64,000 nucleotides of DNA from Muricea muricata (lineage: Eukaryota > Cnidaria > Anthozoa > Malacalcyonacea > Plexauridae), in contig OY979718.1 of the NCBI GenBank assembly GCA_963855995.1, forward strand, positions 39,679,059 through 39,743,058, given 5' to 3'. The position numbers and the translations under genes were made by a program. Under the pieces are notes generated by a model. That model worked only from the letters and a program-made list of their open reading frames with translations, searched no databases and was not told the origin of the DNA. Positions 1-64,000 of the stretch are shown here, piece after piece (the first letter of the stretch is position 1; every line of letters starts with the position of its first letter).

Positions 1-1846
1 TCTATCTAATTCAAGTCCCGGATTAATGGTCGCACGCTTATTGGCTATTGTTTGCTATTGAGATTAAAAGGCAAACTTCACAGCCGATCGAACGACAAAA
101 GGTCTATAAACCACGTTGGCAGAAACGTAAACATTCTAAAACTTCTTTGCATATAGATATTCTTTTAGAATTTTGATCACTGTGAGCGGTATAGTAATCT
201 CCGTGGAAACAGCCTGAAAAAATTACAGGTGGGAAATTTGTGTTGTGAAAATGCGCATGCTTCCACGCGGTTGAATTGAAAACAAAGGCAAGGGAAAATG
301 AAGAATTTGAAATAAAATATAACAACCGTCCGAGATGAGGATAAGGGAAAATATCTTATCTATAATTAATTTTAAAACATCACAGAAGTCACAAATTTAA
401 TCTGTTGTGAAAATACACGAGAAATAGTCTTGAATTACATTACAAGTTATCAGCACAACATATATAGCCGAAGAAAGGTGAAAAAAACGAAAGCAAGTTA
501 AGTTAAATTCTCAGCACATCAGACTCAATGTTGTATGTGTTCTAATTTCACTTTATTTTAATCACAGTGTCTACTAAGAGTACAGAAACATTTCATGATT
601 GGAGATAGGCCGCGTACACTAAGTTTATCATAAACTAATTAATTTAACTGTAGGTGTCCCAATCACTTTCGAGACTGATTTAAATTCTTTGTTCTTCCTA
701 CGTTACGTCAACTATGTATACAATAACGAACTTTTGAATTGCGTACATAAAAGCTCTTTTAATATACGACAAGGAACGTTTTATCATATTTAAAACGCGA
801 GGTGCCTCTGAGCGTTTTAGATAATAACGAATGCATTCAAGTGCGCCGCACTGTAGCAATACTAATAAGGATTCAACGTTATAAAAATATGCTAATGAAC
901 ATGACAGATCTTGTAAAGTGTTATCCTAATTAATACTTTATCAAATATAAAGCCACCTCACATGACCTATTGTGGCTGACATGATTTGCCAATAGCCTTA
1001 TGAATTATTAATGATACTTGAACAATTAATTACATCATATGTATTATTTGAACTCAAAGAATGTTGCATGCAAATTAGTTTAGTGTTTTATTTAGTATGT
1101 CTATTTTTTGACACAAACATGTAGTTTTTTTCTTTGAATAAAAGTGGAAATTAGTTCGCTGTTTTTACAAACATCAGTCGCCATTTGAAATGATGCAAAT
1201 ATCTCATTGTCTATTTTAAGTATCTTTTTCTGTCTACTTTTTTTAATAACAGTATTAACAGGGGTTATTTATATAACATAGATCCAGACGTTTGAGGTAT
1301 TTGACTAATTTAATTTATATTTGAGGAGGTTTTCTGGCAGAATTTTTCGACTTTAAACAATTTGAGTATAGATTCTTTGAGATTGTTTCCACAAGATCTA
1401 ATTACTAATTCAAGGTATTCATCTGAGATAAAACCCGCGGTACATCGAAGAAAACTGACTAGAAAATAAATTAAGTGAAGGGTTTGCTTATCGCTGATTA
1501 AAAATAAAAACTAAGCCGTTGGGTCAGAAGTTGGACTGTTAATTATTAAATGTTTACAATATTATAACGGAAAATATTTTCAAAGCATTTATCGAATACT
1601 ATTTTCAAACGTTAAACTGCGACCAATTAAGGTATAGAACACGCATGTGTTCACAGATGCGTTAACTACCATTAATTTATTGTTGAGTCGGTTTTCTTTG
1701 ATGTACCGTGGGTTGTATGTAGGTTATTTACCTTGAATAAATAATTAGATCAAAGTTGTGGAAAAATCTCGACGAATCTCGACTTAATCGTTTAAAGTCA
1801 AAAGACTCCGTTAGAAAACCTCTTCAAAAATAAATTAAGTTAGTAA
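1..1846. other. intergenic, no gene seen
   Basis: AT-rich sequence with frequent stops in all frames. I see no supported coding exon, RNA gene or clear repeat structure. Confidence 0.5.
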
Positions 1847-1956
1847 AATACCTCGAAAGTCGGGATGTATGTCATATAAGTCGGGATGTATGTCATATAC
1901 AGCCCTCGGACGCTGCGCGTCCTTATATGACATACATCCCTCCTTCTCGGTATTTA
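1847..1956. repeat. short fold-back MITE-like repeat
   Basis: The left part carries the phrase GGGATGTATGTCATATA twice in tandem. The right part carries its reverse complement, TATATGACATACATCCC, and the outer AAAATACC and GGTATTT are also complementary. The central loop, with GGACGCTGCGCGTCC, is GC-rich. No coding capacity is seen and no target duplication was identified. Confidence 0.6.
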
Positions 1957-2418
1957 ACTCTAACAAATTTTATTACACATGGATTAGCCCGGGCGGCCTT
2001 TTACCGAGACCAACCTAAATGGGGGCTGCGTGCTCAGGCAAATGGGGCAAGAATCGTCAGCGAGGCTTGTTAGGGATGAAAATATTATAACATATCGTTT
2101 TTGGAAGATCAGAATACCATAAAGTTGTCCTCCCCACGGCACAGGCCAGGATAGGGCATTCTCCACACACGGACACGTGTGCTTCGGCACTTCTTGCATT
2201 TGACACCTGACTTGTGCTTTTAGCACTCGTTTCCAGGGGGAAGGGGGGAGGGTGTTACAATTTTTCGCCTCCTGGTATAACGTTAATTACGCCACTATGT
2301 GTTCACTCAGAAACATTCAAGATATGTTCATTGTACTAAACGTTCAGCACACATTTGATTTTACGGGAGAGCACTTCAAACATAAATATATAAGCTTTAT
2401 TTTTAAGAAATATAAAAA

Positions 2419-2581
2419 ATTTTCCGTGTCGATATACAGTTATATCAACACGAGTGGAAATTGGAAAAACGAGAAATTGTGCGGAAACACGACGCCCACA
2501 GGGCGAAGTGTTTTCACACAATTTCGAGTTTTTCCAATTTTCACGAGTGTTGATATAGCTGCATATCAATGCGGAAAAAAT
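2419..2581. repeat. fold-back MITE with about 70 bp arms
   Basis: The arms pair across a short GC-rich loop at about 2490-2505. The left arm contains TATATCAACACGAGTGGAAA and AATTGGAAAAACGAGAAATT. The right arm contains the reverse complements with a few mismatches. A further direct copy of the outer segment lies at about 2634-2680. Overlapping open frames on both strands (142 and 91 codons) come from the palindrome and are not genes. Confidence 0.7.
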
Positions 2582-3017
2582 GTTTTGTATTTCTTTTATA
2601 ATATAGCACAAAGAACTTTAACAGAAGAGTGGCGAGAAATTTTCTGTGTTGACATAGAGTTATATCAACACGGCTCTTAGCCAATCAGCGTTCAGAATTT
2701 ACAAATGCTACATAATAATTAAACTTCGTACATATATAAACTTTCCTAGTCATTAAAGACGCTATATAGTGATTAGTATTCGTATCGATTAAAAGATCTT
2801 ATTCGCCAAAAACCTAGGAGAAATTCTAAATTTAATTCTACTACACAATATAATTAGTTTACTTATTTGTGTGGAATTTATTGCTGAAGATTGGTTTTGG
2901 TTATGACGACTTTTTCAAGAGCAATTGTAGTGGTTCATTCAGAAAAATACCAATGTACCAAATCACCGACGTGAAAATGTATATTGACGAGTGTCTAACA
3001 CGAGGTTTCATATTTCG

Positions 3018-3480
<463 letters not shown>

Positions 3481-3638
3481 TAGGTTATCATATTCGAGAC
3501 TCGGTAATATCAGTTTTATCGCTCTCGTTACGATATCATATTTTGTCCCTCGTTCGCTGCGCTCACTCGTGACAAAATATGATATCGTCTCTCGAGCGAT
3601 AAAACTGATATCACCTCGCCTCTCATATGATAACCTAT
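3481..3638. mobile_element. near-perfect palindromic MITE
   Basis: The ends TAGGTTATCA and TGATAACCTA pair. The arms (with TCAGTTTTATCGCTC and GAGCGATAAAACTGA) are complementary over roughly 70 bp. The loop is rich in GCTGCGCTCA. It lies directly next to the preceding inverted-repeat element, so the two either inserted side by side or form one compound element. Confidence 0.75.
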
Positions 3639-3639
3639 A

Positions 3640-6600
3640 CATATGTATATATATATGTACTGTAGCTATATATAAGAATGTAAAATAACTAAAACTGTAC
3701 TTGCAATTTATATTTTGCTACTTTTCTAAATAAATGAAGCTTTTTTAAAAGTCATTATGCAGAATGACGTCGGTGATTGTGTTATTTTCGTATCATGTAT
3801 AAGATTGATATCTCGACAAGCAAGACAGTTACAAAAATTCTATTAAAGAAGTTACAGGGTAATTTTCACTGATCCTCAAAATGAAGTCGACACATTGTGG
3901 GAGAAATTTCATTTCGTAAACACTTTAAAGCAAAATATCTTGCATGGAAGCAATTGCGGAGCATATACAATAATGTTAAATATCTCGACAAGGAAAATAG
4001 TTAATAAGTTCCTTGTATGTTTGCATGGTGAATATCAAATTAAAAATATAATTTTGTGGAAACACTACGTAAATTTATCATCGAAAAGCTTTCGGACCTG
4101 TAAGCTTGCATCTTTATAAGTGCTAATAAATTATTATTATTGGTATAGGTGATAGCATGGTTTCGAGTGCAATTTAGAAATAACATGCACCAGTAAGTTT
4201 TTCAATGACGATTTTTTTACGAGTCTCTTGTTTCATTTGTTTTCATGACGAAACTAATGATGGTTTCGCCTAATTATTCATGAACACTACCTACCCTGAA
4301 ACAAAATAAAATATCTTTAAATGAAAGTTGCACGTCTCGAGGTATAGATTAAAAGAACTTTTAAATAACTCATTTTGACTGCACACAAAACAACTGCACA
4401 AAATAATTTGCACCGGAAGAGGAATTTTGATGTAACCAAGCAACTATAATGCAGGGCATTAGGGCATGCGCAAAGATAGCGGAATCCAAATATTGCAGAG
4501 CCTTATCCTCTAGCAACCTCAGCGCTAGGAAACAAAGGAAAATAAGATCCTGCTCAAAGGGTAATTTTTGCAAGACAAAATTTCAATCTTACACAAACTT
4601 CGTTTTATTTACACATTGAATTGTTGACTATATCAAGAGCAAATCTAGTCATGTACCTGCATGGACATAAAAGAATTAAGCTAAGGTAGAAAACGTATGA
4701 GTTGCATAATTGTCAAGCTATTATTGCAGCCCAAAAACAGGCATAATGGATTGTTATGGAGGAAATTAAAAATCAAACCTGATCAAAAAATCATGATGTG
4801 AAATCGAGCTGGAAACATCCAGGTAGTGTCGTAGATTTTTACGTGATAAACAGTACTCTTAAAAAAGCATAGATACCACCAGTACGGATGTACTGATTGG
4901 TAAAAGATTATATGAAAGATAACCCATAACAAACATTCTTCAGACCAGTGTAGACTGTTATATAAAAAGACGACGTAAAACTAAGATAATTTGATGCTCA
5001 TTGTATTTCCACTCAATCTCCTGACCTATAATCGCCAAGTACGTGTACACTTAATACAAGTACAAAGCCATGTGTGGGATTATAATTAATTTTTCCTTGT
5101 AAGAATAACTTTTCATGCACAATCTGACTTTCATGCACATGCAATATAAATGAATGCGAAAAGAGAGAACAAGATCTGTCAATGAAAACGTTTAAGACAC
5201 TAAATACTAAATCATCAATCATAAACAGCTCGATTTCAAGAGACATAATGCTTTATATAAAATGACAAATAACAATTTAATATTAACTGGATTCATACTG
5301 TACTTTAGGCACCTACTGCATGTATTTCATATTAGTACTACACGTAAGCCTACTACTCTTAAAACTTTTTTCATACAAATAATAATGTGCAGCTCTATAT
5401 ATAAAGAACGTTCAAAAGCAATATCATGACAGGTTTATACATGCTTTGCTGCACGCAGAAGATGCGCAATTATCACAAAGGCGGGAGCATCTAAATAAAC
5501 AAGATTAAACAAATATGATATGCAATGACAATCGAGGCTACTTAATTTTGCTGCTAATAAATAAATAATGATTGCCAACAATCTCGTTTTGCGCCATGTT
5601 TATCTATAGCGTAGGCGCGACGCTTGCTTACGCATTTTGAGTGAGATAAAGTTGCCCGTTTAAGACGTTTCATCGGCAGATTGCAATCTAGCAACCGCAG
5701 AAATGCTTTCTAATAATAGTCATAAACGAAATATAGGAACAAAGAAGTGGTGATAGTTATGGTCTATTACGCGGCAGCTCGACGATGCGGTTTTAAAACA
5801 AGAAAATCAGTCTTTATCGAAAACAGTAAAAACGTGGTCTAATTTGTGGTCCCATGCAGAAGCATTCTTTAGCTGCGTAAATAGCCATTTTCAAAAACCC
5901 TGGTAAATTATAAGTATTATCACGTCGTCTAAGCAACCAAGGAGCTTTTTGCTACATTATTCGTCACTGACTCCAACATATGGGCAAACGACGCTTTCTG
6001 CAGGCTACTAAAGCAAGTTAAAAAGTATTAATACAGTACTCATGCGTGGTCCACCGAAAGTTTATTCTTATATATACCTTACAAATCATTGATACCGCGT
6101 CTCTGAGCTTGCCGCGTTTTCGATTGCATTATTGCATGCAATCATGAACAAAATCTTTTTCTTTATACGACTGACTTTCTAGACAATTATAAATATTTAG
6201 TTGATTCTGCATGCAAGCATGCACGAACTCGTAACTTCCTATATTATAGCTACCATCGGTTTGCCTATTTAATTGTCGCTTTGGAATGATCTATGTTGAA
6301 CACAACAGAGTTTCATTGATACGAATTACGTATATCATTACTTCAAATATGGCCGGTAAAAACAAAGTAGTATTTAACTGTATTTATGCACGATATCATT
6401 GTTGTTTAATACTGTATGACAAAAATGCGTTCTCGAATATTCATCCCTGGAAACTATAAAATGATGATGTGAAAAATCGATATATGTTAAAGTAATTTAG
6501 TTAGCCGTATTTTCATCAATGGAAACAGCATGCCGTAATCGTATTTCATACAAAATATACATTCAACAGTCCTCAACCTTACTCAAAAGCCATATAAAGT

Positions 6601-7850
6601 ATGATAAAGGACGCAAGTGATGATTGAAAACATTATTGCGTATTTGTATATGGTTCGACTATTTATCATCATCAATACACATCGTGTAAAACGAAAGTTC
6701 CAACTGACTTCTTTAATATCACAATATATTATATTTTGTTTGCTTTTTAAATCTTCTCACTCATATGAGGGCTAAAGCTAATTGACTCCCTCATTCAACC
6801 ATCACAATACATGTACATTCAGTTATGACAGTAATTACTTGTTAGAATGACTCATCCTTTCTACCGTAACCTTCATGTATATGAGAAAGTAGTACATGAC
6901 GTAACTTGGAACAGCCGATTCTTTTAAGATAATTTACCTTAAGTTTAGTTAAGGATGTCCATGATGAGTACATCTTATCTTTACTCCCCCGCGGCATTCT
7001 GCCAGTGAACGCGCTTCTTAGCAAGTATTTTTCTATAACTTTATTATGCAACTCTTCAACATGATGGGAAAATATACCGAACTCGGGATTTCCGCATCAT
7101 TGCTATATATACAAAGATCCGCACTTAGTCAACCTTCATTAACAATCATCATGCCGCGGTTAGACCGCTGCACTTATAAACATCTTAGGGGGTGTACCCT
7201 CAATTATTGCTCAAGCTATGAAGTAGCAAGATAGGATCGGTATATCTAAACAAAGACATGTGGAAGAACTCGAGTGAAGCACGCGACGTAAGCCCCGACA
7301 TAAGCATAAAGACAAACACAAGACTACGGTCATAAGCTATTACATAACAAAAGCAAACAATCAAAGCATTTTTTTGTTTTGTCTTCGCTGCGTAAGGCTC
7401 ACAGGAAAAGTTTTCTTTGACTTTTGACATAATTTTGGTTCTGCTTGTGAGTGGCTTGCTTTACGGAGAACGCATGTATAACTCTCTCTGATTTACTGCC
7501 GTTGACCAAGTAAAAAATTCCCTTGTCTTCAAGCGTCTTTGCGCCTGTGTTTAGTTAATTTAGAGCTGTTTAATATTTAATTTCCAGCATGCCCTTGTTC
7601 GTTTATGGTTATGTTTATGATGTTTAAAACTTAACTCCTTGTAAGTATATCGGGCCACTTGCTATACCTGTGTTTCCTCCCCTTCTGAAATGAATCAAGT
7701 GTCATTATTATATATCAAGTGTCAAAGCTCATTCATTCTAGTATCTTATTGGTTAAAAGAGGATCAGGACGAAAATAAGCAGTTTTTGTCTTGTTTAGTA
7801 CTGCCATTCAATTTTACACTTGGTATCATAATAAATGATTATTTACTGGG
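3640..7850. other. intergenic, no gene seen
   Basis: About 4.2 kb of AT-rich DNA. Open frames are short (below 80 codons), lack recognisable motifs and do not join through plausible splice sites. A segment at 4490-4570 resembles one at 57660-57730 (shared AGGAAAATAAGA and CTGCTCA.AGGGTAA), suggesting an old dispersed repeat. Confidence 0.5.
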
Positions 7851-7852
7851 AC

Positions 7853-7923
7853 CTCGGGAAAGCAGTATGTTTGTGATCTCTCGGTCGCCGGTCTCAGGAC
7901 CACAAAACATGCTGTTTCCCTCG
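7853..7923. repeat. short fold-back repeat
   Basis: CGGGAAAGCAGTATGTTT on the left pairs with AAACATGCTGTTTCCCTCG on the right around a GC-rich loop. The arms are about 20 bp and imperfect. It is probably the core of a decayed MITE. Confidence 0.5.
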
Positions 7924-8563
7924 CGCCCAGGAAAGCTTTCGATTTGGGGTTGATATTATCAAAAGCACTCACTAGCGAATATATTAAACAATTTATTCAG
8001 AACTTACCCTCAATAACTCGCGTTATTTTAACATTACACAGATTCTGTTACATATCATCTAATGATTATTATTATAGAAGAAATAAAGCTTGCATTCAAA
8101 TGTTTTTCTACTGAGAATTTTGATCGAATACATGAAAAAGAAGCTTATTTACAATTACAGGCACTTTTATAGTGTCGGACACTCTATTGACCAAACTTGG
8201 CTAGTATTTGGTGATGTAACAGTCCGAGTCACGTGAAATACCTGCTAAATGGGGTAAATTGACCCGTAGAATCGATTGCCGGTGTGTTAAAATAGATAAA
8301 GCTGAATTTCTTAGCCGTGTTACCCGTACAGATCAAGACATAACAGTTGGAATGGGTTGGGGGACATTTAAGTAAATTTTTGTATTTCATATTGGACTGT
8401 AGCAGCTAGGTAGCTTCAGTTCAGGTAAATTTAGGTACGTCATATTTAACATTTGTGGATAATCAACTCAACGAGCACGGATGACACATCATTTCATATT
8501 TTTAAAACCCTAAATCAAAACTATTAAACTCATTTAACTATAGCAAAAATCTCAACAAAACGC

Positions 8564-11469
8564 ATAGGCCGTTCGTCCTGGTTCGAAAATGTGGCTAGAA
8601 AACAATTTTCATTAAGCATTTCGTGGACCTGAGGAAACTGTACATAACATACCTTTTTTAACACGAGGAATTCGAATCCGAAAAGTTGCCACTCCTCTGA
8701 CCCGCAATTTTTTCGTAAAATCCATTGTAATTCTTACTTTTTCGACACGATTCAAATAATCTCCCGCCATTTTGAATTTTTAATCATTCCCGTTTGCCAT
8801 CGCTCAGAATCAGCTCAGAATATTGATTATTTCGTCCCAATTCTCTCGTTTCGCAGTAATTTGCCATTCTAACCGACGGAAGTTATTCAAAATGAAATTA
8901 AATAGCTTTATATCCAACATTATTTTCTCGGTTTAACAATTTGCATCAAGCGATTTAAAAAAATTCTCGTCGTTTTCGTCATTTGATGGTCGCAGGGTCC
9001 TGTGAATTCAGTCTCGAATGGAAATTGCGATGTTTTAACAGCGGGTTATCATTGACATTGTATCATCGCACGACTCGAACATGTCTGAATCAATCTCTTC
9101 GATTTCTTCCCAACCTTCGCTTCGGTTTTGGCAATCACTGCACTGGCAAAGTTTTGAACATTTTAATGATGCCTTCACGCAAGAACATCTTCGGCTCTCA
9201 CAGCCCTTTGTACACTTGCAGTGCACAAATTCCAGGATCGAGTCTGGAGAAGCAGGCATTGTCATCCATTCAACTGCTACCTTACCTTGATCATCTATTT
9301 TCCATCCGTGGTTCTAAAACTTGGGCAGATTCATTATTGGTTGGAGTGCATGTCACCAAATGTAGCATTAATGGGAGTTGGCTCGGCGAGCCTTTTCAAA
9401 TGCTCGTAAACGCCCTTTCCAATGCCTCGTAGACGATCTTATGAGCTCGTATAGACCGGCTATAACGCCTTCCTGATAGGACGCCTTTCACTGATCCTGG
9501 CGCTACAATTTCTGACTCTATCATAATATCCTAAAAGTAAATTGCATAATTATAGTATATATTATATAACACAGTATAGCAGGCAGAGAAAATATACAGC
9601 GGTAAAACGTTGTCGTTTACCGTTCTAACCAATCACAAAGCTTGTTCAAATAGGTATCAGTTGGTAAGAAAGAATTAAAGGTAGTACTTACCTGTAAGCC
9701 TGCATCTTTGAAAATTTTAGAGATAGCACTGCAGAAGTACATGACCGTATGGAAGTCCCCAAGTCTAATTACCAGCCGTTTCTTTAATCCATCATGTTCC
9801 CATCTCATCATTTAAGCTTTGGCGTACATTGCTTCGTCGAATACTAAGGCAACTTCGGGGATTCGCAGGCGTTGGCAAATCGAAGCACTGTGTCGGAGCA
9901 GCGTGTTGACGGTTGATATGTCCGTAACTGGAGCATTGATGACTGGCAGATAGCCGATGTTAGAAGAACTTCGAATCTCTTTATATACTTGGGTATTGAG
10001 TCCCTTCCATCCTGGTAAACTTTCTCCATTCTCCGACGCGTTCTTTCTCGACACGAGGTAAAGAAAATCAGCATTTCTTCCCACATTCTGTTGAGGCCGA
10101 TAGCTTCCTTCTTCCAGCGAAATTTCTGAACTTTCATTTTGCAAAGATAAAACCCCTTTTTCTTTGATAACATAACGGATGATATTGGTTTCTGGCGCCA
10201 AAATGGTGTGATTCTTTTTACTCACTATTGTCTTTTCTCCAAGTCTCTGTCCAACATCATTTTTCTGCACAATGATTCCGTTTGCAACGTGCGTTGTTCC
10301 TTCGCCAGACATGGTTTCCTCGTTGAAATCACTATTGTCCCAAACTATTGTAGTAAATATTCCTGCACTGACATTTCGTTGAATAGCGATTTCTTTCCCT
10401 GCACAATTGCTGCTTGATATGGCCAACGCAGTATCATGTCTGTAAACAGTGTCTGTTGACGCTGTATGCCTCAAACCATGTAGGATTCTGAGTAATCGCA
10501 CAGACCCGCACTGCCATCGCGAGAGCCAGTGCTTTATGCTTTTGCTTCTTGCCGTTCGATTCTGCATAAATGAGATTTTCTGCAACAGATACGATCTTTG
10601 CACTCTCATTTGAAGTAATTTCTACCATTTGATTCTCGACGTGATCAGAGGAGTACCCAACACACCATGCCAAAAAATTATTCAGCTTTACTGAAATATA
10701 CTAACGTGTATAAAGTCCCGGGCCGCTTACAGATTAAGCAAATTTCGGGCAAAACGTTTGAAGATCTATAGAGGGACAACGCTTTACTTTTTCAACAGCT
10801 GAAATAGAATGCCGTGTAGCTCGGGCGACCTTCTTTGCATTTGAATTAATTTCTGGTTGTCCGATACTTTGCTCTGATACACGCTTTCGACTTCTCTCTC
10901 CAGTTACTTATGTTTATAAAAGGTCTATAACAGTCGAGATGGTATATAGCCACAGGTTTCGTGTACAAGCTCTGTCAACTCGTCTGACTCGTCGATAAAC
11001 TTGAAAGATTTTTTCGCCAAAATTTAACCACTGTTTTCTCATGTCAATAATTTTCGCAAATGTCCCTTCTGTCAGCTTTTTTATTTCTCCATTTTTACCG
11101 TCGAAATGAACCACGCACATAACATTACTAACAGCTCTAAAAGTCGCCATGATTTAAAAATTAATGACTTAAGCAATTCCATCGGTTAGAATGACAAATT
11201 ACCGCCAAACGAAAGAACTGGGACGGAATAGTCAACATTCTGAGCGATGGCAAACGAAGATTAAAATTCAAAATGGTAGGAGATTATTTAAATCGTGTCG
11301 AAAAAGTGAGAATTAAAATGGATTTTGCGAAAAAACTGCGGGTCAGAGGAGCAGCAACTTTTTTATTCGAGCCCTTCGTGTTAGAAAAAGGTATGTTACG
11401 TAAAGTTTCCTCAGTTCCACGACATGCTTGATGAAGGTGAACGATATCGCGCCACGGCGAACGGCCTAT
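8564..11469 (-). mobile_element. DNA transposon with about 300 bp terminal inverted repeats carrying a CXC-domain gene
   Basis: The left end (8564 to about 8885) is an imperfect inverted copy of the right end (about 11175-11469). Both begin ATAGGCCGTTCG inward and share blocks such as CTCCTCTGACCCGCA and TTTTTCGACACGATT. TA dinucleotides flank the GGCCG ends (8565-8566 and 11467-11468), compatible with a TA target duplication but not proof of one. The only coding material inside is the broken minus-strand gene described separately. Its first ATG lies about 25 bp inside the right inverted repeat, so gene and repeats belong together. I cannot assign a named superfamily with certainty. Confidence 0.8.
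9035..11150 (-). pseudogene. transposon-borne CXC-domain protein (broken)
   Basis: The coding pieces run on the minus strand from an ATG at 11150 (MATFRAVSN) through 10673-10434, 10609-9812 and 9811-9617 to a C-terminal piece at 9265-9035. The last piece carries a tesmin/TSO1-like cysteine-rich segment (VHCKCTKGCESRRCSCVKA followed by CSKLCQCSDC). Upstream are the phrases GEGTTHVANGIIVQ and FDEAMYAKA, which I recognise from a protein family present in very many copies in cnidarian and other invertebrate genomes. A TAA separates FDEAMYAKA from the in-frame continuation MMRWEHDG. Other joins need frameshifts or introns; a consensus donor, CAG|GTAAGT, follows the DAGLQ codons near 9690. The biochemical role of the family is not known to me. 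A transposase role is inferred only from the flanking inverted repeats. This copy is inactive. Confidence 0.65.
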
Positions 11470-11627
11470 AATAGCGAGGTTTAGCAAACGCGACGCGACG
11501 TCAAAGACGACGTAAGAATGGCGTCAAAATGGCGTTGCAACATCTTTAAATGGTCATATTACGCCATTTTGACGCCATTCTCACGTCGTCTTTGACGTCG
11601 CGTCGTGTTTGCTAAACCTCGCTAATT
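11470..11627. mobile_element. near-perfect hairpin MITE
   Basis: The left arm TAGCGAGGTTTAGCAAACGC (from 11472) and its continuation are matched almost base for base by the right arm ending GCTAAACCTCGCTA at 11624. The roughly 60 bp arms surround a loop of about 35 bp. It abuts the right end of the CXC transposon. The flanking ATAAT and AATTAT could be target duplication or further palindrome. No coding capacity. Confidence 0.85.
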
Positions 11628-11629
11628 AT

Positions 11630-13790
11630 ATCTATATAAATATCCAAGATGGCGGACAACTAAAGATTTCAAGTGAAAATATCTCACCAAATAAAGTAGA
11701 TATGAAATAGACTTCTTAATATTGTTTTGGGGTCTCTTTCAAATGAGACGATAAAAATTTTTGATCCCATTTCCCCTTAATGTTTTAAAACGACAAATTT
11801 TGACAGATTTGGAGAGGGGTCATAAGATAGTGTTTTGAACGCGTTTGAATGTTTCCAATTGAATTTTAAACGTCGTATACTTTTTAACTCTGATTGATAG
11901 AAATGTTTGGCACTGTATAATGGCAAGCCCATTAGAATACCAGTGAACAGCTTTTAAGGCCTGCCGAGCAGTTGGACAAGCCGTTCACTCGTTTACTTTG
12001 TTACGATTACGAAATTGAATTTTGTGTCCATTTTTTCCTAGGCAGGCGGAGACATAATGTGATAAAATGCACGATTTTAAATAAAAATTACTTTTCGATA
12101 TTAACAGCCAATTTGTGTTTTTTCTTCCTATTTCACCTTTGTTGTTGACGGGCGCTTGGAGCGTTAATTGAGCTTCGCTTGAAATGTGTATATTTTGAGC
12201 TTCAGCCCATATACTGTTTAGTTTGCAAACACTAAAAATTTGGCTCTTTACATACAAGTCTTAGCTCACGTGTTTTTTTATTTTCTGGAAACTAGCAAAA
12301 TTTAACTGTCATATACCAGTTTTTACCATTACTTTTACCCCTCTTTTTTATAACCGGTTTACTAAGGTTAGCGCCATTTCGACGGATTTACACTTCTCGG
12401 ATTTCCAACAAATTCGCGGCAAACCTTAATCAAGTTCAGTCCATTGTTTTCCATAAATTCAGTTATTTGGACTTAACATATATAGGCACGGCTAAGACTA
12501 GAGGATATGAGTTCTCTCCTCCGCAGAGCTTCCTTGAAGCTAGATAGAAGATCATATATTGACCATAACATGACGTTTGTATATCTATTATAAAGTAAGG
12601 GCACGGTGAGTGATAGGAAGATTGACAACCCTTGCCCGCTCACCTCTCCCAAACTAAAACTTCATGTAAGCTTCTGAGGCTAAACAACTATTACTATTAA
12701 TTTGAAGAAACTTACGACCAATGCTTCTGAAACACGAGTCTTTTCGTTCAATCTTTTATCTTCTGACTGGTCCTCGCTCTGAAACAAATGAAACGAGCAT
12801 CGCGGTGAATCGTCTATGCTTCCATATCTTCTATCACTACATGCACACATCATGAGAATGCCTTCGCTACGTCAAAATCTGTTTGCTTGCAGTGCCTCGA
12901 ATTTAGCGCAACGTCATTCGGTTCTTCAAGACACGTTATAATATTGGATAAAGACTTGTTCATCGTTTGACATTTGACTAACTGTTCAGAATCATCCTCA
13001 TGGAATAAAGTTGATTCTTGATTTCAGTAACGGGTTTCGTTTTCACACGCTAATGACATGCACCAGCTTTTTTTAGTAAAGAATTCGAATAATTTGCTAA
13101 TGATCCAGACCAGTAGACAAGTATAGTGTGGTGTAATTTGAATTCCAAAATGCGTTATTTAGGAGTGTACTGCATGTGGTATTCAATTCTACGATATTAG
13201 ACACTGATTGGTAATCGCATTTTAAATAACTTTTAAATATAAGATAGGAGCACGTATTATACCTTAATTATTTCTATGTTTAAACCTCTTCTATGGAAGT
13301 TTTTCCTTCACGAATTAGTTTGTCCCAGTTCTATATGTATTTGACATCGAAAATGGTATTTCTTGCGTTGTTCAGAGAGCTATCAATAAGTGGAACACGT
13401 GTTCAGGATTTTTACTATTCCCATTTAAAGATCTGAACGTGAATTTTGAAGTTTATCAATAACCCCCTCCCCCAATATTAGTTTATCATTTCAGCCAAAC
13501 TAGCCTTCCTTCATCGCCCAAACGACACATTCCAGAACAAATTGAATATAGTCTAAGTCAGTGAATAGGACTTTGTATGCGTTAATTCATTTACCACACA
13601 TAATCTCAACCGTTTTAAGGCCCGTATATAAATAATAGCTCAATTGTAGCGGATCTGTGGGACTTGTATCTGTTAAGATACTTGGTAGAACATATGTTAG
13701 ACCAAACAATTTGACGTATCCATGACGTATGAAATTTAGTAACTTATGAATGAATGTTGCATGTACATACTGAAAACACAGCTATTTCAG
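11630..13790. other. intergenic, no gene seen
   Basis: AT-rich sequence with no convincing exon, RNA gene or paired repeat. Confidence 0.5.
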
Positions 13791-13793
13791 TTA

Positions 13794-14036
13794 AGGTTGT
13801 CTTTCCAAAAGCGTAACTGTTAACATAAGCGAGTAAGGGATGATCGATTATTGTTTATTTTTATAACTGCTCAGTGAATTACCTTTGTAGCAAGTGAATA
13901 TCCCGAGACAAGTTTCCTATATACCCTCGATGGTGTTTCCAAGAAATAATTTCGTGTTTGGAGCTGAGAATAAACAATAATCCGTCATCCCTTGCGCAGT
14001 CATAGTCTAAAGTTTATGCTTTTGGAAGGACAACCT
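13794..14036. mobile_element. MITE with about 25 bp terminal inverted repeats
   Basis: The left end AGGTTGTCTTTCCAAAAGC is matched by GCTTTTGGAAGGACAACCT at the right end with one mismatch. A second inner pair also matches: AAGGGATGATCGATTATTGT against ACAATAATCCGTCATCCCTT. The total length is 243 bp with no coding capacity. A target duplication is not obvious. Confidence 0.7.
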
Positions 14037-14039
14037 CTA

Positions 14040-16770
14040 TTGAATTAGCTGTATGTATTTCATAAATATTTATATGCGTGTATGTATATGCATCCTACAG
14101 AATAAACTCATCGCTCGCATTTATAACACCTTTGTGATATGGTGTAAAATACGTAATGATGGCAGTTCTTGCTTGTTTAAGCGTTAATATTTAGTCAGCT
14201 TTAATAAACAGTAATAGGAGATGGAAGTCGACGACATTTGCACACAATATAGTTTGGCCAGATATATTTTCTTCAGATGTGCATGCGGGTTCATACTTTT
14301 TTAGAAACTGCATGGGCTATTGAATAGAATCAGTACGGCCAGATTTTGTACCTGCATGTGTTGCAATGAAGAAAAACAACCAAAGAGCCGAATTTCAACA
14401 ACACAACATAATCACATAAAAAAACGAACTTATGAGATGACCGAAAATTAGTTCGGCAGGGACCTAATGCATGCTTGCATCTAATTAAAAAACAGTCAGC
14501 ATTTTAACGCCTTGTTTAAAAAATATAGCAAGCAAATACGACATATAATATGTATCTATATATTAATACACCATTCATTCGTAGAAAATAGATCAATATT
14601 TCCCGGCTAGGAATGAAAACATCTCTTTCTGTACGGCGCAAACGGGACGTTTTACTGACGTCAATTCTAGCTGGACTGATGATAATTTAAATAGCAGGTA
14701 GTTATAGCACAGTCAGTGTACATAGTTTTGTGAGTTATTTCTTGATAAATTGACTAAAATTGCCTTGTTGACAAACGGTTTGTTCAGAATGTTTAAGAAT
14801 TGAGATGTATATCATTCATTCTCACTCTTCTCATCTCAAACTGTACGTTATAAACGTACTTCTCTTCGCTGTTAAACACGACATGCATGTTCGAGTTCAA
14901 TTAATATATACATATAAGCTTGCTAACGCAAACATTGACTACACTAATTACACAATCGCCCGAATCAGTCTTGCGATGCTGATGAAACCTTCCACTTGGT
15001 TAGCGCCTTACTACACAAAAGTTTATTAGTAACTTTAAGTGACGGCGCCGCGCTAACAGGAGGAATTCATATTTAAACTAACTTTAAAACAACGAAGTAA
15101 TTATAATTGTATATGTAGCATGGAGATATTTACCGGAGTCCTTGAATTATTTCCGCTCAAACCAACGTTCCAGCGTCCAGTTTTCCCCATTTTTTTGGTA
15201 ATTCGATGATTATCAAAAACCTTTGCCAAATACCAGATCTAAGAAAACGTTTGATTAATGATGTATAATACGATTATTTCACTTGAAGCACCCGTTGTTG
15301 TGGAGTACACTACGAATAGAGATCAATAATTAATGTGAATTATCGGGCAATCTTTTCAACTTGCATACAGGCGCAACATTTCTGGTCTTTATACGCGGCC
15401 GCTTTTCGACAGTTATTTATTAATGATTAAAAGAAAATAAATTGAATCGAAAAATGGGATACGTTTCCATCATGAGGATTCTAGCATTCTTTTTGCACAT
15501 AAATACTTAACATAAGTTAAAATTTACTTGGATATAATGAACTGATTGCATGAATGTGTTTGGTAAATAGACTTCATGCATGCATCTCTACAGTACTTCG
15601 TGTACAGTTTAAAGTACAGTTTAAAAAAGATGAAAGGTCCGCCAATCGGCATATTACAAGGGCAAGTTAGACACAACTGCATGACGATATAAATAAGTTG
15701 ACATGCTGTATTTAAGTTTTCATTGCAAATTGTCGCATGGTATTTTGTGCCGCTTTAAACTGTCGTCCTCCAAAAAGGTCTTCACATGCAATCAACCGTG
15801 ATTCTTTGGTTTCATCTTCTGTAGTAACAGTTCAGCAGACACATAGAAAACCGACGATGAAATTCAGTGTGCATGTATACAGTTATGCTGAATGACAATA
15901 TTTCAAACACTATACAGCATCAACTAAATCCGCGAGTCCTACAATTCGGGCTACCTTGAACTCTTACCTATGGTTATACTTTCATCCACTAAATCTTGAT
16001 CACAGCATAGTCTGTACAGTTAACTCAAATATACGCGAGCTTTTACGATATACCTTCGTACTTTGTGTATGTTAAGCGAAGAATTACGGAATTTTCGATT
16101 GATCGGAAGGCGATTTTGTCGGAAATTTTGGAGGCACAACTCTAAAAACGACAACAATGTTTACGACGTTTTTAAGCGTTTTGTCGGAAAGAATAGCGGT
16201 TTTGACGTACATTGAAAAGCGTTGACGTTCTAGTTTAGAAAAGGTTGACTTCCGCTAAAATTGCAGAAGAAAACACTTCTCACTCTCCCACGTGATATTA
16301 ACTGCATTCAGTATGCATGGTGATACAAGGTTTATATCGAAAGCAAAACCTGCTACTTTAATTGACTGCAACTTGAGTTTTACGTGTTTTTAGATCTCTC
16401 ACTCACCCCATCCTGCCACCTTTAGCCATGCTGACTATATATGCTAACAATGATTTTTCTTAGTCCAACTCCAACTCTTCTTTCTATAAAAAACTTAACG
16501 AGTGATAAAATAGCATATCGAATATAAACAGTCACTTGAAATCACAACACTTCAGAACATGGAGATAATGCGATAAACTTACACCTGACAAACATGTTTT
16601 CCACGCTAGGCAGGATTAAGTCAAGTCAGGTTTTTCACATAGCTACATTTCTACATCAAATTACTATCCCGATAGCACGATTCATCTTAAATGTCGTAAT
16701 GTTATCTTGCCTAAAAGTCGTAAAGTTACATATGTAAACCTCAAATGTTTATATATACATCGAACTACAA
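14040..16770. other. intergenic, no gene seen
   Basis: No exon or RNA gene is supported. The longest frame, 74 codons at 14805-15029, shows no recognisable motif. Confidence 0.5.
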
Positions 16771-16776
16771 CTAAAA

Positions 16777-17447
16777 GACGGACCATTAAATTTTTGAGGG
16801 GAGGGTTGGGCAAATACCTAAAAAAAATTCGCGCACTGAAAAAATAAGGAGAAAAAATATCGTGCACAAATAAACAAATTTAAAAAAAATCAAGCAAGTT
16901 GTTTAAGGTCGCTGTTGTTAAATTGATATGATTATATTGGCGAAAATATCTTTGTATTATTAAATAGCTCACACTGAGTTTTTTAAAAGTGTTCTTTCAA
17001 CATTAGCCATTCCAGTGTAGCAAGTTATCAGTTATCAATGTTCATTACTGAACTACTTGTGTATAATTATAAGACAACATGAATATCAAAATGCATATAA
17101 AAAACAAATAAATGGAAAGACACAAAAGGCATAGTAATAATAAGTAATTTTAGCTTAAGTCAAGGCCAGTACATTCCACAACTTCTACGCCTTCTTCCGC
17201 ACCAGTGTATATCAACTTATTAATATCATTTCTGAACTGGTATATAATTTGATAGTGCAAAATGAATGGCAAAAATAAATGGAAAGATATATGTGGTATA
17301 ATAGAATTAAAAGGACATATGTGTGTGTTTGAACCTTGCAATGAAATGTGATAGAAAAAAAATCCAACCTGTTTAACTGGCACGAAAAAAAAACATGCAC
17401 AAAAAAAATTGCCCAAACCCCCCCTCAAAAATTTAATGGTCCGTCCC
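16777..17447. mobile_element. non-autonomous element with about 37 bp terminal inverted repeats
   Basis: The left end GACGGACCATTAAATTTTTG, continuing to GGGTTGGGCAA at about 16812, is mirrored by TTGCCCAAACCC from 17409 and CAAAAATTTAATGGTCCGTC ending near 17446. The 670 bp body has short frames only. Flanking CTAA occurs on both sides, but the exact duplication is uncertain. Confidence 0.7.
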
Positions 17448-17536
17448 TAATGCATTAATCTCATCTTTGTTGGCTGTCGTTTACTTAAGTACACTTCGAA
17501 ACTACATAATTGCATGACTAGAACACCGAACTTGAT

Positions 17537-17699
17537 CAGTGGCGTCGCCAGCGCGATAAGTGAGGGGGACATATTCATACATTCGTGTTCTGCCCAATTA
17601 ATTTCTTTTGAAGTCGACTCGATTTTAAAAGAAATTAATTGAGCAGAACACGAACATATGAATATGCTCCCCTCACTTATCGCGATGGCGACGCCACTG
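17537..17699. mobile_element. hAT-type MITE with exact 8 bp target duplication
   Basis: The element begins CAGTGGCGTCGCC and ends GGCGACGCCACTG. Its arms are complementary over nearly the whole length, with GATAAGTGAGGGG pairing with CCCCTCACTTATC. The 8 bp AACTTGAT occurs exactly at 17529-17536 and 17700-17707. CAGTG termini plus an 8 bp duplication are the hallmarks of the hAT superfamily. The 163 bp body cannot encode a transposase. Confidence 0.9.
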
Positions 17700-18255
17700 A
17701 ACTTGATCAGTCGGTGCAGTTTAACCCACAACGCGACAAAATAAGCTCATGCGGAGGGGTGGTGGCAACGCCAATGGGGACTAAATAAATTAATTAGGCC
17801 TTGACGCCTATCTTGAAAACAAGTCAGTCAAGCCCATGGAGAATGTCAAAGCTTCTGCATGCAGACGAAATTACTTATTGCAGGGTTCGTACATGTAAAC
17901 ACGAGCAAAATTCATGCAAGGACGTTCGAGGCAATATATTAGGTAATTCAAGGGCCAAATGAATTCTCAAACATAATGCTCTAACTGCACTTAAATGAAT
18001 TTGAAACAATTTTAGAAGTCATGAACTACCACAATTTAATTTTTGAATACCAATAAAAATGTGGAAAAACTAAAGCAAGACAGACGAATTCAAGGGCTTT
18101 CAAGCAGTTCTTTATAAATTCAAGAACTTTCCAGGCCTTGAATTTTTGTTTTCAAAAGTGAATTAGACCGGTACGTGGCAGTGGCGCAACGATCTAGGTA
18201 ACCATAAGACAATGAGATCTCGAGAGATACACTTAAGCTATTATTTAAACTATAC

Positions 18256-18498
18256 AGGGCGAGTAAAAAAAAAACTGATGCCCTTTCAAATTCAAATTAA
18301 CCGCAAATTCATTACGGTGAATTCCCATGGGTCTGTATTGTTGTCTTGTTTCTGACTTTGTCTTATTTCTGACAAATCTTGCAGGGCTACAATTATGCAT
18401 TTATTTTAGAGATTTATTTTTCATCACGTCTGTCAAATTGTAAGAATGCAATGATGCTAGTTAGAATTTCAATAGTATCAGGGTTTTTTACTCGCCCT
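18256..18498. mobile_element. MITE with AGGGCGAGTAAAAAA termini
   Basis: AGGGCGAGTAAAAAA at the left is matched by TTTTTTACTCGCCCT at the right, 243 bp apart. The body is AT-rich and non-coding. Target duplication not resolved. Confidence 0.65.
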
Positions 18499-18499
18499 T

Positions 18500-21724
<3,225 letters not shown>

Positions 21725-21738
21725 GACAGAGCGAAACG

Positions 21739-24069
21739 TATAATTGTGCAAAATACCTCAAAAACTTACCACTACAGTCTGTTTCATCCAAAGGGAATCT
21801 TCAGGTGGTAGACAAATTTCGAAAATGTGCGAGCTTCTTTTATGCTCAAGGCGGAAACGTGGGCGCGTGGGTGGTTGAATAGCATGCATTCCTTTCTTTG
21901 TTTAGGTTGTTTACCTGAAATCTGCTTTTGTGTTGGCAGGCCGAAACTATTTCCGATCTTTTGTTAAGCAAGCAATTGTTTTTTCCTTTCAAAATACTGA
22001 TTTTTTCCTCCAAACATAAATTACATCTTTTGGATCCTCCCGTGTAAGAAATAGACTTTTTTATTATGGACCATTTTATGGTGAAATCTGTTTTCTTTTG
22101 CTTTAAGTGCCAAACGTGTTTCGAAAGTTCCGTCTCGTTCGAATATTTTTTGTGTGTGAAAGATTTGATATGATTCCTGTATCGCTCTTTGAATGTGTTT
22201 GAGGTCATGCCAATGTAGTGCTTTGTGTCCTGTGTGTTGCCTGTCAAAATTGTTGCTTTGTATACAATGTCCTTACTCATGCACTTGTTCTGCAATGGGC
22301 ATGTGTGCTTGTTCCTACAGTTACAGTTCTCTGCGCTAATGTCTTGTGGTTGGCTTTTCCTAATTATGCGTGTGTTGTGACTTGTGATAATTGACTTAAC
22401 GTTGTTCATGCAGCTGTAACTGACCTTAACTGTGTTCCTATTGAAAATCTTGTGTAACTTGTTGCCTATTGGAAAGTGCGTGTCTACAAGCTTGAGGAAA
22501 CTGCGTGCGATGTTTGTCTTGACATTTTTGCTAAATGGAGGGTTAAACCAAATGATGTTGCGTTGCCTGTTCCTGCGTGGTTGCTGTGTTACATGTGGCA
22601 TATATTCCAGCTTGTGGCTGAAGTTGCTATGTCCTAGTGCGTTTTGATATGTTTGTACTGCATCGTCAAATACTTGTTTGTCAGATGACAGCGTTGAAAT
22701 GCGCTTGTTGATAGATGCTGGAAGTTGCCTTAAGATGCTGGGTGGGTGGTTAGAGTGCTTGTGTATGTATAACGGATCGTCATTGGGCTTCCTATAAGGT
22801 TTATATTTTCCGGTAGAAAGGTCGAATGTTACGTCTAGAAAGTTTACCACGTGTAAATTTGATTCTGCTGTTATTTTTAGGCCAAACTGTTCGAAAATTT
22901 TGTGTAGCTCTTTCCTGGTTTTGTCTGCCAAACGTGCTGATCTGTTTTTAATAACCGCCAAACCGTCATCTCTGTACAAGCCGATGTTTTTCTTGCCAAA
23001 CTTTTTTCCTAAATGGTTTAAGATGAAAAGACCTACTAGTTCGCAAATTTCTGCCCCGTCATAGCTACCCATGGTAACATCAAACAAATTGCTATTGTTG
23101 TTTTTGATCCACGGTCTTCCGTGATTGAAAAGGAGTGATTTCCTAGCGTGTTTTATTATAGAAATGTCTTCGTCCGAAATATCAGCCAAATTGGAGGCCC
23201 AAGATAGTGCTTGGTCCAGTAAATTTTCTGAAATTGACGGGTAAAAGTCGACTATGTCAAACGAAATAAAAGAATGCCTAGTTTTTTCCTCGATGCTGCC
23301 AAACCATTCTATGACGTTTTGCGTGTTTCTCCACTGGTTTACGTTCAAAATTGTCCGAAGTTTTGTGTTTAATCTGTCCAAAATTGATTTACTAATTTTT
23401 CCGGAATCGCTTTTTGCTGGGTTGATGAGCCGGCATTTTGGGTTGGTCTGAAAATTTTCCTTATGATCTTTGAGGGAAATAAAAGCTTCGCGTTTTTTCA
23501 TGCATTCAATCCGGTTGCCAATCGAAAGTTTATTTGCGATGTGGTTTAGTTCGTTGTTTATTTCCGAAATGTTTTCCTCAGATCCGTGTTTATATGTTTT
23601 TGTGATGTTGTCGTGCAAGAGCTTGTTGTATGTGTCGAGCGAGGTTTCATATATGTTCCTAGTTTTATCAGCGAAAACAAACATTTTGTCGGATAAATTG
23701 ATTTTCTTTAAGTCGTTTGCCAAAGTGTCTTGAAAATAGTCTTTTGTGTCTCGAAATTTAATGGTTTCTAGTAATTTTATAACGTCTTCTTCGAAAGGTT
23801 TCAGTTCCAAAACTGTGGGAGGTGTTTTGTTAGACGAAAGGCCGAAATTCCTAGTGTTTTCCTGACTTTTTTCTCCTTTTAGAAAGAAATGAGCTTTCCA
23901 TCTCATACGTTTTAGTACGCTTTCCGCTTTTTCAATCAAATTCCTCAAATAGTTGTCCCTTGATGGTATAGGGATGTTTTTCAGTGAATAGTCTAGTCGA
24001 AATTGCCTCATTTTAAGGTAGAAAATTAGATTTCGAAAACGAGAGTGCACAACCAATGTAGGGTGCGGA
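21739..24069 (-). mobile_element. Penelope-like retroelement, full-length coding copy
   Basis: The element lies between the two copies of a 54 bp direct repeat. Its 3' end (plus-strand TATAATTGTGCAAAATACC at 21739) faces a (TA)n tract. It includes a short 3' untranslated part and one open frame of 736 codons. Within the window its 3' 1,096 bp is repeated in inverted orientation at 24195-25290. Confidence 0.85.
21846..24056 (-). CDS. Penelope-like reverse transcriptase with C-terminal GIY-YIG endonuclease
   Basis: One uninterrupted 736-codon frame. The N-terminal third is helical with no named domain. The reverse transcriptase follows: an early block FISLKDHKENF with NPKCRLINPAK (about residues 195-220), the motif A block SFDIVDFYPSIS with its catalytic Asp (about 270), the MGSYDGAEICE block, and the motif C block YRDDG with the Asp pair (about 365). 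After a linker comes a cysteine cluster, CNCRNKHTCPLQNKC (about 580). A GIY-YIG-type nuclease follows, with YIGMTS, the KERYRNH arginine, an ETELSKHVW glutamate block and CNLCLEEK (about 600-690). Known elements of this group reverse-transcribe at a nicked target. All motif residues I can check are present, so the enzyme may be active or was until recently. The domain order (RT, then nuclease) is the usual one, not the permuted order of some clades. Confidence 0.9.
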   Translation of the reverse strand: MVVHSRFRNLIFYLKMRQFRLDYSLKNIPIPSRDNYLRNLIEKAESVLKRMRWKAHFFLKGEKSQENTRNFGLSSNKTPPTVLELKPFEEDVIKLLETIKFRDTKDYFQDTLANDLKKINLSDKMFVFADKTRNIYETSLDTYNKLLHDNITKTYKHGSEENISEINNELNHIANKLSIGNRIECMKKREAFISLKDHKENFQTNPKCRLINPAKSDSGKISKSILDRLNTKLRTILNVNQWRNTQNVIEWFGSIEEKTRHSFISFDIVDFYPSISENLLDQALSWASNLADISDEDISIIKHARKSLLFNHGRPWIKNNNSNLFDVTMGSYDGAEICELVGLFILNHLGKKFGKKNIGLYRDDGLAVIKNRSARLADKTRKELHKIFEQFGLKITAESNLHVVNFLDVTFDLSTGKYKPYRKPNDDPLYIHKHSNHPPSILRQLPASINKRISTLSSDKQVFDDAVQTYQNALGHSNFSHKLEYMPHVTQQPRRNRQRNIIWFNPPFSKNVKTNIARSFLKLVDTHFPIGNKLHKIFNRNTVKVSYSCMNNVKSIITSHNTRIIRKSQPQDISAENCNCRNKHTCPLQNKCMSKDIVYKATILTGNTQDTKHYIGMTSNTFKERYRNHIKSFTHKKYSNETELSKHVWHLKQKKTDFTIKWSIIKKSISYTGGSKRCNLCLEEKISILKGKNNCLLNKRSEIVSACQHKSRFQVNNLNKERNACYSTTHAPTFPP

Positions 24070-24123
24070 TATAATGTGCTAGTTTTGGTTAGCGAAATAC
24101 AAAAGAGTGCTCAATGACATATA
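24070..24123. repeat. 54 bp direct repeat, copy 2
   Basis: Identical to 21671-21724. It ends GACATATA, where the patchwork junction begins. Confidence 0.8.
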
Positions 24124-24194
24124 ACATTCGACCTTTACATTCGACCATATAACATTCGACCTGACATATAACATTCGACGCTCAATGACATATA
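24124..24194. other. patchwork junction of short repeated fragments
   Basis: About 70 bp composed almost wholly of two phrases in several rearranged copies. ACATTCGACC, four or more times, is the phrase found at the break in the Penelope-like coding sequence. GCTCAATGACATATA and its subfragments come from the end of the neighbouring 54 bp repeat. It joins the target side to the truncated inverted element copy. The pattern looks like repeated template switching between target DNA and element cDNA. Confidence 0.8.
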
Positions 24195-26093
<1,899 letters not shown>

Positions 26094-26822
26094 CCGGCTC
26101 GAATAATGTATTTTGGGGGGGGGAAGGGGGCTTAGAAAAACGGACAAATTTTGAAGCATATTAGTGTGCACAGGGCCTAAAGGCCGTTTTCTGCTAGACG
26201 GAATTTTGCGCGCGGAATGGAATTTTTCATTGTCTTTTTCTGCCTGATAGCTCACAGTAGGGCCCTGTTAGGGCTACTCAAATGTCATTACCATCATCCC
26301 GGCCAATCAGTTGCACTTTTTGGCCAATAATAACGCTACATATGAGCTTGCTGGTCACAGTCAGTTAATTACATGGCGCCATGTTGCACTGCTGAGTTCC
26401 GTGATTTCACCATTTCGCCTTATTTGATCAATTAATTTATGCACGTGCCTGGAATTTTTATCATCCTTGTGCACTTAGAAAATAATCGAAAAAGTAAGTG
26501 TTGCATGCTATTTAAAATTTTATTTTAAAATAAAAATGCTTTCACTATTCGGAATTACCTAATGCCATGAAAATCCTCTTACTTCGTATAATGTTTTGGG
26601 TCCATATTCTTTGTGTATGCTCTAAATCTACCAAACGATTTCTTAAATTTAACCAAGATTTACGTACTTTCGAATTTTCTCAGATACCTGCATCTACAAG
26701 GAACTATAATCAAAGTTATCTTTAGGGTGAATCATTGCTGACCTAATTGTTGTCATTAAAATGTCAACATTAAATTTGATAATAGAATAGGAATTTACAT
26801 TTTCATTAAATTTCATCTCTTT
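26094..26822. other. intergenic, 3' flank of the isomerase gene
   Basis: Non-coding. It contains a G-rich stretch near 26115-26130 and AT-rich sequence up to the stop codon of the minus-strand gene. I could not fix its polyadenylation site. Confidence 0.5.
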
Positions 26823-29800
26823 TCACTTTAGTGTTTGAAAATTTCTGCAGCGCTTTTTGACAGGAGATGCAGGATTGTCCGGGTCCTCAATGAGTTTGTT
26901 ATGTAAGTCCATCAAACCTTTGAAGTATTTGACAGTTTTCACCTTGAGCTCCATTGTCGCATCTTCATCACATACAAATATAGTGTGGTGATGTTGTTGA
27001 AATGCTGAGACAGTCCACATATGGTTAACACCATCTTCGATAGCCTTGTGCAAGGCGAACGCTTTGTGAACTCCAGTTATTAAAATCATTACCTGAAAAT
27101 TCATAACTTAGGATAAAAAGAATAAATCTGACGCTCCAAATGCGCAAAATTCAATGTAAAAAATTAAATATAGATTACAATGAAGAGACATGATAAATCC
27201 GAAAATGCATGGGGGTGGGGGTTCTGCATATTTACCTCCCGTGCATCCATGACGGTCGCTACGCCAACTGTAAGAGCCTGGGTTGGAACTTGGGCAATAT
27301 CACCACCGAAGAATCTTGCGTTTGCTACTATAGTTTCTTTTGCTAAAGTTTTAATTCTTGTTCGAGATGCAAGTGATGAGCCAGGTTCGTTAAAAGCAAC
27401 ATGCCCATCAGGACCGATACCTACATAAGTAAAGTAAAGGTTCCTCTTTTATGTGGCTAATGATCAGTGAGTAACGTACACGCATTTTTCACCTCTAATC
27501 CCTATGATCGTACTCTAATAACGTCAGGAATTCGAATTACTACTTTGATTTATCACGTATTTTGAGAGTGACTAACCGCTTGATTAATTTATACCTGGGA
27601 TAATTAACTTTCACCTGGGAGATGCATCATAATGATAAAATAGGGTATATGTATTAAATAACAAAGATGGGTTAAAGTTCCACATGTCACTTAAAGTAAC
27701 TTTGTTGACATGCGAAGAATAATATCTGAATATTACGCCATTGGTTTCATTAACGATCCAAAAAATAGAATATGTTGCTGGTGTTTCCCTGAGTGTATAT
27801 CCACACCGGGTAGGCCGAAGGATGTGTCTGGCCACAGATGGAATCAAATTTACGACCCATGTATGAAACATCGACCCAATGTTCCGCCAGGTATGTTCGA
27901 GAACGTGATATTTCGGAAAGGAGTCTCGTTCCCATGTAACTTTTCATAATGACGATAAAAAGTGCATGTGAAACGAAAAGTATTCGAACATAACGTGATC
28001 ATGTGAAAGACCTTTGAAACTGTATTGTGAAACTCATTAATAATTCATAAAGAAAACACAAAAGAAATCATGAGCGTGAAGGGGTCTGTATACTCTGATA
28101 CAGAAATCTGTTGATTTTCAAAACTTTTAACTTTCATTTTCTCGTCTTATATACGATGTATTTTCAAAATTACTTCGCAAACTGATTTATGAAATTGGAG
28201 AGTTTCACAAGCTATTTACAAAATTCGCGTCCGTGTTGTATCAGATATACAACTCTCGCCTTCGGCTTGAGTTTGTATATGCTAATACAACACGGCCGCT
28301 CATGTTGTAAATAATACATACAAGTTCTTTTGTATTTTTGTGCTCCAACAGTTCGTTGATGAGATGTTTCAGTTTGATTTTTTGTTTGCTCACGTTTATT
28401 ACGTCACAGTTCCATAATGAGTTTATGCACAATAGATTATGTTTTTATACATACGATTTGGAAAATAAATCGCATGATTATGTCATTCAAGACATAGATA
28501 ACTGGTATTCAAACAACTCATTATGCAAGGCATGACATAAAAAAGGAAAATGTATTACTCATCAACGAAGCACTTGAACACAAAAGTATAAAAGAACTTG
28601 TATCACATTATACTAACAATAAAAAATTCGTTCCATCGAAATTAGGAAGTAATTTGCATGGAAGGATAAAATTCACTACATCTTCCTGGGATTTAAGTTC
28701 TGTTGTAAGTATATGCCATAATCGTTTACGGAAATATTTTCAAAAGAAGAGCCTGCCAAAATACACAGACAGAATTTAAGTTCTCTTTTTCTCTTATAGA
28801 TCTTTACATTTTCACTAAATGATATACAAAAATTGCTGTTATAAATTCAAAACCATTTACCTCCTATAAACAAATCGACTCCACCAGCCTCAGTTATTTT
28901 CTTTTCATAGTTGTCACACTCAGATTGTAAGTCTTCAGCATTGCCATCTAGCAAGTGTGCATTCTTAGGATCTATATCAATATGCTTGAAGAAATTCTCC
29001 CACATAAAACTGTGGTAACTTTCAGGGTGATCTCGTGCCAGATCGACATATTCGTCCATGTTGAATGTTTTTACAAACTTGAAGGAAAGTTCACCAGCCT
29101 TATTAAATTCAATCAGTTTCTTATACATCCCCACTGGGGTTGAACCTAAAGAAAGAAAGTTTTTGATTGCAAAATGTTTCCTCAATCGTGACAATTAAGT
29201 AATACCACTTTATAAGCTTGTGTATGAGCTTTTAATACGTGTACATGTGCATTAAATTATGTGATTTAACTTTTGCTGTTATTACTTTCCCATGCACTAT
29301 CTACCTGACTCTACGGCTACGCTTCTACCTGCAACATTCTAGTCTAGCCTGTCCCCAGCTACCAATATTCCCATAACATAAAGGTTTTCTTAAAATTGTC
29401 AATGATCTATTCCAATCTAAAACTTGATCGTTTTCTTTTAATGCTGGGATATTTAAGAAATATACATATTAAATAAAATACTATTCCTTCGCATTCGGTT
29501 AATTCATGTTCTTCACGTTTAACAAAAATTACCAAACTGACACATGAAATTAACCTTATTTCTAGATATATGTAGCATATCTAGCAGTTCTTTTTGTTTT
29601 GCTTCTCGGAAGTTAGAGCTTCAAGATTCAATTAAGCTTTTTTACACATATTTCATATTTACATTATTGACACTCCCCTGAAGGGGCTTTTCAGTGACAA
29701 ATTATAAATCACTTTACGAATATTATTATAACATTAACAAAACAATCTTAAACATAAAAAAAAACAGATAACGTACATACAATAACAATAACAACAACAA

Positions 29801-32800
29801 TAACAACAATAACAACAATAATAACAATAACAATAACAATAACATTAACCATAACAATAACAATAACAGCGACCATGACTGTGACAATGACAATGACAAT
29901 GACAATGACAATGACAATAACAACAATAACAACAATAACAACAATAACAACAATAACAACAATAACAATCATGACCACAACATCAATAACAGTGATACAT
30001 TTTTCCATTTAGTTATCGAGATATTGTTGAAGTAGTTTATGCTTTAGTTTTACTAGTAGTTTACCCTAAAATTTCGGGAACATTTGAAAATTTTCAAAAT
30101 TTTGTTTTTTTCATTATTTCTTCCATAAACCATTATATTTTCACTTTCTAGTGTTTTTTGTTAGATATCTTAACTATTTTCGCGAAAATATCTGTTTATT
30201 TAAGAAAATAACCTAAAATTCAACATAGCAACGGTTTGTGTTCACTTTGTTTACTTTGGTTGCTACGGGGTTTATTCATCCTGAATACACAATGTTTTCG
30301 TAAAAACCCCCTCAATAGTACAATAGAACCCCCCCTCCTGAAATATGCATATATTTTCCTCGACTTATGCCCCTGAAACACGCAAAGCGTGTTTTGCTGA
30401 AATTTGTGTAATGGCGATGTGTGAGGAACAGTGAACTCTAATACAACTGGAACGATAACTCCTATGTTTTCGTTCTATGATTGGATGAAGCCAAATTTGA
30501 AGCAAAAGGCGGGAACCGCGCAGGGAAAATGGCTTGTTCGAAAGGACTGGGGGAAAGTTACGAGGAGTGAAAAGTTTGTTTTTGAGTGAAAATATGCATG
30601 AAAAATGAGAATTTTCATCACAAGACTTCAATTTTAAAGATTCGATCCTGGTTTTCTGGATAGTCCTGACTGTTCTACACTTTGTTACGGCGAAAATTGA
30701 GGGCTATCACTTTTTTACTCTGGAAAATGACGAAAGTTTCAACGTACCGAAGCAAACTACGAGGCAAACTACGCTCTTCAATTGAAAAATATATTGCTTT
30801 AAAACATTTCAACACTTCCAAAACGTATCTTGTGCTAAAGTCCAGGTATCGTTGTCTATTTTGAGCTTTTAGTCTTTGCTGTAGCCCTTCTAATACGTGA
30901 GTAAATTGAGGTTTTCGAAGTGGTGTATTTGTATGGTTAATTCAAAAATATGTATAAAACTTACATTTTTCGTCAGATAGCATTAGTTTTAAAGCTTTAA
31001 ACTTCGGTTACGGATAGTTCTTGGCAGCCTCTTCCATCTAACTGTTAAAACTCGAGAGGTAACATTTTTTTAAAAAAGATATTTCGTGACAAAGTTTTCG
31101 CCGGAACTGTTTTTCATTTTTAGCAGCCAAAAAATATTTTAAAACCTTACTGGACGTCCTAGAAAGTTGAGGTACATGAAATTTCAATCTATCTAGAAAA
31201 TATTTAGCACCTAACTGGCTCTAAAACACGAAGTTAAAGGGTCGAAAAGAGCTTTTGAAAATAGGTCATATTTTCGCGGCGTGACGTACATGGCGGCCTT
31301 CAATTTGGCTTCAAAGATGGCGGCCAAGTTATCGTTCCAGTTGTATTAGAGTTCACTGGTGAGGAATGATTATACATCATAACAATCTCTCTCAATCGAA
31401 GTCTCCCTAAGGAAATTTTAAGCGATATTTAGCCCTAAACATAAACATGGGTTAAAAAACGTAACTAAGATTGACAAAGGGTCGCAAAAAGATAATGTTT
31501 TAATGTTGAAATGGACGAAAACAACGGTGGAAAGTGCTAGACTCGCGCGGCCGCCATCATGGCAATTTTTGTAGTTACTTGTCTGTCAGAGATGTTACTA
31601 CGCTTGGTTTTAGCTGTATGTCGGTAAGGGGGCTACTAAATAGTTCTGCTGCCGAAACGGAGAAGAACAGAAACATTTTGACCTAGAATATTTGAACTCC
31701 ATGCAACATCAAGTGTCCGCAAGTTGAAATCATGATTCACGTTGCAGGATGTTGTCCTACAAGCAAACAATATTCTATAAGCAGTTACTAAGTACATTAC
31801 CCTTAGTCAAACAAAGCAAGAAATACATTAAACGACCAATGGAAAGGTCTAACTGTATCTACTTTATGATCCCCATTCTCAGAGGATTATACCATTATGG
31901 TGGAGACCCAAACCCTCGTAACCCACCTTTGGATACCAGGATGGTTACCATGACTTATTAAAATTTTGCATCTAATTTGGTCATGCATGATCATTGTGAA
32001 TGGATTTAGAATGAAACATAACCAAGAAGCATGAATGTATTTGTTCCAATGGACTGGACATGTAAAAGCCACAATGAGTAGCAAGGCTCTCGGAAGGCTG
32101 GACATTGGTTGAAGGCGATGGTCATAAGATAGGATTGTGTGCGTTAAGAGAATGTTAACGAGACGGTTCCCTACATCATATAGTGATCAGTAACTTGGAA
32201 ATAGGAGGTCACCCATCACCAGGAAATGATAAACATGATATGCTTGGCTATCTGTTTTGTGCCATCCTTAGAAACTGTGAACAAGTTCCAATAATATACT
32301 GCTGGAGTACACTCTAGTTTGTTGGTATTTTTTCCATTTTATCATTATTTTATCATTTTAATTATGTAAAATAGAGAATGTTTATTATACTAGAACATTG
32401 TAGGGAAGGTATACATTACTTTTTGTATATTCTGTGTGCTGCACACAATAGCTAAGTACTTTGCAAGCTTGCCTATGTTTAACTTCAATTTTCTCTAAAT
32501 AGCTTATTTTCGAAATGCCAAATTTGTGGAAACTCTAAATGAGAGGGAATTTAATGTATTGACTTCATTTTTTTACAGTAGGTGTATCTTTTGATGCTTT
32601 ATGCAACAACCAAACAGTTTTTTGACATTTGCAATATTTAGTCTGTTGCTATGGAAACAGTGTTTTTTTTGTAATTCGGGCAAAGTAATTAACGAAATAT
32701 AAATCTGTCTGCTTGTTGCATCCTATTTAGTGTAACTAACAACCTCAAGAAGTTTCAAAGTGATGTGTATTTTTCCTTTTTAGATATCATTGCCACAAAC

Positions 32801-35800
32801 TTAGGATTATGACATAGTTATCCCGTGTTTCCATGGGAACCATAAAGTGCATGACAACCTAATTATAATTTAACTCTGTGTCATAGTCAAGTCTATTTCC
32901 ATGCCAAATTTGGTGAAGTTTGGTTGATTTGTTTTGAAACTAGAGTGAAAAGAGTGATTTTGGCATTTCAGGGTAAACTACCACCTTAAAGCTTAGGAAA
33001 GAGTTGCACAGTTTTAGAGCAGGATCAATGTTATTCCAGAGAGTGGTGGTTTTGTAGAGAAACGTTTTTTGTCCAGCAACAGTTTTGAATAAAGGAACAT
33101 CTAATTTATGGTTATTTCTTGTTTCCCGGCAACTCACTTCACGTCTAGTTCTGAACTGCGATGACAAATAGTCAGGTGCACAGTTGTTCATACATTTGAA
33201 TGCCAACAGAGCATCACGATAGTAAAGATGTGATTTCACAGGAATCCAGCGTAGATCTTTTAGGACTGGTGTGATATGATCGAATTTCCTGGAATTGCTC
33301 ACAACTCGTGCTGCAAAATTCTGAACTCCTTGAGTCGGCCTTTGTTGATACAGGAGGTGGATGACCAGAGCGAAGAGCAATAATACAGCTTGCTGAACAC
33401 TAAGCAATTTATCACAGTTACGAGTAGACTGTTGTTGAACGCATGCTTAGCCCGATTTATTTGACAGAGGGTTGAATTGCAGGATAATACTGTAGACAGG
33501 ATTTGGTCATCAAAGGGCAGTACTGGATCAAACGTGACTCCTAGATCTTTAACTGATTTGGACGGAGTAAGATATTTACCCAGTAATGAGATTCTAAATT
33601 CAGGTAGCTTTGCCAGCATTTGGCGGCTTCCGTAGATCATTAATTTTGTCTTCTCTGGGTTGAGTAGGAGAAGATTATCAAAGCACCAATTACGTATTCG
33701 AATCAGATAACCATTAAGATCAACCACTGCAGTACTTGAGTTATTGGTATGAAAGGATAAAAGTAATTTAGTGTCATCAACGTATGACTCTGAGGAACAC
33801 TTCTTGATGCTAGACGACAGATCGTTAACATAAATACTAAACAGCAACGGGCCAAGTATACTACCTTGAGGCACACCACTAACGACAGGTAATTTATCTG
33901 ATAAGGTCGAATTAATACGTACTGTTTGATATCTCTCACTAAGATAACTTTATACCAACTAAGGCATGAAGACGACACACCAACATGCTTCAGTTTAGCA
34001 AGTAGGATTTCATGGTTAATGCTGTCAAAAGCTTTGCTCATATCTAAGAGAATAACTGCTGTTACTTTCTTCTGGTCAATTACTTTCAGGATGGAGTCAG
34101 TAGAGTTAATGAGAGAGGTTTCGGTGGAGTGCCAAGCTTTGTTACCGCTCTGATGTGCGGAGAGACGACGATTTACTGTCAAGTAAGATGTTAGTTGATT
34201 AAGTGCAATCACATCTGTATATGATGGCTCCTGTATGTTATTGATTTCTCTGTTATCCAAACAAGTATCCGAAAACCAAAAAGATGCGTGTATATACAAT
34301 CGCCCAGTCATCTCTATTTCGCAAAGATAATTGAACTCCTTACTTTCCGCCAGAACTTCGCTCATGAAGAAACGGCACTTTTGAATGCATGTGCTCCTTT
34401 TCTTACATGCACCTTAGTGCTAAAATCCAGTCCTCACACGTTGATTAATCTGACCAACATATGTACCCCATTTTTCCAACCTACGTGCTTGGACTTGGAA
34501 TTAATTCTATCTTCTTGCCAACTTCAGCTAGTTATTCTTGGTCTTTAATAAATCTCTCTGCTTGTATACGGTACGTCACCTTATCTTGAACGTTTTGGTG
34601 TTTCCCTTTGCTGTTCGAGATAGACAGACTTCCACTGTATAATGGGAAGAAGTCCTATTCGATATTCTCTTATCTGCATATTGCTAATCTTGTCTATTAT
34701 ACACACATTCATTTGTACATGTACACACGGACGTTCATGACATTGCGGGCGTAATTGTTGTAATTAAAATGTCAACTTTAAATTTCTAAAATACTAGAAT
34801 AGGAACATGTATTTGCATTTAACTTCATATCTTGTTACTTTAGTGTGTCTGCTGCGCTTTTTGACAGGAGATGCAGAATTGTCCGGGTCTTCAATGAGTT
34901 TGCTATGTAAGTCTATCAAACCTTTGGAATATTTGACAGTTTTGACCTTAACTACCATTGTCGCATCTTGATCACACACAAATATAGTGTGGTGACGTTG
35001 TTGAAATGCTGAGACAGTCTACATAAGGTTAACACCATCTTCAATAGCCTTGTACGAGGCATACGCTTTGTGAACTCCACTTATTAAAATCATTACCTAA
35101 AAATTCATAACTTAGGATAAAAGGAATAAATCTGAAAGCTCCAAATGCAAAAGTCGATGCAGAAACATAGGTCGTTCAGATATGCATTTTTATTTTCAAA
35201 TGGGAATTGAACCTTCTTTGATTGGCTGAAATACATGGATATCTGACCACAAAAGATGAGTAAATAAAATACTTTTCCTACGCATTCGGTTAAAAAAGTA
35301 ATGATTCGTATGCATCATGTTCAACAAATTACTAAGCTGACTAATTACTAAACTGACTTACTGATTTCTCTGTTATCTAGCCATGTACCTGAAAACAGGT
35401 AAGATCCATATTCAATCACAGAATCTTTTCTGTTTTTGTATGCATAATCGAATCTCCTGCATTTTACCAGAACTTGGTTCTTGAACTGCCTTCATTCAAA
35501 AGGGACTTTTGCATGCAATTGTGCTCTTAAAATTCTCACACAGTTAATCTGACCGACATACAGTATGCTCTCTTTTTCCAACATACGTACTTGGACTTGG
35601 GATTAACTCTACTTATTCCAAAAAATTCTTGGTTTTTAAATCTCTGTGCTGGTATGTGTTTACTAACCAATTTGTAAAAGACTGGTTATCTCAAACCCCC
35701 ACTACCTAGAACCTTTTTTGTTTTTGTCTTAGCTATTTGAGATAGACGGGTCCCACTGTACACAAATTGAATGAAGTTTTGCAGTAAATTGTCTGTCAAC

Positions 35801-37127
35801 CAGACATTCATTTGTACATGGAAGTTTTATCCATATTCAATCACAAAATCTTGTCTGTTTTCGTATACATTAATGAATCTCCATGAGCAGTAACCAAATA
35901 TTATGCGCTCTGTATTAAATATCAATGCTCTGAACATCTAGTATTTGTTTATTTTCCCATGTTTGCATGCTGTATTGTTCAAAAGCTTCATTCTGGCTTC
36001 CATAGTCTACTGTATCATAACATTGCCATTAATTGGATTTAAACACATTGTGCTCAGCAAGCCTTAATGAATACAAGTTTTTGAATAGCATTCCTGCTTG
36101 TTAACCTTCTAGTATCTGTACTATCCTACAGATATATTGTCTACAAAGTTTACTTTAAGCAATGACTGTAATATAAATATGATTTAAATATTTTATTATG
36201 AAACAATAAAGTGTATGTAATAGCATAAATTAAGTTTTATATCAAAAGGTTAGCAAGAGCCCCCCCCCCTGCTCTCCACTTAGCCAACTTTGGTTGGAGG
36301 CATCAGGCATACCCGTAGACAGGATTTGACATTTTGCCACAATTCTTTGACAGTTTCCCCAATGCAGCTTTCAAATCCTGTGGGTACATCCAATACTCTA
36401 CACATGGCAAATCAGTATAAAGTGGTATGTAATTGTAAGAGAATAAATATATTTGCAGGGAAAAAACCTGGCCAGAGTATGGCAACTGCGCACCTAAGAT
36501 TTTTTTCGCATAAAAAATAGCGCACCTTGCAAAAAAATAGCGAAGAATTTCGGGGCACCTGCCGCACCTAGTCGACTTCATCTGGTGTTTTGGAAGACCT
36601 CAGAAACAACTAATTTTCACTTTTTATGTTACACAATTTCACACTTAGTTACATTATAACCAAGCTTTGAAACATAACGCAGCGCTTAAATATTTAGCCA
36701 CACTTAAATATATTTTGGCACACCTGGAAAATTTTTCCTGGCGCACCTGACCATTTTTTGCGCACCCGCACGCAAATTCTGGTCTTTGCCGCACCCAAGA
36801 TCTTAACGAAAACTGCCATACTCTGCAGACCGGAAGCCTGGTAGTTGGGCAAATGTTTTGCGAAATTTCCAGTCTTTAAACTCGCACGGCCATAACTTGT
36901 GACTCACCAGTCTGTAACCAGGCGAAAATACCTGTTGCATACTAAAAACATATAATACAGTACCATATATACAGCAATTAATAGATGTTGGTAAATATTA
37001 TACCTGTAGGCAGACCCAGCACAAAATACTTGTTAGGTCCGGGATTTGCAGCGAGTATTCTATTGCGAACGTACTTGGCTGCCCACTCACTAACGCGGTC
37101 ATAATCGTCAAGTATTACCAGCCTCAT
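26823..37127 (-). CDS. GNPDA: glucosamine-6-phosphate isomerase (deaminase)
   Basis: Four coding exons on the minus strand, at 37127-37004, 29145-28861, 27420-27236 and 27092-26823, join in frame through GT-AG sites to 287 codons, the usual animal length. The enzyme converts glucosamine 6-phosphate to fructose 6-phosphate and ammonia in the cytosol, linking amino sugars to glycolysis. Exon 1 gives [20 protein letters not shown] and ends in the phosphate-loop codons LGLPTG, completed by STP in exon 2. Exon 2 has NMDEY, with the Asp of the active site, and [11 protein letters not shown]. Exon 3 has [14 protein letters not shown], with catalytic Asp, His and Glu. Exon 4 has [13 protein letters not shown] and the conserved KTVKYFKGL near the C-terminus. 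The start is the only ATG that fits the family. GNPDA1 and GNPDA2 arose in vertebrates, so I use the stem name. Introns are about 7.9 kb, 1.4 kb and 0.14 kb. Confidence 0.95.
28228..28605. repeat. nested fold-back repeats in isomerase intron 2
   Basis: A short hairpin lies at 28228-28296 (CGTGTTGTAT against ATACAACACG). A wider inverted pair follows: ATACAAGTTCTTTTGTA at about 28318 and CTCATCAACGAA ... AAAAGAACTTGTAT at 28557-28603. This is probably a decayed MITE. Frames of about 60-80 codons in this intron have no recognisable content. Confidence 0.55.
29776..29990. repeat. (AACAAT)n-like microsatellite
   Basis: About 215 bp of interleaved AACAAT, AACAAC and GACAAT units. Poly-Leu and poly-Val/Ile frames on the minus strand result from it and are not genes. 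Confidence 0.9.
30429..31358. mobile_element. 930 bp hAT-type non-autonomous element with exact 8 bp target duplication
   Basis: It begins CAGTGAACTCTAATACAACT, continues GGAACGATAAC, and ends with the exact reverse complement of this 31 bp. The 8 bp GTGAGGAA is found at 30421-30428 and again at 31359-31366. The body has no frame above 90 codons and no transposase motif. Confidence 0.9.
31367..32939. other. intron sequence, no gene seen
   Basis: AT-rich intronic DNA between the hAT element and the LINE. The right part (from about 32.8 kb) may include the 3' untranslated region of the LINE. Confidence 0.45.
32940..34365 (-). pseudogene. 5'-truncated CR1/Jockey-type LINE reverse transcriptase remnant
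   Basis: Three overlapping minus-strand frames (34365-33703, 33874-33299, 33407-32940) spell the C-terminal half of a non-LTR reverse transcriptase. [17 protein letters not shown] carries the motif A Asp, [18 protein letters not shown] is motif [10 protein letters not shown] is motif C, and a C-terminal [18 protein letters not shown] block is typical of this LINE group. At least two frameshifts and the missing endonuclease and ORF1 make it inactive. It lies inside the isomerase intron in the same orientation as the gene. Confidence 0.85.
34242..35650. repeat. diverged direct repeats within the intron
   Basis: A segment starting GATTTCTCTGTTATC at 34242, with TTTTTCCAACCTACGTGCTT near 34470, recurs at about 35368-35640. 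A third partial copy (ATCCATATTCAATCACA) is near 35831. Spacing is about 1.1 kb and identity is clearly below 90 percent. The repeats bracket the duplicated exon. Confidence 0.6.
34750..35150 (-). pseudogene. duplicated, mutated last exon of the isomerase gene
   Basis: This is a copy of exon 4 (26823-27092) together with flanking intron and 3' sequence, sitting in intron 1 on the same strand. The splice acceptor is kept (TTTTTAG before 35096) and the coding phrases TVSAFQQ, FVCD.DAT and KTVKY.KGL remain readable. The Trp codon of the VNHMW motif has become TAG, so use of this exon would truncate the protein. The tail after the KKRSR codons differs from the real exon and runs to 34794. The duplication extends about 80 bp into the 3' flank and about 50 bp into the upstream intron. 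Confidence 0.9.
35660..36472. other. intron sequence, no gene seen
   Basis: AT-rich intronic DNA with no supported exon. Confidence 0.45.
36473..36825. mobile_element. hAT-like MITE
   Basis: CAGAGTATGGCA at the left and TGCCATACTCTG at the right are exact inverted termini 353 bp apart. The interior has GCGCACC and GGTGCGC type phrases. A clean 8 bp duplication was not found, so the flanks may have changed. Confidence 0.65.
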
Positions 37128-37291
37128 GTTTCCTTATTTTAGGTTCTCGTACACCGATGTTTTAAACTCAATACTGTATTCAAAAAGAAGTCAAAAGTAC
37201 AAATCTACTCCCATTCGCTCATGATTCCCCGGAAATGATGTACTTCATGTATAGACCATATAGACATACTCTGAGAGTGAACAGTTCTTAA

Positions 37292-37774
37292 CAGGGTTGG
37301 TAGTTTGGCCTATTAGAGGCCAAATAACTCGATTTTGGCTTCTTTTTTTCTTGCTTGGCCTTAAAAAAAAAGTTTGGCTTTTTGGCTACTTTTTGGCCTC
37401 TTTCTATTTCAAAGCAATGCTTGGAAAATGTTTCGATCTTAGTTTGATTATATATGTTTAATCGTCAAAATAATATAGGTATACTAATTGTGATACTACA
37501 GGCATTTAGTATTCATGAGAACTTTTAGTATATGAGGATTATTTAGTATTCATGGAATAAATTAGTTGTGCTACGCAGTACACTGGACATCGCACTGGTT
37601 GTAAAAGAAAGGCTGAACAGTGTCAATACCCAAAACTATTAGGAATGAGTTTGCAATAAGTTTGGGCTTTTTGGCATTTATTTGGCCGCGTTAGAAAAAT
37701 TGTAATTTGGCCTCTTTTGGTAGATTTTGGCATACCTATTTGGCTCCAAGCATGCGCAGGACCTACCAACCCTG
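37292..37774. mobile_element. hAT-type MITE with exact 8 bp target duplication near the isomerase start
   Basis: Termini are CAGGGTTGGTAG and CTACCAACCCTG, with one inserted base near the arm. The 8 bp GTTCTTAA occurs at 37284-37291 and 37775-37782. The interior is dominated by TTTGGCC and TTTTGGC phrases. It lies 165 bp upstream of the GNPDA start codon, so it may fall in or next to the promoter or 5' untranslated region. Confidence 0.9.
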
Positions 37775-37782
37775 GTTCTTAA

Positions 37783-38916
37783 AATGTTACATTCAGCGTC
37801 AGTCAATGGTCATTGACATTATGATGATGAGTATTAATCACAAGACGCCAGTTGTCCTGAATGACAATTGTATGTGGCCTGAAAACACTGGTGGTAGTAG
37901 CGGGTGGGGCAGAAAGAGGGGCATGCCCTCTAAACAGCCAAAAATGCCACAGACTTGTCAACATGTTGAAACAAACTTGTTACTGTAAATGTCAATTTCA
38001 GCAAGTTGTAAAAAGTCTGTTACAATCAGGTTGTTGCAAATTGGCATTAGCAGCAAGCCTATGAATAACATGTTGTGACAATAAGCCATGCAAATGCATC
38101 CCAAAATCTTCATCATCATCCCAATAATTTGTGGCAAGGTTTCAACAAACTTTTTGTAGCAGCCACGACAAGCAGACAACTTAAGGAAGTAAAAAATAAA
38201 ATAGGCATCTTGTATTCCTGATATGCAAGAGAAAACCCCCGACTGACTCCGTCATTTTCATGTTGTTTTTTTTTTAATATCAGGAACATAAAAGTCTATT
38301 TCCAGAATTTGCTTTATTTTGTTGTAACACATACCACACTACTTATTTTGCAATATTCTTAAAACTTTTACCCAGAAATATTCTAGTGTAAATCAGTGCT
38401 GTTTCTCCTAAATATATATTAAATGTAATTTCCTTCATCCAATAGCATCCTTATTTTAAATGTGATGATTAAAATTTAGATACTGTTAAAAAACCCACAA
38501 TTACCTAGACATGGACTCATGATATGAGATGAACACAATGGCCATGCTAGCATCAGGATTTTAATTTTAGTCGGTGGAAATATTATATTCTTGAAGCCAT
38601 TAATAGTATATGCCACACACACAGTACATTGTTACCCTAGGTAGTTAAGTGATTTTGTCAAGGTAATTTAGCTTTAACTTTATTGTTATTGTAAATCTAA
38701 TGCCAAATGATTTTAGTTGCCAGAGAGAGGTTCTGAAATGTGTCAATCAAACAGCTGCCAAAAATTCCTGTCAACCCACTAAACGTACCATAGTTTTTTC
38801 CTAACATTTTGCAACTATGCAATAAATGCCTATATTTATTTTTTATTTTCAAAAATACTAACTGAAACATCAAGTATGTTCACTAGTTTGATTAGGAACT
38901 AAATGAAGCCAACGAG
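37783..38916. other. intergenic between isomerase and NAA10
   Basis: No exon is supported. A fragment near 38190-38260 (CATCTTGTATTCCTGATAT and GACTGACTCCGTC) resembles sequence next to the hairpin at 54.1 kb, so both may derive from one dispersed repeat. Confidence 0.45.
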
Positions 38917-39028
38917 CAGTGGTAAAGCTTGTGGTACTAAAGACTCCCAGGATTGTCTGGGCCATTAGCATTTGGTTATTAACATTTGGTTACAAAGCTG
39001 GTGGTCACAACCACTAGCTTTGTCACTG
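38917..39028. repeat. short hAT-like fold-back
   Basis: CAGTGGTAAAGCTTGTGG pairs with CCACTAGCTTTGTCACTG at the other end, 112 bp in total. No 8 bp target duplication was seen. It lies just downstream of NAA10. Confidence 0.55.
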
Positions 39029-39089
39029 CTTACAAAAAAATATTAAAATTACTGAAAAAATATCAAAACTATTATATTTGGTGACATGT

Positions 39090-39596
39090 TTATTGAACTT
39101 TTACAGCTGCAATAGATTTTGTCAGTTCAGCAGTGACATCGGTCAAGTCCCGTCGCATTGCATATGCATCCTCTCCATCAGCATAATATTTTGGCTCTAT
39201 ATCATAAATATTGAACTTCAATGTATTGGTATACAGATGCAGAGCAGCTCTGTTACTTTTCCTTACATGAAGTGACACATATTTTGCACTGAAACATTCA
39301 ACCATAGCTCTTGAGGCTTGTTGCATCAGTTTTTGAGCCAAACCCAACCGTCTATGTGAACGTTTTACAGCGAGAGATGTGATATGACCATGAGCTGCTT
39401 CATCTGATTCTTCCTCCATCTTAGCTAGGACATAACCAACGATCTTTCCCTTCTCATCTTCGGCGACATATGAAAGTTGAGGCCAAGACAGTCCATGATA
39501 AAAGTAATATTTCATTTGATAGTTTTCAGGCAAACACAGTAAGTTACAGTGCTGCATATTCATCAGATCTTCTGGCGTTGCACAGCGTATATTCAT
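39090..39596 (-). CDS. NAA10: N-alpha-acetyltransferase NatA catalytic subunit
   Basis: A single-exon frame of 168 residues. With NAA15 the family acetylates the N-termini of nascent Ser/Ala/Thr/Gly-starting proteins at the ribosome. The start [20 protein letters not shown] and the stretch [19 protein letters not shown] are close to the animal consensus. The acetyl-CoA loop of the GNAT fold is visible as [10 protein letters not shown] (about residues 81-90), followed by [18 protein letters not shown] and [14 protein letters not shown]. The protein ends soon after the fold, so the acidic tail of the 235-residue vertebrate NAA10 is absent. Absence of introns could mean an intron-poor ancestral gene or a retrocopy; the intact frame argues for function. 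The AATAAA hexamer overlaps the stop codon (39089-39094). Confidence 0.95.
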
Positions 39597-40046
39597 CTTC
39601 TAATGCTACAGTAGATTGGACAAAAAATGAAACAGAAATCTGTCATTCAATTTAAAATTGACAATTTTAGTTGTAAATCCTGTGACCGCGTGGTTGTAGA
39701 ATGTGTGGGTCTTGGGCTCGAAAATATCACTTCCGCCCATTGGTCCAGTCAGTTCCGGCCGGTGGGTAGATAATACCTATATAATTATGATATTTTGATT
39801 CGAAATCGATTTTTGCTTCAAACAACAACAGTTTTTTGTGTTTGACCTTCTTTTCTTTGCATTTGCACAAAATATGGTTGTTAAATTGCTATACCTACTT
39901 ACTTTGTTTTTAGGCTGGAGTGCATACTTTTCATCCAAAAGAGTGTTTGTTGGTTTTGATTGGTTAATTACGATTGAACGAGCCAATAGCAACGAGCCAC
40001 TAAAATGCTAAATAATGCTGAAGAATGCTGAAGGCAAAAGTGTAAT
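39597..40046. promoter_or_regulatory. probable shared bidirectional promoter
   Basis: The 450 bp gap between two head-to-head start codons (NAA10 minus, small membrane protein plus) leaves room for a shared promoter only. I see no clear TATA box at either gene. The plus-strand start context AATATGGCGGCAAG resembles the initiator/YY1-type ATGGCGGC motif often seen at housekeeping genes. Function is inferred from arrangement. Confidence 0.5.
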
Positions 40047-40259
40047 ATGGCGGCAAGGTTTGCAACATTTCCCGTTGTTTTCTTTGGTGTTTTTACTGCA
40101 CTCACGATCGCATTTGTCAATCGCAGAAAGCTGCTGCCAAATTTTGACGACGTACGAGACAGACAAAGCCAAGAAGGGTTGAATAAAGCCAAGGAAATTA
40201 AACAACAGCTGCAAGAAGGGATAGAAGAACGGCGACAGAAGGCACTCAGGAGAGAATGA
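40047..40259 (+). CDS. small single-pass membrane protein
   Basis: A 70-residue frame. Residues 5-23 (FATFPVVFFGVFTALTIAF) form one hydrophobic segment followed by a basic NRRK, so the long charged helix (residues 35-70, rich in Gln, Glu, Lys, Arg) would lie on the positive side. The layout resembles small inner-mitochondrial-membrane assembly factors such as UQCC3, but I cannot establish homology by eye. The start is supported by ATGGCGGC context and position opposite NAA10. Confidence that it is a gene is fair; function is unknown. Confidence 0.6.
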   Translation: MAARFATFPVVFFGVFTALTIAFVNRRKLLPNFDDVRDRQSQEGLNKAKEIKQQLQEGIEERRQKALRRE

Positions 40260-40360
40260 TATTGATAGTACATGTATGTTGGTAGTATTTAAATTTGTAT
40301 TTTTTAGCAATCTAATAATTACTGTATTTGTCTGAGGGGCGTCCAGAGGGGGGGGGGGAA

Positions 40361-40421
40361 ACGGGCAATTTACGGGCAATTTACGGGCAATTTACGGGCA
40401 ATTTACGGGCAATTTACGGGC
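40361..40421. repeat. 11 bp tandem repeat
   Basis: Five and a half exact copies of ACGGGCAATTT follow a run of G. A flanking GAGGGGCGTCCAGAGG resembles a hAT terminus, but no matching right end was confirmed. Confidence 0.85.
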
Positions 40422-41535
40422 TTGCAGTGCCTGCCCCCAAAATAATGACTTAATAAAAATAAAATGATGAGTGAATTATGTCCATACGGGAAGGAGGCCC
40501 CACATGACTTTTGTCCTGGACCCACAAATTTCTCTGAACAGCCCTGTTTGTCATAGCACAGGTTGCCCAGCTCACAGGTGTTGTCCAGTATGCCACAAAT
40601 TATTATTTTATCAAACTCTTTAAATTATTCTAGCACAAATTTCTGCACCAAAACTAGATACAAAACACCTTGGATAGTTTGTCTATATTTACATGCAGCT
40701 TTTCGCTTAAATTAAGTATTTCTAAACTCATTTAAACCCAAAAAAAGTTTGCAGATGTAGACAAATTATCGAGGGTGTTTTGTGTCTAGTTTTTGTGTAG
40801 AAATTTATGCTATTTTTCTGTTTTGAAGCAGCCGTCTAAATGTGTGTAAATATTGATCGTCAAAAAGCTGTTGCCAACCTTAGAATAGTATAATATATTA
40901 AACAAATGATGCAACAAGTGTTATGTAATTGAACAACACCTCTAAGCTGGTCAACCTGTAGTCATACATGTACCCTGATTCAACCACATTTAATATGTTT
41001 ATTTGTTGTTGTATAGTTATATTTGCACCAAATCCTTATACAAGGTATACCTAGTATTAAATCTGCTATATTTTGTATACTGTTTGTTTTGAAATGATAT
41101 ATATAATACACCAATCAAATGTGTGTCATCACCTGGGGCATATCTGGGATTTGACATTGACATTTCTCAGCAAAAAAATTGTTTAACAATCAAAGGAATA
41201 GAGAGCTAAAGCACTATAAATTTGTTATATGTAGCCTGATACCCTGTAACTTCACTTGTATTAAGCTAAACATATTTTAAGCCAGTACAATTCTATGGAA
41301 CTATTGACTTTTAAACTTTTTTGGGAGTGTTATAAGCTAAAAACCAATGCTAAATGTTAGCCTTTTTTTGAGTGCTGAAAAGTACAATATCACCACTGTT
41401 GTTAAAAAAACTTGTACAAAAACACTCAATTTTTACTCTTAATTAAAACTTACATTATTGTCCCGAGTTCATCACACACTCCCCTAACAAATTTAAATGA
41501 ATTATAATTTTTTTATGACAGTTCTACTCTAACAG
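40422..41535. other. intergenic, possible left flank or LTR remnant of the BEL/Pao element
   Basis: No host exon. A block of about 38 bp at 41437-41475 (CTCTTAATTAAAACTTAC and onward) recurs in direct orientation at 49551-49586, near the other end of the BEL/Pao element. It may be all that can be recognised of its LTRs. Confidence 0.4.
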
Positions 41536-43800
41536 TTAATGCTTCTTACTCATCCTGCAATTGTTCTTTAATATTCTCTTTAGTGATCTTAGCGCTGCTC
41601 TTCGTTCTGGTCTTTTCTCTAACACACCAACATTTTCTTTAGTACTTGCATTGTGATTTTCTTTATCTTCCTTTACCCCACTTATTATTTCTAATGGAAA
41701 TACCAGTTGAATTGGGCGTTCTAAGTCTGACACCGTCTTTCCCTTTCACGTGCTTAACCACTTTTCCTTTCATCCACTGTCCTTTGTTCTTTTCCTCTCG
41801 TAAAATAATTATGTGACACTTTCCATCTTCTTTCTTCCCCAGAAATTCTTCCTTCGCATTTCAACACGTCCGTGCTCTCATCTCGGACATATTTCCATCC
41901 TGGACTGTCCAACATTTCGGGTGTTTCACCTTAAACTCTCTTTACCCAGTAATTTTTTGCGTTTTCAATTTCTTCTTTTTCGAGCTGTCCTTTCACTCGT
42001 TTCAACCTTTGACTAGACAGTTGTGTTTAAATCTCAAACACCAGGCCGTAACCTGTAATGTTTTCCAGCACGAGCTTCTTTCTAGCAACCAAATCCCATT
42101 CGTCTATTTCTTTCTGTGCCACCTGGCACACTAGTTCCTTCAAGGGTTTTTTTTTTACGTTTACTTCCTTGGTGCAGTTAAGATTTGGTTGTTCTGGCTG
42201 TTTCTCTTTGTCCAAAAGCCAATCTGTGCCATGAAACCATCCATTATCTTCCATTCGATTGATACTCGCTCCCCTACTGCCCAGATCTGTTACGTTTTCT
42301 TTCGATGGACAATACTTCCACTTGATATTAAGATCACTCGTTACAGACGCCATTTTCTTCACTCGGTTAGCAACAAATGTTTTCTATGATTTGGCTGGAT
42401 TCAATATCCAAAATAGTGCTACGATGCTGTCCTTCTACACGGTCACCGAAACGATGGGTAATTGTTTCAATTCTTGACACACGTTCTTCGCTATTTTTGC
42501 AGTCATGTGGCCTCTAATTATCGATTTTGCTGTTGACCAACCACTCACACCTTTCAATGTTCCTGTGGAATGATCAACAACCACTATAATTGCACATGAA
42601 CACGCAAGAGCGCTTGCATCTGCGAAGATATGAAGATGGATTTCTTTGATTTTTCGAACACCCTTTGTGATGCTTCTTGCAATTTCAACATTTCGTAACT
42701 GTTTTGTCCATTTCAACCAGTCGTGTTTCAAAGGTTGCGAGACATCAGCGTCCCAAGTCTTAGTTTCGTCGCAAACTTCACCATAAATTCTCTTTCCTTC
42801 CGCCATCGTTGGTGAAGCTATGCCCAGCGGGTCATAAATCTTTCCGAGAGGACTTACAATGGACTTTTTCGTGACCTATGTCTCTTGTGGATATTCAGGA
42901 ACCGAGATATACATTTCGTCTTCTTTCTTGTCCCATGTAAGACAACGAATCTTTGACGGGTTGGGCATGTCCTCGCTCTCTGAGGCTTCCACATTGGATT
43001 CCCACTTATGTAGCGGTAGTTTGGCACTTTCCAAGACCTCTGTAGCCTCTAATTTGAACTTCTCTAACTCCGATACATCAATGCCAATTTGCATAATGTT
43101 GTCAACGTGTGTGTTATCTTTCAAAGCTTTTACCGTGTCTTGGATGTCTGTTGGTTGAAGATCTAAGTAATGCTGAACGATCGCTTCAAGCACAAATGGA
43201 CTTGACTCGACTCCAAAGCGTATTCTAGTAAAGCAAAAGTGTTCTTCGATTCCATTGATACTGAACAAAAATCTAAACGCCTCACGATCTTCTTTCAATC
43301 CGATTTGTAGGAAAGCCTTTTGTATATCTGCGAGAATCAGTTGTGGGGCCATTCGTGCTCGTATCAAAATATCCCAAAGTAATGGTTGGAGTGGCGCACC
43401 GGTAAACATGCAATCATTAACGCTGTTGGTGTTTGGGGTTGGCTTCGCGCTGGCGTCAAACACCATTCTTACTTTTGTACTTGTCGCTTGATTCTCTGGT
43501 AAACATACATGTATTATTTGCAATGTCTCCACGTCCATAAATCAGCCAACCAAATGAAGTGCCTTCAGCAATGGGGTCTCTGTCATTCCCTTCGAAAATT
43601 TCTTCAGACTTTATTTTGTAGAAGGTGCTGCCCCCCAAGATCATATGTATAGGATTTTCACCACTTGTCGTCATGTAAAACCTCTTATCCTTCGTGTGAT
43701 CGTAACTCAGTTTAAGTTTGTTCATGTCCGATCTTTTGACTGTTGTAAAATCTTGCATTGCTGATCCTGCTTGCTATATGTCTTCCTTGGCTGTACAGGT
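41536..43800 (-). pseudogene. BEL/Pao retrotransposon pol, 3' portion (decayed)
   Basis: Minus-strand pieces in order: the post-protease region (43758-43456, with IHMILGGSTF and EGTSFGWLIYG); reverse transcriptase (43538-42876, with VRMVFDASAK, the motif A region LILADIQKAFLQI and RFGVESSPFVLE); a connection and RNase H part (42806-42435, with HIFADAS); an integrase N-terminal part (42362-41740, with SKENVTDLGSRG); and the extreme C-terminus (41733-41536, with RPIQLVFPLE). At the polymerase motif C the usual Asp pair reads VDN. The integrase catalytic core is missing between about 42.0 and 41.75 kb. Several frameshifts and stops are present. It is the second half of the element whose gag lies at 48.2-49.5 kb. 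Confidence 0.85.
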
Positions 43801-43900
43801 ACCATCTAAGGATTGAATTGTGACTTTGTAAATAGGCATTTTCTGGCCTTTGGTTCCATTAACGGTTATAATCTCTTTAAATTCTTGTCGTGCTTGTACA

Positions 43901-44032
43901 GTAATGTTGACATTAGTTATGACTATGAGAAATAGGGACTGGGGAGAGTGTAGAAAGGGAGAACTACAGTGAACATGTGTTCGGATTAAGATGTATGTAT
44001 AAAACTATTAAATATATTTCGTGAACATTACA
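43901..44032 (+). repeat. 5' LTR of the nested Gypsy element
   Basis: 132 bp, from GTAATGTTGACATTAG to GTGAACATTACA. It differs from the 3' LTR at two positions. The ends are inverted, (T)GTAATGTT against AACATTACA. The sequence immediately after, TTGGCGACGAGGA, is the expected site for a tRNA primer. Confidence 0.9.
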
Positions 44033-44224
44033 TTGGCGACGAGGAAAACTCACTTGATTGTTTTACAAAGTCATCGTTTATATACACAAACGATTTATAA
44101 CCTCGAAAGTCAGTTGGAAACGTTATACACAAGCTAAAGATGGCAACTGGCCGATCGATTTGACCCCAATGGCGCCATTTAATCCGTTGTCTGACCCAAG
44201 TTCGCTCAGTCAACGCTGAAAAAC

Positions 44225-45000
44225 ATGGAAACGTCGTTTGAGACCTATCTTATTGCTCTAAATGTGACCGACAACAAACAAAAGCGAGCTCTCTTGTTGT
44301 ATCAAGCTGGCCAAGCCACGCAAGATATTTTTGACACCTTGGCAGAAACGGGTGATGACGACGACTACGATTCTGCTGTCGCATCTCTCGACATGTATTT
44401 TTCGCCAAAAAAACATGTGGACTACGAAATTTTCAAGTTTCGTACGGCAAAGCAGCAAGCAGATGAGTCAATAGATCAATTCACAACTCGTCTCAGAAAG
44501 TTAGCAGCAACGTGTGACTTCACAAGCATTGATAAGGAAGTCAAATCAGCCATAATTCAAAACTGTTGATCAAAACGTTTACGTCGTTATGCTCTTCTCG
44601 ACAATGAACTTACGCTAGCAAAACTTTTGGCAAAAGGTCGAGCTTTTGAACTGAGTGAATCGCAAGAAACTGGAATCGAAAAGTCGCTTGAATCAACAAG
44701 CATTTCTGAGGAGGTCGTTGAAGCTGTTGGCCCTAGCAACAGAGTCCCTGCTCAACAACAAGCATCACGTACACGTCAATATTCTGTCACGCAAGCGCAG
44801 TGTAGAAACTGTGGAGGTCCCTGGCCCCATAACAACAATATTCCAAGCAAAAGGAAAATCATGCTTGAACTGTGGAAAGCCAAATCATTTTGCAAAAGTC
44901 TGTCGCAGTGCTACTCGAATGCGTCGTTCCAGTCAACATGATCCTCGACAGTCAACTAAAAAGTCTCAAAAAGTGCGTAAAGTCTGTGTAAAACCTGGAA
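44225..45000 (+). pseudogene. Gypsy gag (broken)
   Basis: The gag frame starts METSFETYLIALNV at 44225 and is stopped by TGA at 44567. It resumes in frame and shifts near 44820 into the frame that carries a CCHC knuckle (CLNCGKPNHFAKVC). The capsid-like part contains FKFRTAKQQADESIDQF. Inactive. Confidence 0.8.
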
Positions 45001-46625
45001 ACAGTGACAGTAGCAGTGAAGAGGAATTTATTTTTACCTTAAAATCGACCAGTAAGCACAATACTCCACTGATGCAAATTTCTGTAAATAACATCCCTAT
45101 TAACATGGTTATTGACACTGGTGCTTCTATTGATATTATTGATGAACATACTTTCAACACTGTGAGACAAAATGCACCCATAGTTTCAACCTTCTTCTAC
45201 ACGCATATTTGCCTATGGTGCAAAAACACAGCTACCAGTAATGGGCAAATTTGAGGCAACTTTGGCTTGTTCAACTGGCTCAACAACCTCTCAAATTCAT
45301 GTCATCAAAGGCAACTTTGGATGTCTACTTAGTTATCAAACTGCATCTGCTTTGGGTCTTATAATGATAAACATTAACAAGTTGCAACCTGAATATACTG
45401 GTCATGAACAGTTATTGAAGGAATATGCTCACCTCTTCGATGGAATTGGTACCCTCTAGAATTTTAGAGTCAAACTGCACATCGATAAAAATGTTCCCCC
45501 ATCAGATCCATCCCCTCGTCGGATTCCACATGCGTCAAAAGGTTTCCGAAGCTTTAGACCAGCTTGAGCGTGATGGAATTATTGAAAAAGTTGTAGATGC
45601 TACTCCGTGGGTCAGTCCATTAGTAATGATCCCAAAGAAAGATGGTGATGTTAGGTTATGTGTTGACATGCGTATGCCGAACAAAGCAATTCAACGTGAA
45701 CGACATCCGATGCCCACTGTAGATGATTTGATCCACAAATTAAATGGTGCTACAGTGTTCACAAAGCTTGATCTTCGTGCTGGGTACCACCAACTGTCTC
45801 TGGTAGAAGAAAGTAGACATAATTGGCGAGCAAATTCGTGACATTCCTAATGCAATAAACATTAGTGATGATATAATCATTTTTGGTCAGACACAAGCTG
45901 ACCATGACGAAGCTCTTCGTGCGGTTTTTGCACGGTTTTCCCACATCGGACTAACACTGAACCAAAATAAATGTGAGTTTAGTCAATCACAGCTCACATT
46001 TTTTGTTCTTGTCTTCTCTGGGGACGGGGTCTCACCTGATCCAGCTAAGGTGGAAGCAATTCACATTTTGCTCATCTCCACAGTCGGTCAAAGAAGTCCG
46101 AAGTTTTCTTGGCGTGGCAATCTACTGTGCAAAGTTTATCCCAAATTTTAGCGACTTGACAGAGCCCTTACGAGAACTTACCAAGAAGAATGTGCCTTTC
46201 AAATGGTCATCTCGGCATGCACAGTCATTCAATGCAGTAAAGGCTGCCTTGATGAGCGAAACAGAAATGGCTTATTTTGATAAAACCAAACAAACAGAAC
46301 TCATCACAGATGCTTCACCATTTGGCCTTTCAGCAATTCTAACTCAAAAAGTTTCTGGATCAGTTGACAGGAAAGTAGATACAGTCAAACGGAGCGTGAA
46401 GCTCTTGCTATTGTGTGGGCTGTCGAACGTTTGCATGTATACTTGTATGGAGGACATTTTACCTTGATAACTGACTGCAAACCAGTTGAATTGATCTTAA
46501 ACAACCCACAATCCCGACCCCCGGCACGAATTGAGAGATGGAATCTTCGATTGCAAGACTATGATTTTGACGTCAGTTATACAAAAGGTCATCGGATTTT
46601 CTATCCCGCCATCTGCCTATAAATG
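45001..46625 (+). pseudogene. Gypsy protease, reverse transcriptase and RNase H (broken)
   Basis: The protease motif VIDTGAS lies near 45110. The reverse transcriptase starts with VSPLVMIPKKDGDVRLCVDM and TKLDLRAGYHQLSL (motif A) near 45600-45800. It then loses a block before ISDDIIIFGQT (motif C region, about 45860), so the polymerase core is deleted. A connection domain (FLGVAIYCAKFIPNFSDL) and RNase H (LITDASPFGLSAIL) follow with frameshifts. Not functional. Confidence 0.85.
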
Positions 46626-46742
46626 ACACTAGTAGTGACAAACAATTCCAAAACATTGCTGAGAAGTATGTTTGCTTTCTGACTCAACATGCTGTTCCTA
46701 AGGCAATGACCTTACCAGAGATACAACAATTTGTAGCTGCTG

Positions 46743-47942
46743 ATGGAACTCATCACAACAGGTAAATGGTACTTGATAGATAATTTAACCACACAGTCTC
46801 ATCCCAACGTGAGCATTCCCGAACTGAAAGTATATCGAAAAATTAAATCTGAACTCGCGTTGAATGAGCTTGATCGAATTATACTACGTGGCTCCAGGAT
46901 TATTCTGCCAGAAAGGCTTTGTTTGAAAGCTGTCCATATTGCTCATGAAGGCCATCAAGGTTTGGTAAAAACTAAACAGTTGTTACGTGAAAAGGTCTGG
47001 TATCCAGGCATCGACAAACTTGCCAAGAATGCAGTCGATACGAGCATTCTATGCCAAGCAAATGGCCCAAAGTGCCCCCTGAACCGTTACGTATGACCAC
47101 ATTACTCCCACGGCCCTGACACACAGTCAACATCGATTTTTGCGGCCCATTTCCTGGTGGTGCTTACCTTTTAGTAGTTATTGACGCGTACTCGCGCTTT
47201 CCAGAAGTGGAAATTGTGAGCTCAACGTCCGCTCAATCCACAATACTGAAGCTTAAAAGGATCTTTGCTACACATGGCATACCCGAAGTGTTAAAGAGTG
47301 ACAATGGTCCCCCATTCCAGAGCCATGCAATTCACCAGTTTCTGAGAAACCATGGTATTAAACACAAACCCAGCTCACCATTATGGCCACAAGGAAATGG
47401 GGGCGCTGAAAACTTTATAAAACCACTTGTTAAAGCTGTTAAGTTTGCACATCATGACAACAAAGATTGGAAAATGTAAATATTCAATTTTTTACTTAAT
47501 CACAGAGCCACCCCTCACGCTACCACGGGCAAGAGTCCTGCTGACTTGTTGTACAATCGAACAATTCGAACTAAATTACCTCACAGCAGAAAATACAACT
47601 TCAGTTCATCAAGAGGTAAAGGAGAGGGACACAAGATTGAAAAAGAAAATGAAGAATTATTCTGACTCTAAAAATAGAGCAAAAAGCTCAGACATTAAAG
47701 AAGGAGACGTGGTGTTAGTTCGTCAACCAAAATCAAACAAATTGTCCACAAAATACAATCCAGCAACGTTTCAAGTAACACGTCGGCTAGGAAGCAGAAT
47801 TACTGCTCTGAGAAATGGAAAGTATATCACGCGAAATGTTTCATTTTTAAAAAACTATCTGTTGTTAAACAGGATGAATCATCGCATCTGTGGAATCAGA
47901 TCGATGAAGATGATTATTTATCTGATTAATATTTACGATTAA
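46743..47942 (+). pseudogene. Gypsy integrase (broken)
   Basis: The zinc-binding part (HIAHEGHQGLVKTKQLLREK) is degraded: the Cys pair reads CQANGPKC. The catalytic core follows with VVIDAYSRFPEVEIV, SDNGPPFQS and PQGNGGAENF. C-terminal KEGDVVLVRQPKSNK is the usual chain end. At least two frame breaks separate the pieces. Confidence 0.85.
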
Positions 47943-48034
47943 CATGGACTAGGACAGATAAGATACATTTTATTTATTATTCGTTCTGTTGTAGTTTCAA
48001 TAGTTTGAAGTTCTTATTTAAGTAAGGGAGGGAT

Positions 48035-48166
48035 GTAATGTTGACATTAGTTATGACTATGGGAAATAGGGACTGGGGAGAGTGTAGAAAGGGAGAACTA
48101 CAGTGAACATGTGTTCGGATTAAGATGTATGTATAAAACTATTAAATATATTTCGTGAACATAACA
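48035..48166 (+). repeat. 3' LTR of the nested Gypsy element
   Basis: 132 bp copy of the 5' LTR with two differences (AGAAAT to GGAAAT, and ACATTACA to ACATAACA). Confidence 0.9.
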
Positions 48167-48174
48167 GTGCTGAC

Positions 48175-49503
48175 GATACTTGGACTTTCTTGATCGCATC
48201 CTTAGAAATAAAATTCTTTCCCGAGCCAGTGTCAAGAAATGCCCTTCTTGAACTTTAACTGGAATTATCGTTTGAATAACGTGTAAGTACAGGGTCACCG
48301 TTCTTTGGGTCTTTAGGATCATGCAGACTGGTATGGTGTTTCTCTCCACAGTGATAGCGACCTCGGCTACGACAATGTGTTGCCATGTGCCCTGAGCTCC
48401 CACAATTGAAACATAACTTGTTTTCACTAAAGTAAGGCTTCCTTTGGGCTTCCTGTAGTTACACAAGACTTACACGTATTACTCCAGTGTTCGGATTTAC
48501 AAAATATACAACAAGGGGTCTTTTTACCTTTATTGTTCTCATCTTTTCTCTGTGTAAACAAACTGGGGTTTTTTCATCTCTTGTCGCTTGTTTGCTTCGT
48601 ATTACTGCCCTCGACTTTGCTTCTTCTTAACGACTTCTGCAGACTATCAATTAAATTTCTCATTTTCCACTCTTCCCAGTCATCGTCGATCTTACCAAAT
48701 CTGGTTTTACATGAGGCAGCTTATTAATAGTGCACATCACAAATCCGTCTAATTTCTCATGTTCACCTAGAGTTTGTAGAGCATCATAGTTTTTGATTAA
48801 ACTTTCGTAGAAAACTGAAATTCTCTCGTAGGATGATCCTTTCACCGTCACTAAATTCACCACTTCATCAATATGGGCATTTACCACCAATTTCGTTCGA
48901 CCATATTCCCTTTTGAGGCGTTCCCGTGCAGCTGTGTAACCGGTAGAGCTTCGCGAGAGATTTGAAATTTTTTCTCTTACTTTCCCATTGACCATTTCCA
49001 GTAGTTAGCCAAACTTTTCTTCATCACTGATAGGCTTAGCGCCAACTTGCGTAACAAACATGTTTTCAAACCGCACCCAATCTGCTACTGTCCAATTAAA
49101 TGGCGATATTTTCAACTTGGGAAGCTTAGCTTGAGTTGTTCTTGCCGCCTTCTCCATTTCCAGCTTTTTCTCCGTAAGTAAAATTTCTCCGTAAAGCTCT
49201 GCTTCCAATTTTTCTTCGAGAATTTCTCTCTCTTGCTGTCGAATTATTTTTCTATCGCGGTCTTTATCGATACTTTTTGCTTCTCGTTTTCTGTTCTCTT
49301 CTCGTTTCCTGTTCTCTTCTCGTTTCCTGTTCTCTTCGTCTGCGGTTATCATCCCTGATTTGTCTTTTAACCAAAAAATCAGATAATTTATTCATTTGTC
49401 TTACCCAAGGCATGTATTTCTCTCTCACATCTTTCCTCCACTGTCGATTCGCTCGCGGTGTATCTTTCTCATGCTCAATTTTCATCTCTTGAGCCAATAA
49501 CAA
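48175..49503 (-). pseudogene. BEL/Pao retrotransposon gag and protease start (decayed)
   Basis: Minus-strand pieces: a start with MKIEHEKDTPRANRQW (about 49485); a long charged coiled coil with repeated REENRK; the DUF1759-type gag phrase LPKLKISPFNWTVADWVRFE (about 49100); RLKREYGRTKLV and YESLIKNYDALQTLGEHEKL (48995-48660); and CCHC-type knuckles near 48360-48420. Frames change several times. The Gypsy element is inserted just after this part, and the pol continues at 43.8 kb. Confidence 0.85.
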
Positions 49504-50431
49504 AAAACAACCCTATATATGGTCATACCCCGTTATCGCTAATTTCAGCTCTTAATTAAAACTTACGTTATTGTTTCGAATTCATACAAATTGTGATTTT
49601 CAGCCTGTTTAACCCCTGAAAGAAGGTTTAAAAGTGCCAATAGTTCCATAGGCTTGTGCTGTGCATGAAGCAAGAGTTTTGACTCATTTTGCCTGAGCAG
49701 GAGTTTGATCTCCTCTCGGAAAACTCTGGCAGCACTTATTTGTTCTGCTACATCAGTGAAAAAACTTAAGTCTACCGATGAAAAAGTAAATACTCATGTT
49801 ATTACGGCTGGCCACAAACATACATACTAACATATTAAAATAAAGATAAGTTTTTCCATTTTGAAACGTGAAAATGCCGTTAAATTTTGAATATTCACAA
49901 ATTGGCTGAAGTTTGAAACTTTCTGCCAGAGCAGCAGTTTTTTTTTGTCAGCTCTGGAGTTTTTTTGTCCGGAGCCAGAGGGGAAAAACGTGGGGTTTGG
50001 CCAGCACTACCATAGACTTGTGTTTAGCTTGCTTTTCCAGTCATTCCACTTGATTGCCTATTGCTCCAACTACTATAATTACTGTGAAACCTGCCTCTGT
50101 AAGATCTGATATGCATCAATTTTTTAATGGTGCATCTGTCTTAAGTAACATATACGGACAGTAAATCCTGATCAGTAATTATTTTTTATTATTATAGATA
50201 TTTCAGCTCCCTGTCAAAATTCACAGTCTGTTGTCTGACCTAGCTTGATGGGTACCAGTATACACACACATCTATTAACTCAAAAACTTTCAAATTTACA
50301 AGTTACAAAATGGATTAATTATGGGCATGTTTTCTAGTAAGAGATAAAGGCCGACATATGTGGAAAATCATATTTGAAAAAATTTAATAAATATCATTCT
50401 GAAGCAACATTTTCATGAATGTCTTGTGATC
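49504..50431. other. intergenic and 5' flank of SLX4
   Basis: No exon is supported. A four-codon upstream frame (ATG at 50415, TGA at 50427-50429) ends two bases before the SLX4 start codon. No TATA box stands out. Confidence 0.5.
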
Positions 50432-53400
50432 ATGTCAGTAAAACCATCAATTAAGAAAAAGCGGCTAAACTTGAGAACAAAAGTAGCTTCTAGTAAGGCG
50501 GAATCTACTGATTCAGAACAAAGGATACAAACTGATAAGGAAACCGACTTGTCTGAAGATAATGAAAGACAAACAAGCATATCAGTAAAACGTAACTTAG
50601 ATGATGAGCACCTGGATGGAACAAGTGACTGCAATGATAAGGGTGCTGCATTAAAAGCAATTGACAAAATTAGTTCAAACATGCAGTGTTGTCCTGTTTG
50701 CAAATATGACTTCACCAGCATGTATAGTGATTTCAGTAACTTAAGCAGTGATTCAGAAATAAATGATCATATTAACAAGTGCCTGGACAGTGAAAAAGCT
50801 CAAACAAAACCATCCAGTCCATGTGAAGGTTGTCAAATTTGTGGGAAAGATCTAAGTAAATACAATACAGTTCGACGTCAGCAACACATCAATAGATGCT
50901 GTGATGAGTCAGAGAAAACAAAGCCAGAAGTGACTTCCATTTGCTGTCCCATATGTGGAAAACCTTTCAAAACAACAAAGGTAAGAACCACTTGGCAAAA
51001 TATTTAGATTTTATTACTCCGAATGTGATTTTATTTGTTTTATTTATGAATTTTATTAAGTAGCCAATGGTAATATTCTGTTGGTAAAAACTGCAGTAAT
51101 TGCAGGAATTTGCAGAACTTGTGACGTCATCGATACATGCGTAGAATTTAGACAGAAAAATGCTCAACTCCAAAATTTCAAGCAACGTGGCTGCATGGAA
51201 ATGAAACATGTATATATGTTTTCTTATGGCCTTGCTGGGCACTATTCTCTTTGAGTTGCGTAAGTTAGTATCGTAGTTGCGTGAGGTAGTATTTTTATTG
51301 ACGTCATTATTATTTTTACTTATACTTTAACTTATACCAGACAACAAGGGCAACTTGATATGTGCAACATTTTAGTGAAAAATGGTTTCTGTATGTTTAA
51401 TGTAACTAGTACTATTGAAAATATAAAATCATTGCTAAGAGAAACTTATTTCATTTTTGGTCGCTATGTCATGTTTTTTTCAATGTCAATTTTTTAAATT
51501 TTAACACATATCAGATATTTATGGTTTAAATTAATGCTTACGCCAGCAAAATCAATTTTTTTGATGTCAACGAAAAATGTATTTTATTTCAAGCATGCAA
51601 TGTTGCTTAACTTTTAGAAGTGAGCAGTTTTCCATGCAAAGCCCATACAGTATCCTTATTCAGCTACAATACTGCTATTATTATATGTATTACATGTATA
51701 GTCGAGGCAAGCTCATATGAAAAAGTGTGCAAAATTGAATAATGTTAGCACTCATCATTTGGTGGAATTAAATCGAAAGGAAAATAGAAATGATCCAAAG
51801 CTCACAAACAGTTCAAAACAAAACCCTGCCCAAAAACCCACTGCCCAAAACAACAACGTGGCTATACAGGATACGTTAAACATCGCTAGAAACAATTGTA
51901 GACGAAAAAGAAAGGCTACTCTTCCATCCAAGTAAGTAACATTGTCACCTTCCTTCATTAGTTCATTCGCGTTCTGTCAGACGAATCTCTTTTGAAATCG
52001 GGAAACACCCCTCCCCTCCCACCATTAACGCACTAGTTACGCCCTGGACACCGATTTTACGCAGTCTACGTAATTATATTCGAATATTTTTTTTCAATGA
52101 CATAAATATTAAATCCAGTGTTCACAATTGTTTTTGAAGTAGAGTTACTACGCTAAGAAGATTTTGGAGAGTAATGATTCACACTTTGTTGAAGTTAAAG
52201 GTCCATGTTTGTGGGAGGTGGGGGTGCAATCTGGCCCGAAAAGATCTTGTTTTTGAAGGAAATTCCCTAGGTCACCGACCCGTCTTTCTCTCGTTTTTTT
52301 TATAAACATAAATAATCTGTTTCCAGAAATACTATTACGAGCACACGTACTCAAGTGTTTGGTCACGGTTGTTAAACCCGAGGAAGCATTAAATTGAGTG
52401 TTTACTCGATATTTAACAATTATTTGCCGAAGGCGAGGTGATTATCGGGGAATATTCACCGAGAGGAAGTCGAGGTGAATATTTCCCGAAAATCACTGAG
52501 CCTGAGGCGAATAATTGTTTTAGTGTTTTTACACAAGTTATTTTAATTTTGTTTATTTCTTTGTCCGTAATTTGTACAAAACGGCGGCTAGTCGCCATTT
52601 TGTAAACTTGCTTTTACTGTTATATTCACCTGTAGGTGAATATAAACGAATGTCACGTCATATTGGACCAATCACAACGTCGGATTTCTTATGTTCACTT
52701 GTGTAAAAATACTAAAAGTGTATATTCCTCAGTTGTGAAATATCTTGTAGGAATTTGGATGATGATACTCAGCTCGCGTTGGCCTTGTCAGCGTCATTGC
52801 AATCAGACTCTTCTGATATCGGAGAGCTTGGTAGACGAAAGACGAAAAAGCAAAAGAAAGAAAAGTAAGATGTGTAAATGATCACTTTTTCCTTTTGTTA
52901 GCAAACTAATTGAACTTCCCAATGTATGCGCTGGATTTTCCCCTTGTTTTTTAAAGCTTTGCCTTGTGGATATATTGCCCTTTAGTGTATTGTATATGAT
53001 ACGGAATTCACATCATCTTTTTTCCTACCTACTTATACCTACCCAAAATTGTCTTATTATGCACCTAAAAACGGCCAAAATGTCTCAATCCGTTAAATTT
53101 TTTACCTTTAATTTGCCTGCATGACGATCATGCGCCAGTCAAGTCAACTTGAAATTGAAGTTAACTGGGATTTGAAAATAATAAATTAGCCTGATTGTAG
53201 CCTGCTCTACCTGCATGACCTCAAATTTGGGAATTCATGCACTTTCTTTTTTTTTTTCAATTTGTAGCAACTGCTTTATATTTAATTACAAATTTAGCAT
53301 GCGTGTAGGTCAATTCTGTTTTGGCTTACTGTTCCACAATTATATGCAAAGTATAGAAGAAATATCAAGATAGGGTAAATTTGAAGGGTGAAGGGTTAAA

Positions 53401-56400
53401 GCAGCATCAACGTAAACATTAACTACTGAACGAGCATGTACAATTCAGATAATATTTTACACAACCATTATCCTTAGAAGTTGGACAAAAAAATCTTCAA
53501 TCCATATCGTCAACCTTTTTACTGTGTCGCATGGAATATCTTTGGATAAAGGCACAATAGCGTTTCCAAGATCATCTTTCGATTTGTACTGCCTCCTTTG
53601 GATTTATGCCCGAAGATCAGGCTAGATATTCCTTCTTTCTGTGTTTTGCTTCAGATATAAGTCGGAAAACTTTTTGCGTGTGGCATCCTGCATGTTCATG
53701 CATAGAAACAAGTTTTTCACAGATATATGTGACGACCTTTGGTGGCTTGTGCTTGCCTTGTCAAGCATCAGCAATATGATATTTTCGGCAGGAGTTTTCG
53801 ATTATAACTGAATCAACTTATCTGAACTTCTCCGATTCCAATGTACTTTTGTAAAAAAAAATAAAGAGACCTTTTTAACAAGCCTATGAGCAATATATTT
53901 TTCAGTTCTTATAAAAACAGGAAATTTGAAATTTTTTACGGTATACCGCCATACTTTAATTTTAAGTAACACAAAAGGTGATCACTCTTCGCTTTCTCGC
54001 AAAGTTCATTTCGACGCATTTCCAGCATAGGACACTTTAGAGTACAAAATAAAAGAAATTCCGAAAATAGACATCTTGTATTTCTGATATTCAAGGTAAC
54101 AAAAAAAAAACAAGAAAACGACCGAGGCGGTGATATTTCGTCTTTATTCCAAAGACATTGTCAAACCAATGTCTTTTGACAATGTCTTTTGACAATGTCT
54201 TTGAATAAAGACGAAATATCACCGACTCCGTCGTTTTCTTGCTTTTTCTTGCGCATCCTAAGTAAAATTATACACGGTAACATCGAATTTTTTGTTCTCA
54301 TCCAAGTTACCATTCTCATCGGATGCACTTTTGCTGCCAAATTCTTTTCATCGTCCTTGTCCTTTGTTTTGGTGAACATTTTTCTACAGCAAGATCTTGG
54401 CAAGTATCTTCCTGTAAAAGTACTATCTCCACAAATTCGCCCGCTGCCACCTTTACGTCACCAAAATTTCTGCTGTGCTGGCGAAGCATAAGTGTAGCAC
54501 GTTCAATTTGTACCCCAATCTCTCGTCTCAATCCACTGTAAAGAGACATGTCATCTTTGATGGCCTGAACAAATGAATCTTACATAACCATTCAGTTATA
54601 CAATATATCTAACCTATTATTCAAATTTCAACAATTGAACTTATCATTAAAGACATAGTTACATTTAAGTGGTTAAACATACAATACCGTAAAGTAATAA
54701 TATCATTTGGTGCCCATTTCGCTCGATGTTAGGTAATTTTTAACAGGTAAACGTAATCTCGAGTAAGAATCATGCACATCGAAATTAAAGCCGGGAACAT
54801 CAGACAGCACTCTAAAGTGAGTCTGTACAACTATTAAACGTGTTATGTTAGTATCGCATTATTTACTATAGTATTGTCGTTAAACAACTGCACTATTTAT
54901 TTTGCTCGCACTATTTCTGCGTTACGTTAAGAATAATATACTGTACCAGGAAAACGAAAATCTTCTACCTTTTCTTAATACTGTAGATGTCAATCTAGAC
55001 ACATCACACATATATAGTTAGCATCGTTAATATCGCTGCTATATAGACAGCTATTGTTACTGGAACACGTATTGCAATCATAATCGTCTAGTATTATGAC
55101 TCAAGGGAGGTAAATGGGATTTGACAATCACGATATTAGCTCTAGCCGTGTAGATTGTGGAATCCGCTAGTTTTTACAATGCATTTGCACTACCAGTAAT
55201 GCCTATCTTCCCTTACCATGGGTGGGTAGAGAATTAGAGATTCCACCGGCAGTCTTGGTCGAATCTTGGTTCTTTTTATTTTCCTTCTCAGCATTTCACA
55301 GGCTTGCGTATCCACGCTTCGATAAACTTGTCAAGTAGCATAGCTCAAGTGTTCTATCGTAGTTTGCTAATTTGATTTTAATTTACTTCTCTCTCCATTG
55401 ACGTTGGGTTTGTGCCACTCACCTTGTTGTGACGTGATAAGATCAAAGATCCTTAAGATGGATGATCTTGTTTCAGAGAGAGCTTTGCAAATTGCAATAA
55501 TTTATAATTATCCTACAATCTTAGTTTGGTCTGTTGGTAGATACTTTAAGTGACCCCCCATTATAATGTATCAGCATAGTTTATATACTAACATATACTT
55601 AAACATACATAGATATCCTTAGTACTCCTTAGCCCTCCAGACTTCCTTAGCTATACCTACCGCTCCTTTCACATGCTTACCAGTCCTCGAGTATTCTTAC
55701 ACCTCCCTAGACCTCCTTAGCCCTCCTTAGACTTTCTTAGCTATACCTACCGCTCCTTTCACATGCTTACCAGTCCTCAAGTATTCTTACACCTCCCTAG
55801 ACCTACCTAGACCTCCTTAGCCCTCCTTAGACTTCCTTAGCTATACCTACCGCTCCTTTTACATGCTTACCAGTCCTCAAGTATTCTTACACCTCCCTAG
55901 ACCTCCCTAGACCTCCTTAGCCCTCCTTAGACTTCCTTAGCTATACCTACCGCTCCTTTCACATGCTTAGCAGTCCTCAAGTATTCTTACACCTCCCTAG
56001 ACCTCCCCACACCTCCTTAGCTCTCCTTAGACTTCCTTAGCTATACCTACCGCTCCTTTCACATGCTTACCAGTCCTCGAGTATTCTTACACCTCCCTAG
56101 ACCTCCTTAGCCCTCCTTAGACTTCCTTAGCTATACCTACCGCTCCTTTCACATGCTTACCAGTCCTCAAGTATTCTTACACCTCCCTAGACCTCCCTAG
56201 ACCTCCTTAGACTTCCTTAGCTATACCTACCGCTCCTTTCACATGCTTAGCAGTCCTCGAGTATTCTTACACCTCCCTAGACCTCCTTAGCCCTCCTTAG
56301 ACTTCCCTAGCTATACCTACCGCTCCTTTCACATGCTTACCAGTCCTCAAGTATTCTTATACCTCCCTAGACCTCCCTAGACCTCCTTAGCCCTCCTTAG

Positions 56401-59400
56401 ACTTCCTTAGCTATACCTACCGCTCCTTTCACATGCTTACCAGTCCTCAAGTATTCTTACACCTCCCTAGACCTCCTTAGCCCTCCTTAGACTTCCTTAG
56501 CTATACCTACCGCTCCTTTCACATGCTTACCAGTCCTCAAGTATTCTTATACCTCCCTAGACCTCCCTAGACCTCCTTAGCCCTCCTTAGACTTCCTTAG
56601 CTATACCTACCGCTCCTTTCACATGCTTAGCAGTCCTCAAGTATTCTTACACCTCCCTAGACCTCCCCACACCTCCTTAGCTCTCCTTAGACTTCCTTAG
56701 CTATACCTACCGCTCCTTTCACATGCTTACCAGTCCTCAAGTATTCTTACACCTCCCTAGACCTCCCTAGACCTCCTTAGCGCTCCTTAGAGATCCTTAG
56801 CTATACTTACTGCTCCCTTCACATGCTTAGCAGTCCTCAAGTATTGTTGCACCTCCCTAGACCTTCTTAGGCCTCGTGAGACTTTCTTAGCTGTACTTAG
56901 CTATGCTTGGAACTGCCTTGACATGCTTAGTACTGCTCATATATTCTTACAACTCCTTGGACCTTCTTAGTTTTCCTTAGACTTCCTTTGATATACTTGT
57001 CACTCTCTTCAGATGCTTAGCACTGCTTAAATATTCTTACACCTTTTTAGACCTCCTTAGGCCTCCTTAGCTATAGTTACTATTCGCTTGACAAGCTTAG
57101 CACTGCTCAAATATTCGTAGACCTCTTTAGGCCTACTTGGGCCTACTTAGCCCTCCTTAGGTCTACTTGTACCCTCTGAGGTATACTTTGCGCTCTGTGG
57201 ATATGCTTCGTACTGCTGAGATAGCACTGATATTCTTGGACCACCTTAGACATCGTTAGGCCTAGTTGGACCACCTTAGGCATGCTTAGCTATAGTTAGC
57301 ACTTCTTCGGTATGTTTAAGACCATGTCAGTGTTCTTTTTCCGGAGTACATACATGAACGTATTTTGTCAAGAGGTAGTAACACATCCTTCAGCATTTTT
57401 AAAACTTCTAACGGTATCTTATTGCTTTGCTTGGATTTGATGTGAAATAAAAGGTATGTATGTCATTGTATATTGTGATATTTTATGATGTAAAGTATCA
57501 TATTGTTTTCATAGGAATTGCAGTTTAAAACGGGTGATCTCGCCGTTAAATTATTGTGATATTGCCGTTTGTAAGAGTTATCATGTAACAAGTTTTCTTC
57601 TTTCCAGCATTTCAAGAACCTTTTACGATTTTGTTTGTAATAAAAGATCTTTAAGGTACGCTGTGAGGAGAGCGTTGTTTTCCTCCAGTGCTGTGATAGA
57701 AAGGAAAATAAGACTCTGCTCACAGGGTAACCTGAACGATATTGATACAAAGTGTATTAGGATGATGAACGATATTATGATGTACTGGAATTATGGGCAT
57801 TGTAACACTGACAAACTCACATGTCACACATCACAATAATGTCACGATGAGATTAATTTATCACATCTATTTGACAATTTCTATAAAAAATTATACTTTA
57901 TATCATAAAATAACACATAAACGCATACCTACCTTTATTTCACACTAATACGCAACGTTTGCCGTCATTGTTACTGTTTACAGGGGTGTAAATCCCATGA
58001 AGGTATGGGGGGGGGTCGGCTCACCCCCCCCCCAAGACTAAAATGAACAGTTTTGTCGGGCAAAACTAAGTGTTTTGTCGGGCAAAAAGCAACCAAGGGT
58101 TTTAAAGAAAATTTAATCTGTTTAAGTAAAAAAATACTAAATTACGAAGTTGGTGCAATATAATGCGAAACAAAATGATTTTTTTTACTTTTATTTATTT
58201 GACAATAACTTTTATTTGTGAGTAATATCTAATTAGTGTGGGCGTGGCTTTTCCAACCACGCCCTTTTGTTGGGCAAAATTAGTTCCCCCCCCCCCAATC
58301 TTGAGACCCAAGTTACGCCCCTGACTGTTTAAAATGATCAAAACTGAGTCCGTTTCACGTGTAAGAAACGATTATTTGTATCATTTGAAACCCTAAACAA
58401 GCTTCTACGCCACGAAATTGGTATGTTTTATAAAAAAATAATAAAACGTGCATCAAAAAATGATATTCGCGGTCGGTCCGGTTTTGCATCTAAATGGCTT
58501 CCGCTTCAAACTGTCAAACGTCACGCTACAAACATAAAAAACTCGCGAAAATGTTTGCGCTTGGTGCTTCGACGCAAATTGCTGTACCGTTAGAAGATTT
58601 AACATGATGAAGCATCACGCATGTGTTACTTCCTCTCGATAATATACGTTCCATCCCAAAGAGGTGTAAGAACAACTAAGTGTGCTAGGCATGTCTAGGG
58701 AGTGCTAAGTATAGCTCAGAAGGGCGAAGTAGGTTTAAGGCAAAACTATATTCAGATTAATTTAACGCAGAGAAAAACGAAAAATCCGTTGTCTCGAGCA
58801 AGATTCGAAAATATTTATGGCATTTAAATTGGATAAGACTCGCTACCAATCACAGTTGGCTGACTTGGCTCGATAGCTCAATTGGTAGAGCAGCGGTCTA
58901 ACATCCCGACGATGTGAGTTCGAATACAACTCGAAACAACAAATTTTTCGTTCTTCTCTGCAGTGTAAGATTAATATGAATCTAGTTTTTCATATCTCTG
59001 ATGATGGTTCTGAAATAGGTTTAACGACGTGTAAGAAAGTTTGAGCAGTGCTAAGTATAGCTAAGAAAGTCTAAGGAGGGCTAAGCAGGTCTAAGGAGGT
59101 CTAGGGAGGTGTAAGAATACTTGACGACTGCTAAGCACGTGAAGGGAGCGCTAAGTAAAGCTAAGGGAGTGCAAGGAGGTCTAGGGAGGTCTAGGGAAAT
59201 GTAAGAATACTTGACGACTGCTAAGCATGTGAAGGGAGCGGTAAGTATAGCTAAGGAAGTCTAAGCAGGGCTAAGGAGGTCTAGAGAGGTGTAAGAATAC
59301 TTGAGGACTGCTAAGCATGTGAAAGAAGCGGTAGGTATAGCTAAGGAAGCCTAAGGAGGGCTAAGGAGGTCTAGGGAGGTGTAAGAATACTTGAGGACTG

Positions 59401-62400
59401 CTAAGCATGTGAAAGGAGCGGTAGGTATAGCTAAGGAAGTCTAGGGAGGGCTAAGGAGGTCTAGGGAGGTATAAGAATACTTGAGGACTGGTAAGCATGT
59501 GAAAGGAGCGGTAGGTATAGCTAAGGAAGTCTAAGGAGGGCTAAGGAGGTTTAGGGAGGTCTAGGGAGGTGTAAGAATACTTGAGGACTGGTAAGCATGT
59601 AAAAGGAGCGGTAGGTATAGCTAAGGAAGTCTAAGGAGGGCTAAGGAGGTCTAGGGAGGTCTAGGGAGGTCTAGGGAGGTGTAAGAATACTTGAGGACTG
59701 TAAGCATGTGAAAGGAGCGGTAGGTATAGCTAAGGAAGTCTAAGGAGGGCTAAGGAGGTCTAGGGAGGTGTAAGAATACTTGAGGACTTGTAAGCATGTG
59801 AAAGGAGCGGTGGGTATAGCTAAGGAAGTCTAAGGAGGGCTAAGGAGGTCTAGGGAGGTCTAGGGAGGTGTAAGAATACTTGAGGACTGGTAAGCATGTG
59901 AAAGGAGCGGTAGGTATAGCTAAGGAAGTCTAAGGAGGGCTAAGGAGGTCTAGGGAGGTGTAAGAATACTCGAGGACTGGTAAGCATGTGAAAGGAGCGG
60001 TAGGTATAGCTAAGGAAGTCTGGAGGGCTAAGGAGTACTAAGGATATCTATGTATGTTTAAGTATATGTTAGTATATAAACTATGCTGATACATTATAAT
60101 GGGGGGTCACTTAAAGTATCTACCGGTCTGTTTCTCTGTGTCCGCGCCTTTGAGAGGCTTAAAGTACTGCTTAGACTGCCACTATCTACAAGGCTGGAGA
60201 TAATATCGTAATTGTCAAACCTTAAATATTTTATTACAAGAAATACATAATATGCAATAATTTTAAATTTGAAAATCCTCTTGTGTATTTGAATAATTTT
60301 AGACAGTTCCACCATCTTCTTTATTAAGAGATTGTTAAGAATCTTGGACATAATATATACTTAAAACACTTATTTATATTTAAAAAATTAAAGCACAAAG
60401 GAAATCACAACCGTAGCAGTGGTTTATGCCTGGTAAAATGCTGTATATTTATATCCTATAAAACACTCCTATATATACATTTTCAATGTAATGTTTGATT
60501 GCAGGTCAGAATTGCCTGCGCTGTTGTTGAGGAGCGATGATGAGATGAAAAAAGTAACAGAAGCCAGAGCTGCAGCAATTCTTTGTGAATGGGTAATGGA
60601 TTAAAAATGTTCTTTTAAATACCTCTGTTATGAGCGGACACCCTTATCTCTTAATTTATTATGCAATTGTTTTGTAAAGGCTGATGACGAGGAGGAAATA
60701 CAATGCACCCCTGCGCTTGCACCTAGTTCGTTAATCAAGAAATATGGCCAAGAATCAAGCTCTGATACTCAAGAACCCGTATCTCAACAAACTGAAGGAT
60801 TGGATGATGATGATGATACAACTGAGGGATGTAATAGTCCTGTAATAGAGGTTCGCAAAACATCACGCAGTTATTCGAAAAAATGCTTCTGCACAAATGA
60901 ATCAGAATCGCTGGGTATCAATGCTTTACAAGGTGAACAGATCAAGGTAAGCTCACATAAAGCTGAATTATTTGTCTCCAATGGACATGAACTCTCGAAA
61001 TAATTTTTCAAATATTGTTGTAATTTTTTCTGTTAACACACGCGAATTTAATAACATTTAATTTAATATAATTTATTCTTTGGCACACCCCATAACCTGG
61101 GTATATAAGCGACTGAATATACTAAAAGAAGGTACATCGTTAAGATATTGCTCCATAGAGCTGCTGTTGACCTTATGCATTATTAATAAACTCACAACGC
61201 ACACGAAGACCGAAGATGTCATCGTTCATTCTGTATGTTAAATCTACAAATTCAGTAACAGAATATGTTCACTTGTGTTAAATATATCTTCTCCTAGCAA
61301 TATTTTACTGTCGATACTCGCAGTCGATTATGGAAGTTGACGTCACTTAGAAGTGATCTGATCACAGGCAATGTCTTTTATGTCCCAAATCTTTTACCAA
61401 AATCAACACCGCGCAAGAAAAAACAAACAAGAAAAATAAATTCAACTACAAGCGAAGAACAACTTCAATGTGTTGACACACTGGAAAAACATCAAGACGC
61501 CCCCAAAGGTATTGGGAAAAATCGGATTCTGCACATAAAAGTTTTTGTGTATATGACCGTGTTCATTCGTGTAGATGCATGTATCAATAATATAATCATA
61601 CATGAATTGTGCAATTTGATTGGTTGAAGGGATTGCAGTTATTTCATTAATTCTCTCGTGAGGAATAATTAGAAATGTCTGTGTGCAAAACGTGAACCTG
61701 AAGGGAGTTATAGGTCATGAAATTGCCTATAGGCTGTTTCCTCGCCTCATTTCTTGTTTCATATTCCAAAAATTATGTACTAATGATACTATTATTCGTT
61801 TCTATGCTAATGAAAATGGAAATTTAAAATTATAAAAAAAATTAAGTTACAAGACTATTACTAAGACTATATGCGCACACGAGGTCGTTTCCGAGCGTTT
61901 TCACGACTGTCAAAATGAAATGATGTTTTTAGTTTTTGTTCTTTATGCTGGTTTTCACTAAATTGTGCTAATACGTCGGGAGCTTTTTAAATAATTCGGA
62001 ATGAAAACGCACGAAAACGACACCGTGTGCACGTAGCCCGTACGATTTTTAGAAAAATTATAAGCAGGAATACACTCAGAGAATTTTACTGAAAGTAAAG
62101 CGGAACTTGCACATCAAACTATATGTAGTTACTTCGTGTTAATTTTAACCAATAACTTGAATCACGACTTGGATTACATGCAGGCATCAGATGAGTTCTC
62201 GTTAAAAATGTAACAAATTAGATAAGCTGAAGATGCCCTTTGATTCTGCACATCTGCACATCGATTCTGCTCGTAAAACAAAGTGAGATTCCCAGATACG
62301 AAGAATACCCAAATTTCGCATCTTTTGTTCTTTTTTTCAAATCGAACCTTTTGTTTATGTTAATTATAATCATATATAGCAACCCAAAACAGTGTTAGAT

Positions 62401-64000
62401 ATTCAGTTAGCTACTGTGCAATATTTTACAGATTCTGAAGTAAACTAAGCGTTTGTTTACATAGCAAGCTATACACTATCTTAATTTCCTTTATGTTTGA
62501 TTCCAGATTCACTGGCCAAAGATTCCAGCATATGCGATGATCAATTAACAGAATCTCAACAAAAAGATGTCGATGAATGGGTTGAGCTGCTCATCAACAA
62601 TGAGAATTCTGATACACCGTCATCTACTGATGAAGAAGAGCAGAGTGAAGAATTTGATAAAACTTGGTTTCCATCCAGTGGTTTTTGTGTTCGCAAAGAT
62701 ATGCATGAAATTGGGGTACATAATCATAGTACATTTAAATACCTTATGATTATAATTATTATTATAACGGTTAGTAGACCATGGCTTCATTAATATAAGT
62801 ATAATAATTATATTGGTTTATTTTGTGTTCCTTTAACGTTGATTTTAGGAGAAAAATAAGAAAGAGGTAAATACATTATTGAATGACCTGTCGTGTATGG
62901 TTGGAAATCCTCTTCGTAGTGATGTTGAAATTTTTGCAAAAGACAAGAAATTTTGTGCTCATAGCTTCATGTTGTCTGCAAGATCTAGTACTTTGGCTGA
63001 AGTAAGTTTTTAGTGTATTTGCAAACATTTTGCATGGAAGTTGTTTGAAACTAATTGTATTGTAATGAAACTAAAATTAGTTGCATTACAATTAGATTTT
63101 ATTTTCCCTTTTTGTTGTTCTTTTTTCGCAATACAATTTTTCATGGTACATGAAGCATAACTTTTATTAAGATTACAAGTTGAAATTTTGTAATTTTACA
63201 AGTAGCTCCATGTTAAGTAATACTTATATTTTATAGCATAGAATTAAGTATGAAAATAGAAGAATCTTATAGCCTGGTCAAATTGATCACAAATTTTAGC
63301 CCAGAACGTTAAGCTAGCCTAAACGGTTACCTTAGTTAACTAGTAACCTGGTTGTTCCATTTTATCAAAAAACTAATCTGTTAATACGTGCAAATTTTTA
63401 GATACTTCAGGATAGGGAAAAATGTCACAAAGATGATGACAGTAATGTTCTGATACGTCTAGAATTACTAGATATTGATGTACGTGCTGTGCAAGCAGTT
63501 GTGACTTACATCTATACAGCAAATTTTATTCCTGTTGCTAAAAATGTTCTTGATGACGTTGAAAAACTGGTGCAAAGGTAAGCAAAGGGTTTTTTTACTT
63601 TCATGATATTCAAAGTTAAATTAAGGATTATTGTCACACACTGGTATCGCTAATTTTTTCATTTTTTCATCGCATCAAAAATCAACAATAAAGTTCAAAA
63701 TACCTTGTTTAGTAGCAAAGATTGGCAAAGCCACAAAAAATTACAGAAAAAACCTTGTGGCTTTCCCGTAAAATGACCGCCAGCAAAAGAATTGAGCCCA
63801 CAACACCAAATATAATGGAATGGACCCATGAGCAGTTCATCCACACGCAATAAAGGTTACGTGCTGAGCGTGTTTGGGCCTTGTATAGTCGATGAGCTAC
63901 AAAGTATCGTAAAAGAACCGGAATTAAAACAATTTTAAAAACTTTGGAAATGCAATAAGGACAGTGATGAGATAATGTCATGTACCTTACTATGTTTAGA
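50432..64000 (+). CDS. SLX4: SLX4, structure-specific endonuclease scaffold (5' part, incomplete at window edge)
   Basis: Nine coding exons join in frame: 50432-50980, 51702-51931, 52751-52864, 60505-60592, 60680-60946, 61298-61508, 62507-62715, 62849-63001 and 63402-63577 (donor GTAAGC). The gene continues past the edge. SLX4 is a nuclear scaffold for SLX1, XPF-ERCC1 and MUS81-EME1 in crosslink repair and Holliday junction resolution. C2HC fingers of UBZ4 type are seen: CCPVCKYDF ... HINKC (about residues 86-118), CQICGKDL ... HINRC (about 132-157) and CCPICGKPF ... HMKKC, split by intron 1. Exon 3 carries NLDDDTQLALALSASLQSDS, a conserved SLX4 signature. Exons 8 and 9 form a BTB domain (GNPLRSDVEIF, CAHSFMLSARS, LELLDIDVRAVQAVVTYIYT). 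The SAP and SLX1-binding domains are not reached. The start is ATG 50432; two upstream codons begin with GTG and are not used. Confidence 0.93.
52415..52713. repeat. fold-back repeat pair in SLX4 intron 2
   Basis: AACAATTATTTGCCGAAGGC at 52415 pairs with AGGCGAATAATTGTTT ending 52520. A second pair is AGTGTTTTTACACAAGT (about 52522) with ACTTGTGTAAAAATACT (about 52697). This is probably a MITE made of two fold-backs. Confidence 0.65.
54111..54241. repeat. hairpin repeat
   Basis: CAAGAAAACGACCGAGGCGG and the following TGATATTTCGTCTTTATTC pair with GAATAAAGACGAAATATCAC and TCGTTTTCTTG. The loop contains three copies of AATGTCTTTTGAC-like sequence. Non-coding. Confidence 0.75.
55528..55535. repeat. 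8 bp target duplication, left
   Basis: GGTCTGTT, repeated exactly at 60125-60132, immediately outside the inverted ends of the 4.6 kb element. Confidence 0.85.
55640..57340. repeat. left minisatellite array, 90-100 bp higher-order unit of a 10 bp motif
   Basis: About thirteen well-kept units contain CTATACCTACCGCTCCTTTC, ACATGCTTACCAGTCCTCAA and GTATTCTTACACCTCCCTAG. Unit lengths step by 10 bp (80, 90, 100) because one or more ACCTCCCTAG decamers are gained or lost. Almost every decamer ends in TAG or a variant of it. From about 56.8 kb the units become degenerate but keep the decamer rhythm. Confidence 0.92.
57341..57972. other. unique core of the 4.6 kb element
   Basis: Non-repetitive AT-rich sequence between the arrays. 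Overlapping frames of about 95-101 codons on both strands show no recognisable domain. Confidence 0.5.
57981..58323. mobile_element. hAT-type MITE nested in the 4.6 kb element
   Basis: Termini are CAGGGGTGTAA and TTACGCCCCTG, with one mismatch. Target duplication ACTGTTTA occurs at 57973-57980 and 58324-58331, exact. The 343 bp body has G/C runs and GGGCAAAA phrases. Its position inside the larger element means that it inserted later. Confidence 0.9.
58739..59015. mobile_element. tRNA-derived fold-back insertion with 9 bp flanking repeat
   Basis: The 9 bp TAGGTTTAA lies at 58730-58738 and 59016-59024 and interrupts the decamer pattern of the right arm. The inserted sequence has inverted arms of about 55 bp: ACTATATTCAGATTAAT, then AGAGAAAAACGAAAAAT, against complements at 58945-58995. 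A tRNA-like sequence lies in the middle. Confidence 0.7.
58867..58937 (+). pseudogene. tRNA-like sequence with pol III A and B boxes
   Basis: It starts GGCTCGATAGCTCAATTGG, with a good D arm (GCTC/GAGC) and A box. GAGTTCGAATAC is a good B box. The anticodon stem does not pair and the T stem (GTGAG against ACAAC) and acceptor (GGCTCGA against TCGAAAC) are decayed. It is therefore a tRNA-derived promoter head, as in SINEs, and not a working tRNA. Confidence 0.75.
59030..60035. repeat. right minisatellite array, inverted relative to the left array
   Basis: About eleven units contain GTAAGAATACTTGAGGACTG, TAAGCATGTGAAAGGAGCGG and TAGGTATAGCTAAGGAAGTC. They are the reverse complement of the left-array unit. 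Unit length again varies by 10 bp through gain or loss of CTAGGGAGGT decamers. Outer units are the most uniform. Confidence 0.92.
60125..60132. repeat. 8 bp target duplication, right
   Basis: GGTCTGTT, identical to 55528-55535. Confidence 0.85.
61509..62506 (+). other. SLX4 intron 6
   Basis: GTATTG donor and TTCCAG acceptor. Intronic, with no other feature seen. Reading through the donor gives a short open tail that ends at 61627, which I take as intron. Confidence 0.7.
63578..64000 (+). other. SLX4 intron after the second BTB exon (to window edge)
   Basis: Starts with GTAAGC. No exon is seen before the edge. A 90-codon minus-strand frame at 63709-63981 has no recognisable content. Confidence 0.6.

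Follow-up and report, generated by a model that had tools for sequence, protein, structure and literature searches.

A probable foldback DNA transposon with minisatellite arms and its 29.9-kb coding relative in Muricea muricata

The window, a 64,000-nucleotide stretch of Muricea muricata DNA, carries a 4589-bp element bounded by an exact 8-bp duplication, GGTCTGTT, which gives no match at 9 bp. The terminal sequence GGTAGATACTTTAAGTG is perfect at both element ends and, allowing up to three mismatches, occurs in the window at these two sites only (0.21 expected by chance). The inverted ends are identical over their first 199 bp and agree at 386 of the first 395 bp, with ~90 bp of unique sequence preceding the arrays at each end. 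The exact duplication around 55536..60124, the matching ends and about 100 bp of unique inverted sequence had all been proposed in the initial annotation, and all three are borne out. Its claim of more than 1 kb of the same repeat per side, in opposite orientation, holds on the left (55625-57070, + orientation), whereas the right array reaches only ~1.0 kb. It had also placed the element within SLX4 intron 3, a tentative placement: the upstream open reading frame (50378-51007) matches an SLX4 structure across just 17 residues, with an E-value of 0.6. The features are listed below, where Q is a 29.9-kb element with the same tips, arm unit and inner edges as the window copy, TIR stands for terminal inverted repeat and TSD for target site duplication.

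55528..55535, no strand: left TSD GGTCTGTT, exact copy at 60125-60132
55536..60124, no strand: whole element, 4589 bp, probable non-autonomous foldback transposon with TIRs and an exact 8-bp TSD; one of 21 two-ended elements
55536..55624, + strand: left terminal unique domain with tip GGTAGATACTTTAAGTGACC; first ~45 bp closely similar across all three subfamilies
55625..57070, + strand: minisatellite array of the left arm; units of 90/100 bp, each composed of 10-bp sub-repeats (CCTCCTTAGA-like); TRF, 14 units counted
57071..57330, + strand: innermost array units, degenerate; 67-78% in longer matches to Q arm units
57334..57824, + strand: segment matching the Q inner left edge; 84% to L051:130-604
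57830..57949, + strand: segment matching the Q inner right edge; 90% to L036:264-380
57981..58323, no strand: nested 343-bp hAT-like MITE (CAGGGG...CCCCTG) with its own exact 8-bp TSD ACTGTTTA
58432..58660, + strand: second segment matching the Q inner right edge; 80% to L036:439-679
58741..59012, no strand: nested 272-bp inverted-repeat element, right arm, with a tRNA-like stretch at 58867-58938
59032..60035, - strand: right arm minisatellite array, inverted, ~1.0 kb; TRF, 9 units counted
60036..60124, - strand: right terminal unique domain, repeating the left one in inverted orientation by comparison of ends
60125..60132, no strand: right TSD GGTCTGTT, exact copy at 55528-55535

The left array has a period of ~100 bp, with 10-bp sub-repeats, in the TRF analysis. 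As segments of the element's interior match both inner edges of Q, we infer an internal deletion of ~24 kb, the junction of which would lie just before 57830. Judged from this sequence comparison, the window copy arose by internal deletion from an element resembling Q. Both nested elements are also present in all ten other core-bearing copies (the MITE being broken in H), and the MITE, which we take to be hAT-like from its end motif and TSD length, is absent from the parts of Q examined. The tRNA-like stretch scored 28.5 bits against the Rfam tRNA model, slightly below the gathering threshold of 29, and ARAGORN, run with the bacterial code, detected no tRNA there. Pfam returned no match for two window core frames, nor for the two scanned among core frames of 112-150 aa.

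Across the 453-Mb assembly, the tip occurs at 50 sites with 0-1 mismatch, which rules out a one-off oddity. Tips were paired into elements by hand, by orientation and distance, giving 21 two-ended elements. Three C2 tips, located at 63.52, 63.69 and 63.83 Mb and separated by 140-313 kb, were kept as single tips; of the nine single tips, five were read (L043-L047) and four were left unread (C3:48415550, C5:9604620, C9:6680096 and C12:11020948). An exact 8-bp TSD flanks 15 of the 21 elements, two have a 7/8 match and four have none (D, which is clipped; H and K, which lie in palindromes; and O), and none has a 9-bp TSD. When flanks were cross-paired as a control, 4 of 420 pairings matched, each involving only B, J and L, whose target repeat is the same. 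The check named in advance by the initial annotation therefore did turn up copies at scattered sites, with GGTAGATAC ends and 8-bp duplications that vary, and they support its reading of an 8-bp-duplicating DNA transposon. The outcome that it had set against mobility, only one copy or other copies lacking duplications, did not occur, yet the elements with absent or imperfect TSDs remain on the other side. Six of the 21 elements are inserted at the same position in another repeat, and an empty form of this common target is present: 40 scored of 1801 candidates match the joined flanks at 99-100%. The exact tip pattern gave 0 matches in viral contigs.

The elements fall into three subfamilies that have a similar ~45-bp tip and different arm satellites. 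The window copy and ten others have a common core at 96.6-97.8% identity. Two members, of 49 and 78 kb, lie between perfect duplications and contained satellite in 19/19 interior samples; this satellite is a fourth type, beyond the three of the subfamily arms. The suggestion that the element captures satellites is thus borne out only in part, by the three arm satellites behind similar tips and the fourth inside these two members.

Despite the near-identical core, the arms of 11 copies range from 4 to 203 units each, and arm lengths of about 0.4-19 kb rule out an ordinary short-armed MITE; these array lengths hinge on correct assembly of the long repeats. Of the repeated unit types, 84 are private to one copy; 74 of these are found in one arm only and 10 in both. 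When the units of each copy were shuffled between its two arms (2000 times), the mean was 36.5 one-arm types and the maximum 51. These unit statistics leave out K (a fragment), L (another subfamily) and M-T (arms covered partly). The confinement of private types to one arm argues that the arms grow locally. They would lengthen and shorten through unequal exchange or slippage inside one arm, with copying from one arm to the other now and then. If growth instead came from transposition-linked gap repair, i.e. inter-arm copying after excision, the 10 types present in both arms and the identity of the window copy's ends over 199 bp would be accommodated. We regard this as rather unlikely against ordinary unequal exchange within an arm, given the 74 types limited to one arm and the commonest spacings of identical private units, 10 and 23 units (27 and 25 of 215), which fit block amplification inside an arm.

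An unbroken frame in Q, 836 aa long, combines the layout of a DDE-type transposase with a fused OTU cysteine protease; its OTU domain scores 25.2 bits against a gathering threshold of 23.3. Six protein segments are common to Q and another 29-kb element, and a SWIM finger in Q lies in a frame separate from the transposase. Within the family alignment, D275, D349, D370 and H373 are invariant in 8/8 rows and E468 in the 7/7 rows reaching that position, and D275, D349 and E468 form a putative D-D-E triad. The IS256 model NF033543 matches 3/8 members (best 1.3e-6), with Q at 19.7 bits against a curated cut-off of 150. Matches of this strength can be noise, since an unrelated pore-forming-toxin model reached 1.9e-4 in one member in the same scan; ISL3 reached 5.6e-4 in one. 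At E-values up to 1, the only Pfam transposase models among the eight members were MULE PF10551 (0.14 in one, unlisted in the other seven) and ISL3 (0.005 in one), which rejects Merlin, P, hAT and KDZ/Zisupton as candidates at that threshold. Neither THAP nor FLYWCH is among the Pfam families listed for the eight members, and a PHD finger is not among the 12 listed. A PDB profile search of the transposase gave matches confined to the OTU region. Among the matches listed, which cover the best candidates only, Q's transposase is single copy, the next match being 40% identical, and matches inside the 21 elements fall only in M, N and Q. N's transposase gave 5 pattern matches and 0 confirmed in viral contigs, and Q's gave no match in phage records. 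Two further Q frames (L062:3993-4502 and 4703-5083) resemble a YqaJ exonuclease in motif only, and Pfam returned nothing for either. An autonomous copy with the same ends had been expected to name the superfamily; the relative with an open transposase-like frame was found, and the name that it yields, IS256-like, is a weak one. We recognised no earlier description of an OTU-fused foldback transposase, and no mention of DUF6729, in open-licence PMC papers.

From these sequence features, the window element is very likely a non-autonomous, cut-and-paste foldback DNA transposon, belonging to a system in which a Q-type transposase would move deletion derivatives in trans; the lineage is probably IS256/MULE-like. 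A local, immobile inverted duplication of a minisatellite, with the 8-bp repeat arising by chance, would draw on the recombination-prone nature of tandem arrays and on H and K, which lie in palindromes without TSDs. It is hardly credible in view of 21 dispersed elements, 15 exact TSDs mostly differing in sequence, the core retained at 96.6-97.8% in ten other copies and the existence of empty target sites. Which transposase moves the window family is a separate matter. The true partner may be another element to which Q is a cousin, because Q matches the core segments of the window copy at 80-90% identity and not 97%, and this, together with Q's single-copy transposase, would suit another enzyme, e.g. 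that of an unassembled closer relative. We find this unlikely, as the tips, arm unit and inner edges are common to Q and the window copy and the listed transposase matches among the 21 elements fall only in M, N and Q. It is a stronger, though still doubtful, proposition that the enzyme represents a DDE superfamily apart from IS256/MULE, either new or unlisted, with an OTU fusion. The single-member MULE and ISL3 matches in Pfam and the PDB matches lying in the OTU region only are consistent with this; the IS256 matches in 3/8 members argue against it, as does the 8-bp TSD, which fits both IS256 and MULE in the parts of PMC5225508 and PMC6446971 consulted. A separate DDE superfamily would alter the name and not the foldback mechanism.

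Long tandem-repeat TIRs, dispersed TSD-flanked copies and variable arm length, the hallmarks of foldback elements, are all present. Sea urchin TU elements and Drosophila FB likewise have foldback arms of tandem repeats, and TU has an 8-bp TSD, a likeness drawn by description only. The 8-bp TSD of the family lies within the MULE range. The cited papers were available in part, and the comparisons are limited to those parts. They give MULE TSDs as 8-11 bp (PMC6446971) and relate MULEs to IS256 (PMC5225508, PMC6446971). Muta1 and Phantom MULEs resemble the family in their 8- or 9-bp TSDs and subterminal tandem repeats, which in Muta1 of Aedes aegypti lie in the TIRs, its authors' term being type-2 Foldback TE (PMC5225508, PMC6446971). 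Muta1 measures 3.2 kb, has TIRs of 145 bp and contains 9 short repeats (PMC5225508, PMC6446971), whereas our family has arms of about 0.4-19 kb and coding relatives of ~30 kb; it also differs from both in its OTU-fused transposase without an above-threshold Pfam MULE match, and from Phantom, in which the MULE domain is accompanied by FLYWCH. Rehavkus is MULE-related with a minisatellite adjoining the TIR, yet has a 9-bp TSD and a PHD finger (PMC6446971). Tm1 of root-knot nematodes has composite TIRs with varying tandem motif number and occurs in MITE-like, cargo-bearing and transposase-bearing forms, but its TSD is mostly 9 bp, its motif ~14 bp and its transposase Phantom-like (PMC3169594). 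Tetris of Drosophila virilis has an 8-9-bp TSD in complete copies, TIRs of up to 1.7 kb and internal TIR tandem repeats that seed satellite arrays; unlike our family, it has 220-bp repeats and no autonomous partner found, and the parts of that paper at hand describe no arm-satellite switch between subfamilies (PMC4079207, which also cites sea urchin foldbacks). Galileo of Drosophila is similar in its long, internally repetitive TIRs, independently varying arm lengths and two-TIR deletion derivatives, but belongs to the P superfamily, with a THAP domain and a 7-bp TSD (PMC3688188, PMC3573991). Some Ginger1 families carry a transposase with a C-terminal OTU protease; that transposase is Gypsy-integrase-like and the TIRs are 44-270 bp (PMC2836005). 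Our family is a variant of a known structural kind, the foldback, set apart by its unusually large size, its several genes and its generation of satellites.

As a mechanism, a Q-type transposase would recognise the conserved tips, excise the element and insert it with an 8-bp stagger, and would also mobilise, in trans, deletion derivatives like the window copy. The arm repeats may double as secondary transposase-binding sites, a role demonstrated for the repeats of Galileo (PMC3688188). Since Q is a candidate coding partner with an open frame, binding to tips versus arm repeats becomes directly testable, in a class where some families, e.g. Tetris, are without a known coding partner in the parts of PMC4079207 consulted. 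Target choice is likewise testable, owing to the repeated use of one position in another repeat as an insertion site.

The origin and spread of satellite DNA is an old open question, and the window family is an example of a transposon growing and scattering such DNA. A single genome holds a graded series: it runs from a coding 30-kb element, through young deletion derivatives that have a common core and arms of 4 to 203 units, to units of 49 and 78 kb that are rich in satellite and keep intact target duplications. With this series, arm growth can be measured copy by copy. More speculatively, and with low confidence, the elements may belong to a clade of ~30-kb multi-gene foldbacks (OTU-fused IS256-like transposase, CXC-like and P-loop-like proteins, with SWIM in one element and an SSB-like protein in another), in which only the ~45-bp tip stays near-constant and the satellite arms arise anew in each lineage. 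Derivatives would then disperse the satellites in blocks as large as 78 kb, each bounded by a perfect 8-bp duplication, and element-encoded DNA-handling proteins may drive array growth. If this is true, the family would be a dedicated satellite-generating machine.

The element that the initial annotation proposed at window 55536-60124 proved to be real: the 8-bp repeat GGTCTGTT flanks it exactly on both sides, with no match at 9 bp, and its matching inverted ends show no difference in their first 199 bp and agree at 386 of 395 positions. Each end has about 90 bp of unique sequence, followed inward by an array. A hAT-like MITE, itself flanked by an 8-bp duplication, occupies the centre of the element, and a tRNA-like inverted element lies inside the right arm. 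No further tip was found in the window at up to three mismatches.

Features in window coordinates
55625-57070, left arm array, opposed to the right array, 90/100-bp units of 10-bp sub-repeats
about 59032-60035, right arm array, opposed to the left array, 90/100-bp units of 10-bp sub-repeats
25717-25762, type I hammerhead ribozyme, scoring 37.9 bits against a gathering threshold of 34
33299-33949, retroelement frame, reverse transcriptase above threshold
42876-43541 and 44195-44569, retroelement frames, subthreshold matches to RVT_1 and gag
40361-40421, ACGGGCAATTT repeated perfectly in tandem (11-bp unit, 5.5 copies)

Retroelement frames occur around the locus. Beside the ribozyme lie two large ORFs in inverted arrangement (21846-24110 and 24125-25183), which resemble a Penelope-like element that has part of its sequence repeated; a Pfam scan of the pair gave no match supporting this label.

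Using the 19-base tip as query, we found 40 exact sites and 10 with one mismatch across the 453-Mb assembly. Two mismatches added 8 sites, which we consider chance-level, as a reversed control pattern likewise gave 8 sites in total at up to two mismatches. Grouping by orientation and distance assigned 41 of the 50 good sites to 21 elements (A-T and the window copy) and left 9 single tips; one end of D is missing from the 50 because its last 8 bp are lost. When the junctions of all 21 were inspected, 15 had an exact 8-bp duplication, two (L and S) matched at 7/8 and four had none, namely D (clipped), H and K (in palindromes) and O (unrelated flanks). Left and right flanks paired across different elements as a control matched exactly in 4 of 420 cases; every one of these involved only B, J and L, whose target repeat is the same. 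The expectation of dispersed copies with 8-bp duplications is therefore borne out. Copy H (C4:5579967-5584127) sits in a palindrome without a target site duplication, its flanks mirrored at 99-100% for 1.9 kb or more to either side; the palindrome reflects TIR-seeded fold-back repair or else a fault in the assembly. Copy K (C8:7327402-7329046), a small fragment, likewise lies in a palindrome, with 263 of 300 flank bases mirrored. Two single tips 72.5 kb apart (C13:6440984 and C13:6513528) point away from each other and share a flank that is inverted between them (identical at 100 of 100 bases compared), with TA runs inside the element at both; this is possibly an inversion, or a large palindrome from recombination between copies.

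The family falls into three subfamilies, in which about 45 bp at the ends are closely similar and the arm repeats differ; the assignment covers all 21 elements and 5 of the 9 single tips.

Subfamilies by arm repeat
I: window copy, A-J, Q and three single ends on C2 (K as a fragment); 10-bp/100-bp repeat
II: L, P, R, S, T, two C13 ends and O (by its right arm); 9-bp ATCTTTGTA-like repeat
III: M and N; a 9-bp repeat different from that of subfamily II

One position of one dispersed repeat hosts A, B, J, L, P and R (6/21), which come from two subfamilies, together with both C13 single ends. The repeat also exists empty, the joined flanks being matched at 99-100% by 40 scored of 1801 first-look candidates. 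The flanks of B and J within it are near-identical, so these two insertions may not be independent events. In several cases the repeat forms inverted pairs of near-identical copies separated by about 28-29 kb (e.g. C10:2124118/2152631, C8:10260323/10289735, C11:12180338/12209795 and C15:199307/228692), and it may therefore mark a terminus of some other large element that was active recently.

The window core (57334-57980) recurs at 96.6-97.8% identity in ten further copies. Each of these ten also has the tRNA-like element and the nested MITE, which in H is broken. Since all three are shared, these copies and the window copy stem from a single ancestral derivative. The family of the window copy is young, with fast-changing arms. 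Arm units were analyzed in 11 copies, the window copy and A-J (1054 units), with K, L and M-T set aside. Arms range from 4 to 203 units, the longest reaching about 18 and 19 kb (A and D), with array lengths as assembled and dependent on the assembly. Among 298 unit types, 117 were seen at least twice, 33 being common to several copies and 84 private to one copy (34 of these from D). The private repeated types occur in one arm only in 74 of 84 cases and in both arms in 10. When each copy's units were reassigned at random between its two arms (2000 rounds), one-arm types averaged 36.5 and never exceeded 51, so the confinement does not result from unequal arm sizes. Identical private units are most often spaced by 10 units (27/215) or 23 units (25/215). 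Together, confinement and spacing point to amplification within one arm, often as blocks, with occasional arm-to-arm transfer. Likeness to the commonest unit is lower in the inner than in the outer arm third in 17 of 20 arms, equal in 1 and higher in 2.

Relative Q (C2:54825940-54855845; 29,906 bp; duplication TAAATTTG) has the tips and arm units of the window element. Its inner left edge matches window 57334-57824 at 84%, and its inner right edge matches 57830-57949 at 90% and 58432-58660 at 80%. Because the interior of the window element matches both inner edges, it is best read as a Q-like element minus about 24 kb of its middle. Q itself may be no more than a cousin of the true partner.

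Q contains one stop-free 836-aa frame, with an OTU protease at its C-terminus (25.2 bits; gathering 23.3) and a subthreshold DUF6729 match at its N-terminus (24 against 27). Eight members of the family from this genome, Q and N included, were aligned: D275, D349, D370 and H373 are invariant in 8/8 and E468 in the 7/7 rows reaching that position. The IS256 model matched 3/8 members (best 1.3e-6), with Q at 3.4e-4, far under the curated cut-off. An unrelated pore-forming-toxin model reached 1.9e-4 in one member in the same scan, and ISL3 5.6e-4 in one; single matches of that size thus prove little. Pfam gave MULE in 1/8 (0.14) and ISL3 in 1/8 (0.005), and a profile search of solved structures found no match outside the OTU region. 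We read the frame as a putative IS256/MULE-like DDE enzyme whose superfamily is in real doubt. The initial annotation had looked to an autonomous copy with the same ends to name the superfamily: Q is a candidate relative with those ends, but the name is doubtful, with IS256 under cut-off. Another set of transposase relatives, with many pairs among the listed matches, occurs as inverted gene pairs spanning about 4 kb (e.g. C15:8890725+/8894732- and C5:5974155+/5978045-; stretch L057, C2:50033300-50037800, is in the same set), as if the transposase gene itself lay within long inverted arms.

Element N on C1 (28,966 bp; duplication GAGTATGC) has six protein segments in common with Q, spread over five Q frames, as transposase and OTU form one frame in Q. 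The DNA ends of the two are alike over 46 bp at 91-93%, whereas their transposases are 28% identical.

Segments common to N and Q (identity; CXC and P-loop labels assigned by eye)
Transposase, 28%
OTU, 30%
CXC-like, 28% (CXC model matched 1/8 members at 7e-4)
P-loop-like fragment, 46%
Without name, 32%
Without name, 26% (weak, 2.9e-5)

In addition, Q encodes a SWIM finger that clears the threshold, and N an SSB-like OB protein (NCBIfam 2.9e-7, well under that model's cut-off). The transposase of M (29,892 bp) is 95% identical to that of N across 278 residues. Elements R (C4:4089087-4167231; 78,145 bp; CAGCGCAC) and T (C7:2319809-2369048; 49,240 bp; TGACTTCG) are larger still and have perfect duplications. 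We sampled their interiors in 11 and 8 stretches of 600 bp, respectively; one 14/25-bp satellite was present in 19/19, filling or nearly filling 18 and only part of the remaining one (L067). The same satellite also adjoins the arm of S. No transposase match in R or T was among the best candidates listed.

Foldbacks with tandem-repeat arms are already described in passages on Tm1 (PMC3169594), Tetris (PMC4079207), Galileo (PMC3688188, PMC3573991), Muta1 and, in part, Rehavkus (PMC5225508, PMC6446971), and transposon-borne satellite spread in those on oyster Helentron derivatives (PMC7492417). Ginger1, in the passages on it, has an OTU-fused transposase, but its enzyme is of a different type (PMC2836005). 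Five features, namely multi-gene coding elements of about 30 kb, an OTU-fused IS256-like enzyme, subfamily-specific arm satellites despite similar tips, arms reaching 19 kb, and units of 49-78 kb rich in satellite, were not found combined in any system in the literature searched and its passages. We therefore regard the family as a known foldback type in a new form.
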